Shown in pieces: positions 1 to 41,184 of a stretch of 41,184 nt of DNA (positions are counted from its first letter, which is position 1; each line of letters begins with the position of its first letter). The stretch comes from a virus: the IMG/VR virus record IMGVR_UViG_3300036800_000523, positions 1-41,184 of that record. One strand, given 5' to 3'. Position numbers and translations under genes: made by a program. The notes beneath the pieces were generated by a model, which was given only the letters and a program-made list of their open reading frames with translations, was not told where the DNA came from and ran no database searches.

Positions 1-14
1 GCAATACGGATCGT

Positions 15-66
15 TTGGTGCCAAATTGGTTGCGCATCGAGCATCCCTCTTGGTGGTTCCACCACC
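15..66. promoter_or_regulatory. Nested TTGG/CCAA palindromes and a GGTGGT hairpin at the left end
   Basis: Bases 15-29 read TTGG-tg-CCAA-a-TTGG, two overlapping inverted repeats. Bases 52-66 form GGTGGT-tcc-ACCACC. No gene is supported in 1-90. If the molecule is circular or circularly permuted, this segment lies directly upstream of the rightmost minus-strand gene, whose ATG is the last base of the window, and could be its operator. That placement is inference. Confidence 0.3.
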
Positions 67-90
67 TGGCGTACCCCTACGCCGCTCAAC

Positions 91-306
91 TCAGGCCGCG
101 GCCGCGCCGGCCTGCTCGATCCGCCGGCGCTGCTCGGGCGAGAGCTTCTGCATCGCTCGCTTAAGGCCATCTTCGAGGCACTCGCGGATCAGGTGGCTGC
201 GGTCGAGTTTATTAACCTTGCCCTCTCCGAGGACCTCGGCGTAGCACTCCACCATGGGGAGAAGCCGCCCGAGCTGGACGCTGATTTTTGGAATTGGTTT
301 TGCCAT
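91..306 (-). CDS. Small ribbon-helix-helix-like DNA-binding protein
   Basis: A 71-residue protein. The ATG at 306 is chosen because AAAGGAG (314-320) lies 7 bases upstream; an in-frame ATG at 312 is too close to that site. Residues about 5-50 have the CopG/Arc pattern: a short strand (KISVQLG), an amphipathic helix, then an RSxLIRE-like turn (DRSHLIRECLEDGLKRA) and a second helix. Proteins of this fold bind operators as dimers. It sits beyond the late terminator and divergent to the plus-strand membrane gene at 388, so autoregulation and control of that neighbour are plausible. The fold call rests on pattern only; the targets are unknown. Confidence 0.6.
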   Translation of the reverse strand: MAKPIPKISVQLGRLLPMVECYAEVLGEGKVNKLDRSHLIRECLEDGLKRAMQKLSPEQRRRIEQAGAAAA

Positions 307-325
307 GCTCATGCTCCTTTGGCGC

Positions 326-356
326 ATTTTGTCGCATGCGGGAATCCGCTCGTCAA
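326..356 (-). promoter_or_regulatory. Candidate sigma-70 promoter for the left-end minus-strand gene
   Basis: On the minus strand, TTGACG (356-351) is a five-of-six match to the -35 box. A weak -10 (GACAAA at 17 bases or CAAAAT at 19 bases) follows before the ribosome site of the gene starting at 306. The -35 is good and the -10 is poor. Confidence 0.4.
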
Positions 357-387
357 GGGGTGCCCCGTTTTGGCCGATGCCTTGTGA

Positions 388-669
388 GTGAAGGGAACGC
401 AACGAATCGTCGTGATCGGGGGGCTGGCGCTGGCCGCACTGGCGGCGGCGTTCCCGCCCTGGATCGAGCAGGGCATCAATAATCCGGCGGGAAACGTGGA
501 CATGCAGCCCGCCGGCCTCGCGTTCGTTCTGACGGCCGGCGCGGGCAAGGAGAACCCGCTGCGGCCCGACTACGGCCGCTTCGCGTGCGAGCTGGTGGCC
601 GTGGCGGTCCTCACCGCCGGCGTGTACGTGGGGGTGGGGTGGAAAAAAGAACGGACCGCCTTGGGGTGA
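388..669 (+). CDS. Small membrane protein, two predicted membrane segments
   Basis: A 93-residue protein with a GTG start. Residues about 7-24 (VVIGGLALAALAAAFPPW) form a hydrophobic helix ending in FPPW, a pattern often seen in short bacterial and phage inner-membrane proteins. A second hydrophobic stretch lies near residues 66-84 before a basic GWKKER tail. No strong Shine-Dalgarno site precedes the GTG. The stop codon falls in the loop of the minus-strand terminator at 641-679, so the gene is convergent with the leftward operon. Function unknown; a lysis or superinfection role is possible but unsupported. Confidence 0.6.
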   Translation: MKGTQRIVVIGGLALAALAAAFPPWIEQGINNPAGNVDMQPAGLAFVLTAGAGKENPLRPDYGRFACELVAVAVLTAGVYVGVGWKKERTALG

Positions 670-679
670 GGCGGTCCGT
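641..679 (-). terminator. Rho-independent terminator of the leftward late operon
   Basis: Read on the minus strand, ACGGACCGCC (679-670) and GGCGGTCCGT (660-651) form a perfect 10-bp stem with a 9-base loop. The stem is followed by TCTTTTTTCC (650-641). It lies about 100 bases past the stop of the last gene of the leftward block (779). The plus strand has no T-tract, so it acts in one direction. Confidence 0.85.
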
Positions 680-778
680 CTCGTCGGTCCTTTCGCGGAG
701 AGGGAGCCGCGTCGGGTCCTGCTGCAATGCGCGTTCATTCTAGCGGGGCCGCTCACCGATGGAGCGTCCCGCCTGATT

Positions 779-1105
779 TCACACCTCATCCTTGAACTGG
801 TCCACCAGATCGGCGGGCAGCTCGGGATCTTCCAGGAAACCTTCGAGCACCTTCTGCCACGCCTTGATCCGCGGCGTCAGCTTGTCGAGCGCTGCCTTGG
901 CCTCGGTGTCGCCGGGGTCCAGGTGCAGCCGCCAGGCGAGCTGCGGGCCTTGGGTGTGTGCTTCGGTTAGCAGGCGGTCGATGTGGGGCAACGTGCCCCG
1001 CGCCACCCGCACGCCGAGATCGGCGTCGGACGGGGTTGTCGATCTTGGGGCGGCGGCGAGGGCCGCGACGGCGGGCAGGGCCGCGCCGGTAGCAATCTGG
1101 CTCAC
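779..1105 (-). CDS. Hypothetical protein, last gene of the leftward operon
   Basis: A 108-residue protein with a GTG start at 1105 and no clear ribosome site. The N-terminus is alanine-rich. The rest (about residues 30-108) is predicted helical, with an acidic end (DLVDQFKDEV). I recognise no family. It lies downstream of the giant polyvalent protein and just before the operon terminator, so it is expected to be expressed late. A chaperone, internal virion or lysis-accessory role would each be a guess. Confidence 0.6.
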   Translation of the reverse strand: MSQIATGAALPAVAALAAAPRSTTPSDADLGVRVARGTLPHIDRLLTEAHTQGPQLAWRLHLDPGDTEAKAALDKLTPRIKAWQKVLEGFLEDPELPADLVDQFKDEV

Positions 1106-1197
1106 GGTTCAATTCGCTTTCCACGCCCACTTCCAAACGAGGCCGCGGGAACGGCCGGAATGTATGGGTGTAAGTTACAGGCATACACCGCTGCTGC

Positions 1198-1851
1198 TCA
1201 GGCCACGAGCTTGGCGACGGCCAGCACGCCCTTGAACAAGCGCGAGCCGACGATCTGGGCGAGTACGCCCACCGCCTCGTGCCCCAGGTGCCCGCGCACC
1301 AGGTCCTGCGCGTGGGCGAACACCTTGTGCGCCGCGACGATGGCCACTTGCTCCAAGTCGTGGGCCTGATGCCCGGCGAGATTGCGGAGCGTGTCCAGCG
1401 CCTCGTTGCGCAGGTCCAGGGCCTTCTGAACCAAGGCCGGCTCGCTGGCTCCGAGCACGGCCGCGCCCGCGACGGTGAGGGCGTGGATCGAGTCGCGCGC
1501 GGAGGCGGCGTCGGCGTCGGAGAGATTCAGTCCGTGCAGGGCATCGCCGGCGGCACGCTCGGCCTGCGCCATGAGCTGCGGAACGAGGTTGCCCAACGCC
1601 TCCTGGTAGAGCGACGTGAGCCTGTCGGGTTGCGTCACGGCCGCGGCCGCGGGCGCGGCGGCGACGGGCGCGGTTTGTACCTCGAGGGGCTGAACCTCGG
1701 GGGCGGGCTGCGAAGGCAACGCCTCCGCTTGGGGTTCGGCCGACGTCGCCGTCGGCTCTTGCGTCGGAGGCGCTGCCTCCGGTTGCGGTCCCGCTGCGAG
1801 CGGGTCCATCTCGATCGGCGCGTCAACAGCGCCTGCAATCTTTCGGGCCAC
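1198..1851 (-). CDS. Hypothetical Pro/Ala-rich protein with helical C-terminal domain
   Basis: A 217-residue protein with a GTG start at 1851; GGGAGG lies 4-5 bases upstream. Residues about 14-75 are a low-complexity Pro/Ala/Glu/Gln linker. Residues 80-217 are alanine-rich amphipathic helices with a moderately hydrophobic end (VGVLAQIVGSRLFKGVLAVA). That composition resembles internal virion or membrane-associated phage proteins, but no named family is recognised. Third codon positions are almost all G/C, supporting this frame. Confidence 0.6.
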   Translation of the reverse strand: MARKIAGAVDAPIEMDPLAAGPQPEAAPPTQEPTATSAEPQAEALPSQPAPEVQPLEVQTAPVAAAPAAAAVTQPDRLTSLYQEALGNLVPQLMAQAERAAGDALHGLNLSDADAASARDSIHALTVAGAAVLGASEPALVQKALDLRNEALDTLRNLAGHQAHDLEQVAIVAAHKVFAHAQDLVRGHLGHEAVGVLAQIVGSRLFKGVLAVAKLVA

Positions 1852-1888
1852 GTGGCCTCCCGTGAAAAAGTATCCCCCTGCTGTCGGC

Positions 1889-2245
1889 TCACCCCACGAA
1901 GGGTTGGCCCTCTTCTGTGCTTTCCCACTCCGCCGCGGCCTTCTTCAGCGCCGTGCCGTGCCGGAACGGCGGCGGGGCTGGGCGGTTGGCCGGCTCGATC
2001 AGCTCGTCCTTGATCGACGCCTCCACCGCAGCCGCGTTCTCCATCGACCGCCGCTCGCGCTCGGACGCGGCCTGCTGTCCCACGCCGGTCAGCACCGCTT
2101 TCACGCGCTGGCCGTTCAGCAGGTTCAGCGCCGCCGCGGGGTCGGCCCGCTTCATCCACGCCCAATGCAGCCGTGCGTAGCGCATCGTCTGCTGGGCGAA
2201 CCCGCTGGTTTCTTCCGCCACCGGCTTCTCTGTCGTCTTGCCCAT
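1889..2245 (-). CDS. Hypothetical protein, weakly TnpV-like
   Basis: A 118-residue protein with an ATG at 2245 and AAGGAG 7 bases upstream; it begins 4 bases after the giant gene stops. The centre (TMRYARLHWAWMKRADP, then a helix to about residue 75) has a weak resemblance to TnpV-type helical proteins of mobile elements and polyvalent-protein gene neighbourhoods. The C-terminus is rich in Pro, Glu and Ala. Tight coupling to the giant gene suggests a partner or packaged accessory. The family resemblance is from memory and not secure. Confidence 0.55.
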   Translation of the reverse strand: MGKTTEKPVAEETSGFAQQTMRYARLHWAWMKRADPAAALNLLNGQRVKAVLTGVGQQAASERERRSMENAAAVEASIKDELIEPANRPAPPPFRHGTALKKAAAEWESTEEGQPFVG

Positions 2246-2249
2246 GTGC

Positions 2250-4720
2250 CTACTCCTTCAGGTGTTGCTTCGCCGACTCCAGGAGGGCCGCACGCAGCTC
2301 CTTGGCCGAATCGGCGTCTTTGTCATGCTCCGCGGCCTTGATCTCTTTTGTGAGGCGCAGGTAGGTCGAGCCGTACCAGTGGCTCAGCTCCGCGCGGCGC
2401 TCCCGATCGTCGTCGCTGATGTTCTCCTTCTCCAACTCCAGCCGGTAGCGCTCACGCACCAGGTTGCGCACCTCGTCGGGCAGCGACAGCCGGAACCGCG
2501 CCGCCTCGGCGTCCTCGACGGTGTGATCCAGCTCCTCCTTTTCACGGATGCCCCGGTCGCTGGTTTTCAGGAAGCGCGACAGGCCGGGCACGCTGCCGAC
2601 GACCTTCTCCCCCGTGGTTTCCCTCTCCCCCAGCCCCTCGGATTTGCCGATCAGCCAGTGCGCCAGCACCGACGCCTGGCCGAACTGGTTGCCGGTCCAC
2701 GAGAGCATGTCCTTGTTGGCGTACCAGCCGCCGGCCTTGAAATCGTCGTCGCTGATGATGTTCCGCCGGCGGAAGTCGTCGTAGGGGTTCTGCCCGCGCA
2801 GGTACTGCTGCCAATTGTTGGCCATTTGCAGCGTGGGGCTGATGTGCGGCGCGTCGGAGTAGCCGGCGTCGAGCACGCCCTGCATCCGGTGCAGCAGCGT
2901 CTCGTCGTCGGTGCCGGTGAGCTTCCACAGCAGCCCGCCCATCAGCCGATTCCACGGGTCGGTCGGGATCAGGAAGTACCGCGCCTTCAATTCACCCTTG
3001 GGGCCGCGGGCCCAGCCGTAGGGGATCACGGTGCCCTTTTGCTTGTCCGACTCCGGCACCGCGGCGAACAGCGCCTTGAGCCCAGCGCCCATCAGGCCCG
3101 CCGCGGCCAGCCGCATGAGGATCTTCGGCAAGGCGCCGCTCAGGCCCCACCGCAGCCAGAAGCCGGCCCGCGTCGTCGGCTCGGTCGCGGCCTCGGCGTC
3201 GGCGCGCAGGAACTGGATGAGGATGTTGCTGTACATGAACACCGGGTTGGTGAGCACCGTGGCCAGGCCCTTGCGCTTGCGGTCGGGGTGCCCCATGAAA
3301 TTGCGCACGCGGTACGCCCGCTCGTGTTCGGGGATGCCCCGCGCGGCCAGCATCTGCCAGCCGGCGATCTTGGGCACGCTCACCACGAAGCTGCCCATGC
3401 CCTCGACGGCGTGCTGCATGTTCTGCATCCACTTCACCGCGGCCCGGATCACGCCCCCTTTCTTCACGGGCTTGTCGCCCAGGCCATAGCGGTCGAGCAT
3501 CCGCGCGAACGTGTCGTGCTCATCGTGGAACTCGAAGTCCATCCACGGCACGTCGAGCGCCTTGGCCTCAAGCATGGCGTCGATCGTGGCGTCGGGCCGG
3601 CGTTGCACCCGGCGGTACGCGATCGGGGCGGCGGCGCGGTACGCCTTGAGGATCTCCCGCAGTCCCACTGGCTTGCCCTTGATGGCGTTGTTCCGCCACG
3701 TGCGTTGGAAGTCACTGAACGTGAGGCCCATCGCCCATCCGACGTTCCACGTCACGTACAGCGGGTGAAAGGGCCGGTAGGTGATGAGGCTCAGCCAACG
3801 CCCCACCGTGGCGAGCATGCCGATGTCGTGATTGGCGAACACCTTGGCCACGTACGGGTCCACCGCGTAGTGGCGCAGCTTGCCGTCCTCGTACACCGGC
3901 AGCCACTCCCGCCCGCGGGGCGGCTTGCCCGGCGGCAGCGGCATCCCGCCCGGGCCGTGCCGCGCGCGGCCCTTGGTGATGTCGGTCGGGAAGTGCCTGA
4001 GCATCATTCTGATGGTCGTGTTCTTGGCCTCCTGAAGATCGTTCATCCGGTTGAGGCTCATCGTCTTCATCACCGTCGAGACGAACGGGTTGGCCACGTC
4101 CTTGAACGTGCCGTGCTGCTGGATGATCGCGTGCGAAATGTGCTCGTCGAGGTAGTCGAGCACCGCGAAGGTCGCGTAGTTGTACTTGTTGGGCTCCAGC
4201 TCCTTTGTCACCTTTTCCCGGCTGTAGGTGCCGACGTCGCCGGCGTGATCGACGGCCTCAAAGATGATGTCGTGGAACGTGGTGATCGCCTTCTCCAGCG
4301 CGGCGTACCGCACCGGCCCCACCTCGCGCTCCAGATCCTTGAGCATCGCCGCGGCCGTCGCCGGCGTGTGCCCCTGCGGGTTGGCCAGGTCCGACCGCTC
4401 CGTCGCCGTGCGGTGGAGCTGCAGGTACTCGCCCAGCTCGGGCAGGCCCATGCCCGCCCGCTTCACCGGCGCAACCACTTCCTCCTCCAGCCGGCGGAGC
4501 ATCAGGTGGTTCGTGTTGTCGCTGTAGGCCAGCTCGCCCAGGGCGTACTTCGCGTTCAGCGCCTCGGGCAGGCGGGTCCCGATTTTCTTCTCGGCCGTCT
4601 TCTGCAAGTCCAGCACCGGCGCGGAGCGGTCGAACAGGATCTGCTTGATCGCGCCGATGATGCTGGTGCGGTTGGTCGCCCGCTCCTTGGCGCGGGCCTT
4701 CAAAATGTCCTCCCCGCGCG
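2250..4720 (-). other. C-terminal large polyvalent-protein-associated region
   Basis: Residues about 3120-3946 carry long helical stretches, then YRPFHPLYVTWNVGWAMG near 3440, a motif style I associate with LPD38-type regions. A hydrophobic helix (KILMRLAAAGLMGAGLKALF) lies near residue 3665, and the tail is charged. The region may anchor the protein in the capsid or conduct it through the membrane; that is inference. Confidence 0.5.
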
Positions 4721-7700
4721 CGTACGCCTCGCGGATGTCCTTGCGCCGGCCGGCTGCCAGCTCCTGCGGCGTGCCCGCCAGCACGTCCTGGAGCGTGAGG
4801 TAGGCGTCACGGAACTCGGCGTGGCGGTCGAGGTGTTCCAGGAACTGCTTGTAGGCCAGCGGGGCGCGGGCCTCGACCTCGCCGGGTGCGTTGAGCAGCA
4901 CGCTCAGCAGCTCGGCGTACAGCTCGCGCGGCGATTCGCGGTACTGGATGTAGCTGGCCTTGGCCTTCGCCTTGTCGTATGGGCTCCACCACTCGCTCAG
5001 CGCGATCAGTTGCTTGCGCAGGGCCTGGTTCGGGCCGACCGCCCCGCGCCACGTCGCCGCCAGGTGCCGGTTCAACTTGGCGATCGAGCCGACGACGTTG
5101 CCGCGGCTGAGCGTCGGCGGGTTGCCGCTGCCGCCCAGCGGCAGCCAATCCTCCAGGTGCCCGACCTCGTGCGCCAGCGCCGCCGCGATCTCGCGTGCGC
5201 CCTTCACCTTCCGGGGGTCGATGCTGATGGTGCCGAAGCCGCCCACGCTCTTGAACTTTCCCGCCACGCTGCCGCGCAGCTTCTTCATCACCGGCGCGCC
5301 GGTCTGCATGATCGATCGGGCGAGCTTCAGCAGCTCGGGCATCTCCATCGGGCGCAGCAGCTTCCGCCCGCCCGCGGCCGCGGGGCCGTGAACGGCCACG
5401 GAGTTGTGCAGGATCGGCAGCGGCGTGGGCTCGCTCACCCGGGAATAGGCCCCCGCCCCCTCGTCGTCCAGGTCCCTCTCCCCTTCGCTCTCCCCCCGCG
5501 CGGGCGTGGCCGCGGCCTTGGCCGGCTCCGTGTCGTTGGCCGCTGCGAGCTGGGTCGTCACGTCGCGGAGCTGCTTCTGCTTGGCCTCCAGGTCGGCGGC
5601 GCGGGGGAAGGGCTTGCCGATCTGCGGCAGCAGCTTCGCCAGGTCGGCCTCGTACACGCGCAGGAGCTGGAGGCTGCGGTCCACCATCCCCTGAATGGTG
5701 GACTGCCGCGCGCGGTACTCGATCGAGCCGACCGACGAGTCGGCGTCGTAGGTGGTGTTCGCGCCGACCAGCACCACGCGGGCGCTGCCGAGTGAGCGGT
5801 AGCCTTCCAGCGGGAAGCCGCGGTAGGTGCCCAGGGGCACGCGCTTGTCGGAGCTGGTGCCGCGCGGCGGGATCGACTCGACGGCCTTGTCCAGGGCGTC
5901 CTGTGCCTCTCCGCGGTCGGCGTAGCTCTTGCCGTCGATCTCGATGGAGAACTTGTCCTCCCCGTGCTTCGTCGCCGTCGCCAGGTCCGGCGCGAGTTTC
6001 GCCCCGACCCCCTTCGCGTCCGTGATCTCACCCCTGAGCTTGGCCGCGTCGTCGCGGAGGCGCAGGGAATCGCGCTGGTGGCGGTTGGCCGCGGCCGTCA
6101 GGTCCTGAACGTCCTTGTCGAGCTGGATCCGCGTCAGCAGCAGCGGGTTGCCCGACGCGATCGCCATGACCTGCGCGGGGCTCAGCTCCTCCCCGTCGTC
6201 CTCGCTGATGGCGCGGGCGATCTTCTTGCCCTCCATGAACTGGTTGATGAACTTGGTCTTCGCGTCCACCGCCTGCCACATGAACGTGTCGAACGAGCCC
6301 TCGGTCACGTAGCGGAAGATGTGGATCTTCCCCGTGGGGTTGGCGTTGCCCTGCCGCCAGCCGCGGCCGTCGCGCTGTTCGACGAACGCCGGCACCCACG
6401 GCACGTCGGCGTGGTGCAGCGCCACGAGGCGCTGCTGCGCGTTGACGCCCGTGCCCAGCTTCTCCGAGCCGCCGATGCCGACCAGCGCGTCGCCCGCGGC
6501 CAGGCGGTCGGCCGCGTCCCTCTTCTGCGCATCGGTCAGGTCGCCGAAGTTGATGATCTTGTCGCGCGGGATGCCGCCCTGCACCAGCTTGTCGATCAGC
6601 GACTCGTAGAAGCTGAAGCCCCCCTCGTTCTGGCTGATGCCCAGGTCCGAAAAGATCATCTGCGTGGTGCCGGGGTGCGCCGCGTGGAACTTGAGCACGT
6701 TGCGGACGATCTGGTTCGTCTTGCTGTCGCCGAAGTCGGGGGCCGTGTGGTCGATGATGCGGTGGTCGAGTGCGCTCTTCCGCGCGTCCATGCTGATGCT
6801 CAGCATGTTGTCGCCCTTCTCGCCGGGGCGCTTCTTCTTCGCCTCCCTGGCCCGGTCCTTGATTTCGTTCAGGTAGCTCGACTGCTCCCTGCTCATAGGC
6901 GCCTTCACGACCTCATCGACGCGCTTGGGCCGCTGGAACCCCGGCATGTCCTTGGCGCGCTGGATGTCGATCACCTGGCGGGCGATCTGCTGCAACTCGG
7001 GCATGTTGGTGAACGCGGCGAAGCGGGTGCTGGGGGCGTAGTCGCCCGTGACCGTGTACTCCATCTTCGTCACGAGCCGGCCGAAGGTGCTGGCCCAGGC
7101 GTCGAACGCCGCCACGCCGCGGCTCTCCAGCTCGCGCATCTGGAGGTAGCGCTGCATCGTGTACAGCTCGGCCATCGTGTTCGTGACGGGCGTGCCCGTG
7201 GCGAACACCACGCCGCGGCCGTTGTTCATCTGCTGGAGCCACTGCGTGCGCATCCACATGTTGGTCGCGCGGTCGCTGCGGCTTTTGGGGATGCCCTTCA
7301 CGCGGTCCTGCTTCGTGTAGACGGGCAGGGACTTGTAGCGGTGCGCCTCGTCCACGAACAGGTGGTCGATGCCCGTCTGCTCGAACGTGACGGCGTTGTC
7401 CTTCTTGCTGTCGATCGCCTCCTTGAGCCGGGCCTCCAGCCGGGCCTTGATCTTTTCCAGCGCCTTCACCATCCGGTTGTCGTTCTTCTTGCCGCGGCCG
7501 CGGCCGCGGCCGTACGCCTGCCCGGTGTCCTCCCCCTCGACGCTGCGCTTCACTTCCTCCAGCTCGGCCAGCTCCTTGCGGATGAACCCCGCCTCGACCT
7601 CCGGGTCCATCGGCAGCATGTCGAGCTGATCGTGCGTCAGCACCACCACGTCCCAATCCCCGGTGGCGATCCGCGCGACCGCCGCCTTGCGCCCCTTCGC

Positions 7701-10700
7701 GTCGAACGAATCGACGGCCAGCACCTTGGCGCTGGGATACAGGGCGCGGGTCTGCTTCACCACGGTCTCGAACGCGGCCTTGATGGTGGCGATCGCCGGC
7801 TTCCGCGCCAGCCCCAGGCGGCGCAGCTCCACCGCGGCCGCGGCCATCGTGAACGTCTTGCCCGTGCCCACCTCGTGGCCGTAGAGCCCGATCCCGGTGC
7901 TGATGGTCTGCCACACCGCGTTCCCCTGGTGGGCGCGGAGGCTGATGGCCGGGTTCATGCCGGGGAACGTGAGGTGCGAGCCGTCGAACTTGACGGGCGC
8001 GAGGTTGTTGAACGTGTCGTTGTAGAAGCGGTGCAGGCGCTGGCGGCGCTCGTCGCCTTCCCACACCCAATCCCGAAATGCCTGCTGCACCTTCTCGACC
8101 TTCTCGTTGGCCGCGGCCGTCGCCTCCTTGTTAACGACACGCTTGTCTTTGTCGCCGGGCACGGGGTCGGTGATGGTCAGGCTCTTGTTGTTGAGCGCCG
8201 CCTCGAAGACCTCGATGAAGCCGGCCCGGTCGGTGCCCCACACCGTCGCGTCGTTGGGGCTGTGCTTGTGGCGATTGAGCCCCGTGTCGGTGTAATTCGC
8301 CAGCCAGGTCCCCTGCTGCGGGATGTAGCGCACCGAGAAGTGTTCGGCGATGCCGCCCATCATCGACTGCGCGAAGTCGCGCACGTCCGACGCCGGCACC
8401 CAGCCCGCCCCCAGGCGCAGGTCGATCTCGTCGTGCGGCACGTCCGCCGGCTGCACCTTGTCCAGGGCCTCGACGTTGGCGGCGTACTGCTTCTCGCCGG
8501 CCGCGGCCTCCCGCGCTTCGAGCAACTTCTTTTTGACGTTGCCGCCCAGGTATTGCTCCGCGCTCTTCCAGCCGCCGGCGGGGTCCCGAAACGCCAGGCC
8601 CGCCTTCACCAGCTCGTCGCCGGCGTCGTCCTGCCCCTTGCCCAGCAGCGCCGCCACGCGTGCGATGTCCACGTGGCCCGTCTCGTTGAGCGTGATCCCC
8701 AGGGCCTCGCCGACGGTGCCGGCTTTCGCGGGGCGGTCGTACCCGCGCACCGTGCTCTTGGTGAACACGTCGGCCTTGGTGGCCTCGCCGGTCTTCGGGT
8801 CGTACGACGCTTCCAGGGCCTGCACCACGGGCGCGTCCGGGTCGTCGGCGAACGCCTGCACGTTGGAGCGCTTGCGCAGCGGCCCGCGCTTTTTCACGAA
8901 CTCGTCGTACGCCCGGCCGAGCTGCTCGCGCTTCCGCTGAACCTCGTCGGCGCTCTTGCTGGCCAGCTCCGCGTCGATCAGCTCGCGCAGCGCGTCGCGC
9001 ACGAGCATCGTGTCGGCGATGAGGGCCAGGTTCTTCTTGTCGCCCTCCGCTTCCACCAGCTCCCCGCCCTGCCGGCGGAAGAGCTTTTTCCCCTGCTTCA
9101 CGTACGCCCCGTCCTTGACGCTCCCCGGCGCGGCCTTCCTCGGCGGCTGGCCCAGGTGCGCGGCGGCGGCGGGCTTGTAGACGCCCGCCGGCAGCCGGTC
9201 GATCGCGTCGGCCAGCCGCTTCTGGAAGTCGGCGGTCCTGCTCACGTGCATGTCGCCGCGGCCGTACAGGCGGCTCTTGCGGTCGAGCGTGCCGAGGATC
9301 TGCTCGGGGTTGTCCGCGAAGTAGGTGTTGACGGGGATCGGCGCGCCGCCATCGGGGTCGGGCAATTCCTTGAGCCCCTGGAAGTCGGGCCCCGCCGGCG
9401 CTTCCCCCTCGCCGCGGCGCTTGAAGATCAGCAGGTCGGTGACGACGGACGTGCCGGCGCTCTTCTCGAACGCGCCTTCGGGCAGTCGCACCGCGGCCAC
9501 CAAGTCGGCCTTCTCCCGCATCATCGCGCGGAAGCGGCCTTCGGCCTTGTCCATCGTGCCGGTGCTGGTGATGAGCGCGACCACGCCGCCCGGGCGGGTG
9601 AGGTCCAGCGTCTTCACGATGAAGTAGTCGTGGATCGGCGCGGTGCGGAGCTGCTTGTACGCCGGGTCGTGGAGGGGATAGTCGCCGAAAGGCACGTTGC
9701 CGATCGCGGCGTCGAAGAAGCCCGGCGGCGCGACGAGCTGCTCGAAGCCCTTCACCTGGACGTTGGCCTCGGGGTAGAGCAGGCGGGCGATGTTGCCGGT
9801 GATCGGGTCCAGCTCCACGCCGGTGAGGCGCGAGCCGTCGCGCATGTCCGGGGGCATCAGCCCGAAGAAGATGCCCGCGCCCATCGACGGCTCCAGCACG
9901 CGGCCCCCGCCGGCGAAGCCCAGGCGGCGCATGCCCTGCCACATCGAGACGGCCAGCAGGGGCGAGGAGTAGTGGGCGTTGAGCGTGGACTTGCGCGCCG
10001 CTTCCCACTCCTCGGGCGTCAAGAGGTCCTTTACATCTTTACTTTCCTGTTCCCACGCGGAGGCTTTGCCTTCGCTCTTGCCCTCCGCGCCCACGGCCGC
10101 GGCCGCGTTGAAGAGCTGCGGGAACCGGCCCCACCCGGAGTAGAGCGCGAGCACTTCCTGCTCGGCGGCCGTCGCCCGCCGGCCCTCGGCCATGACGCGG
10201 CGCAGCGTCTCGATCGCGGCGACGTTCTGCTGGTACTTGGTCCTGGCACCGCCGGCGTCGAGCTTCGCCGCGTCGGTGATGGTGTGGTTGCCCGTCAGGG
10301 CTGGGGCTTGTTCTTGGGCGTCTGACTCAGCGACTTCTCGAACGACGCCTGCTGCTGCTCCCTGCCCAGGCTCCGATCCGCCGGCGTCGGGCTCCCGCCC
10401 TCGCTCTCCGAGTCGGTCAGGTAGATGTGACGCGCCTTCGCGTCCTCCTGCGCCAACTGCGGGTCCGCTCCCTGGCTCACCAGCAGGCTGTAGTGGTCCT
10501 GCGCGTTCTTCTCGGCCACCCGCGCCGCGTTGTCCAGTTGGCCCGCCTGGCTGAGCTGCTGGTGCAGCGTCGGGTAGTGCTGTGCCCAGTGCGCCTTCGC
10601 CTCCCGCGCCCACGGCCCCGCCGGCGGCAGGCCCTCGGCCAGCTTCCGGTAGTGCATCAGGCTCGCGCTGTTCTCGGCCATCGCCCCCCAGTGTACCAGA

Positions 10701-13700
10701 TTCCTGCCCCGGCAAGGGAATTTCCATGAGGCGGCGCACTTCGTCCACCAGCCGCTTGCCCGTCAGGGTCGGCCGGCTGCCATGATCCCCCGCGCCTTGC
10801 CAGAACTTTGGATTGTTCCCGCCCTTGGCCCTCCAACTCTCTTCAGGAGTCGCCCCGTTCGCGCCGCCGTCGATGCCGAACTCCTTGGCGATCCCGTTCT
10901 TCAACGTCTCGTCGTCGGCCCCCGTGCGCCTCAGCGCGTCCCAGCGCTCGGCCGAGCCGGAGACGCCGTGGAGCGCGCCGTGCAGGGCAGTATCGAAGTG
11001 CTTGGTGAGCTTGCTCTCACCCTCACCCCCGCCCCCTTTCTTCTCCAGGTTGTCACGCCCCGACGTATCAGGGGTGGGGGCGCGTGCGCCCCCAGGCTCC
11101 TCGGCCGGCGTCTTTGCGCGGTGCTCCACTTCGACGGTGCCGGTGACACGTTCGATCCCGTGCTGGCCGATGTACCGCTCGGGCACGTACGCACGCACGG
11201 TGGGGTAGCCGCTCTGCTGCGCGCTGAGCGTGCGGTGCGAGCCATCGGCCACCATCAGGCCCCCGCCCTTGGGTCCGGCCACGAGAATGGCCGGCGGCAG
11301 CGCCGCGCGCTGCTCGGGCGTGAGCTTGTTCAGCGCGTCCACCTTCCCCTGGTCCTTGTCGCCGGCGATCAGGCTCGACGGGTCGATCTTCCCCGCCGGC
11401 ACTTCCGCCAGCACGTACTTTCCCTTGCTCATCGACGCGAGCGCTTCGATGGTGCCGGCGTTCTCCGGCTCACCGAACTGCTTGGCGTACCACTCGCCGA
11501 CGGCGTGCGCGTCGGCCAGCTCGCGCGGGTGATTCTTCCCCGGCCCTTCCGCGGAGTCCGCGGTGCCGACCGGCTCCTGCTTGCCCCCTTCGTTCTCCAG
11601 CCGTTCCAGCGGTGCGCGGTTCTCCGCGCGAACGCGGCCGATGATGTCGTCGCCGGCACCGCGGCCCGGGCCGTACATCGAGTCGAGGCGCTGAACCTCC
11701 TGAGCCAGGCTCTCGTGCTTCTGCCGCTCGGCCTTGAGCTGCTCGAGTAAAGCCTGGTTCCCCTTCAGCTCGTCCAGCAGCACCTTGGTCGGCGGGTAGT
11801 TTCGCTCGCCGGTCTGCGCGTCGCGCGGGGCGATGCCGTCGAGAAACTTCCTCACCTGCCGCGCCGCGCCGCCGTCCTTGAGCTTTTCGACGGCGTTGCG
11901 GAGCTGGTCGGTCGTCGCGGTGCCCAGGTCCTGCTTGTTGAGGGACGTGACGCCCGCGCTGTTGATGATCCCGGTGAGTCGCGCACGCTCGGCCGCGTCC
12001 CCCCCTACCGCGGGGGCGGGCGTCTGCACCGCCGCGCCGCCGGGCGGCGGCGGCGTGGTTGGTGAGCTGGGCGCTCCGGGGGTCGTAACAACTGCCGAAT
12101 CGGCGGGCGTGATCTGCGCCCCCACCCCTGCATTACCGGAACCCCTCTCGGCCGGGGGCTGCGCCTCGGGGACGGAAGTTGCCGACGCCGGCGGCGGTGT
12201 CTGGTTGGGTCCACCGTCGCCGGTCGCCGGCTGCCGTCCGTTGTCCCCCGCGGAGCCTGAGGGCCTGCCCTCGGTGGGGGAGGGGGATGTGCCGTTGAGT
12301 GAGCTGAGCGCCGCGGCGCGCGCGGCCATCGTCTTTGCGAACAGTTCCTGGTTGCCGCCGGCGTCGGGGTGCGCCTCCTTGATCTTCTCGCGGAACGCAT
12401 CGCGCACGTCGTCGGCGGTGTAACCTTTTTTCAGGCCAAGGAAGTTTGTGGCGTCTTCGCGGCCCATGCCGACGTCGCCGAACTTTCCGGCCATCCGCTC
12501 GGCGGTCGAGCCGTCGCCGGCGGGGGCGCTGCGGAACGTGTCCCACGCCGCGCGCACGCGGGAGGGGTCGCTGGCCATCGTGAACGCGCCCGCGGCCGCG
12601 CCTTGCAGGCCGGCTTTGAGAATGCGATCGACGTCGAGCGCTTCCTTGCCCCCCGACGCCACGTAGTGCGTGAGCTGGCTGGTGAGGTCCTGCACCGCGG
12701 CCACGCCACCTTGGGCACCGGCGGCGCGGATCGTGTTGGCCAGGTACGTGCGGAGGCCCCGGCTCTGCATCTGCCCCAGCGCCCCGAACTTCATGCCCGC
12801 CACGGCCACCGCGCCATCGATGACCGAGCCGACGCCGGCGGCGAGGCTCGCCTGCTCCTTCGTCTTCCCGTCCTTGACCGCGGCGTCGTACACGCCCTGG
12901 TAGCTCTGGCCGGCGGTCTGTGCGAAGAACTGACTTCCTTCGAGCACGCTGGCCAGCGTCTTGGCGCTCGCGCCCGTCACGCCGAAGAGCGAGCCTCCTG
13001 GAAGCGCCGCCCGGCCGGTCAGCGCGGCGGCGATGAGCTGCGGCGCCATCCGCAAGCCGCCCTCGGTGATCTGTTGGAACGCATCCTGCTTCGTGCTGTT
13101 GGGCAGCAACTGCTCGTAGCGCTGCGCCGATGCGGCCGTGTTCTGACGCATGCCCTCGAAGAAGCCGGTGCCCGCGCTCGCGCCGGGCTTGCCCCCGCCG
13201 AAGCGGTCGGCCAGCGTTTGCCCCGCGCCCTCGACCGCCTGAGCCGGCCCGTACGCGAGGTCGCCGCTGCCCTTGAGCCAGTTGTCCACCCAGCCGTGCA
13301 TGCGGCCGACTTCCACGGGCTGGACCGTTCCGCCCTGGACGGTGAACGGGGGCAGCTTGTCCTCGGGCACCCCCAGGCGGAGCATCTGCTGCTGGACGGC
13401 GCGGTACATCTCCTGGTCGGCCTCGGGGCCGTGGGCGTTGGGGTAGTCGGCCTTCCAGTCCGCGGCCACCTGCTGCGCCATCTGGTCGCGCACCTGGACG
13501 GCGTGATAGAGCGCGTGCTCCATCTTGAAACGGTTGTCGTACTTTTCCGCCAGGGCGGGATCGACCGTCGAGCGCACGTACTCCGCGGCCAGCTCCGGAT
13601 CCACCTCGCGCCCGGGGCGGTTGGCCTTGGCCCACGCCTCGACCTGCGGGCGCTCGCTGGCCAGCGCGGCGTTGCCGAACTGGTCGGCCCACCGCGCCTT

Positions 13701-14090
13701 GGCGTACATCTCCGGCTCAAGAAGCTCCGAGACGATGCCGCCGTGGTGCAGGTCGTGCTGGAAGCCCGCCTGCCCGGTGTCCTCGGGAACGCCGAAGGTG
13801 CTGTTGAGCGTCGGGATCTGCGGGATGGGCTTGGGCTGCTCGGCCGGCAGACCGCCGACGCGATCGGCGGCTTGGAGCGCCGGCACCAGGTTCTGCCCGC
13901 CGGCCCGGGCCGCGTCGAGGTTGAACTTCGCCGCCTCCTGCTCCCACGGGTCCACCTTGGTTTGCAACGACACGCCGTTGCTGTCGCCGGTGATCTCCGG
14001 GGTGGGGCGGTCGGCAGCCGGCGCGGTGGCTCCATTCGCCGCCGGCTGCATCGAAGCCGCCATCTGTGCCCAGGGGTCCTGCTCAGGCAT
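2250..14090 (-). CDS. Giant polyvalent protein (J domain, ParB-like, N6-methyltransferase, SNF2 helicase, metallopeptidase)
   Basis: One open frame of 3,946 codons; GGAG lies 6 bases before the ATG at 14090. Order: residues 1-540 Ala/Gly-rich helical; 541-600 J domain with HPD; 855-975 ParB-like fold; 1265-1560 N6-adenine methyltransferase (LEPSMGAG, NVPF); 2035-2630 superfamily-2 helicase (EVGTGKT, DEAH, QRDGRGWRQGN); a post-helicase helical region; 2945-2995 HEVGH zinc-peptidase motif; 3120-3946 large polyvalent-associated region with a hydrophobic helix near 3665. This is the layout of phage polyvalent proteins related to P1 DarB, which are packaged, ejected with DNA, and protect or remodel it. 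Caveat: codons 1137-1265 are a poor coding frame (Gly/Ala/Arg/Pro-rich, low G/C at third positions), while another frame there encodes the 128-residue gene at 10295-10681. The frame may therefore be two genes, or carry frameshifts. Confidence 0.85.
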   Translation of the reverse strand: MPEQDPWAQMAASMQPAANGATAPAADRPTPEITGDSNGVSLQTKVDPWEQEAAKFNLDAARAGGQNLVPALQAADRVGGLPAEQPKPIPQIPTLNSTFGVPEDTGQAGFQHDLHHGGIVSELLEPEMYAKARWADQFGNAALASERPQVEAWAKANRPGREVDPELAAEYVRSTVDPALAEKYDNRFKMEHALYHAVQVRDQMAQQVAADWKADYPNAHGPEADQEMYRAVQQQMLRLGVPEDKLPPFTVQGGTVQPVEVGRMHGWVDNWLKGSGDLAYGPAQAVEGAGQTLADRFGGGKPGASAGTGFFEGMRQNTAASAQRYEQLLPNSTKQDAFQQITEGGLRMAPQLIAAALTGRAALPGGSLFGVTGASAKTLASVLEGSQFFAQTAGQSYQGVYDAAVKDGKTKEQASLAAGVGSVIDGAVAVAGMKFGALGQMQSRGLRTYLANTIRAAGAQGGVAAVQDLTSQLTHYVASGGKEALDVDRILKAGLQGAAAGAFTMASDPSRVRAAWDTFRSAPAGDGSTAERMAGKFGDVGMGREDATNFLGLKKGYTADDVRDAFREKIKEAHPDAGGNQELFAKTMAARAAALSSLNGTSPSPTEGRPSGSAGDNGRQPATGDGGPNQTPPPASATSVPEAQPPAERGSGNAGVGAQITPADSAVVTTPGAPSSPTTPPPPGGAAVQTPAPAVGGDAAERARLTGIINSAGVTSLNKQDLGTATTDQLRNAVEKLKDGGAARQVRKFLDGIAPRDAQTGERNYPPTKVLLDELKGNQALLEQLKAERQKHESLAQEVQRLDSMYGPGRGAGDDIIGRVRAENRAPLERLENEGGKQEPVGTADSAEGPGKNHPRELADAHAVGEWYAKQFGEPENAGTIEALASMSKGKYVLAEVPAGKIDPSSLIAGDKDQGKVDALNKLTPEQRAALPPAILVAGPKGGGLMVADGSHRTLSAQQSGYPTVRAYVPERYIGQHGIERVTGTVEVEHRAKTPAEEPGGARAPTPDTSGRDNLEKKGGGGEGESKLTKHFDTALHGALHGVSGSAERWDALRRTGADDETLKNGIAKEFGIDGGANGATPEESWRAKGGNNPKFWQGAGDHGSRPTLTGKRLVDEVRRLMEIPLPGQESGTLGGDGREQREPDALPEAGRGPAAGGAVGAGGEGALGTALPDAAPAAQPGGPTGQRGAGGREERAGPLQPAGEPGSGPAVGAGGREGASHLPDRLGERGREPDAGGSEPGQGAAAGVVREVAESDAQEQAPALTGNHTITDAAKLDAGGARTKYQQNVAAIETLRRVMAEGRRATAAEQEVLALYSGWGRFPQLFNAAAAVGAEGKSEGKASAWEQESKDVKDLLTPEEWEAARKSTLNAHYSSPLLAVSMWQGMRRLGFAGGGRVLEPSMGAGIFFGLMPPDMRDGSRLTGVELDPITGNIARLLYPEANVQVKGFEQLVAPPGFFDAAIGNVPFGDYPLHDPAYKQLRTAPIHDYFIVKTLDLTRPGGVVALITSTGTMDKAEGRFRAMMREKADLVAAVRLPEGAFEKSAGTSVVTDLLIFKRRGEGEAPAGPDFQGLKELPDPDGGAPIPVNTYFADNPEQILGTLDRKSRLYGRGDMHVSRTADFQKRLADAIDRLPAGVYKPAAAAHLGQPPRKAAPGSVKDGAYVKQGKKLFRRQGGELVEAEGDKKNLALIADTMLVRDALRELIDAELASKSADEVQRKREQLGRAYDEFVKKRGPLRKRSNVQAFADDPDAPVVQALEASYDPKTGEATKADVFTKSTVRGYDRPAKAGTVGEALGITLNETGHVDIARVAALLGKGQDDAGDELVKAGLAFRDPAGGWKSAEQYLGGNVKKKLLEAREAAAGEKQYAANVEALDKVQPADVPHDEIDLRLGAGWVPASDVRDFAQSMMGGIAEHFSVRYIPQQGTWLANYTDTGLNRHKHSPNDATVWGTDRAGFIEVFEAALNNKSLTITDPVPGDKDKRVVNKEATAAANEKVEKVQQAFRDWVWEGDERRQRLHRFYNDTFNNLAPVKFDGSHLTFPGMNPAISLRAHQGNAVWQTISTGIGLYGHEVGTGKTFTMAAAAVELRRLGLARKPAIATIKAAFETVVKQTRALYPSAKVLAVDSFDAKGRKAAVARIATGDWDVVVLTHDQLDMLPMDPEVEAGFIRKELAELEEVKRSVEGEDTGQAYGRGRGRGKKNDNRMVKALEKIKARLEARLKEAIDSKKDNAVTFEQTGIDHLFVDEAHRYKSLPVYTKQDRVKGIPKSRSDRATNMWMRTQWLQQMNNGRGVVFATGTPVTNTMAELYTMQRYLQMRELESRGVAAFDAWASTFGRLVTKMEYTVTGDYAPSTRFAAFTNMPELQQIARQVIDIQRAKDMPGFQRPKRVDEVVKAPMSREQSSYLNEIKDRAREAKKKRPGEKGDNMLSISMDARKSALDHRIIDHTAPDFGDSKTNQIVRNVLKFHAAHPGTTQMIFSDLGISQNEGGFSFYESLIDKLVQGGIPRDKIINFGDLTDAQKRDAADRLAAGDALVGIGGSEKLGTGVNAQQRLVALHHADVPWVPAFVEQRDGRGWRQGNANPTGKIHIFRYVTEGSFDTFMWQAVDAKTKFINQFMEGKKIARAISEDDGEELSPAQVMAIASGNPLLLTRIQLDKDVQDLTAAANRHQRDSLRLRDDAAKLRGEITDAKGVGAKLAPDLATATKHGEDKFSIEIDGKSYADRGEAQDALDKAVESIPPRGTSSDKRVPLGTYRGFPLEGYRSLGSARVVLVGANTTYDADSSVGSIEYRARQSTIQGMVDRSLQLLRVYEADLAKLLPQIGKPFPRAADLEAKQKQLRDVTTQLAAANDTEPAKAAATPARGESEGERDLDDEGAGAYSRVSEPTPLPILHNSVAVHGPAAAGGRKLLRPMEMPELLKLARSIMQTGAPVMKKLRGSVAGKFKSVGGFGTISIDPRKVKGAREIAAALAHEVGHLEDWLPLGGSGNPPTLSRGNVVGSIAKLNRHLAATWRGAVGPNQALRKQLIALSEWWSPYDKAKAKASYIQYRESPRELYAELLSVLLNAPGEVEARAPLAYKQFLEHLDRHAEFRDAYLTLQDVLAGTPQELAAGRRKDIREAYARGEDILKARAKERATNRTSIIGAIKQILFDRSAPVLDLQKTAEKKIGTRLPEALNAKYALGELAYSDNTNHLMLRRLEEEVVAPVKRAGMGLPELGEYLQLHRTATERSDLANPQGHTPATAAAMLKDLEREVGPVRYAALEKAITTFHDIIFEAVDHAGDVGTYSREKVTKELEPNKYNYATFAVLDYLDEHISHAIIQQHGTFKDVANPFVSTVMKTMSLNRMNDLQEAKNTTIRMMLRHFPTDITKGRARHGPGGMPLPPGKPPRGREWLPVYEDGKLRHYAVDPYVAKVFANHDIGMLATVGRWLSLITYRPFHPLYVTWNVGWAMGLTFSDFQRTWRNNAIKGKPVGLREILKAYRAAAPIAYRRVQRRPDATIDAMLEAKALDVPWMDFEFHDEHDTFARMLDRYGLGDKPVKKGGVIRAAVKWMQNMQHAVEGMGSFVVSVPKIAGWQMLAARGIPEHERAYRVRNFMGHPDRKRKGLATVLTNPVFMYSNILIQFLRADAEAATEPTTRAGFWLRWGLSGALPKILMRLAAAGLMGAGLKALFAAVPESDKQKGTVIPYGWARGPKGELKARYFLIPTDPWNRLMGGLLWKLTGTDDETLLHRMQGVLDAGYSDAPHISPTLQMANNWQQYLRGQNPYDDFRRRNIISDDDFKAGGWYANKDMLSWTGNQFGQASVLAHWLIGKSEGLGERETTGEKVVGSVPGLSRFLKTSDRGIREKEELDHTVEDAEAARFRLSLPDEVRNLVRERYRLELEKENISDDDRERRAELSHWYGSTYLRLTKEIKAAEHDKDADSAKELRAALLESAKQHLKE
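5110..5265 (-). other. Zincin-like metallopeptidase motif in the giant protein
   Basis: ISIDPRKV leads into a helix with AALAHEVGHLEDW near residue 2975. HExxH is the zinc-binding and catalytic signature of zincins, and MPTase domains are recurrent in polyvalent proteins. A third zinc ligand is not obvious from reading. The role, host-protein cleavage or self-processing, is inferred. Confidence 0.65.
6200..7985 (-). other. SNF2-type superfamily-2 helicase domain of the giant protein
   Basis: Motif I is HEVGTGKTFT (near residue 2075), motif II is VDEAHRYKS (near 2247), motif III is ATGTPVTNT (near 2300), and motif VI is QRDGRGWRQGN (near 2576). All ATPase motifs look intact. A conserved follow-on region with a YRGFPLEGY turn comes next, as in other methylase-helicase polyvalent proteins. 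Confidence 0.85.
9400..10298 (-). other. N6-adenine DNA methyltransferase domain of the giant protein
   Basis: The domain opens with the helical lead-in typical of polyvalent methylases (YQQNVAAIETLRR, then SGWGRFP). SAM-binding motif I is LEPSMGAG near residue 1400. Catalytic motif IV is NVPF near residue 1465, in place of the usual NPPY. No ATG or GTG exists in frame near 10298, so this part depends on read-in from upstream, on a CTG at 10298, or on a frameshift. Confidence 0.8.
10057..10075. repeat. Short palindrome, GCGGAGGC-type, one mismatch, inside the giant gene
   Basis: GCGGAGGC-TTT-GCCTTCGC, the same sequence as the copies at 17232 and 21812 apart from one base in the second arm. 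It lies in coding sequence and contributes the GKASA residues ahead of the methyltransferase motif I. Confidence 0.5.
10295..10681 (-). CDS. Nested gene inside the giant frame, TnpV-like helical protein
   Basis: A 128-residue protein in the +1 frame relative to the giant gene, with an ATG at 10681 after a G6 run and a TGA at 10295. Nearly every codon ends in G or C, which is how the real genes here look; the giant frame over the same bases does not. Residues 20-90 (AHWAQHYPTLHQQLSQAG, then VAEKNAQDHYSLLVSQG) form a helical array resembling a small domain seen in polyvalent and ICE proteins. The end is Glu/Gln/Ser/Pro-rich. The TGA overlaps a CTG at 10298 where the methyltransferase frame resumes. 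It may be an independent nested gene or a domain spliced out of frame by sequencing or programmed shifts. Confidence 0.65.
   Translation of the reverse strand: MAENSASLMHYRKLAEGLPPAGPWAREAKAHWAQHYPTLHQQLSQAGQLDNAARVAEKNAQDHYSLLVSQGADPQLAQEDAKARHIYLTDSESEGGSPTPADRSLGREQQQASFEKSLSQTPKNKPQP
11075..11094. repeat. Short palindrome, TGGGGGCGC-type, inside the giant gene
   Basis: TGGGGGCGC-GT-GCGCCCCCA, a perfect 9-bp inverted repeat. It differs by one loop base from the copy at 34447-34466. In frame it encodes GGARAP within a linker. Confidence 0.6.
11165..11525 (-). other. ParB/Srx-like nuclease-fold domain in the giant protein
   Basis: Residues about 855-975. The segment has a KYVLAEVPAGKIDPSSL strand region and, near residue 950, VADGSHRTLSAQQSG. 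This matches the GxHR (here GSHR) motif of the ParB-like fold common in polyvalent proteins. These domains bind or hydrolyse nucleotides or nick DNA; which applies here is unknown. Confidence 0.6.
12290..12470 (-). other. J domain (DnaJ-like) inside the giant protein
   Basis: Residues about 541-600. The helix FLGLKKGYTADDVRDAFREK is followed by the diagnostic HPD tripeptide in KEAHPDAGGN, then a third helix ending in ALSSLNG. HPD is the Hsp70-activating loop of J proteins, so this segment can be expected to recruit host DnaK. Confidence 0.8.
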
Positions 14091-14093
14091 CCT

Positions 14094-15164
14094 CTACTCC
14101 GGTGCGATTTGGTTGGGGTCGAAGCCGCTCTTGACTGCCAGCGCCTTCGCGGTGTTCACGTCGCCCCCGGCGAGGGTGAGGAAGCGCTGCATGTCGGCGC
14201 GGCCCACGGGTTTGGCCGCGGTGGATCCGCCCGGGCCCGCCGCCGCCTGAATGCCGCCGCCCGTCGCGTTGACCGCGTTGGGGTTCACGGGCGCGGGCGG
14301 GGCGGCGTTCGTGATCGTGTTGCCTTCGAGACGCACGGGCGCGGGCGCGGGCGTGTCGGTCGCGCCCTTGCCGTGCTTGCCCCACAGCGCGTCGTGGATG
14401 ATCTGGCCCACCGAGTCGGGAGTGACCTTGCCGCTGTACTTGTTGGGCAGATCTCCGAGCTGCTGCACCAGCCCGTCGATCTTGTCGAGGATTGCCTTCT
14501 TGTCGGAGGGCCTGTCCGTGGCGCGGGCCTTGGCCTCCAGCGCCTGCACCTGGTCGTGGATCGATTGCCGCTGGCGCTCGTACTGCTGCTTCTCCAGGTC
14601 CCCCTGTTCCTTGGAGCCGCGGAGCTGCTCGTCGGTGCTTTGCTTGTTGGTGAGTTCCGTGGGGTCGGCCTTGCCCGCGCCCTTCACGCTGGTCTGCTCG
14701 CCGATGGTGGGTTTGTCGAAGGGGTTGCCGCCGCTCTCCACGATGCCGTGCCAGCGCTGGGCCTCGGCCGGCTGGAGCAAGCCGCCGTCCTCCATCTGCT
14801 GGATGCGGGCCATCATCATCCGCTGCACGGGCGTCACGTAGCCGCCGCCGGCGGGCTGGCCGCGGCCGCGTGCCAGTGCGCCCTGTCCGGGCATCGCCTG
14901 CTGGCTCGGTGCCCCCGCCTGCTGCTGGGGCATCGGGTCGCCGGGCGGGTGGAAGATCGTCGCGCCGGTGGGCAGCGTTTCGGTCCACCCGGGCGTGGGC
15001 GCGGCCGGCGGCTGCTCGGGCTGCATCTGCGGCTGCGGGGCGGGGTGCTGGCGGGCGAGCGCCTGTTGCAGCGCGAGCTGGTCCTGCCCGTGGATTTCGT
15101 TGGCGCGGAAGTTCCCGACGTTGGCGGCAAGCGTTGCCACCAACGCGGGGTCGTCGAAGCTCAT
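14094..15164 (-). CDS. Putative internal virion protein, Gln/Pro-rich with coiled coil
   Basis: A 356-residue protein; the ATG at 15164 is preferred over an upstream in-frame start because the extra 13 residues look non-coding. Residues 1-40 are structured. Residues 45-120 are a Pro/Gln/Gly linker. A charged helical and probably coiled region runs about 150-230. The end has a small helical motif (ADMQRFLTLAGGDVNTAKAL). It stops 4 bases before the giant gene starts and follows the tail genes, the usual place for proteins ejected with DNA in podoviruses. No family is recognised; the role is inferred from position and composition. Confidence 0.65.
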   Translation of the reverse strand: MSFDDPALVATLAANVGNFRANEIHGQDQLALQQALARQHPAPQPQMQPEQPPAAPTPGWTETLPTGATIFHPPGDPMPQQQAGAPSQQAMPGQGALARGRGQPAGGGYVTPVQRMMMARIQQMEDGGLLQPAEAQRWHGIVESGGNPFDKPTIGEQTSVKGAGKADPTELTNKQSTDEQLRGSKEQGDLEKQQYERQRQSIHDQVQALEAKARATDRPSDKKAILDKIDGLVQQLGDLPNKYSGKVTPDSVGQIIHDALWGKHGKGATDTPAPAPVRLEGNTITNAAPPAPVNPNAVNATGGGIQAAAGPGGSTAAKPVGRADMQRFLTLAGGDVNTAKALAVKSGFDPNQIAPE

Positions 15165-15237
15165 GATGCTCGGCACGTCGGACGTCGATCTACAGCCACG
15201 CACGCGGACAAGCGGCCCGGGAAGGCCGCGCGGTTCT

Positions 15238-15804
15238 TTAGCCGCCGAAGAGGTTGAATTTCTTGTTCTGGTTCAGCCCCGCCAGGCTCGCCGACGACGC
15301 CCCCGGCTGGCTGAGGAGCTGCGCGTACATCGCGTAATTGGGCGCGGTCGGCTGGACGTCGTTCATCACGCCGAGCTGCATGTTCGCGCCCGTCTCGGCG
15401 ATCTGGTTGCTGCGCTGCTGGGCCTGATCCTGCGCGTTCTGATCGACCGCGTTGACGACGGTGGAGTTGCCCAGGCCGCGGGTCGTCAGCCCCGCCTGCC
15501 CCTGGGCCATCTGCTGGCGCAGCATGTTCTGGTTGGCCGTGTTCTGGCTCGCGCCGAACTGCTGGGCGAGGCCGAGCATCTTGTCGTAACGGGCCTTGAA
15601 TTGCTGCTGATAGTTGGCGGTCGCGCCGGTGAGGGCGTTGGCGATCGCGGGGTTGACCCCGCCGCCGCCTCCGCCGCCGCCTTGCCCGTACGTGGACGAG
15701 AGGCGTCCCTGGAACGCCATCGGCTCACCGCCGTTGCCGGTGGTCGCCACGCCGCCGCCGCCCCAGGTCTGGGCCAAACTTGGGAAACTCCCGAACATGC
15801 TCAT
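15238..15804 (-). CDS. Putative virion structural protein with polyglycine run
   Basis: A 188-residue protein; ATG at 15804 with AAGGAG 7 bases upstream. Residues about 42-49 are eight consecutive glycines. Residues 55-150 form a Gln/Ala/Asn-rich amphipathic helix containing a TTRGLGNSTVVNAVDQ segment. I have seen this pattern in small proteins next to podovirus tail and internal-protein genes. It lies between the fibre gene and the internal protein. Position and composition suggest a virion component; no enzymatic motif is present. Confidence 0.65.
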   Translation of the reverse strand: MSMFGSFPSLAQTWGGGGVATTGNGGEPMAFQGRLSSTYGQGGGGGGGGVNPAIANALTGATANYQQQFKARYDKMLGLAQQFGASQNTANQNMLRQQMAQGQAGLTTRGLGNSTVVNAVDQNAQDQAQQRSNQIAETGANMQLGVMNDVQPTAPNYAMYAQLLSQPGASSASLAGLNQNKKFNLFGG

Positions 15805-15828
15805 GGTGATGCTCCTTCTGGTTGTCCT

Positions 15829-17181
15829 CTACAGCTCCGCGTCGGCCGTCGCGTGGATGATCCCCTTGCTCCCGTCCGTCCCCACGGTGCTGTTGCTGAT
15901 GCACGCGCACTTCTCCGACACGCTCGACACGATCGCAGTCGGGGTCGAGCCCGCCAGCGTCCACTGGCCCGTGACGCCGGCGAACGAGTAGAGCGTGACG
16001 GCGGGCGCGACGCGCATGTGCGTCGGGAAGTACACCATCTGCACGAGCGTGTCGGCGGTGCCCGTCCCCGCGCACACCGTCTGGATGAGCCCCGCGGCGG
16101 CACTGGCCGTGCCCGGCGTGACGCCGTAGGCGTAGCTCTTCCAGTAGTACCGGGCGAGCATCACCGCCTCGATCTCGTAGGGCCGCTGCTCGAAGGGCGT
16201 GGCGATCGAGCCCTCCTCCACCTGGGGCCGCGCGATGTCGATGGTGAACGCCGTGGCCGAGGGGAATGCGAGGATGAGGGACAGGCAGTGGTTCGTCCCG
16301 ATCGTCTTGCCCGCGAGCGTCGGCACCGCGACGGTCACGCTGAAACGCTGGTACGCGGTCGTGAGCGTGAACGGCTGGGTGAGGAAGAGGTTGTTGGCGG
16401 ATCCGCCCGTGCCGAAGACCTGCGTGAGGGTGAGGCTGACGGTCAGGGACGCGGAGGCCTTGGCGTAGAAGCTGATCGTGGCCGTCTTGCCCGCGAGGGT
16501 GCGCACGCCGTCGATCCGCTGCTCCATGCCCGGGTTGGTGCTGGCCAGCGCGTTGCCCTGCACGTGGTGGTAGGAAAACGCCGGCTCGCCCGGCACGGCC
16601 GTCTGCCCGTTCGTGAACGTCTGCTGCGTGATCGACGCGAAGCCGCCGGTGCCGGTGTACGTGATCCAGCGGTCCATGATGTAGAACGCCGTGGCGGTGA
16701 TCGTCTGCCCCGCCCCGAGGGTGAGGCCGCTGGGGAAGCGCTGGGACCAGTCGAAATCGGCGTTAATCAGCTTGTTGCGGAAGCCTTTTAGCGGGTCCTC
16801 CCAGCGCAGGCCCGCCGACTGCGAGCTGTCGGCGAAGAGCTGCTGGCCGTCGCCGCCCGCCGCTAGGACCGCGGCCGTGCCGGTGGGCGTGCCGGTGCCC
16901 GCCAGCAGCGAGCCCTTACCCGTCACGCCCGTCAGCAACGCCGCGGGGGCCTGCTGCAAGGCGAGGCCCCCGCTGACGCGCGTGATCGTGCCCCCCGGCT
17001 GGACGACGCCGGCGATGAGGCCGTCCACCTTCACCTGGGCGTTGCCCGAGCCGTCGTCTTCGAGGCAGGGGTTGCTCGCGGCCAGCGCGAGCTTGGCGAA
17101 CGTCACCGCCGCCGTCTGGACGTCGGCGGTGGCGACGGAGTTTGCGCTCAGGTCCTGCGTGTGAACGCGGGTCGTCGGCAC
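15829..17181 (-). CDS. Tail fibre or receptor-binding protein with carbohydrate-binding-like domain
   Basis: A 450-residue protein. The GTG at 17181 is chosen over one at 17187: AAGGA (17195-17191) is then 9 bases away, and the N-terminus aligns without gaps to the next gene (PTTRVHTQDL against AKTSIRTQDL), a likely shared virion anchor. Residues 1-130 are repetitive beta structure with Gly/Thr/Ala. FRNKLINADFDWSQRF starts a jelly-roll module, common in phage fibres, with DRWITY and AGKTATISFYAKAS. The end (GSKGIIHATADAEL) is also fibre-like. It should project from the tail and contact the host surface. The receptor is unknown. Confidence 0.8.
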   Translation of the reverse strand: MPTTRVHTQDLSANSVATADVQTAAVTFAKLALAASNPCLEDDGSGNAQVKVDGLIAGVVQPGGTITRVSGGLALQQAPAALLTGVTGKGSLLAGTGTPTGTAAVLAAGGDGQQLFADSSQSAGLRWEDPLKGFRNKLINADFDWSQRFPSGLTLGAGQTITATAFYIMDRWITYTGTGGFASITQQTFTNGQTAVPGEPAFSYHHVQGNALASTNPGMEQRIDGVRTLAGKTATISFYAKASASLTVSLTLTQVFGTGGSANNLFLTQPFTLTTAYQRFSVTVAVPTLAGKTIGTNHCLSLILAFPSATAFTIDIARPQVEEGSIATPFEQRPYEIEAVMLARYYWKSYAYGVTPGTASAAAGLIQTVCAGTGTADTLVQMVYFPTHMRVAPAVTLYSFAGVTGQWTLAGSTPTAIVSSVSEKCACISNSTVGTDGSKGIIHATADAEL

Positions 17182-17231
17182 CCGCACCGGTCCTTACAGC
17201 CCCAACGGTGTCCCCGCCGGGAAGCGGGGGG

Positions 17232-17250
17232 GCGGAGGCAAAGCCTCCGC
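17232..17250. repeat. Short palindrome, GCGGAGGC-type
   Basis: GCGGAGGC-AAA-GCCTCCGC, a perfect 8-bp stem in the spacer between two tail genes. The copy at 21812-21830 is its exact reverse complement. Confidence 0.6.
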
Positions 17251-17270
17251 GGTCGATCGCGAATTTACCT

Positions 17271-17702
17271 TTATTTCCGGTAGTCCGCCAACAGCACGTC
17301 GCCCACCTGCGGCACGTTGCCCGCCAGGAACGTGATCGCGGCCGTGGCCAGCGTGTAGTCGTTGCCAGTGCCCGCCTGCTGCCGCATGCCGTTCTTGTAG
17401 AGCTTCAGCGAGCCCGTCACGGGGGTGTTGGCCAGGTTGAACGTCGCGTTCGTGCCGTCGATCGTGCCCGCCGGCACTTCGCTCTCGACGACGTTGCCGG
17501 CCAGCACGGCCGGGACCCAGGAGACGCCGCCGGCGGCGGTGGAGTCGGCCTGCAACACCTGACCGTTGCTGCCCACCGCCACGGCGATCGCGTCGGTGCC
17601 GTTGTGCGCGATCAGGTCGCCCTTGGCGGTCTGCACCCCCAGCTTGGAGCCTGTCACCGCGTGCGCCGCCAGGTCCTGCGTGCGGATCGAAGTCTTTGCC
17701 AC
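17271..17702 (-). CDS. Short tail-fibre or appendage protein
   Basis: A 143-residue protein with a GTG start at 17702. The N-terminal AKTSIRTQDLAAHAV matches the anchor of the larger fibre downstream. The C-terminal half is a compact beta domain (VPAGTIDGTNATFNLANTPV, LKLYKNG, NDYTL, VGDVLLADYRK). The gene at 17749 carries a paralogous copy of the same domain. Such domains are frequent in tail fibres and tail-tip proteins. The spacer after it repeats DNA also found after the neighbouring paralog, pointing to a local duplication. Confidence 0.7.
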   Translation of the reverse strand: MAKTSIRTQDLAAHAVTGSKLGVQTAKGDLIAHNGTDAIAVAVGSNGQVLQADSTAAGGVSWVPAVLAGNVVESEVPAGTIDGTNATFNLANTPVTGSLKLYKNGMRQQAGTGNDYTLATAAITFLAGNVPQVGDVLLADYRK

Positions 17703-17748
17703 GGTCGTCTTGCTACAGCCCCACGCTTTTGCCGGCCGGGAAGCCGGG

Positions 17749-18075
17749 TCAACTTGCCTTGATGTAGAACGCCCTGAGCTTGTCGGCCCCGTTCGCGTCG
17801 GCCGCTTGCGGCACCTGGTCGGCGGTGAACGTCACGGTCGAGCCGCTGAGGGTGTAATCGTCCGTCGCGCCCTGCGCCATGAATAGCCCGTTCTTGAAAA
17901 GCTGGAGCGAGCTCGGCACGGGCACGTGGGCCAGGGCGAACACGCGGTTGGCCCCGTCGATCGCGCCGCCGGGGATCTCGTTGCCGACGTGGACGTGGAA
18001 CGCCTTCTCCTCGCCGAGCATCTGCAAGGCGCGGCGGGCTCGCATCGGCGTGTTCGCCTGGAGGTCGAGAGGCAC
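17749..18075 (-). CDS. Short tail appendage protein, paralog of the adjacent gene
   Basis: A 108-residue protein with a GTG start at 18075, four bases after the nozzle gene stops. After a distinct 25-residue N-terminus it carries the same beta domain as its neighbour (IPGGAIDGANRVFALAHVPV, LQLFKNG, DDYTLSG, ending in LRAFYIKAS). After the TGA the frame stays open for 11 more codons to a TAG and reads PGFPAGKSVGL. A similar peptide (PRFPAGTPLGL) is encoded after the other paralog. That suggests a lost C-terminus or readthrough. Probably a tail appendage or fibre adaptor. Confidence 0.65.
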   Translation of the reverse strand: MPLDLQANTPMRARRALQMLGEEKAFHVHVGNEIPGGAIDGANRVFALAHVPVPSSLQLFKNGLFMAQGATDDYTLSGSTVTFTADQVPQAADANGADKLRAFYIKAS

Positions 18076-18079
18076 TTGC

Positions 18080-20446
18080 TCACCTCAATGGACCGCCGGG
18101 CAGCGTGACGGCCGCGGCACGCTCGAAGGCCCACACCGTGGAAGGCACGCTGTTCGACAGTTTCAGGTACGCGGTGTTGCCCCGCCCGCGGGTGAGCACC
18201 CGCGGCTGACGGCCCGGCTGGGTGAACGTGCCGCTGATGGCCGGTGCGGCGGTGAACGCCTCTTCGGCATCCGCGCCCAGCAGCACCGCGTAGTCCACGT
18301 TGGGCGTCTCGCCGGCGGCGCCCAGGTCGGAGCCGAGCACGCACTCCAGGCCAATGACCTGCGCCGTGTTGAAGGCGTCGGCCAGCGCGACCGGCCCGAT
18401 GTACACGTAGCTGCTGATCGGCACGCCGTCGTCGCTGGTGGCGCTGGGGTCGGTCTTGTACACCACGCCATCGACGCCGCCCAGGAGGATCTGCCGGTCG
18501 GTCGGGCCGTCGCCGTCGAAGATGCACGACACGTACGGCCCCACGCTCGCCGGGTACTGCAACTTCCAGAAGCCCTGCGTGCGTTCGTCGAACCACAGGT
18601 GCGTGCCGGGCGTCACGCCGTCGAGCGGCGTGATGAAGATGAAACACCCGTGGCGGTCGCGGTCCCACTGGCACGAGATGTTCACCCTGCTGCGGTCGAT
18701 GTTCTCGAAGAACTTGGCCACCTTCTCCTGTGCGAGGTTCACGGGCTCGGCGTACTGCGTCTGGAAGCCGTGGCCCGGCGTGAAGGCGAAGAAGCCGCCG
18801 TTGCCCACGAAGTAGATGCGGCCGATCGGGTCCACCGTCCAGGCCTCCGCGCCGAGGATGCCCACCGAGCCGCTGACGACGCTGATGCTGCCGTTGGCTC
18901 CGGGGTCGCCCACGCACGCGAACAACGAATGGTCCGTCGAGATGAGCAGGAAGTCGTCGGTGGTGGCGACCAGCGCCGTGACGGGATCCCCGACGCGGCC
19001 GGTGATGGGCGAGTCGTTCAAGGAGATCGCGGTCAGCGCATCGTCCTGCCCGTAGAGCCAGTCGGTGTAGACGCCGGCCCGGCTGAAGTACAGGTTCTGC
19101 TCGAAGCCGGGCTGGTTCGCCAGGATGAGCCGGTCCCGCCAGATGAGGCACAGCCGGCAGCCGGCGGGCACGGTGCCCTTGTCGGCGTCGGCCACGAGGT
19201 CGCTGACGGTCTCCGCGCGGAGGTCCACCACTTTGGTGGAGGTCCCGTCCACGATGATGACTTTGCCCTGCCCGCTGTCGCCCTGGACGATCTGCGTCGT
19301 TTGCAGGCAGTAATCCCCGCCCGTGGGCACGACCCACACGCCGCCGGCACCGTTGGCCTGGTAGATCGTGCCGTTGGCGACGGCGACGAGCTGGAGGTTG
19401 CGGCTGAGGACCGGCCCGAGGGTCTGGATGTAGTTGCCTATGCCGGCCCCGTTGATGGTCCCTTCGCCGCCGGCGGTCGCGCCCTCCACCCCGAACGCGA
19501 AGCTCTGCCCGCCGTTGTTGTAGGCCGAGATGGTGGCCTTGGCGATGATCGTGCCCTTGGTGGGTTCGGCGAAATTCGGGTCGCCATTGCCGACCGCGCC
19601 GACGCGAACCTCCGCCTGGTTGCCCGTCGTGGGCACGATGACGAAGCCGAACGAGAAGTACGTGGTGAGCGCCGCGCCCAGGTCATGGGTGAGGGTTGGG
19701 GTGATGGTGTCGGTCGGCCCCCAGATCTCGACGTACCGTCGGTCGCGCATGCTGACGGACACCGCCAGCGGCGCGGTGCCGGCCGGCGTGGAGTTGCAAA
19801 AGAGCGTGGCCCAGAAGCGCCCGCCCACCGGCAGAAAATTGCTCGCCCCCGAGCCGCTGGTTTTCCCGTCGATGCACGCGACCCCCATGCCCGAGATCGG
19901 GGAGGAGTTGTCGTTCTGCGTGTAGTAGGCACCGCCGGCGAGACGGCCGGCAGCCGGCTGGAAGCCGGGGCTGTCGCTCCCGTTGCTGGCCGAGCCGGTG
20001 AAGACGAACGTGCTGTCGTCCGCCGCGCCCTGGTCGGTGCGGAGCAGGGAAAGAAAACTGCTCGCGTGCGTGCGCCCCTGGTACACGCCCGCGCTGGCGA
20101 CGGTGATCGGCCTGTGCCCGCCGGGATAGAGCTGGTAGTTCACCTGCCACACCGCGCCTGAGTAGGCCACGCCCGTGTACGTCTGCTCGCCGGGGAGGTC
20201 GCCCTGCGTCAGGAGCTGGATGGCCGAGCCGCCGGTCGGCCCGCCCAGCGTGACGCCGCCGCCGTTGAGGCGCGAGAGGCCGGCGCGCTGCCCGCCGCGG
20301 CCGCTGCCGGTGGTGGGCTCGAACGGCACGACGTTCAGCGCGTCGCGGCACGTGCCCTTGGGCTGGTTGGTGAAACCGGCGACGGTGGTGATGCCGTTGA
20401 TCGGGAACGGCAAGGGGATGGGCTTGGGTGCGGCGGCGCGCGGCAT
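18080..20446 (-). CDS. Tail nozzle protein (T7 gp12-like tail tubular protein B)
   Basis: A 788-residue protein; the ATG at 20446 overlaps the TGA of the adaptor gene by one base (TGATG), so the pair is coupled. The opening (INGITTVAGFTNQPKGTCRD) and the long run of beta-strand repeats fit the propeller-like nozzle proteins of short-tailed phages. A late blade reads TTDDFLLISTDHSLFACVGD then AWTVDPIGRIYFVGNGGFFAF. In this family the protein forms the hexameric tail end that holds DNA in and opens on adsorption. Length is close to the T7 homologue (about 800). Confidence 0.8.
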   Translation of the reverse strand: MPRAAAPKPIPLPFPINGITTVAGFTNQPKGTCRDALNVVPFEPTTGSGRGGQRAGLSRLNGGGVTLGGPTGGSAIQLLTQGDLPGEQTYTGVAYSGAVWQVNYQLYPGGHRPITVASAGVYQGRTHASSFLSLLRTDQGAADDSTFVFTGSASNGSDSPGFQPAAGRLAGGAYYTQNDNSSPISGMGVACIDGKTSGSGASNFLPVGGRFWATLFCNSTPAGTAPLAVSVSMRDRRYVEIWGPTDTITPTLTHDLGAALTTYFSFGFVIVPTTGNQAEVRVGAVGNGDPNFAEPTKGTIIAKATISAYNNGGQSFAFGVEGATAGGEGTINGAGIGNYIQTLGPVLSRNLQLVAVANGTIYQANGAGGVWVVPTGGDYCLQTTQIVQGDSGQGKVIIVDGTSTKVVDLRAETVSDLVADADKGTVPAGCRLCLIWRDRLILANQPGFEQNLYFSRAGVYTDWLYGQDDALTAISLNDSPITGRVGDPVTALVATTDDFLLISTDHSLFACVGDPGANGSISVVSGSVGILGAEAWTVDPIGRIYFVGNGGFFAFTPGHGFQTQYAEPVNLAQEKVAKFFENIDRSRVNISCQWDRDRHGCFIFITPLDGVTPGTHLWFDERTQGFWKLQYPASVGPYVSCIFDGDGPTDRQILLGGVDGVVYKTDPSATSDDGVPISSYVYIGPVALADAFNTAQVIGLECVLGSDLGAAGETPNVDYAVLLGADAEEAFTAAPAISGTFTQPGRQPRVLTRGRGNTAYLKLSNSVPSTVWAFERAAAVTLPGGPLR

Positions 20447-21192
20447 CAGGGGTCTCCGGGCAGGAGGACCTGCGTTCCAGGGCCGAGGGTGGTTTCGGTG
20501 TTGAAGCGGTAATCCATGCCGTCGAGCTGGCTCTCCATCGGGCCTTCGCTGATGCCCTCCGAGAGGCTGTCCGCGGCGATGAAGTCGGGGAGCATCCGCT
20601 GCACCAGTTCCCAATCGTGGCCCGCCTGCTGGGTGGTGTTGCTGACGGCGAAGGCGCGCACGACGAGCTTGAGCAACTGGAAGAACCCGTACGGGACCGC
20701 CGGCACGTCGGTGTCGCCGGCGAGGACGGGGATGATCCGGCGGTAGGTAACGATCAGGCCCGCCGCGATCGACGCCGCGGGCGCAGGCCCCAGCTCGATC
20801 GTGCGGAGCGGGACCTGCGTGGTGTCGGTCTGCGTCTGCTGGCCGAGGAAGAACACGTACGAGTAGGTGCTGGCCAGCAGCGAGCCGTTGTTCACCCGCG
20901 CGGCCATGACGTACCGCGGGTGGGCCCGGCGCACGCCCGTGGTCTTGAGGCCCGTGTTGCCCTGGATGTCGATCAGCTCGCCGAAGTCGGCCGGCAGCGG
21001 CAACGTGGGCACGTTGATTACGACGTCGAGCGCCGTGACGGTTTCGAGCCAGGTCCACGGGTGCTGCCGGCAGAGCCATTCCAGCGCGCCGTTCACGATG
21101 TCGCCGGTGGGCGTGCGCGAATCGGGCACGCCGCTCATGGCGTGTTCGGCCTGCTGCTTCAACTGCGCGAACGTGAGAGAGTAGCCGGCCAC
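20446..21192 (-). CDS. Tail adaptor (T7 gp11-like tail tubular protein A)
   Basis: A 248-residue protein. The GTG at 21192 is preferred over a TTG at 21219 because AGGAGG stands 4 bases upstream. Signature features are ALEWLCRQHPWTWLETV near the N-terminus, then LPLPADFGELIDIQ, and a C-terminal helical bundle. This is the usual pattern of adaptor proteins that dock the tail to the portal. Gene order (capsid, decoration, adaptor, nozzle) supports it. Confidence 0.8.
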   Translation of the reverse strand: MAGYSLTFAQLKQQAEHAMSGVPDSRTPTGDIVNGALEWLCRQHPWTWLETVTALDVVINVPTLPLPADFGELIDIQGNTGLKTTGVRRAHPRYVMAARVNNGSLLASTYSYVFFLGQQTQTDTTQVPLRTIELGPAPAASIAAGLIVTYRRIIPVLAGDTDVPAVPYGFFQLLKLVVRAFAVSNTTQQAGHDWELVQRMLPDFIAADSLSEGISEGPMESQLDGMDYRFNTETTLGPGTQVLLPGDP

Positions 21193-21226
21193 GGTGCCTC
21201 CTGGTGCGTCGGGGGTCAAAAGCGGC

Positions 21227-21251
21227 GGGGGCGGGGCGAAACCCCGCCCCC
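21227..21251. repeat. Perfect GC hairpin between adaptor and capsid-accessory genes
   Basis: GGGGGCGGGG-CGAAA-CCCCGCCCCC, a 10-bp stem with a 5-base loop in an 85-base spacer. No T-tract follows on either strand, so it is not a classical terminator. It could stabilise or process the late mRNA, or be a small mobile palindrome. Confidence 0.6.
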
Positions 21252-21277
21252 AGCCGTTCGCGGAGGAGGAGGACCGT

Positions 21278-21772
21278 TCAGCTCACGGCCGGGTTGTTGA
21301 TGTAGTTAATCAGCTTCCCGGAGAAGTAGACGACCTTGAGCGCCGTCGCGGACGCGGCCGCGGCGGTCGCGTCGAGCGCCTTGGCCACGTTGAGGTCCGC
21401 GTTGCCGATGGCCGAGGCGTTCTTGATGAGGTTCGCCGGGTTGCCCAGCGTGCCAGGCACGACGACCTTGAGCGGGTCGCCGGCGACGACGGCCGTGCCC
21501 GAGCCATCGACTTCGACGGCCACCGGGCCTTCGATGATCGCCAGGCCCTGATCGCCCGCGGCCAGGGCCGTCTCGGCGACGACGAGGATCCCGGCCTTGT
21601 TGCCGGCACTGACGCCCACCAGATAGCCGAGCTGCTGGCCGGGCGTGGTGGCGAACGTCTTGGTCAGGTCCAGGGCGTAGATGCCCCCGGGGACGAGCGT
21701 CAGCCCGGTCTTGTTGGTGACGGCCACGCGCTCGCAGCCGAAGCCGTCGTTTGCAAATTGCACTCCGTGCAT
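21278..21772 (-). CDS. Putative capsid decoration or accessory head protein
   Basis: A 164-residue protein with an ATG at 21772 and no clear ribosome site. It is rich in Gly, Val, Ala and Thr, with predicted beta structure (GLTLVPGGIYALDLTKTF, GLAIIEGPVAVEVDG). Its length and its place directly downstream of the major capsid gene match phage head-decoration or head-fibre proteins. No specific family is certain. Confidence 0.65.
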   Translation of the reverse strand: MHGVQFANDGFGCERVAVTNKTGLTLVPGGIYALDLTKTFATTPGQQLGYLVGVSAGNKAGILVVAETALAAGDQGLAIIEGPVAVEVDGSGTAVVAGDPLKVVVPGTLGNPANLIKNASAIGNADLNVAKALDATAAAASATALKVVYFSGKLINYINNPAVS

Positions 21773-21811
21773 GGAATCGTTCGTTTCTCAGCCCAAGGGT
21801 GATCGCGTCTT

Positions 21812-21830
21812 GCGGAGGCTTTGCCTCCGC
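21812..21830. repeat. Short palindrome, GCGGAGGC-type
   Basis: GCGGAGGC-TTT-GCCTCCGC, in the 202-base spacer between the capsid and decoration genes. It is the reverse complement of the 17232 copy. The rest of 21773-21974 is GC-rich with no gene I can support. Confidence 0.6.
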
Positions 21831-21974
21831 TCCGGCGGGCGCTGGCGGGAACCGCCGCCGGCCGGGGTGAAATACTCGAGCTTTCAGCAGACCCCCCTCC
21901 CCCCGGCCCCCGGCGGCTGCGGTGTGGCTCGCTGCACGCCGGGGGTTGCGGGGAGAGACACAGCGCCCGTGTTA

Positions 21975-23087
21975 TTAGGCGCTCGTCTGAATCATGCCCT
22001 GCCGTTTGCGGCTGCGGCAGAAAAGGTTGAGGTAGGTGTTCTTGTACACCGCCCAGGAGAAGGGCTGGTTGATCGAGCCGCGGATCGGGCCGACCTCCTC
22101 CATGTACGTGTCGCCGTGGTAGACCGGGAACAGGAACTCCATGTTCGTCCAGTAAAACGGCGGCTGGCCGGGGGTCGTCACGTTCCCGAGCTGCTCCACG
22201 TCCTCGATCGGGATGTTGTTGAACGTGGGGTCGTCGCCGTACGCGAGGAACCCGCTGTCCTCGTTGCGCTTGGGGTTGTTGCGGAGCCGGTCGTTGGCCG
22301 CGCGGTTCTGCCCGATGTAGCCGTTGAGGCCCTCCATCGTGGTGGCGATGACCACCTTGTCCCAATCCGTGCTCGGCGAGCCGGTCTTGTCGGTCAGCCC
22401 CTTGATCTTCTTCCAGCGGAGGTTGCGCCACATGCGGTCGAACGACTGATACATCGCGTCGTTCGTGCCGCGGCCCGCCCAGGAGAAGGTGTCGGTCTGG
22501 TTGCGCCAGTTGGGCGTAACCGAGGGGTCGATGCTGCTGACGGTCGTGAAGCCGGCGGGCGCCAGACCGTCGCTGGTGATGAAGGTGGGGATGCTGTACG
22601 GCAGCAGGCCGCCGTCAGCTTCCATGTCGTTCACGCTGGGCGTGTTCCACAGCGCCGCCTCCATCGTGTCCCAGATGTCCAGCTCCGCGGCCTGCTCCCA
22701 CGACGTCTTGAGCTTGGTGTAGATGTCCACCACGCTGCCGCCGGCGGCGAGCTGCAACTTCACCTGCTGCTCGGTCCAGGCGTAGTTGCCCTGGTGGAAG
22801 CGCCACGGGCACGTGACGGCCGTCAGCGTGTCCACGCCGCGCGGCTGCAGGTTCTGGTTGGGCCGGTAGAAGCCGGCGTTGTTCATCTTCGTGAGCTGGA
22901 TGTGGTCGATGATCTTGCTGCCCGTCTGGACCACTTCGTCATTGCCGCGGCCCTTGAGCATGCGCGCGAGGAAGTAGCTGCGCTTGGCGGCGTCGTTGAG
23001 GATCTCGGTCGAGGGGGTGATCTTGTGGGCCTTGGTGGCCAAAACAAAATCTTGAAAACTCGGAAGGCTTGTCCCGTCGGCGCTCAT
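21975..23087 (-). CDS. Major capsid protein
   Basis: A 370-residue protein; ATG at 23087 with AAAGG 9 bases upstream. Size, mixed alpha/beta composition and position (directly after the scaffold, before decoration and adaptor) identify it as the major capsid protein. Helical N-terminal segments (TEILNDAAKRSYFLARML) and a long aromatic-rich central part (NWRNQTDTFSWAGRGTND) are consistent with an HK97-type fold. That fold cannot be proved by reading. It would form the icosahedral shell with the portal at one vertex. Confidence 0.8.
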   Translation of the reverse strand: MSADGTSLPSFQDFVLATKAHKITPSTEILNDAAKRSYFLARMLKGRGNDEVVQTGSKIIDHIQLTKMNNAGFYRPNQNLQPRGVDTLTAVTCPWRFHQGNYAWTEQQVKLQLAAGGSVVDIYTKLKTSWEQAAELDIWDTMEAALWNTPSVNDMEADGGLLPYSIPTFITSDGLAPAGFTTVSSIDPSVTPNWRNQTDTFSWAGRGTNDAMYQSFDRMWRNLRWKKIKGLTDKTGSPSTDWDKVVIATTMEGLNGYIGQNRAANDRLRNNPKRNEDSGFLAYGDDPTFNNIPIEDVEQLGNVTTPGQPPFYWTNMEFLFPVYHGDTYMEEVGPIRGSINQPFSWAVYKNTYLNLFCRSRKRQGMIQTSA

Positions 23088-23101
23088 TGCGAGCTGCCTT
23101 T

Positions 23102-24274
23102 CTAGGCCCCGTCCACTGCCCGTCGCGCGTCGTTCGGATTCATGCCCTGCTGGAGGTTGCTGAAGATCGCGCGGTTGCGCTCCTTCGCGTCCAGCGCCCG
23201 CGGTGTGTTCCGCGTGCCGTCGCCCTTGTCGGGTGCGCCGTTGAGGGAAGCCGTTCGTCGTGAGAGGAGCTGGGCTTGGGTCGCCTGGTGAAGATTCGTT
23301 TTGAAGAGACTTGCCGCGGCGTCCTTCACAGCTTCCGAGAACGGATAGCCGCGCGGGTCGCCAGCGGCCCGGTGCAGCAGCATGGCTTTGTCCCTGAGCG
23401 CCTGCTGGTTGGCCGCGGCCTTGTCCCCTTCGCGGAGGGACTCCATGCCGGGCGTCTTGGCCAGCTCGCTGACGGCGCTCTCGAACTGAGCGCCCACGTG
23501 CTGGTCGAGCAGGAACTCAAGCACCCCCATGAGGGGGGCCATCTGCTGCTGATACTGCTGATGCACGTTCCCCAGGGAACGTTCCATCGTCTCCGCAAGA
23601 TCGTCTCCACCGAGCAACTGAAGGGTTTCCCGGTCCTTAGGAGCGAGGAACTGCTGCGACGGCTGCTGCTGCTGGGCGGCGGGCTGTTGCCGCTGCTGCT
23701 GCTGGGCGGGCTGTTGCCCGTCCTGCTCCGTCACTTCTTCCTCTTGCTCGCCTTGGGTTGCCGGGTCATTCGGCTCGGCGTTCGTCTGCGTGGTGTCGGC
23801 CTTGCCGCCCGCCTTGGCGGTGGCCCGCGCCGCTTGAAACTGGCGGTCGGCTTCGGCCTGACTGTTCTTGAGGCCCGCAAGGATCTTCGCCCTGTTGCTG
23901 GGCGGGATGTGCTTCCAGGCGTCCGGGTCCATCTTCGCCCGGCTGAGGACCTGCGCGTCTTTGGGGTCGGTGCCTTCCGGCCAGGGGCTGGGTTGGGGCT
24001 CGGCCTTGGTCGCGTCGGTCTTCTGCGGGGCGGCACGGTCGGGGGCGGGCTCGGCGCTCGCTGCGGGCTTCTTCCCGTACACGGCCTTGTTGACGTCCTC
24101 CGGCCGCTCGCCCCGCGTCAGGCGATCGAATGCATCCCGTGCAGCGTTGGCCGGCGGGGCTGTAGTGCCGGTCTTTGCCGCTGCATTCGATTCGCCTGAC
24201 GGGGAGGGAGCGGCCGTGGCTGTCGCCGCGGCGGTGTCCTGAGTCGTGGCCTGTTCGAGCGCTTCGCCGTCCAT
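23102..24274 (-). CDS. Capsid scaffolding protein
   Basis: A 390-residue protein. The ATG at 24274 has GGAGG 7 bases upstream; an open frame continues upstream but looks non-coding. It is acidic and helical, with Ala/Pro/Thr-rich residues 1-110 and a Gln-rich tract near 190-215 (long runs of Q). Charged helices follow, with a basic end (DAKERNRAIFSNLQQ). This is the standard profile of tailed-phage scaffolds, which guide shell assembly and then leave. It sits immediately upstream of the capsid gene (14-base gap). Confidence 0.8.
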   Translation of the reverse strand: MDGEALEQATTQDTAAATATAAPSPSGESNAAAKTGTTAPPANAARDAFDRLTRGERPEDVNKAVYGKKPAASAEPAPDRAAPQKTDATKAEPQPSPWPEGTDPKDAQVLSRAKMDPDAWKHIPPSNRAKILAGLKNSQAEADRQFQAARATAKAGGKADTTQTNAEPNDPATQGEQEEEVTEQDGQQPAQQQQRQQPAAQQQQPSQQFLAPKDRETLQLLGGDDLAETMERSLGNVHQQYQQQMAPLMGVLEFLLDQHVGAQFESAVSELAKTPGMESLREGDKAAANQQALRDKAMLLHRAAGDPRGYPFSEAVKDAAASLFKTNLHQATQAQLLSRRTASLNGAPDKGDGTRNTPRALDAKERNRAIFSNLQQGMNPNDARRAVDGA

Positions 24275-24342
24275 CCTGTGGCCTCCGTGCCTCGCCGGGC
24301 GGGGTTCCCTGGCCGCACCAGGTCCCGCGCGGCGTCCTGCTG

Positions 24343-24660
24343 CTATTCGCGCTGAAGGTGCCAACCTTGGTCGGCAGCCATCCGCACGACTTCGCGTTCG
24401 TGAGTCGCGGATCGAATGATCGGGTGGCCGTTGGCGTCTTCCTTGCACCCGGGCAGGCCGCTGTGCTGGCGGCTGATGTACGGGTAGCCGTGCGCCTGGA
24501 CAGCGACGGCCGCAGAGACTTGCGCCACGGAGAAGACACGTTTCAGGGTTCTGCGCCCGCACCGCTCACAGTGCAACACGTGGCCAACGGCCGGTGCCTC
24601 ACTCATGGGGAACGAGCGGACTTCTTCGTGTCCGCACCCGCATTTGAAGTCGTACCTCAC
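24343..24660 (-). CDS. FmdB-type zinc-ribbon protein
   Basis: A 105-residue protein with a GTG start at 24660. The N-terminus MRYDFKCGCGHEEVRSFPMS followed by LHCERCGRRTLKRVFS is the FmdB zinc-ribbon signature: two CxC/CxxC pairs around a beta hairpin. The remaining 60 residues are polar and not recognised (HGYPYISRQHSGLPG). FmdB-like ribbons occur in many phages and bacteria, mostly as unproven regulators. Placed between portal and scaffold, it may be a minor head or regulatory protein. A run of 9 or more G lies just upstream (about 24679-24687). Confidence 0.75.
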   Translation of the reverse strand: MRYDFKCGCGHEEVRSFPMSEAPAVGHVLHCERCGRRTLKRVFSVAQVSAAVAVQAHGYPYISRQHSGLPGCKEDANGHPIIRSATHEREVVRMAADQGWHLQRE

Positions 24661-24697
24661 ATGGGCGGATCATCGGGTGGGGGGGGGCTGAGGTGGG

Positions 24698-24810
24698 CCA
24701 AGTTTCGAGAACTTGGTTGCAAATAGCGCATTCGATGGGGTACAACCGATCCTGTTCAGGGCAACATCGGGCAAGTTTGGGACCGCCGTGGTCCAGCGCC
24801 TTCGCGCTGG
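24698..24810. promoter_or_regulatory. Structured control region upstream of the plus-strand island
   Basis: CCAAGTT-tcgag-AACTTGG (698-716) is a 7-bp inverted repeat. It abuts a candidate plus-strand promoter: TTGCAA (717-722), an 18-base spacer, TACAAC (741-746). CAAGTTT recurs at 772-778. Two hairpins follow: GGACC-n5-GGTCC (780-794) and CCAGCGC-cttc-GCGCTGG (793-810). The layout suggests an operator, a promoter and a folded leader for the genes at 24851 and 25163. Confidence 0.45.
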
Positions 24811-24850
24811 CCGGCGGTGTGATTTTCGATCGACACAAGCAAGGAGGCAC

Positions 24851-25066
24851 ATGTCGAGAGCGACGAGCGGTAAGCGTGCGCTGCCGAAGAACGGTTTGGC
24901 GCATCGCAAGGTCGGGTTCACCATCGGGCAGATGACCCGCATCACCAACCACCAGAAGCAGAACGAGGGCAAGAGCTGGCCCGACGCCGTGCGTGACATC
25001 TTCAACGCCGGCTGCCGCTCCCTCGGGCTCGATCAACCACCCGTCCAGGAGCGACGGGTCGCGTAG
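24851..25066 (+). CDS. Small basic protein, ribbon-helix-helix-like
   Basis: A 71-residue protein on the plus strand; ATG at 24851 with AAGGAGG (24841-24847) 3 bases upstream. After a basic, disordered start, residues 20-60 (KVGFTIGQMTRITNHQKQ, then WPDAVRDIFNAGCRSLGL) look like the strand and two helices of an Arc/MetJ-type dimeric repressor. It opens a two-gene plus-strand island cut into the leftward structural operon and follows a palindrome-bearing promoter, so autorepression is plausible. The family call is tentative. Confidence 0.6.
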   Translation: MSRATSGKRALPKNGLAHRKVGFTIGQMTRITNHQKQNEGKSWPDAVRDIFNAGCRSLGLDQPPVQERRVA

Positions 25067-25162
25067 GTTCCGCAGGGGCTGGGACCTGGTGCAGGCGGCT
25101 ACCCGTGCAGCCGCCGGCACCGAATGCCCGCGCCGCTCGCGGCGTGGGCGCAGGAGCCGCCT

Positions 25163-25768
25163 GTGTTGGAACACGTTTTCGGGTCGCCGGGAGAAATGCC
25201 CCGCGGCCGCGTCGTCCTGGTCGTCTCGTGTGACGAGCCCGTTCAACTCCCCCAATCCTTCCTGGAAGAGTTGCGCGGCCTGCGTAACGTGGAGCTGGTC
25301 GCGCTCCCCGGCGATGAGCTGCGTGCGACCTTGGGCGTGGGATCGCCGCTGGCTGACTTCGCGGGCCTGCCGCTGAAGAACATGACCGCGCTGCCCGCGG
25401 AGGGCACGGTGATTGAGAGCTGGCGCGACCTGCTCGTCAAGGGGCACGAACTCGTGTCGGTGCCCAGCGAGTACCTTGAGCTGGTCGCGGAAGCCGAAGA
25501 GCGCCGGTGGGCCGACCACGTGGTCAAGGCCCTCCTGATCCTGCTCGGGGCCATCGCCATCATCGTGATGCTGACCAACGGGTGCGGCTGCCGCGGGATC
25601 GATTACCGATCCGGCGTGGAGGGCAAGCCCGGGACCTGGCACGTCGGCGTCGAGCGGATCGAACACCCGTACCGCAAGATGACCTACTGCGGGCCGATGC
25701 CCCACGGCGCGCCGGTGCCCGGGCCGGTGGCCAGCGCACCTCCGAATCGTTTGCCCAGCATCGCCTGA
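25163..25768 (+). CDS. Single-pass membrane protein of unknown function
   Basis: A 201-residue protein; the GTG at 25163 is chosen because AGGAG lies 6 bases upstream (an ATG at 25124 lacks a site). The N-terminal 110 residues look globular (RGRVVLVVSCDEPVQLPQSF). One transmembrane helix lies near 122-140 (VVKALLILLGAIAIIVML), followed at once by NGCGCRG. A soluble tail of about 55 residues completes it. Its last 85 bases overlap, in the opposite direction, the 3' end of the portal gene. Topology suggests a host-membrane protein, perhaps superinfection exclusion, but nothing in the sequence proves this. Confidence 0.6.
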   Translation: MLEHVFGSPGEMPRGRVVLVVSCDEPVQLPQSFLEELRGLRNVELVALPGDELRATLGVGSPLADFAGLPLKNMTALPAEGTVIESWRDLLVKGHELVSVPSEYLELVAEAEERRWADHVVKALLILLGAIAIIVMLTNGCGCRGIDYRSGVEGKPGTWHVGVERIEHPYRKMTYCGPMPHGAPVPGPVASAPPNRLPSIA

Positions 25769-27558
25769 GCCGCCATGCTCGCTGGCGTGGCCGCGGCGGT
25801 CGGGGGCGTGGGCGGCATTCCGCCCTGGGGCTGCTGTGCGCCGATCGGTGCCCCCTGGCTCGCAGCCTGCAACGTAGGCGACGCGCCCGGGCCTGGCGGC
25901 GCGCCGGGCCCCGCGCCCATCGCCCCCGGCGGCGTGTTCGAGCCGATCATCATCAGCCCCTCCTGGTTCAGCACGGTCTTGGCGAAATCGGGCATGTTGT
26001 TCGCCTGGCCGATCATGTCGAGGATCGCGCTCCAGTTAATGAACGGCATCTGCGGGATGAGCGGCGCGATCGATGTCACCAGCTCGACGGTGAGCTGTGC
26101 GTGCTGCGCCTGCACCGCCGGGTCGATGCGGCGCATGCTCATGGGCTCGATGTCGAGGAAGAAGCCCGACCAGTCGGTGTCCTCCTGGCCTGGCTGAATG
26201 CCGCCGAGGAAGAGCCCTTCGAACTTCTGCCCCGTCTGCGGGTCGGTCGAGCTGACCGGCGAGACGACGGAGGGGTCGTGGTACATGTACCAGCCCACGC
26301 GCGTCAGCACGTCCTTCACGCCGTCGCGGAACTTGAGGTGCATGAACTCCACGCGGGCGTCGGCGTTGGTGTGCGCCAGATTCGCCTCGGTGGCCGTCAC
26401 GCCCTGCGCCTTGCCCCGCGCCGCTTCGCTCTGGCCGCTCACGCGGTCGGTCCGCTGGAGCAGCATGTTCAGGTACTCCAGCCGCTGCACCGTCGTGCCG
26501 CCGACGGCGACGGGCAGCACCATGTTGCCGTTGAGCCCCTTGACCTTAATCACCGAGTTGGACGCCGCCCGCTGGATCTCCTCGGCCAGCGGCCCTTGCT
26601 CGGCCGACACGAGCACGAGGTTCTTGGCCGTCGCCGCGTCGGTGGCCGCGGCCGTGGCGTGGGCGTTCAGCTCCTGGTCGGTCTCGGCCATCGCCGCGAT
26701 CGGGGAGAGCGGGTACACCTGGTTGGGCACGGTGTAGACGCCGAAGAAGCAGTAAGGCCCGGCAGCCGGCCCGTGGAACGCGGCCAGCGGTCGAATCCAA
26801 TGCCCCTGGCCCTCCCCGTCAGCCGTCAGCGTCCCGATCTGCCTCAGCTCGGGGATGTAGATCTGGTAGAGCGTGACGCGGCCGCGGTTCACGGTGCTGG
26901 TGAACGCATTGTCGCGGAACGCCCGCTCGGTGCCTGTCTTGCCCGAACGGTTGGCGTCGTCGGCGGTGAGCTTCTTCACCACCTCCTGGTCGTAGCGGTT
27001 GTCGCCCTGCAAATCCTCCAGGTCACGCTGGAACATTTCGCCCACGAAGCGGGCCGACCGCCACGTGTCGCACTGCGGGTCGATGAACACGTTGGCCGGG
27101 TCCTTGCGGATCGCGAAGGGCGTGAGCGCGTCCACGGTGAAGCGGCCCTGCACCCCGTGCTTGCCTTCGCCGAAGTCGCTGCGTTCCTCCACGCCCACGC
27201 CGATGCAGCCGTAGCCGAATAGCATGTCCACGGCGACCATCTCCAGCTCAGTCTTGAGGTCCACCTCCTTGATCCAGCCGTTCTCGCCCATCTCCATCGC
27301 CTCCGCGATCGCGGCGTGGCTGATGGTGCGCTTGGCGGTGACTGCGACGGCGGGGTTGTCGAAGATCAGATCGGGCAGCAGGGTGCTGACGAAACCGAAG
27401 ATCATGTTCTCCGGCCGCGGCTTGGTGCGGCTGTCGTTGCGGTACCAGTTGCCGGCGTACCGCCGAACGAGGTTCACGGTGTTCACCAGGAATCGCTTGC
27501 GCAGCTCCTCACTGGCGCGGATCTCGCCCAGGAGGTCCTCGGGCTTGGTTGAAAGCAC
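25684..27558 (-). CDS. Portal protein
   Basis: A 624-residue protein with a GTG start at 27558. Size, gene order (large terminase, small gene, portal, scaffold, capsid) and content support a podovirus-type portal: helical N-terminus with WYRNDSRTKPRPENMIFGFV, a mixed wing region, a long crown/stem helix area (TDQELNAHATAAATDAATAK), and a Pro/Gly/Ala-rich tail (last 90 residues). Portals form the dodecameric DNA channel and the docking site for terminase and adaptor. The low-complexity tail overlaps the convergent gene at 25163-25768. Confidence 0.8.
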   Translation of the reverse strand: MLSTKPEDLLGEIRASEELRKRFLVNTVNLVRRYAGNWYRNDSRTKPRPENMIFGFVSTLLPDLIFDNPAVAVTAKRTISHAAIAEAMEMGENGWIKEVDLKTELEMVAVDMLFGYGCIGVGVEERSDFGEGKHGVQGRFTVDALTPFAIRKDPANVFIDPQCDTWRSARFVGEMFQRDLEDLQGDNRYDQEVVKKLTADDANRSGKTGTERAFRDNAFTSTVNRGRVTLYQIYIPELRQIGTLTADGEGQGHWIRPLAAFHGPAAGPYCFFGVYTVPNQVYPLSPIAAMAETDQELNAHATAAATDAATAKNLVLVSAEQGPLAEEIQRAASNSVIKVKGLNGNMVLPVAVGGTTVQRLEYLNMLLQRTDRVSGQSEAARGKAQGVTATEANLAHTNADARVEFMHLKFRDGVKDVLTRVGWYMYHDPSVVSPVSSTDPQTGQKFEGLFLGGIQPGQEDTDWSGFFLDIEPMSMRRIDPAVQAQHAQLTVELVTSIAPLIPQMPFINWSAILDMIGQANNMPDFAKTVLNQEGLMMIGSNTPPGAMGAGPGAPPGPGASPTLQAASQGAPIGAQQPQGGMPPTPPTAAATPASMAAQAMLGKRFGGALATGPGTGAPWGIGPQ

Positions 27559-27590
27559 TGGAATTGGCCTGTCTACAACCCAACAAGAAC

Positions 27591-27714
27591 TTGCAGCCGC
27601 GGGAACGGCGGTTAAGATGTTCGACGCACGGTCAGTGATCCACGGTCAAGGTTCCCCCCCTCCTTGGCCCAAAGACGCCGGTGAGGGCAGACTGCCTCAC
27701 CGGCTTCTTTTTTT
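27591..27714 (+). ncRNA. Candidate plus-strand small RNA with promoter and terminator
   Basis: TTGCAG (27591-27596), 16 bases, then TAAGAT (27613-27618) resembles a sigma-70 promoter. About 60 bases downstream is a strong plus-strand terminator (27677-27714). The expected RNA, about 90 nt, contains CCCTCCTTGG, similar to the anti-Shine-Dalgarno tail of 16S rRNA. It is antisense to the leader of the portal gene. This is a sequence-based proposal only. Confidence 0.35.
27677..27714 (+). terminator. Rho-independent terminator, plus strand
   Basis: GCCGGTGAGG (677-686), an 8-base loop and CCTCACCGGC (695-704) make a perfect 10-bp stem followed by TTCTTTTTTT (705-714). On the minus strand the stem is followed only by GTCTTTGG, so it is mainly a plus-strand signal. 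It overlaps the stop of the small minus-strand gene at 27697. Confidence 0.75.
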
Positions 27715-27912
27715 CCCTCTCTCGTACCCCTTGAGCTTCCGCCGCCGCGCCTTCACGAACGTGTGGGGCGGGTAGTCGTGTTGCCTGAACGCGGGCACCG
27801 CGGCCGGCGCGGGCGGGCCGCTGAAGCTCAGGCAGATCGCCGCGAGCATCGTGGCGGTCGCGTGTGCCAAAAGCTGCTGGTGGGCCGAACGGAGAAAGCT
27901 GCCGTACATCAT
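27697..27912 (-). CDS. Small protein between terminase and portal, hydrophobic N-terminus
   Basis: A 71-residue protein; the ATG at 27912 follows GGGAG by 5 bases, right after the terminase stop. Residues 11-32 are moderately hydrophobic (QQLLAHATATMLAAICLSFS) and could be a membrane helix or signal. The C-terminal 20 residues are strongly basic (KARRRKLKGYERGKKRSR). Not recognised. Its place in the packaging cluster could mean a packaging accessory, and its composition could also suit a small lysis protein. Confidence 0.55.
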   Translation of the reverse strand: MMYGSFLRSAHQQLLAHATATMLAAICLSFSGPPAPAAVPAFRQHDYPPHTFVKARRRKLKGYERGKKRSR

Positions 27913-27914
27913 CG

Positions 27915-29672
27915 TCACTCCCGGTCAAAAGGGTCCGTCTGCTTGGGTTTGGGGAACAGGGTCTCATTGATTTGGAACACGTCGCCGTAGCTGCCGGCGG
28001 GGTATTGCATTTCCTTGTCCACGAACCGCGACACCTCGGCGAGCCCCATGACCGCGTAGCCGCCGGCCAGCACCAGGTCGTCGTGGTCGCCGGCGGGCGC
28101 GCCGACGGTGAGGTCCACGTCGCGGGCGTCGTGGATGCTCAGCGTCTTTTTCTTGGGCCGGAACTGGAACTTGAGCAGTTGCCGCCACAGCTCGGCCGAG
28201 CGCAGGATGACGTCGGGCGTGTCCAGATCGCCGCCGGGCCGTCGCCGCCCCAGGCACACGCGCAGGCGCGGGATGGTCAAGTCTCCCGTCATTCGGTGAT
28301 GGCCAAGGTTGTCTGACGGCCGGCGGGTCATGTCCTGGTCGTCGCGGTGGGTGTACTGGTAGGTGTAGTGCATCTCGTCGTACAGACGGCGCATCACCAT
28401 CAGGCCCACCTGGCGTTCGCCGCAGAGGAAGGCCCCGTTGAAGTGCGTGGCCAGGCCGAAGAGGATTTCCGCCCACCGCGCGTCGCCCCAATGGCCCATC
28501 GCCTCGGCCACCTGCTCGCCGGTGTTGCGCTCGATCACCACGGCCGCGTCGAAGTCGCCGGTCTCCAGCCCGTACGCGGAGTCGTGTCCGATCACGTACT
28601 TGCCACCGACGACCGGCTGCTTGAAGATCGTGATGCGGCCCCGGTCGGTGGCTCCTCCGGGGACCCACACCAACCTGACCCTCTCGCTGTGCTCACCGAT
28701 CCTGTCCGTCATGACGGTGATGCAGCGGGGGTCGTCAGGGTTGATCGCCTTCACCCGCGCGAAGGTGCCGGTGTCACCGTCGCGCAGATTGGGCCGCTGG
28801 CGGTCGAGGGCGACGGCATCGAACACGGGCGTGCCGCTGAAGTCGGCGAAGCCGCCGCCCATGCGCACCTGCCGCTCGGCCTCGGAGTTGAACGTCTGCG
28901 AGGCGTACCAATCCCGGTCGCCCTGGTCGGCACCGGGGTTGTCGCAAATGCCGCCACGCGCCCACACCCACAGCCGCGGGTGCGTCTGCTTCTGCATGGC
29001 GTGGGCCTCGTCGAGCCCGTCCGCCTGGTGGTGCTTGAGCCAGGGCAGATACAGGTCGTGGTACATCCACGTCATGCCCTGCGTGGCCGTCGCCGCGAAC
29101 ACGTACCGCGTCTTGCGTTTGCCGCGGCGGCGCACCTTCATCTCGTTCCAAAGGGCCTCCGGCGGCTCTTCGTCGAAGATAACCACATCGGGATTTATGC
29201 CCTGAATGTGAGTCCACGAGCTGTCGCCCGACACCAGGAAAAGCTGTGATCCGTCGCCGAACGTGTAGACGTGATCGGTCTTGTTGAACGTGAACGGCCG
29301 GTCGAAGCACTCGCTTTCGAGCTGCGTGCGGAGGATCTTGAATTGCTTGTAGGTCTCGCAGCACCAGATGGCGATGACCGGCCACTTCGGCGTCTGCTGG
29401 AAGGGGTGGCAGTGGTTGACCCACCAATTCACTTCGATGCCCGCGGCCGTGGTCTTGCCGAAGCCGTTGCCGGGGAAGAGGCAGCGCACGATGCTGCGGC
29501 TCTCGTGGAACTGGCGCTGACCGCCTTTGTGCGGGTGGTAGAAATCGGAGGGGCGCGAGTGCTTGTGCTGCTCGATGCGGTCTTCGCGGTCGATCAGCTC
29601 GAGTAAATGCCTCCGCTCGTCGTCGGAGAGCTCCATCACGTGCAGGCGGGCGTCAGTGCTGGCCATCATCAC
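27915..29672 (-). CDS. terL: Terminase large subunit (packaging ATPase and nuclease)
   Basis: A 585-residue protein. GTG at 29672 (GGGAGG 6 bases upstream) or ATG at 29669 are both possible. The ATPase domain has Walker A at about residues 67-75 (FPGNGFGKTT) and Walker B near 162-170 (DVVIFDEEPP), followed by a coupling motif region (VFAATATQGMTW). The RNase H-like nuclease half has GHDSAYGLETGDFDAAVV near 380 and GDHDDLVLAGG near 545, supplying acidic metal ligands. It cuts concatemers and pumps DNA through the portal encoded downstream. All key residues appear present. Confidence 0.92.
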   Translation of the reverse strand: MMMASTDARLHVMELSDDERRHLLELIDREDRIEQHKHSRPSDFYHPHKGGQRQFHESRSIVRCLFPGNGFGKTTAAGIEVNWWVNHCHPFQQTPKWPVIAIWCCETYKQFKILRTQLESECFDRPFTFNKTDHVYTFGDGSQLFLVSGDSSWTHIQGINPDVVIFDEEPPEALWNEMKVRRRGKRKTRYVFAATATQGMTWMYHDLYLPWLKHHQADGLDEAHAMQKQTHPRLWVWARGGICDNPGADQGDRDWYASQTFNSEAERQVRMGGGFADFSGTPVFDAVALDRQRPNLRDGDTGTFARVKAINPDDPRCITVMTDRIGEHSERVRLVWVPGGATDRGRITIFKQPVVGGKYVIGHDSAYGLETGDFDAAVVIERNTGEQVAEAMGHWGDARWAEILFGLATHFNGAFLCGERQVGLMVMRRLYDEMHYTYQYTHRDDQDMTRRPSDNLGHHRMTGDLTIPRLRVCLGRRRPGGDLDTPDVILRSAELWRQLLKFQFRPKKKTLSIHDARDVDLTVGAPAGDHDDLVLAGGYAVMGLAEVSRFVDKEMQYPAGSYGDVFQINETLFPKPKQTDPFDRE

Positions 29673-29925
29673 GGGCTGCCTCCCGCGCGCGGAGGCCTCG
29701 GTTGCGGTCCTGCGGCCGTGCCTGTGCCGCGGCGTTCGCCTGGTCGAGCGGGTCGGCCTTCACCGGGATCTCGCGGCTGGCCAGCAGATGCAGGCCCAGA
29801 AACTTCGCCGCTCGCCGGATGCGCTCGATCACCACCGCCGGCGAGACCTCCGAACGCCGCAGTGACAGGACGAGGACGAAACGCTTCGCCCACTTCGGGG
29901 GCGGCGCGGGGGGCTCGGTTGGCAT
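29653..29925 (-). CDS. Small protein overlapping the start of the large terminase gene
   Basis: A 90-residue protein; ATG at 29925. Codons carry G/C at nearly every third position, unlike the overlapping longer frame. WAKRFVLVLSLRRSEVSPAV leads into helices (VIERIRRAAKFLGLHLLA), with a Gln/Arg-rich end. Its stop lies 20 bases inside the large terminase gene. It lies entirely inside the open frame of the next gene upstream (29669-30178), in a different frame. Unrecognised. Confidence 0.6.
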   Translation of the reverse strand: MPTEPPAPPPKWAKRFVLVLSLRRSEVSPAVVIERIRRAAKFLGLHLLASREIPVKADPLDQANAAAQARPQDRNRGLRAREAARDDGQH

Positions 29926-30178
29926 CGTCGGCTTTCGCCCAGGCGGGCAGTGGCACGGGTTTGGGGCGCTCGGGCGTCGGACGTCCCCAGGTGTAGTTAG
30001 GGTCGAACCGAACATCCGGGTTCTCCCAGCTCCAGATCTGCCCCGTGGCGTCGTCCACCACCACCCACACCAGGTGATGCTCGATGCCCAGGAAGATCAG
30101 GAAGTGCGCCCAGCCGCGCCCGATCGGCGTGATGAGCGAGAACGGCACCGGCAAGGGCAGGACGGGGTTGAACATCAT
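29669..30178 (-). CDS. Phage protein of unknown function with unusually long open tail
   Basis: The ATG at 30178 overlaps the sigma-factor stop (ATGA) with GGAGG 5 bases upstream. Residues 1-65 (LPVPFSLITPIGRGWAHFLI, then EHHLVWVVVDDATGQIWSW, NPDVRFDPNYTWGR) match a small conserved phage protein I have met in other podoviruses, usually about 70-80 residues long. Here the frame runs to 169 codons, but past about codon 85 it is just the shadow of the gene at 29653-29925. Either this protein has a long non-native tail or one base differs near the C6 run around 29915. Confidence 0.6.
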   Translation of the reverse strand: MMFNPVLPLPVPFSLITPIGRGWAHFLIFLGIEHHLVWVVVDDATGQIWSWENPDVRFDPNYTWGRPTPERPKPVPLPAWAKADDANRAPRAAPEVGEAFRPRPVTAAFGGLAGGGDRAHPASGEVSGPASAGQPRDPGEGRPARPGERRGTGTAAGPQPRPPRAGGSP

Positions 30179-30864
30179 GTGGGCCTCCGCGGCGGGTGGC
30201 GCGGCTGGATCGACCGGCCCGGCGGCATGCCGATCAAATCCTCCCGCCCCATCGCCCGCAGCAGGAAGGGGAGGGCCTGCGTCTGTTTGAAGAACGCCCA
30301 GGAGAGGGACTTGCCGAACGCCGCGGCCGTCTGCATGCACGTCTTCTGCTCGAACCAGCGCAGGCGGATGAACCGTTGCAGCTCCGGGTCGGGCACGTCA
30401 TGGAGCAGGAGGTTGTGGTAGTGCTCGTCGGAGGCACCTGCGGCGACGAGCTGCCGCGCCAGCGCGTGGCGGTGCGTCTCGACGCTCACCCACCGCGGCG
30501 CCAGACCTTGCGACCGCGCCCCGCGTCCCACCTCGTCGGTGGAGCGCAGGGCGTCGGCGATGCGCTTGGTCAATCGCCCGGCGGCGTACTTGTGGAACGG
30601 CACGCCCGGGTGCGTGAACGGGTCGTACGTCTCGACCATGCGTTGCAGGCCGATCACCAGCTCCTGTGAGAGGTCGTGCTGGTCCACCGCGCGATCGAGC
30701 ATCTGGAGCGAACGCGCCGCCTGCCAGGCGGTGCGTGCGGCCAGGCCGCGGTAATGCTCGACGAGCCGCTGGAGCGTGGCCGGCGCTCGATCGAGCCACC
30801 ACGCGGCCCACAGCGGCCCGGCCGTGCGCTCGACTTCATCCCAGATCCCTTCGCTACGCGGCAT
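30175..30864 (-). CDS. Phage RNA polymerase sigma factor
   Basis: A 229-residue protein; ATG at 30864 with GGGAG 7 bases upstream. Residues about 36-110 read as sigma-70 region 2 (HYRGLAARTAWQAARS, DLSQELVIGLQRMVETYDPF, then FHKYAAGRLTKRIADALR), the part that binds core polymerase and the -10 element. Residues 160-205 resemble region 4, with a helix-turn-helix (TCMQTAAAFGKSLSWAFFKQ). Region 1.1 and most of region 3 are missing, as in FliA/SigF-like factors. Placed just upstream of the terminase and virion genes, it probably directs host polymerase to late promoters. Confidence 0.75.
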   Translation of the reverse strand: MPRSEGIWDEVERTAGPLWAAWWLDRAPATLQRLVEHYRGLAARTAWQAARSLQMLDRAVDQHDLSQELVIGLQRMVETYDPFTHPGVPFHKYAAGRLTKRIADALRSTDEVGRGARSQGLAPRWVSVETHRHALARQLVAAGASDEHYHNLLLHDVPDPELQRFIRLRWFEQKTCMQTAAAFGKSLSWAFFKQTQALPFLLRAMGREDLIGMPPGRSIQPRHPPRRPT

Positions 30865-31468
30865 GCTGGTTCTCCCGCTCACGCAGCTCCGGCCCGCCGT
30901 CCTCGTGCCAGGCGGTGATGGCCTTCACGGTCTCGCGCGTGGCCGGGGCGATGGGGTCGATCGCGTCGTCGTTCACGAGGGTCATGGTGGGCAGGCCGTC
31001 GTCGGGGTGGGTCTGGATCGTGCCCGCCGGCGGCACGCCGAGGTCCTGCGCGTACTGGATCTCGGGGGGAAGGCGCTCGCCCTGCGTTTGAACGATCTGC
31101 CCGACGGGGATGCCCATGATCGTCGGCCCGCCCGACTCGATGTTCGGTTGGGACGAGGACACGCCCAGGGCGTCGAAGTCGGCTTCGAGCGCCGCCAGGT
31201 CCTGCTGGTAGCCGACGTGGTTGGCCTGCGCGGTGTCGTCGGCCGCGAGAGCCATGACCGCCGCGGCCTCGGGGCTGATGGGCACGAACTGCCGCCCCAG
31301 GTCCCGCGCGCGAACGGGAATGGGCTCGCCCCCGTCGAAGTCTTGGAGAATGAAATCCCCCGGCATGAGCGATGCCGGGCCGGTGTGCGTGTCGAGGACC
31401 TTGAACTCAGTAACCCGCTCGACCATTCGGTAGCGGGTGGGCTTTGCAATGAACTCTACCGCTTTCAC
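30854..31468 (-). CDS. Hypothetical protein upstream of the sigma factor
   Basis: A 204-residue protein with a GTG start at 31468; its stop overlaps the sigma-factor start by 11 bases. The N-terminal 65 residues contain MPGDFILQDFDGGEPIPVRA and a FVPISP turn, a PGD(F/Y/W)I-type domain seen in assorted phage proteins. The remainder is acidic and low in structure. It may modulate the sigma factor (for example as an anti-sigma factor), but this rests on coupling alone. Confidence 0.6.
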   Translation of the reverse strand: MKAVEFIAKPTRYRMVERVTEFKVLDTHTGPASLMPGDFILQDFDGGEPIPVRARDLGRQFVPISPEAAAVMALAADDTAQANHVGYQQDLAALEADFDALGVSSSQPNIESGGPTIMGIPVGQIVQTQGERLPPEIQYAQDLGVPPAGTIQTHPDDGLPTMTLVNDDAIDPIAPATRETVKAITAWHEDGGPELRERENQHAA

Positions 31469-31480
31469 GCGGTTCCGCTT

Positions 31481-31996
31481 CTACAGCCGCGCTTGGGTGG
31501 GGGCCGAGGGAACGGCCGCAGGCTTCTCGTCGTTGGCGTGCGGGTCGAACACCCGCACGCCGTCCAGGTGCAACGCTTCATCGGCCTCGTGCAGCAGCGC
31601 CTCGTGGATCAGGCCGCGCACCGCGTGGAGGACCCGCACGTCGGGGCCCTCGGCCCGTAGGTACAACTCGCGTGCGTCCAGGCCGCGGTTGAAGCAGAAG
31701 ATGCCCGAGCCGCCGCTGTCACGGTCGGGCACGCGCATCGACAACTCGATCAGCAGCACGTTGCGTCGATGGCACACGGAGCCGGGGTATCTGGCCCCGC
31801 GGTCGCGGTGCTGCATCGGCACGCCGCCGCCCGCGTCCTCCCAAAAGAAGTCGAGCCTGGCGTCGGGCACGCAGAAGTGCCGTAGCTCGAACCGCTTCAC
31901 CAGCGCGGTCGGGTCGATCCGCGGCGAGGCACGAACGGCCGCGAAGACGCGGGCCTGCTCGACGTGGTGCTCGTGGCCGAACTCGTTCATGGCCAC
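31481..31996 (-). CDS. Hypothetical protein, His-rich and acidic
   Basis: A 171-residue protein; GTG at 31996 or ATG at 31990. It is rich in His, Asp and Arg, with several beta-like segments (NVLLIELSMRVPDRDSGG, ARELYLRAEGPDVRVL). No catalytic motif or family is recognised. It is in line with the surrounding leftward genes. Confidence 0.55.
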   Translation of the reverse strand: MAMNEFGHEHHVEQARVFAAVRASPRIDPTALVKRFELRHFCVPDARLDFFWEDAGGGVPMQHRDRGARYPGSVCHRRNVLLIELSMRVPDRDSGGSGIFCFNRGLDARELYLRAEGPDVRVLHAVRGLIHEALLHEADEALHLDGVRVFDPHANDEKPAAVPSAPTQARL

Positions 31997-32001
31997 CTGT
32001 T

Positions 32002-32490
32002 CTAAGCGGCCTGCATCGTCGCGGCCACGGCTTCCCGCGCCCTGTCCCCGACGATCGCCCCGTGCAGCGCGGTCACCGCATCCGCCAGGTCGAACTGGAC
32101 GTCCTTGCGGCGGGTGACGTTGAAGCGCGGCGTGCCCGGATGGCTTCGGATCAGGCGGCGCTGATCCTTGAGCGAAAGCCCCAGCTTGAGAACGGCCGTG
32201 GAGGAGGCGCTGAGGCAGGAGAGGAACTGGGCGCGTTTGATGGTGCCGGCCTCGAAGAGCTTCAGCAGGCCGTTCGCGCTCACGTCGTTCTCGGTGGTGG
32301 CGCTGAGCGAGCCGACGAAAAAGTCGCCCTGTGCCTCGTCGCCGTCGCGCAACGCGCCCTTGACCTTGGCCTTGATCCCGTCGTCGCCGTCGATGTACTG
32401 CTTCACCAGCTCCGAGACGAAACCGATGCGGTCCACGCGGATGTCCCGCACGGGGCGGAGTACGCGAGCTTCCTTGCTCTTCTTGCTCAT
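32002..32490 (-). CDS. Hypothetical helical protein
   Basis: A 162-residue protein; ATG at 32490 with AAAGG 5 bases upstream, overlapping the previous gene's stop. The start is basic (MSKKSKEARVLRPVRDIRVD). Predicted helices follow throughout (RIGFVSELVKQYIDGDDGIK; LLKLFEAGTIKRAQFLSCLS). No family is recognised. Coupled to the HTH protein upstream, it may act in the same packaging or regulatory step. Confidence 0.6.
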   Translation of the reverse strand: MSKKSKEARVLRPVRDIRVDRIGFVSELVKQYIDGDDGIKAKVKGALRDGDEAQGDFFVGSLSATTENDVSANGLLKLFEAGTIKRAQFLSCLSASSTAVLKLGLSLKDQRRLIRSHPGTPRFNVTRRKDVQFDLADAVTALHGAIVGDRAREAVAATMQAA

Positions 32491-33089
32491 GCTGCCTTTC
32501 GGGCCGGGTTTGCCGGCGTCGTTGGGGTTGGGGTGCCTTTGCCCGCGTCGGGGTCGATCCCGAGCCGGCGCTGAACGCCAGGGGGCAACAAATGCTCCCT
32601 ACCGGCGAAGGCGTCGATCAGCTCCTGGTCGGTCATGTTGTGCGAGGGCTTGGTCTCTTCCTCTTCGCGGCGCTTGCGTGCCGCGGCCTGCTCGTCGTGG
32701 ATCCCGAGCAGCTCCAGGTACAGCTTGCGGTCCTGATGCCCTTCGCGGCCGTGGAGCTTGGCCGACTCACACAACGCGTTGAGGACCGGCCCGAGCTGGT
32801 CGTCGCAGGCGGTGCGGTAGGCGACCAGGGCGCGGGCACGGAAAAGCGGGTCTTCGGACGTGTGGCGGTACCAGGTGGAGCGGGAGATGCCCAGCAGGTC
32901 GCAGCGTTGCTCGACGCTCAGGGCTCGAAGCTGCGGGTCAGCGAGGGATTCGAGGATTGCCCGCTCGGTGGCGTCGGCGGCGGGCTGGCAGGGGTCGGGC
33001 TTGCCGCGGGCGGGGCGGGGGGAAGGGGAGGGGCGAGCAGCGACGACTTGAGGATCGCCATCAACGCCAGGCCCGCCAGGCAGGCCCAC
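32487..33089 (-). CDS. Terminase small subunit-like helix-turn-helix protein
   Basis: About 200 residues if the GTG at 33089 is used; no better start lies closer. The core from about residue 38 (ERAILESLADPQLRALSVEQ, RCDLLGISRSTWYRHTSEDP) is a helix-turn-helix in the style of phBC6A51-type small terminases. A long helical oligomerisation part (KLYLELLGIHDEQ) and an acidic/proline end follow. Small terminases recognise the packaging site and feed the large subunit. The frame stays open upstream to 33308 through the membrane-protein gene, so the true N-terminus is uncertain. Confidence 0.6.
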   Translation of the reverse strand: MGLPGGPGVDGDPQVVAARPSPSPRPARGKPDPCQPAADATERAILESLADPQLRALSVEQRCDLLGISRSTWYRHTSEDPLFRARALVAYRTACDDQLGPVLNALCESAKLHGREGHQDRKLYLELLGIHDEQAAARKRREEEETKPSHNMTDQELIDAFAGREHLLPPGVQRRLGIDPDAGKGTPTPTTPANPARKAA

Positions 33090-33178
33090 GGTTCGACGGG
33101 CCTTCCGCGCAGCGTTGCCGCCACGCCCAGCACGAGCAGGAGGATTGAGACGGTGAGGATCAGGGAGAGAACGAGCAT
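32918..33178 (-). CDS. Small membrane protein, two hydrophobic segments, holin-like size
   Basis: An 86-residue protein; ATG at 33178 with GGAGG 9 bases upstream. Residues 2-21 (LVLSLILTVSILLLVLGVAA) and 30-44 (PWACLAGLALMAILK) are hydrophobic; the rest is Pro/Ser/Ala-rich. Third positions are G/C until the last 30 codons, which overlap the HTH gene in another frame. Two short membrane helices and small size would suit a class II holin, but no endolysin neighbour is visible, so this is only a suggestion. Confidence 0.6.
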   Translation of the reverse strand: MLVLSLILTVSILLLVLGVAATLRGRPVEPWACLAGLALMAILKSSLLAPPLPPAPPAASPTPASPPPTPPSGQSSNPSLTRSFEP

Positions 33179-33308
33179 GGGCCTTGGCCTCCGTGCCTGG
33201 TCGAGACGACGACGCCGCGGCGGCTTTCGCCCGCGTGCGCGTTGCGCGCCCCGTTTTGTCCCGCGGCACGGCCTGCTTCAGCTTCTTCTTCGACTTTGCC
33301 TTGGGCAC
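33179..33308 (-). other. Basic coding-like stretch without its own stop
   Basis: From a GTG at 33308 the frame encodes a Lys/Arg-rich segment (KAKSKKKLKQAVPRDKTGRA) with good third-position G/C for about 43 codons. It then runs on, unstopped, under the membrane-protein gene and into the HTH gene. It could be the basic N-terminus of a longer small terminase, or a small gene that has lost its stop. Confidence 0.35.
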
Positions 33309-33373
33309 GTGGTGTCGCCATCGTGTGGACGCATCGCGCGGGAACGCGAGGTCCTGCCCAGCCCCGAACTGCT

Positions 33374-33391
33374 TAGAATCCTGACAAGGAT
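33374..33391 (+). promoter_or_regulatory. -10-like box and operator palindrome before the plus-strand gene
   Basis: TAGAAT (374-379) is a five-of-six -10 match. ATCCT-gaca-AGGAT (378-391) overlaps it and includes the AAGGA ribosome site for the ATG at 33401. No good -35 is seen. A repressor here would shut both the promoter and the ribosome site. Confidence 0.4.
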
Positions 33392-33400
33392 ATCGGTCGG

Positions 33401-33592
33401 ATGCAAGCCAAGGAGGAACAAGTTCAGCCCCAGCGCGGGCCACGGCCGTGGGCGCAGGTGCTGGCGCTCTACAACCAGGCGAACGGCACCGATCTGCATA
33501 TTAAGACGTTGCAGGTGATCGAGCGGCGGGCGCGCGGCAAGCTCATCGCCCGGCTGAGACAGGAGTTGCGCGGCTTGTACCCCCCCACTTAG
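33401..33592 (+). CDS. Small basic protein, divergent to the late genes
   Basis: A 63-residue protein on the plus strand; ATG at 33401 with AAGGA 10 bases upstream. Coding character is good (almost all codons end in G/C). Residues 13-58 (RPWAQVLALYNQANGTDLHI, KTLQVIERRARGKLIARLRQ) are likely helical and basic, so DNA binding is possible. Its isolated position in the control region between early and late genes, opposite in strand, suggests a switch protein. Not recognised. Confidence 0.6.
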   Translation: MQAKEEQVQPQRGPRPWAQVLALYNQANGTDLHIKTLQVIERRARGKLIARLRQELRGLYPPT

Positions 33593-33631
33593 TTGCATTT
33601 ACTAAGTTTAACATAATCAGTCTTATAAGAC
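33587..33631. promoter_or_regulatory. AT-rich island with two palindromes
   Basis: ACTTAGT-tgcattt-ACTAAGT (587-607) and GTCTTATAAGAC (620-631, perfect 12-bp palindrome) lie in about 45 bases of AT-rich DNA, the most AT-rich spot noticed in the window. It may be a promoter/operator pair or a melting site. No clear -35/-10 pair could be fixed. Confidence 0.5.
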
Positions 33632-33772
33632 GTCCCGGCGGGGGGGTCCTCGATCTCGTTTACCGAAGCGAATTGGGCTTGAAAACAAGGAGGGTTCGGG
33701 AAGGACGTGACCGGCCGGGGCGTCTGACACTCATCATCGGCCCGCGGCGTCGGCGACTTTAACCGCCCCGTC

Positions 33773-33824
33773 TGGAAGTGAGCGAGTTGACTTCCATCTG
33801 CCGAAGTTCACTTCCACACTTCCA
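33773..33824. repeat. Cluster of ACTTCCA repeats
   Basis: ACTTCCA occurs at 790-796, 810-816 and 818-824, and inverted as TGGAAGT at 773-779. GAAGT-tc-ACTTC (803-814) is nested. Four copies in 52 bases, just past the stop of the Acb2-like gene, look like an operator array or iterons. The rest of 33593-33825 holds no supportable gene. Confidence 0.6.
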
Positions 33825-33825
33825 C

Positions 33826-34044
33826 CTACAGCCCTTTGCAGGCGACGGCCGCACACGCGGTCATCACCGCCTCACGCACTTTGCGGACCGCGGCCGTCTG
33901 GTCGGCCGACGCCGGCGTGCGCAGGAGGATCGTCTGTGCCAGGCGGAAGCCCGCGCCACGGATGGCCTCGTACTTCTCCTGGTCGCCGGGGCCGGGCTGG
34001 TGGTAGGTGAACCAGTGCTCAAGCTGCTCGCTCGTCATGGGCAT
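33826..34044 (-). CDS. acb2: Acb2-like cyclic-nucleotide sponge (anti-CBASS)
   Basis: A 72-residue protein from the ATG at 34044 (an in-frame ATG at 34038 is equally possible; no clear ribosome site). The sequence FTYHQPGPGDQEKYEAIR, then LAQTILLRTPAS and a final REAVMTACAAVACKG, fits the Acb2/Tad1 hairpin family: the F-x-YH-x-P opening, a Y-x-x-x-R helix, a P-x-S turn, and an E-A-V-M-x-A helix at the end. Acb2 proteins assemble as hexamers that bind cyclic di- and trinucleotides and starve CBASS effectors. The characteristic early aromatic/His motif is present. Identification is by motif reading only. Confidence 0.8.
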   Translation of the reverse strand: MPMTSEQLEHWFTYHQPGPGDQEKYEAIRGAGFRLAQTILLRTPASADQTAAVRKVREAVMTACAAVACKGL

Positions 34045-34141
34045 GGAGCAAAGAGTAGAAACAGAACCGGCGACGCACAAGTGCGCCGCCGGCCTGCTCA
34101 GGGGGAATGGACCGCGCCACGCCGCCCGCATCCCTGAAGAA

Positions 34142-34420
34142 TCAGTAGCCCGTGGTGCCGTCGTCCTCACGCCCTTCGGCGCGCCGTCTCGCGATCGTTT
34201 GCTCGTGCGCTTCCGGGCCGTCGGCGTCGATCAGCTCTCGCGACGAGGAAGGCGCGGACCACACTCGCTGCAAGAATTCAGCGGCTCCTGCAATCGCCCT
34301 GTCGTCCAGAGACGACGCGTTGTCGAGCATGGCCAGCGCCAGCCGCCTTGCCGCCAGCTCTCCGCCCGACGCGCCGGTTCCCGGCTTTCCCCGCCGCGCG
34401 AGGTTCAAAAAATGATCCAT
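34142..34420 (-). CDS. Hypothetical protein downstream in the early operon
   Basis: A 92-residue protein; ATG at 34420 with AGGAGAA upstream. Helical, Ala/Arg/Glu-rich (LAARRLALAMLDNASSLDDR, AIAGAAEFLQRVW), with a disordered acidic C-terminus. Not recognised. It sits immediately upstream of the Acb2-like gene, so it is a candidate small host-takeover or counter-defence protein by association. Confidence 0.6.
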   Translation of the reverse strand: MDHFLNLARRGKPGTGASGGELAARRLALAMLDNASSLDDRAIAGAAEFLQRVWSAPSSSRELIDADGPEAHEQTIARRRAEGREDDGTTGY

Positions 34421-34438
34421 CGGTTTCTCCTGTCTGTC

Positions 34439-34927
34439 TCATTGGGTGGGGGCGCTTGCGCCCCCATCCCCCGCGCCTTGTTCTCGGACTTTGAAACCCG
34501 CCATCTGTGCCTCGATCGTCGGCACCTCGCACCCCGCCGGCGCTTGGCGGAACACGCGGCCGGGGAAATCACGGTAGGTGGTGGCCACCGACATCTGCTC
34601 CCACGCGGCCGGGTCCTCGGCGTCGAGCTCCCGGCATTCCCGTACCACTTCTTTTGCCAGGAACCTGAGCGTCGAGTTGACGAGGCCTGCGGCGATCAGC
34701 GCCAACTCCTGCCCCGCCGCCCTGCCCATGATCTCAGCACCGTTGGTCCGCACGAGGCGGCGCAGCTCGGCCGGGATGAACCGGCGGCACTTCTCCAGCG
34801 CCTTCATGAAAAGCGCGACGGCCAGCGGCTCCCAGGGCTCGGGCACGCCCAGCAGGCTCACCGTGTCGAGCTGGCTAAGCCGCTCGGTCGTGGCGATCGC
34901 CAGGGCCTCTTGTGGTGTGTTCGGCAT
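34439..34927 (-). CDS. Hypothetical helical protein
   Basis: A 162-residue protein; ATG at 34927 with a strong AAAGGAGG 6 bases upstream. Mostly helical (EALAIATTERLSQLDTVSLL, AVALFMKALEKCRRFIPAEL). The last codons are made from the palindrome at 34447-34466 (GASAP), which looks like an insertion at the gene end. No family is recognised. Confidence 0.65.
   Translation of the reverse strand: MPNTPQEALAIATTERLSQLDTVSLLGVPEPWEPLAVALFMKALEKCRRFIPAELRRLVRTNGAEIMGRAAGQELALIAAGLVNSTLRFLAKEVVRECRELDAEDPAAWEQMSVATTYRDFPGRVFRQAPAGCEVPTIEAQMAGFKVREQGAGDGGASAPTQ
34447..34466. repeat. Short palindrome, TGGGGGCGC-type, at a gene 3' end
   Basis: TGGGGGCGC-TT-GCGCCCCCA, a near-identical copy of the element at 11075-11094 some 23 kb away. 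It forms the last codons of the gene at 34439-34927. Confidence 0.65.
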
Positions 34928-35045
34928 CAGCGCCTCCTTTGAAAAAGTTCCGCCGCACCCGACCAATTGCGGGCACTTTGCGTGTTGGCCGACAGCGAGC
35001 AGCTCGCGAAGCGGGCGCACGGCGGCGGAACGGTTGTGTGTCAGC

Positions 35046-35360
35046 TCACGTGAACATCGCCTCGGCCGCGGCCAGGTCGAAAAATTCACGCCGCTCGGCA
35101 GCGCCCTGCAGGGCGCTGTAGTGTCTCTGGCACTGCTCGACGGAGATCACGCCCATCACGAGAACGGCCGTCACGGTGCGGGCGCTTTCCATTCCCTGCT
35201 CCAACCCGCGCTCCACCGCCCCGCCGAGCTTGTCGTACGTCCACTTCTGGTCGCGGACCAACGGCTCGCCCATGCTCCAGTGACTCAGCTCGAACGCGAC
35301 GTGCAGTGGGTCCACGCGGCAGATCAGCACGAGGGTCATTTCGCGGAATTCAGACGGCAT
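35046..35360 (-). CDS. Hypothetical protein
   Basis: A 104-residue protein; its start overlaps the preceding gene's stop by 11 bases. The N-terminal part is beta-like (MTLVLICRVDPLHVAFELSH), then helical. Not recognised. The 118-base spacer after it (34928-35045) holds no gene I can support. Confidence 0.6.
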   Translation of the reverse strand: MPSEFREMTLVLICRVDPLHVAFELSHWSMGEPLVRDQKWTYDKLGGAVERGLEQGMESARTVTAVLVMGVISVEQCQRHYSALQGAAERREFFDLAAAEAMFT

Positions 35361-35610
35361 CCGCCCCCCCTTCCGGCTTGTATAGGTGGGTCAGGGTGTT
35401 GCCGTCGATCATCCCGGTGTCGGCCATCTCCTTCGTGATCGCCAATTCGGTTTCGCCCGCGATCAGCAGCACCGAGACGCGCAGCCCCGGCACCAGCTTC
35501 TCGACGTCGACGTGGATCGGCTTGCCTTCCAGCAGCAGCTCGCAGTTGCGGCGGCTCAGGCCCAGCAGCACCAGCGTCTGGTTCCCCTTCGTCCCGATTG
35601 CTTTAATCAT
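35350..35610 (-). CDS. Hypothetical small protein, predicted alpha/beta
   Basis: An 86-residue protein; ATG at 35610. Compact alternating pattern (QTLVLLGLSRRNCELLLEGK, RVSVLLIAGETELAITKEMA), with a hydrophobic core resembling small ligand-binding or protein-interaction phage proteins. It overlaps the gene upstream by 8 bases. The family is not identified. Confidence 0.65.
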   Translation of the reverse strand: MIKAIGTKGNQTLVLLGLSRRNCELLLEGKPIHVDVEKLVPGLRVSVLLIAGETELAITKEMADTGMIDGNTLTHLYKPEGGADAV

Positions 35611-35893
35611 GGTGCCAGCTCTCCACTTTGCGGACCGTCCCCGCCTGCGCCTGGCGGCGCATGTCGGGCAGGCCCTCGATCATCTGCTGTTCGGTGGGCT
35701 CGCCCAGGCACACACACACGTGCGTGTCGGCCGGGGTGGGTTTGGGTCCCCGCCGGCGGAGCTGGTCGAGCCCCTCCTGGTGAACCCACAGCGCGTCGGC
35801 CATCTGCATGTCCGTCATCTCCACGACGGCGTGGCCGAGCAGCCGCGCCCAGTCCCAGCTCACGAACGCGAACGTGTACCGCCGGTAGCTCAT
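35603..35893 (-). CDS. Hypothetical small protein
   Basis: A 96-residue protein; the ATG at 35893 overlaps the preceding TGA (ATGA). It has a SYRRYTFAFVSWDWARLLGH start, a helical middle (VVEMTDMQMADALWVHQEG) and a mixed end (THVCVCLGEPTEQQMIEGLP). Not recognised. Part of a run of translationally coupled short genes. Confidence 0.6.
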   Translation of the reverse strand: MSYRRYTFAFVSWDWARLLGHAVVEMTDMQMADALWVHQEGLDQLRRRGPKPTPADTHVCVCLGEPTEQQMIEGLPDMRRQAQAGTVRKVESWHHD

Positions 35894-36174
35894 CCGTGCT
35901 TCTCCCTGGCCCGGCGTCGTGCCGCGACCTTTCCCCGCGCCTCGCGGGCTTCGCGCTCCACGATGTGTTCCAGCAGCGCCGTGTACAGCGTGTCCCGCCG
36001 GCCCGCCCCCAAGAACTTCAACCACGTCTCCAGAAAGTGGCACTCGGCCAGGCTCTGCGTCTCGAAGCGGTACCGCTCCGCACGGGCCTTGCGGTTTACG
36101 TCGTCTGCGAACCGCGCGAGGCCGGCGAGGCGGCTGGCCACGCTCCCCTCGGCGGTTGTGTTTTTCTTGCTCAT
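35890..36174 (-). CDS. Hypothetical basic helical protein
   Basis: A 94-residue protein; the ATG at 36174 is preferred (GGGAG 8 bases upstream) over a GTG at 36183. It is strongly charged and helical (RLAGLARFADDVNRKARAER; LLEHIVEREAREARGKVAAR), with a basic tail. DNA or RNA binding is possible. It is coupled to the next gene by ATGA. Confidence 0.6.
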   Translation of the reverse strand: MSKKNTTAEGSVASRLAGLARFADDVNRKARAERYRFETQSLAECHFLETWLKFLGAGRRDTLYTALLEHIVEREAREARGKVAARRRAREKHG

Positions 36175-36179
36175 CCATG

Positions 36180-36566
36180 TCACTCCCTCTGTGTGGCGGG
36201 TTCCTGAATCGTTCGAATGAAAAGGACGCCCATCCGGTGCGGTTCGAACTTGATCAGCGTCTCGCAGTGCCGGCGTTCGACCACGATGTAGTGTGCGAGC
36301 ATCGCGCGGAAGAACGACGCCACGAGCATCTCGCCGGCGTCCTCGGCGCTGAGCCCCTGGTCGAGTCGCCTGCGCCAGTGGACGACTTGGGCGACGGTGG
36401 CGTAGAAGGTGAACGCGGTCTCAGGCGTGGCCTCGAACCACTGCCAGAAGCCGGCCACGTCGTCCTCGGTCAGGCCGGGCACGAGGCTCGTGAAGCGCAC
36501 GAGCTTGGGCGCATCGAAGAGCGCCCGCGCGGCCTGCTCGACTTGTTCGGGGGTCGGGTTGTTCAT
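36180..36566 (-). CDS. Hypothetical protein
   Basis: A 128-residue protein; ATG at 36566 overlapping the preceding TGA (ATGA), with GGGAG 7 bases upstream. Helical with aromatic clusters (DDVAGFWQWFEATPETAFTF; MLVASFFRAMLAHYIVVERR). Not recognised. Confidence 0.6.
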   Translation of the reverse strand: MNNPTPEQVEQAARALFDAPKLVRFTSLVPGLTEDDVAGFWQWFEATPETAFTFYATVAQVVHWRRRLDQGLSAEDAGEMLVASFFRAMLAHYIVVERRHCETLIKFEPHRMGVLFIRTIQEPATQRE

Positions 36567-37066
36567 ATGGGATCTCCCGGACGCCACAGCCGCGGCGGCG
36601 GCTGCGGTTCTTCCTCGCCGGCGTCGGCGTCGGCGTCGGCCGGCGCGCCCATCATTTCCTGCAACTGCTCGAACGCGGGGACCGCCGCGCCTTGGGCCAG
36701 CACGTCCCAATACTGCACCGAGAGCTGCGTCTGCTGCGCGACGGCTTCGAGTTGCGGCATCAGGGGCTCGGGGCACATCAACGCGCCGCGGCCCACCATG
36801 TGGGCCCACGCCCGCATGCACGTCTGCTCGGTGGCGATCACCGCCAGCGGCACCATCACCGGGAGCATCGTGGGGTCGGAGCCCGGCTGGTAGCCGATGC
36901 TGCGCCAGAACTGGACGGCCGACAGCATCGCCCTCGTGTCGAGCCCCGCGGCCCGGAGCTGGTCGATCGCGCACCGGCTGCACAGCGCGGGCGTGACCCA
37001 AAAGCAGCCGCCGGCACAGCCCTGCTCTTCGCTGCATTTGCAGATCTCGCATTCCGGTGGCTTCAT
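36563..37066 (-). CDS. Cysteine-rich zinc-ribbon phage protein
   Basis: A 167-residue protein; ATG at 37066 with GGAGG 7 bases upstream. The opening CEICKCSEEQGCAGGCFWV and following LCSRCA give at least six cysteines in the pattern C-x2-C-x-C...C-x3-C...C-x2-C, a zinc-ribbon type repeatedly seen in phage early proteins. The rest is helical with an acidic Asp/Ala run (ADADADAGEEE) and a proline-rich end. Function unknown; nucleic-acid or protein binding is typical of such ribbons. Confidence 0.7.
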   Translation of the reverse strand: MKPPECEICKCSEEQGCAGGCFWVTPALCSRCAIDQLRAAGLDTRAMLSAVQFWRSIGYQPGSDPTMLPVMVPLAVIATEQTCMRAWAHMVGRGALMCPEPLMPQLEAVAQQTQLSVQYWDVLAQGAAVPAFEQLQEMMGAPADADADAGEEEPQPPPRLWRPGDPI

Positions 37067-37452
37067 GGCTGCGCCTCCGGCCAGGCGTACTTGTTGGCCG
37101 CTTCCTTCAGCTCCCCCGCCGCCCGGGTAAGCGGCTGCGCGGCTTGCTGGCGTTCGAGCCAGCGGCGCAGCTCCAAGCCGTCGATCTCCCACCCGAGGTC
37201 CCAGCCACTGACGAACTCCCGCTTGAACTCCATGTAGCGGAAGAGCGCCAAGGTCTCGTCGCCGGTGAAGTCCAGCAGCACGGCCAGGGCGAGCTGTGAC
37301 GGCCCGCTACCGGCGTACCCCCAGGCGAAGCCGGTGGGCGAGTGGTTGCGCAGCTTCAGGCTCGGTTCCAGGGCCAGCTCGTTGCCGTCCACGGTCACGC
37401 GCTCGCCGGGGAAGTCGCGCACGCCGCGGTAAATCGTTTGATCGCTTTTCAT
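37063..37452 (-). CDS. DUF6166 family protein
   Basis: A 129-residue protein; ATG at 37452 with GGGGAG upstream. The motif HSPTGFAWGYAGSGPSQLAL followed by an ILLD-like strand and FKREFVSGWDLGWEIDG is the hallmark of DUF6166, a small domain common in phages and mobile elements with no assigned activity. It ends in ATGA coupling to the zinc-ribbon gene. Confidence 0.8.
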   Translation of the reverse strand: MKSDQTIYRGVRDFPGERVTVDGNELALEPSLKLRNHSPTGFAWGYAGSGPSQLALAVLLDFTGDETLALFRYMEFKREFVSGWDLGWEIDGLELRRWLERQQAAQPLTRAAGELKEAANKYAWPEAQP

Positions 37453-37468
37453 AAGACTGCTCCCCTTT

Positions 37469-37642
37469 TCAAATGTGTAAGGTGAAGTTGAAAACGGACG
37501 ACGAGCTGGCCGCTTGGATCAGAGTCAGCAGCGTCGAGATCTGCTCGGGCATCAGCTCTAAGCTCAGCGGCTTCTTATCCGTGGCCGTCGCGAGCGTGAG
37601 CTTCAGCTTGCCGGTCGGCAGTTTTTCGATCGATAACTTCAT
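37469..37642 (-). CDS. Very small hypothetical protein
   Basis: A 57-residue protein; ATG at 37642 with GGGAG 4 bases upstream. Pattern of alternating strands (MKLSIEKLPTGKLKLTLATA) and a helix (MPEQISTLLTLIQAAS). Plausible as a small beta-alpha protein; not recognised. Confidence 0.6.
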   Translation of the reverse strand: MKLSIEKLPTGKLKLTLATATDKKPLSLELMPEQISTLLTLIQAASSSSVFNFTLHI

Positions 37643-37749
37643 ATTGCTCCCGTCCAGCCGCCGGGGTCGGCGGCGATCATGGGTCGGGGGCGGCGGTCCA
37701 TGCCTGCGCGCCCGAACAGGTTGTGAATGGGCAGGGGCGGTTCCTTCAC
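37639..37749 (-). CDS. Very small open frame, 36 residues
   Basis: GTG at 37749, stop TGA at 37639, overlapping the next start as ATGA. Pro/Arg-rich (LPIHNLFGRAGMDRRPRP). The tight overlap on one side and the 3-base gap on the other are the main reasons to accept it. Confidence 0.4.
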   Translation of the reverse strand: MKEPPLPIHNLFGRAGMDRRPRPMIAADPGGWTGAI

Positions 37750-37752
37750 CCG

Positions 37753-37917
37753 CTACAACTCGGCCAGGCGGGCAGCCGGCACAATCGGCTGCCGCGCCAG
37801 GCCGTGCTTCCTGGTCACGTAGTAGAGCCGCACGCACGAGCGCCGGATTTCCACCACTTGCGCCAGCTCACGCGGCGCGAAGGGCCAACGCACGGTCTGT
37901 CCCTTGTGAAACAGCAT
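37753..37917 (-). CDS. Small basic protein, 54 residues
   Basis: ATG at 37917 with GAGG 7 bases upstream; stop TAG at 37753. The sequence (MLFHKGQTVRWPFAPRELAQ, then VVEIRRSCVRLYYVTRKHGL) has a beta-rich, SH3-like look and good third-position G/C. It fills what would otherwise be an empty gap between coupled genes. Confidence 0.6.
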   Translation of the reverse strand: MLFHKGQTVRWPFAPRELAQVVEIRRSCVRLYYVTRKHGLARQPIVPAARLAEL

Positions 37918-37926
37918 CGGTGTGCC

Positions 37927-38961
37927 TCATGCTGGAAGAGCCGCCGCCGGCGTCGTCATCCCCGACGCGGCGATCGCGGCGGGGTCGTTCGCCGGGGCGT
38001 GGCCGTTGCCCTTCAAAATCTTCTTGCCCAAGCGCCGCACCTCGGCCGCTTCGCGCTTGAACACGTCCTTCCACGGGCCGGCGTCGCCGGCGACGGCGGG
38101 CTTCTTTGCTTCGAAGCCCTTCCCTCCGTCGAGCTGGCGGAAAAGCTCGACGGCCCGGGCGGGCGTGACGCCGTTGTCGAACCAGCTCTTCCAGAGCCCC
38201 TCGTTGGCGGTCTCGGCGCGCAGGTCGAAGCCGTGGCGGTTCACGCCGCCCAGCCACTCGCCGTACGCGGCCGTCGCATCGGCCTTCAGCGCGGCCTCCC
38301 GCCGGCGCTGGGCGCCGCTCTTGCGTGCGGCACGCGGTGCGGCCGCGGCCGCGGCTTGGGGTTTCTCGGCCGGCTTCTTCGTCGCCCCCCCTTTGGGTGC
38401 CGCTGCGGCCCCCGGCTGCGGGATCTGGAGAACGCGGCGCGCCTCGGCCGCAAGGGCATCGCCCCGGAAGGTGGGCTTCTCCTGGTAGCTGGCGTCGATC
38501 CACACGCGGGGGTCCTCGCCGCCGCAGTACCGGTTGCGGGAGCTTTGCCCGATGGTCTGCTCATATTCGCGCCACTGGCTTTTGAGCGCGAAGAGGATGC
38601 GCTTGTCGTCGGCACCCGCCCGGCGCAGCTTGTCCCAGCCCTTGGCCTTGTTGAGCATCGCGCGGAGCGTGTCGTCGTGGGGCTTGGCGTTCAGCGCCAT
38701 CATCAGGCCGGGGTTGCCGGCGGTGCTTTTGGTCAGCCGCTCGGCCTTGCCCAGCTCGAACCTGTACCGCACCAGCTCCTGCTCCAGGGCTTCGAGTGCC
38801 TTTTGTACGCGGCGCTCTGCGGTGTTCACCGGGTCGGTGACGGCGTAGAGCACACTCCGCAGCTCGCCGAGCTTCCTGTTCCCCTCTTCGATCACCTGGC
38901 CGACGCTCTGCTTGAGCGATTCGGCGCGCGGTGCATTGGCAGCAGTTGCAGTCACGGTCAT
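37927..38961 (-). CDS. Hypothetical protein, Ala/Lys-rich with helical domains
   Basis: A 344-residue protein from the ATG at 38961, which is flush with its AAGGAG; a GTG at 38955 with normal spacing may be the true start. The ATG overlaps the preceding TGA (ATGA). Residues 10-140 are helical (VIEEGNRKLGELRSVLYAVT; WREYEQTIGQSSRNRYCGGE). Residues 185-225 are an Ala/Pro/Lys linker. The rest is helical and basic. A DNA-binding early protein is likely from composition; no motif fixes its function. Confidence 0.6.
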   Translation of the reverse strand: MTVTATAANAPRAESLKQSVGQVIEEGNRKLGELRSVLYAVTDPVNTAERRVQKALEALEQELVRYRFELGKAERLTKSTAGNPGLMMALNAKPHDDTLRAMLNKAKGWDKLRRAGADDKRILFALKSQWREYEQTIGQSSRNRYCGGEDPRVWIDASYQEKPTFRGDALAAEARRVLQIPQPGAAAAPKGGATKKPAEKPQAAAAAAPRAARKSGAQRRREAALKADATAAYGEWLGGVNRHGFDLRAETANEGLWKSWFDNGVTPARAVELFRQLDGGKGFEAKKPAVAGDAGPWKDVFKREAAEVRRLGKKILKGNGHAPANDPAAIAASGMTTPAAALPA

Positions 38962-39698
38962 CTCCTTCGTTTGGCCTGTCGGACGGCCCGCGCACGCGGG
39001 TCCAGCGCCGAGAAGGCGGGTTTGCTGTTGTCGAACAAATGGGGCTGTGCCTCGGGTGAGGCGAAGGCGGTTACGTTGTCCGGGTAATGCTCCGGGAGCA
39101 TGCCCATCCGCCAGTGGTCGGCGTCGAGGACCTCGTAGCGGTGGCGCGGCTGCTTGAAGCGTGTCCGCGCCATCGCGAAGAACCCCGCCTCGTCGGGCAC
39201 TTCGATGCGGTGCAGCGTGGGCTGGGGCGTGGAGCGGTCGATCGAGCAGACGTGCTGCTCGTGGATCTTGAGCGTGCCGGCGTGCTGGAGCCGGGAGCCC
39301 AGCAGCTTCCAGAAGCTCGCCGGCCCGGTGTGCTTGGCCAGCATCACTCCCCAATTCGCGTACGTGGCCAGCGCGATGGTGTGTTTGAACGGGTGGGCCT
39401 CGTGGCGGCACTCCAGCACGGCCGCGTCTTCCTCGATCCAGCGGCCCTCGCGCGCCTGCTCCACTTCCCGCCAGGGCGAGGCCTGCCCCTCGATCGACAT
39501 TTCCCGCAGCCGCGCCCAGAGGAGGTTGCCGCTGCCGAAGTTGGGGCGAACGACGTGGACGAGCTCGTCTCCACCCTTGCCGCGGCGGACACAGCCGCAG
39601 ATTTCCCACGCCCCGAAGGGTCCCCCCTCGAAGCACCGGCGGAAAAGCTCAGCCCGGTGGTTTAGTGCCCCCAGGCTCACAGTAGGCCGCTGATTCAT
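38958..39698 (-). CDS. Hypothetical protein
   Basis: A 246-residue protein; ATG at 39698 with a GGGGAGG site upstream. Residues 30-45 contain a CGCVRRG loop. A mixed alpha/beta body (EDAAVLECRHEAHPFKHTIA; YANWGVMLAKHTGPASFWKL) with an LHRIEVPDEAGFFAMAR segment follows. The end is basic (RARAVRQAKRRR). No family is recognised. It is coupled on both sides. Confidence 0.6.
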   Translation of the reverse strand: MNQRPTVSLGALNHRAELFRRCFEGGPFGAWEICGCVRRGKGGDELVHVVRPNFGSGNLLWARLREMSIEGQASPWREVEQAREGRWIEEDAAVLECRHEAHPFKHTIALATYANWGVMLAKHTGPASFWKLLGSRLQHAGTLKIHEQHVCSIDRSTPQPTLHRIEVPDEAGFFAMARTRFKQPRHRYEVLDADHWRMGMLPEHYPDNVTAFASPEAQPHLFDNSKPAFSALDPRARAVRQAKRRR

Positions 39699-40516
39699 TT
39701 GCCCCTCCCCTTTGCCGCTCGGGCCGTCGATCGCCCCGTGGAAGCCAAGCCCGGGCCGCTGGCGTGGCCGTTGCCGGTGTGCTTCAACTCGACGCGCAAC
39801 GCCCCGCCCCTGCCCGTCAGCACCGCCTCCGGCGCGCCGTTGAAACAGTGCAGGGGGTTGTTCTGGCTCTTGTGGCACGCGGCGACGTCGGCCGCGATCA
39901 CCCAGGGCGCGGGGTGGAGCGTGCCCGCCGGCTCGCCCGGTGCCGGGAGGATGGTGGCCCCGCTGTCGTCGTGGCGCGCGAGCGAGCGGAGGTAGATCTT
40001 CACGCCCGGCTTCTCGTGCGGGTGGCACCAGCGTTTTTCACTGCCGCCGTCCTTGGTCACGTGGCTGTCGTCCACCACCCAGCCCCGTTCGCCCAGCACG
40101 TCGAGCACCACCTTCTTGAGGTTGTCCAGGTCGGGCTTTTCGTGGCGGTACCCGCCGTAGGTGGCGAGCGCCGGCCACTTGTTGGTGTCGAGCGGGAGGG
40201 ACCAGCGGAACTCGAACCGCGCGACGATGCCGAAGCGCGGGTTGAGCGGCACCAGCTCCGAGCGTTCGGGGATGCGGTCCAGGTACCAGCGGCGCGCGAG
40301 CTGGAGCTTGGGCGAGTCCACCAGGCACTGACGGCCGGCGCGGAACGCGATGGTCTTGTCGTGGTGCGTGGCGGTCGGCGGCTCGCCGACCAGGTGGAAC
40401 ATCACGTACCCGTCGAGCGCGGGCTTGAGCTTGCGGCGCACGCGGCCGCTGGCCAGCTTGTGGATGCCGGCCGACGCCAGCACTTCCTTCGAGAGCATGC
40501 GTGGGTTGAGGCCCAT
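39695..40516 (-). CDS. rusA: RusA-family Holliday junction resolvase with long C-terminal extension
   Basis: A 273-residue protein; the ATG at 40516 shares one base with the preceding TGA (TGATG), with a G-rich ribosome site. The core has EKPDLDNLKKVVLDVLGERG followed by VVDDSHVTKDGG, the conserved Asp set and DD motif of RusA, and ends with GVKIYLRSL. RusA dimers cut four-way junctions; in phages they clear branched DNA before packaging. RusA proteins are usually about 120-140 residues, but here about 95 extra residues follow (HPAPWVIAADVAACHKSQNN and a Gly/Ser/Arg tail), of unknown role. Confidence 0.8.
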   Translation of the reverse strand: MGLNPRMLSKEVLASAGIHKLASGRVRRKLKPALDGYVMFHLVGEPPTATHHDKTIAFRAGRQCLVDSPKLQLARRWYLDRIPERSELVPLNPRFGIVARFEFRWSLPLDTNKWPALATYGGYRHEKPDLDNLKKVVLDVLGERGWVVDDSHVTKDGGSEKRWCHPHEKPGVKIYLRSLARHDDSGATILPAPGEPAGTLHPAPWVIAADVAACHKSQNNPLHCFNGAPEAVLTGRGGALRVELKHTGNGHASGPGLASTGRSTARAAKGRGK

Positions 40517-41184
40517 CAGGCGTCCCCCCGTTTGCGTGCGATGATCGCCTTCACGCGCGCCACCGCCTGCCGCAATCCTTCCTGCGTCTCGTCGGGGAGT
40601 GCTTCGACGGCCTGCGCCGGCAGCGCCTGCGGGCGCAGCTTCGTGTCGAAGGCCAGCACCGCCGCGCAGTAAACGCAGACGGTCACATCGCCCTCCCGGG
40701 GCGGCTCGGGTTGCTTGGCATCGACCGGCGACGCGCCGTCGAGCTGGCCGCGGCACATCGGGCACCGCAGCTCGTCGCCACCGATCTTGTGCCGCGGGGC
40801 GGGCGCGCGGCCCCACATCTCCGCGCCGGTGAAGCGTTCGGTGTCGAGCGTGCCCGACGTGACGCGGTAGCCGCGCGCCATGAGCAGCCCGCGAATCTTC
40901 TCGAACTCGCGCGAGCGGAACACGGTGTGGGGAATGGCGTCGGGATCGAAGCGGAAGCGCCCGACGATCTTCCACACGCCGGCCATGTGCGTCGCGCAGA
41001 CGACGACGGTTTCGCACAGCTCGGGCAGCACGTCGTCGGCGTCGATCTCCGGCTCCGGGCGCGCGAAGTAGTCGGCGATGGGATCACGGTCCGGTGCCGG
41101 GGCTCCGTCCAGGAGCCCTTTCTTGGGCTCCTGTTTCTGCTCGCGCAAATGCCTCTCGATCGACGGGTCGCGTTCTCTTCCCAT
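40516..41184 (-). CDS. Hypothetical zinc-ribbon protein at the window edge
   Basis: 222 residues seen; the ATG is the last codon of the window, so the start may be real or the gene may extend beyond it. Residues 1-60 are charged. The middle is alpha/beta (ETVVVCATHMAGVWKIVGRF). A zinc ribbon is formed by CPMCRGQL and VTVCVYCAAVL about 30 residues apart. The end is a basic helix. Unrecognised; probably a nucleic-acid-related early protein. Confidence 0.6.
   Translation of the reverse strand: MGRERDPSIERHLREQKQEPKKGLLDGAPAPDRDPIADYFARPEPEIDADDVLPELCETVVVCATHMAGVWKIVGRFRFDPDAIPHTVFRSREFEKIRGLLMARGYRVTSGTLDTERFTGAEMWGRAPAPRHKIGGDELRCPMCRGQLDGASPVDAKQPEPPREGDVTVCVYCAAVLAFDTKLRPQALPAQAVEALPDETQEGLRQAVARVKAIIARKRGDA

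What the first reader, a model, noticed from the sequence alone, without database searches (positions are those of the whole stretch)
2250..14090. Ejected giant protein combining a J domain with methylase, helicase and peptidase
Polyvalent proteins with methylase and helicase domains are known, but a clear J domain (HPD at about residue 571) at the N-terminal side is striking. It suggests that the phage recruits host DnaK to the entering protein or DNA, for refolding after ejection, for pulling, or for remodelling host complexes.
Basis: partly seen in the sequence, partly recalled or inferred. Interest (0 to 1): 0.7.

Follow-up and report, generated by a model that had tools for sequence, protein, structure and literature searches.

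The report
Chaperone-recruiting domain in giant phage protein
A phage's giant DNA-protecting protein, of a kind known to be packed into virus particles, carries an extra small domain of the type that calls in the host's Hsp70 chaperone, which may help the giant enter or refold in the new host cell.

Summary
The 3946-aa ORF (2250-14090, -) does hold a J domain, residues ~545-603, HPD at 574-576. Evidence: Pfam DnaJ 3.7e-6 within the record (below the curated cut-off); E=6.5e-9 with a profile of phage J domains built without giants (34.1 bits; best of 1000 shuffles 7.5); 45% identity over 56 residues to a stand-alone phage J protein; modelled helix I-II-HPD-III hairpin matching solved J domains. 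The rest is a DarB-like methylase-helicase plus an HEVGH motif. The C-terminal region resembles a Pelagibacter phage giant encoded between tail genes, and a DarB-like protein of this kind was found in JC1 virions (published). Ejection of this protein is inferred.

The J domain is rare: only this ORF among 273 ORFs of 1500 aa or more from 240 loci (233 loci with the DarB core). Nearest phage kin (TerL 66-68%) keep a giant at the same place, with another payload and no J. Reading: a captured phage J domain recruits host DnaK to the incoming giant for entry or refolding; direct tests are lacking.

Noticed: a conserved gene nested in the +1 frame inside DarB-like giant genes (147 of 233 loci), here at 10295-10681.

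The parts
2250..14090 (-). giant ORF, 3946 aa, DarB-like polyvalent protein with a J domain
13797..14024 (-). N-terminal leader, residues 23-98, shared with the giants of the nearest phage kin (G084, G086)
12777..12854 (-). most hydrophobic N-terminal stretch, residues 413-438 (19-residue mean 1.54); possible membrane segment, inferred
12282..12458 (-). J domain, residues 545-603
12363..12371 (-). HPD motif, residues 574-576
11109..11315 (-). residues 926-994, similar to the ParB-type region of relatives' giants
10295..10681 (-). nested 128-aa ORF in the +1 frame inside the giant gene, weakly TnpV-like; conserved across DarB-like giants
5490..10592 (-). DarB-like core, residues 1167-2867 (phrog_10089)
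9408..10007 (-). adenine-type DNA methylase domain, residues ~1362-1561, motif NVPF at 1465
6189..7943 (-). SNF2-type helicase domain, residues ~2050-2634, GTGKT 2075, DEAH 2247
5157..5171 (-). HEVGH zincin-like motif, residues 2974-2978
2487..5192 (-). C-terminal region, residues 2967-3868, related to a Pelagibacter phage Baldr giant encoded among tail genes
15829..17187 (-). tail fibre protein
18080..21079 (-). tail protein (weak, phrog_376 E=1.5e-4)
21975..23087 (-). major head protein
25684..27558 (-). portal protein
27915..29672 (-). terminase large subunit

Best explanation
It is a DarB-like polyvalent virion protein that has captured a J domain of the kind found in small stand-alone phage J proteins. 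Most likely the giant (about 0.42 MDa, estimated from length) leaves the capsid unfolded with the DNA. Its J domain, which follows the N-terminal leader and helical region, then recruits and triggers host DnaK in the cytoplasm. DnaK clamps the emerging chain, completes its passage and refolds the methylase and helicase that shield and remodel the incoming DNA. Shown here: the J domain, its intact HPD, the DarB core, the gene's place after the tail genes, and relatedness of the ends to other phage giants. Inferred: presence in the virion, ejection, DnaK binding, and the timing.
For: J domain; 45% identity over 56 residues, same C-terminal end, to the stand-alone phage J protein of L090. DarB core. 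Gene order TerL, portal, head, tail, tail fibre, giant on one strand, the same order and strand in kin G084 and G086. C-terminal region matches the Baldr giant that lies between tail tubular B and tail fibre genes. The DarB-like gp69 of podovirus JC1 was found in purified virions with 51 unique peptides (PMC9144972, passages); P1 DarB is packed into the capsid (PMC9024508, passages). A phage J protein, Rki of RB43, does bind host DnaK and needs its J domain to act (PMC3486835, abstract).
Against: No test of DnaK binding. Of five basic DnaJ residues that contact DnaK (R22, K26, R27, K48, K51; PMC8215388) only R22 and K26 seem kept (R563, R567); E568, A585 and M588 sit at the others (mapping uses the E. 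coli DnaJ sequence from memory). No close relative keeps the J domain: not found in the nearest kin nor in any other giant ORF surveyed, so most DarB-like giants enter without one. The single-sequence structure model is poor (pLDDT 57) and finds no J fold.
Confidence: 0.4

Rival explanations
1. The J domain works in the producing cell: it brings DnaK to the newly made giant to keep it soluble and unfolded until it is packed into the head.
For: The protein is very large and DarB-like proteins are packed into capsids. Jumbo-phage DNAJ proteins have been predicted to recruit host HSP70 for folding and assembly (PMC7824862).
Against: 232 other DarB-core loci lack a detectable J domain, so packing does not generally need it. 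Nothing found favours this timing over entry.
Confidence: 0.2
2. The domain is a host-takeover device: delivered at time zero, it diverts DnaK, upsets the heat-shock response or blinds defences that sense infection through DnaJ.
For: Rki of RB43 binds DnaK and stabilises sigma-32 (PMC3486835, abstract). bNACHT25 needs DnaJ to detect phage coat protein (PMC12169576, abstract). Polyvalent proteins carry many host-directed domains (PMC5512222, passages).
Against: Few virion copies would have to affect an abundant chaperone; copy number is unknown. The domain is linked to DNA-protecting enzymes, not to a known host-directed module.
Confidence: 0.15
3. A J fold without Hsp70 function: a retained or structural piece that serves as a protein-protein module.
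For: Three of five contact residues differ (recalled mapping; list). The best structural match is Tim16, a J-like partner in an import motor, Z 9.7. A related small phage protein, L092, reads HTG where HPD is expected.
Against: HPD is intact here, along with the helix II and III core residues.
Confidence: 0.15
4. Chance HPD in a long protein.
For: 197 of 1000 shuffles contain an HPD; Pfam score is under its cut-off.
Against: 34.1 bits against a shuffle maximum of 7.5; 45% identity to a phage J protein, E=1e-15 for the single comparison; pairwise score 120 against a shuffle maximum of 39.
Confidence: 0.03

Closest known systems
DarB-like polyvalent proteins of podoviruses (JC1 gp69, Bcep22 type, SopranoGao, Itty13; phrog_10089)
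   Same: Methylase-helicase core at 35-42% identity, giant size, gene after the tail genes, nested +1 ORF just before the core.
   Different: They have no detectable J domain; N- and C-terminal regions are largely unrelated.
Stand-alone phage J proteins (phrog_9210-like; L090, L091)
   Same: J domain 45% identical over 56 residues (L090), no helix IV, same ending.
   Different: 200-230 aa, separate genes, other N-terminal domain, no methylase or helicase.
Rki of phage RB43
   Same: Phage-encoded J domain; the one functionally shown to engage DnaK (PMC3486835, abstract).
   Different: Small separate protein made after infection; not fused to a DarB-like giant.
Tim14/Pam18-Tim16 of the mitochondrial import motor
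   Same: J or J-like fold placed to recruit Hsp70 to a chain that crosses a membrane (role recalled); best structural match of the model.
   Different: Eukaryotic, fixed part of a translocase; here the domain would sit on the cargo itself. No homology beyond the J fold is claimed.
Partial DnaJ central domain in DNA polymerase of HMO-2011-type phages
   Same: A DnaJ-derived piece inside a large phage enzyme (PMC9038755).
   Different: There it is the CXXCXGXG zinc region, not the J domain with HPD.

Membership tests
J domain (PF00226) | sequence similarity to J domains beyond chance | tested here: met
   note that the Pfam score (18-22.9 bits) stays below the curated 27.8
J domain (PF00226) | HPD motif between helices II and III | tested here: met
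   HPD 574-576, between helices 559-573 and 581-598 in the model
J domain (PF00226) | helical hairpin fold | tested here: met
   alignment-based model, pLDDT about 83-90 in the core, matches J domains. Single-sequence model did not; the alignment contained J domains, which may bias it
J domain (PF00226) | basic residues that position it on DnaK | tested here: inconclusive
   2 of 5 positions basic (list; mapping by recalled DnaJ sequence)
J domain (PF00226) | stimulation of Hsp70 ATPase | not testable with these tools
   needs protein
DarB-like polyvalent protein | methylase-helicase dyad | tested here: met
   phrog_10089 1561 bits; alignment A1
DarB-like polyvalent protein | methylase motif NPP(Y/F) | tested here: inconclusive
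   window has NVPF, the majority form in alignment A3 of relatives; activity unknown
DarB-like polyvalent protein | zincin-like metallopeptidase domain | tested here: inconclusive
   HEVGH motif, short similarity to Baldr 2967-3010, no Pfam match; not all members have it
DarB-like polyvalent protein | packed in the virion and delivered to the cell | not testable with these tools
   shown for the DarB-like gp69 of JC1 in virions and for P1 DarB in capsids
Rki-type phage J protein | small stand-alone J protein | tested here: not met
   J domain lies inside a 3946-aa ORF

The most novel reading that the evidence does not exclude
The J domain is an import-motor recruiter carried by the cargo itself: as the leader and helical region of the ejected giant reach the cytoplasm, its own J domain, just behind them, turns host DnaK into a ratchet that pulls the rest of the roughly 0.42-MDa chain across the inner membrane, a phage counterpart of Tim14 with mitochondrial Hsp70.
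Probability: 0.15. Interest if true: 0.82.

Novelty: new variant of a known kind. Interest (0 to 1): 0.52.

Why it matters
How very large enzymes packed in phage heads cross the tail and the envelope and become active is open. A J domain on such a protein names a host factor, DnaK, and makes the question testable with one point mutation (HPD) and a dnaK-null host. It also shows that polyvalent proteins can pick up chaperone-recruiting domains from small phage J proteins. The conserved nested gene seen on the way would, if expressed, add an unannotated protein to many DarB-bearing phages and prophages.

Tried and rejected
A second J-bearing giant, L054 (HPD near residue 318), looked promising: PF00226 E=0.0021 in its record. 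It was dropped: 7.8 bits with the profile built without giants, the same as an unrelated giant at 7.9, and a pairwise score of 26 that lies inside the shuffles. It was nevertheless one of the seven rows of alignment A4 used for the second structure model.

Close relatives of the N-terminal 1000 residues and of the C-terminal region were sought in viral contigs and none found. TerL gave kin, two short contigs first, then longer ones. A final scan for kin of the other payload gave only the two genomes already held. The single-sequence structure model was too poor to use. Global profile alignment of the N-terminal 1000 residues to kin failed; a local one found the leader. An ARAGORN tRNA call inside the giant (9142-9222, 4-base anticodon) was taken as spurious. 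A programmed frameshift was considered for the nested ORF and is less likely than a separate gene because of its conserved start and ribosome-binding site, but it is not excluded; in Sinorhizobium phage PBC5 (L051, L264) the upstream part reads in the nested ORF's frame.

Papers: passages only of PMC11654794, PMC7824862, PMC9038755, PMC6918029, PMC5512222, PMC9414467, PMC5313236, PMC7504290, PMC12619734, PMC9024508, PMC9144972, PMC8215388, PMC7159879; abstract and outline only of PMC3486835 and PMC12169576. All other papers were seen only in search listings.

Full report
What is there. The window is a virus record of 41184 bases. One ORF, 2250-14090 on the minus strand, encodes 3946 residues. 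Residues 1167-2867 match the DarB-like antirestriction family phrog_10089 with 1561 bits; helicase (GTGKT 2075, DEAH 2247) and methylase (NVPF 1465) motifs are present, and an HEVGH motif stands at 2974. No Pfam family is found in residues 2880 to the end.

The J domain. PF00226 matches residues 550-581 at E=3.1e-3 on the whole protein, 1.6e-4 on a 117-aa piece and 3.7e-6 as a one-record search. All are below the curated cut-off. phrog_9210 matches residues 513-597 at 7.8e-7. A profile built from five small phage J domains, without any giant, finds it at E=6.5e-9 for 20000 sequences. Its best domain score is 34.1 bits; the best of 1000 block shuffles is 7.5 (444 shuffles gave a reported score) and the next best giant 7.9. 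The nearest sequence among the J domains held is that of a 335-aa ORF in another DarB-bearing virus (L090): 25 of 56 residues identical without gaps. In a search of PDB sequences most of the 16 matches up to E=10 are J proteins, best E=0.0015.

Structure. AlphaFold2 on the single sequence gave pLDDT 57, with helices at 529-539, 544-551, 559-573 and 580-599, and no J match. With six J domains aligned, the core rose to pLDDT 83-90, helices 544-551, 559-573 and 581-598 with HPD in the loop. Foldseek then lists mainly J domains or J-containing chains among the 50 shown of 136, best E=0.022 and none below 0.001. VIA-align 2 gives Z 9.7 to Tim16 (2guz_B) and 7.7 to Rbj (6jmg_B), 49 of 241 chains at Z 5 or more. 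The alignment itself held J domains, so this is support, not independent proof. There is no helix IV.

How rare it is. PF00226 was searched in 80 virus records with the DarB core and 5 phage records (50 and 35): 7 of 85 have a match at E of 0.1 or less, 5 over the cut-off. Six of the seven lie in separate ORFs of 199-335 aa. The seventh, in a giant (L054), did not survive controls. Locally, 273 ORFs of 1500 aa or more from 240 loci were scored (121 gave a score), and only the window's is above 8 bits. 233 loci hold the DarB core, 205 of them distinct; 158 have at least 700 residues upstream of the core, so some N-terminal ends are cut off.

Kin of the phage. TerL finds eight loci, including G083, G084 and G086 at 66-68% and G087 and G088 at 44-49%. 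No J domain is found by PF00226 at E of 1 or less in 9 records: 8 of these kin and the record of L104. G086 has a 3854-aa giant and G084 a 4470-aa one, on the same strand downstream of TerL, built of ParB, ddrB-ParB, Strawberry-notch type helicase and LPD38 domains, with a methylase in G084. The window's giant shares with them only a leader (residues 23-98) and a weak ParB-type region. So the slot is conserved and the payload is exchanged. The window's residues 3022-3868 match a 2329-aa protein of Pelagibacter phage Baldr (21.7% identity, E=6e-26 in a six-protein comparison) encoded between tail tubular B and tail fibre genes.

How it may work. J domains trigger Hsp70 ATPase and place Hsp70 where it is needed; their HPD is essential (PMC8215388). 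DarB-like gp69 of JC1 is in the virion (PMC9144972). P1 DarB enters the capsid through an N-terminal signal, as that paper studied (PMC9024508). Joining these, the giant would arrive with the DNA, and DnaK recruited by the J domain would complete entry or refold the enzymes. The rivals, assembly aid, host takeover and a J fold without Hsp70 function, are not excluded. Only two of five basic contacts seem kept.

What is in print. The main text of the polyvalent-protein survey (PMC5512222) holds neither 'DnaJ' nor 'J domain' (its supplements were not read). Searches for polyvalent proteins with DnaJ, phage with J-domain and DarB, phage with DnaJ domain and virion, phage-encoded J-domain protein with DnaK, ejection protein with DnaK and J-domain with polyvalent and Hsp70 listed no paper whose title or passages I saw describe a J domain in a DarB-like giant. 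The library lacks most subscription journals. Known phage J proteins are separate: Rki of RB43, DNAJ proteins of jumbo phages, moraphages, small DnaJ-domain ORFs in AXL3 and PW916.

A nested gene in the giant. Over codons about 1125-1262 the coding signal moves to the +1 frame. There a 128-aa ORF, 10295-10681 minus, weakly resembles TnpV (PF14198, E=2.8e-4, below cut-off). A profile grown from it hits 149 places in 148 loci. Of these, 148 hits in 147 of the 233 core loci lie wholly inside the giant ORF and in its +1 frame, just upstream of the methylase; the one exception is L254. When the small ORF's codons were resampled synonymously, the giant frame should stay open in 14.6 of 118 distinct regions; it is open in 118 of 118, and in 34 of 34 against 0.3 expected where locus GC is 0.55 or less (dropped: L254, L103, L104, L001, L051, repeats, and contig ends). 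For the window alone the chance of openness is 0.58, so its own frame is uninformative. All 119 distinct regions have an in-frame start codon upstream of the domain, 116 an ATG. Of 63 with ATG 6-9 codons upstream (repeats included), 60 have a Shine-Dalgarno-like sequence against 15.8 expected. In 48 close pairs (not independent) differences fall 331, 296 and 733 on the small ORF's codon positions 1, 2 and 3, and residues differ at 483 of 3326 sites in its frame against 935 of 3278 in the giant's. Both frames therefore look translated in this family. This supports the giant being one polypeptide through this stretch, with the J domain and the methylase on the same chain. No annotated gene covers it in SopranoGao, Mwe-JY07 or Atu_ph08, and two searches listed no paper about it that I could recognise from the listing.

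Verdict. It is a rare fusion of two known parts, a new variant of a known kind, with a testable but untested mechanism.

Noticed in passing
window 10295-10681 (-), inside the giant ORF: A 128-aa ORF in the +1 frame, weakly TnpV-like, conserved as a nested gene in 147 of 233 DarB-core loci, with the giant frame kept open far beyond chance (118 of 118 against 14.6 expected) and conserved ATG and ribosome-binding site in about half. Unannotated in the three phage records read for it.
   Followed up: yes
window 2250-14090 against G084 (L116) and G086 (L110): Phages with 66-68% identical terminase keep a giant gene at the same place but with a different payload: Strawberry-notch type helicase, ddrB-ParB, LPD38.
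   Followed up: partly
L089, L090, L091, L093, L094: DarB-bearing viruses also carry small stand-alone J proteins: 5 of 85 records over the Pfam cut-off. Some share an N-terminal domain and end in the J domain.
   Followed up: partly
L092 (also L064 19536-20168): A related small protein has its J-like part in the middle and reads HTG where HPD is expected.
   Followed up: no
window 1457-1531 of the protein, motif at 1465: Methylase motif is NVPF, not NPPF; NVPF is also the majority form in one group of DarB-like relatives.
   Followed up: no
window 30175-30882 (-): Sigma-factor-like protein upstream of TerL (phrog_351, E=2.9e-7).
   Followed up: no
window 15238-15804 (-): 188-aa ORF next to the tail fibre gene with a weak match to a muramidase domain (PF22115, E=0.0033, below cut-off).
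   Followed up: no
L051 and L264 (Sinorhizobium phage PBC5): Here the upstream 2185-aa orf33 runs in the frame of the nested ORF and the DarB core is a separate, overlapping ORF: a natural split, a frameshift or a sequencing slip.
   Followed up: partly

Follow-up and report, generated by a model that had tools for sequence, protein, structure and literature searches.

The window analysed here is the whole 41,184-base stretch of a virus record, with a GC content of 68%. On its minus strand, a gene of 128 codons is nested in the +1 frame of a 3,946-codon open reading frame (ORF). The features of the locus are as follows:

2250..14090, minus strand: giant polyvalent DarB-like ORF, 3,946 aa, open across the nested gene (ORF list; phrog_10089, E = 1.4e-243)
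5004..8003, minus strand: SNF2-type helicase part (phrog_10089, E = 2.2e-214; PF00176 (SNF2-rel_dom), E = 1.6e-5, just under the cut-off)
8004..10295, minus strand: start of the DarB-like methyltransferase module, beginning where the nested gene ends (phrog_10089, residues 8-771 of the piece 10316-8004)
10295..10681, minus strand: nested gene, 128 codons, ATG to TGA, encoding protein P0002, small, TnpV-like and helical (codon usage, GC3, +1 homologues at the same site)
10298..10680, minus strand: giant-frame reading of the nested segment, a Gly/Ala/Pro/Arg-rich linker (translation)
10303-10306: CCCC run (sequence inspection)
10684-10689, minus strand: G6 run, 2 bases upstream of the nested ATG, Shine-Dalgarno-like (16S-tail duplex energy)
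10690..10695, minus strand: TACACT, a -10-like candidate 8 bases before the nested ATG (inspection of the sequence only)

The giant frame holds an adenine methyltransferase module followed by a SNF2-type helicase, and by this module content it is a DarB-like polyvalent anti-restriction protein. DarB of phage P1 protects phage DNA against host restriction. The TKYQ motif of the methyltransferase module is located 18 codons past the nested stop, and the giant-frame linker over the nested segment is probably disordered. The DarB-like giant protein of JC1, a Bcep22-like phage, is annotated with 4,515 aa and was identified in virions from 51 unique peptides (PMC9144972). In the window, the N-terminal region of the giant protein includes a DnaJ-like stretch (12348-12443, minus strand; PF00226, E = 0.0016, below the cut-off), over whose neighbourhood phrog_9210 also matched (E = 2.8e-7).

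We scored codon usage along the giant gene after training on the remainder of the giant ORF. The segment 10681-10295 scored +0.36 log-units per codon in the nested frame versus -0.79 in the giant frame. Outside the segment, the giant frame had a mean of +0.45 per codon and a lowest value of -0.15, and the +1 frame reached -0.61 at best; thus, the segment is unique within the giant gene. GC3 was 0.95 in the nested frame, 0.48 in the giant frame within the segment, and 0.93 in the giant-frame flanks. These values accord with the first-pass annotation, which had read the segment as a 128-codon gene from ATG to TGA, coding in the +1 frame. Its proposal of a helical product also agrees with the predicted structure, which consists of helices whose pLDDT exceeds 90 at about residues 24-86.

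We then searched for relatives of the 128-residue protein. By tblastn, its matches in Klebsiella and Erwinia phages all fell within the annotated giant gene, and the sole further match was one TnpV gene of a gut contig. In all of the first five giant genes examined, the match lay in the +1 frame of the annotated CDS, in an ORF of 105-108 codons with an ATG and a GAGGT-type Shine-Dalgarno (SD) sequence. A +1 nested homologue is present at the same site in Klebsiella phages LASTA and SopranoGao and in Erwinia phages Pavtok, PEp14 and Stean. The viral collection gave no match when it was searched with the window protein alone, and an alignment with the phage relatives was required. Such alignment-based searches added Pseudomonas phage Itty13, Agrobacterium phage Atu_ph08, Vibrio phage VvAW1, Ochrobactrum phage POI1126 and Microcystis phage Mwe-JY07, and yielded 88 loci in genomes and viral contigs. 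The nested gene was also found in IMG/VR contigs and in prophages. When duplicates, truncated loci, free-standing copies and the split gene of phage PBC5 were left out, 71 distinct loci remained (window included), each with a nested ORF of 75-133 codons spanned by a giant frame.

In these relatives the nested gene is located just before the methyltransferase/SNF2-helicase (DarB-like) module. The homologue alignment that the first-pass annotation had called for puts the 128-residue segment out of line with its flanks, in the +1 frame in the relatives as in the window. Divergent +1 copies occur in BcepIL02 and CSP3, where AGGAGG stands about 8 bases before the ATG, and in USP_25 and L110; of the viral contigs, L110 is the one that best matches the methyltransferase part of the window. 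The nested gene is annotated in none of the DarB-like phage records examined. It was not detected in phages Y7, 8P and BKO1-TP3, contig L111, P1 darB, a Burkholderia vietnamiensis plasmid, or a Streptococcus SNF2 gene; thus, not every such protein depends on it. Judged by this comparison, bases 10681-10295 are a real nested gene, neither an artefact nor peculiar to the phage of the window.

A related arrangement was found on plasmids. The methyltransferase part of the window matched 1,962 plasmid records, and a gene annotated as "TnpV protein" stood directly upstream of the methyltransferase in a Nitratidesulfovibrio plasmid and likewise in a Cohnella plasmid. The tblastn search of plasmids with the phage-branch protein gave no match, and the link came through the methyltransferase search and the adjoining TnpV annotations. 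A reading in which the plasmid tnpV is merely adjacent to the methyltransferase gene was dropped, as the methyltransferase ORF proved to be open upstream of tnpV. True TnpV (PF14198) genes are nested in the +1 frame of a methyltransferase-helicase ORF in Cohnella, Monoglobus and Nitratidesulfovibrio plasmids and in gut elements. Six loci with GC contents of 38-54% (L117, L121, L122, L124, L126 and L127) have a TnpV gene in the +1 frame inside the methyltransferase ORF, and these show 0 giant-frame stops where 3.5-11.7 are expected. The giant ORF of L126 and L122 has a strong SD sequence and start (-12.3 and -13.5 kcal/mol, respectively) and some 285 codons of additional protein sequence before tnpV. 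By hit coordinates alone, the same +1 relation was seen in nine of the ten gut records having both genes. The arrangement thus spans phages and conjugative-type elements of several phyla, with the true-TnpV cases coming from plasmids of Bacillota and Desulfovibrio and from gut elements.

The phage branch resembles the TnpV family (PF14198), known from transposons and integrative elements, in being short and alpha-helical and in the motif K/WxEhxPxxYxxLxxxGxLxxxLxxxxxxA. It differs in a shorter N-terminus and in scores below the family cut-off, the window protein included (21.3 bits, E = 2.8e-4, against the curated 27 bits); for this reason we call it TnpV-like rather than TnpV. At E = 0.01, PF14198 matched 26 of 60 relatives (best E = 3.6e-5), and the nested TnpVs of L121, L126 (133.8 bits) and L127 (127 bits) passed the Pfam cut-off. 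A comparison of the phage branch with the core helices of canonical TnpV by hhalign gave a probability of only 54% (E = 1.3e-4) over 51 columns. Divergence within the canonical TnpV alignment precluded a pattern scan, and a single TnpV as query had no viral matches. However, both the phage branch and canonical TnpV lie in the +1 frame of the ORF upstream of a methyltransferase module, and this shared position argues for a common origin. In the fold search, no PDB match had an E-value below 0.7, and the best match in the viral library was an unnamed large protein (Q8W6J4, E = 2e-3), so the fold gives no indication of a biochemical role. A sequence search of solved structures with the nested protein was empty.

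TnpV-like segments also occur in other settings. PHROG family 938, labelled endolysin, ends with one. In Pseudidiomarina (L039, 7974-8762), a gene neighbouring a helix-turn-helix gene joins a TnpV-like domain to a hydrophobic region that is probably a membrane segment, and a divergent helix-turn-helix gene adjoins the TnpV-like gene of L030. The N-terminal giant frame of Sinorhizobium phage PBC5 (L018, 2716-9309) runs in frame into a TnpV-like segment, and its methyltransferase lies in the next ORF (8733 onward), unlike in its relative Atu_ph08. A one-base difference splits the PBC5 gene, and the split may be natural or an old sequencing error.

We explored how the nested gene is initiated. 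In the window, the G6 run lies 2 bases before the ATG and its duplex with the 16S tail has an energy of -7.8 kcal/mol, so that a ribosome-binding sequence explains it better than a shift site does. The median anti-SD energy was -6.6 kcal/mol for nested starts versus -2.5 kcal/mol for out-of-frame ATGs of the same giant genes (6,241 controls, p = 9e-35). In 14 of the 71 loci, a nested-frame stop stands five codons or fewer before the nested ATG. Internal initiation fits this pattern of signals, and frameshifting into the nested frame does not. The first-pass annotation had also remarked that the methyltransferase part has no ATG, GTG or TTG nearby, and our scan of the giant frame confirmed that a CTG overlapping the nested TGA is the sole candidate. 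No giant-frame ATG, GTG or TTG exists between the nested stop and the conserved methyltransferase start in 38 of 58 scorable loci; thus, the methyltransferase module is not easily a gene of its own.

We examined selection on both frames. The third position of the nested frame is the first position of the giant frame. Across 19 locus pairs, differences at nested codon positions 1, 2 and 3 numbered 251, 233 and 478 within the nested gene, and those at giant codon positions 1, 2 and 3 of the downstream flank numbered 484, 336 and 1802. The substitution peak therefore moves to the nested third position inside the gene, which is a phase change of the periodicity over it. This phase change, together with the conservation of the protein, points to purifying selection on the inner frame.

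For the outer frame, we analysed stop avoidance. A giant-frame stop arises where a nested codon ending in T precedes AA, AG or GA, and the expectation comes from shuffles of synonymous codons that follow the usage of the genome concerned. No giant-frame stop was observed across the nested gene where 274.6 were expected, in 71 loci that were selected for a spanning giant frame and are kin, so that the counts are not independent draws; the argument rests on the contrast with free-standing homologues and on the spread of GC contents from 40 to 70%. At stop-risk sites of these loci T was found in 0 of 1,590 cases, versus 352 of 3,225 at non-risk sites. By contrast, T occupies 23 of 126 risk sites in seven homologues that stand free, away from any DarB-like gene, and these carry stops of the giant-frame type. 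Of the eight loci that are not spanned, L065 is a rearranged remnant and the other seven lack a methyltransferase module in their neighbourhood. The avoidance of stops relative to the free-standing control indicates that the outer frame is maintained as well.

The first-pass annotation had attributed the open giant frame solely to the G/C-rich third positions of the other frame. This stands for the window, where the probability of an open giant frame is 0.41 from codon composition; its open frame is uninformative because of the 68% GC content. It does not stand for the family, since relatives of lower GC content would not stay open by chance. The view that the giant frame is noise in the segment likewise agrees with the codon score of the window. 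In the relatives, giant-frame column identity was 0.326 against 0.262 +/- 0.002 under a null that holds the nested protein fixed and avoids stops. Part of this excess may come from shared ancestry. An LExVPAExV-like stretch of the linker (e.g., about 9030-9060 of L017) is conserved beyond what the nested protein forces, and it is mostly lost in the window. Judged from these substitution and stop patterns, both frames are under selection, and we are highly confident that the segment is dual coding.

The first-pass annotation had listed four options, and the one of a nested gene under a real giant protein is supported by what the relatives show. If two compensating sequencing indels at the G6 and CCCC runs faked the frame change, the real protein would read the 128 residues in line. 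Homopolymer runs do flank the segment, and a one-base difference does split the gene in the PBC5 record. However, at least ten isolated, independently sequenced phages and many assembled contigs share the +1 relation, the relatives have an ATG and an SD sequence where the window has its G6 run, and the close upstream stops also oppose in-line reading. The indel reading is refuted by these comparisons for the family as a whole, and for the segment it has practically no chance of being right. Programmed frameshifting, by which the N-terminal protein would be joined to the TnpV-like segment, and perhaps back again, to give fusions, draws on the G6 run at the 5' edge and on the in-frame fusion in PBC5. 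But no slippery run is common to the relatives, nested-frame stops 0-5 codons before the ATG leave almost no room for a shift in 14 loci, a strong SD sequence and ATG are conserved, and free-standing homologues exist. We therefore consider shifts at G6 and CCCC to be very improbable, as independent genomes have the same layout without those runs.

The locus could also hold three separate genes, with the methyltransferase-helicase starting from the CTG or another unusual codon and the giant frame open by accident. Codon composition of the window would permit this, and PGAP annotates the genes of the L121 plasmid separately. It conflicts with the way in which giant-frame stops are strongly avoided even at a GC content as low as 40%, with the presence of such stops in free-standing homologues, with the lack of ordinary start codons before most methyltransferase modules, and with the upstream SD sequence, start and additional protein sequence of the giant ORF in L122 and L126; we regard this reading as very improbable. 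Finally, the nested segment might be a homing element of the ShiLan type. In that actinophage system, an out-of-frame HNH endonuclease gene, mobile and patchily distributed, lies inside a DNA methylase ORF without in-frame stops (PMC11855218). The layout is alike, but the nested product resembles TnpV and has no HNH match, the gene stands at one site in most relatives and is not patchy among close ones, and it is co-inherited with the downstream module as described below, so that a homing element is most improbable here.

The best explanation is two overlapping genes, in which an older tnpV-like gene is read through by an N-terminally extended methyltransferase-helicase gene, and we hold it with good confidence. 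The small gene would once have been the upstream neighbour of the methyltransferase-helicase gene, which may have gained N-terminal modules and come to read through it. The nested frame is probably the older one and the linker overprinted, because the nested frame encodes a structured protein with free-standing relatives and the giant frame is of low complexity there. The small gene also lives alone, as the free-standing homologues show, and methyltransferase-helicase genes without a detectable nested gene exist in P1 darB and a Burkholderia plasmid; the latter are consistent with an ancestral neighbour that was read through. Today the giant gene would produce one polypeptide, from N-terminal modules through a low-complexity linker to the methyltransferase and SNF2-helicase modules, and ribosomes would initiate internally on its mRNA to make the small protein.

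Our correlation analysis showed that identity of the nested gene follows that of the downstream module, with a rank correlation of 0.67 and a partial one of 0.59 once the N-terminus is taken into account; it shows hardly any link to that of the upstream modules (partial rank correlation 0.13). In a Mantel test of the nested gene against the methyltransferase module, 0 of 500 shuffles reached the observed value. Phages with exchanged N-terminal modules retain both the nested gene and the downstream module. The nested gene thus co-evolves with the methyltransferase module and not with the exchangeable N-terminus, which suggests a partner or regulator of that module. The small protein might act together with the methyltransferase-helicase: encoded in cis and made in the same translation burst, it could serve as a partner, an assembly factor or an inhibitor. 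This is the least certain step of the explanation, and we put it at slightly under an even chance. A broader idea, which we offer more tentatively still, is that TnpV-like proteins are dedicated partners of polyvalent methyltransferase-helicases in phages and conjugative elements of several phyla, encoded within the partner's gene in a fixed +1 phase; the "transposon-encoded protein TnpV" would then be a freed or mobilised subunit or regulator of an anti-restriction machine.

The giant frame belongs with P1 DarB, Bcep22 gp75 and JC1 gp69 in having methyltransferase and SNF2-type helicase modules, whereas P1 darB has no nested gene. In tailed phages, the spanin genes Rz and Rz1 form a pair in which the small gene is wholly nested in the +1 frame of the larger and is made by internal initiation. 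The proteins here are different, the host gene measures about 9-15 kb, and the pair is found on plasmids in addition to phages. To our knowledge, it is rare that a long same-strand nested gene is conserved over phages and plasmids whose hosts belong to different phyla. The closest precedent is that of ShiLan, in which an out-of-frame HNH element likewise lies in a methylase gene with the host frame open and with no known promoter of its own; the TnpV-like gene differs from it in being stably co-inherited and in not encoding an endonuclease. The polyvalent-protein paper (PMC5512222) makes no mention of TnpV or a nested gene, and in the openly accessible literature we found no description of TnpV nested inside another gene.

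The locus would be a clear case of a protein linker derived from an older gene read in another frame, with free-standing relatives as controls. Its position and co-inheritance give a genomic hint at what TnpV proteins may work with. In plasmids, the nested gene also leads gene callers to shorten the giant gene or to leave it out. Around the annotated TnpV, they trim the giant start in L121 and list no giant gene in L122 and L127. In phage Itty13 (L015, NC_070969), the giant ORF is unannotated, and three large CDS are placed over it on the opposite strand.
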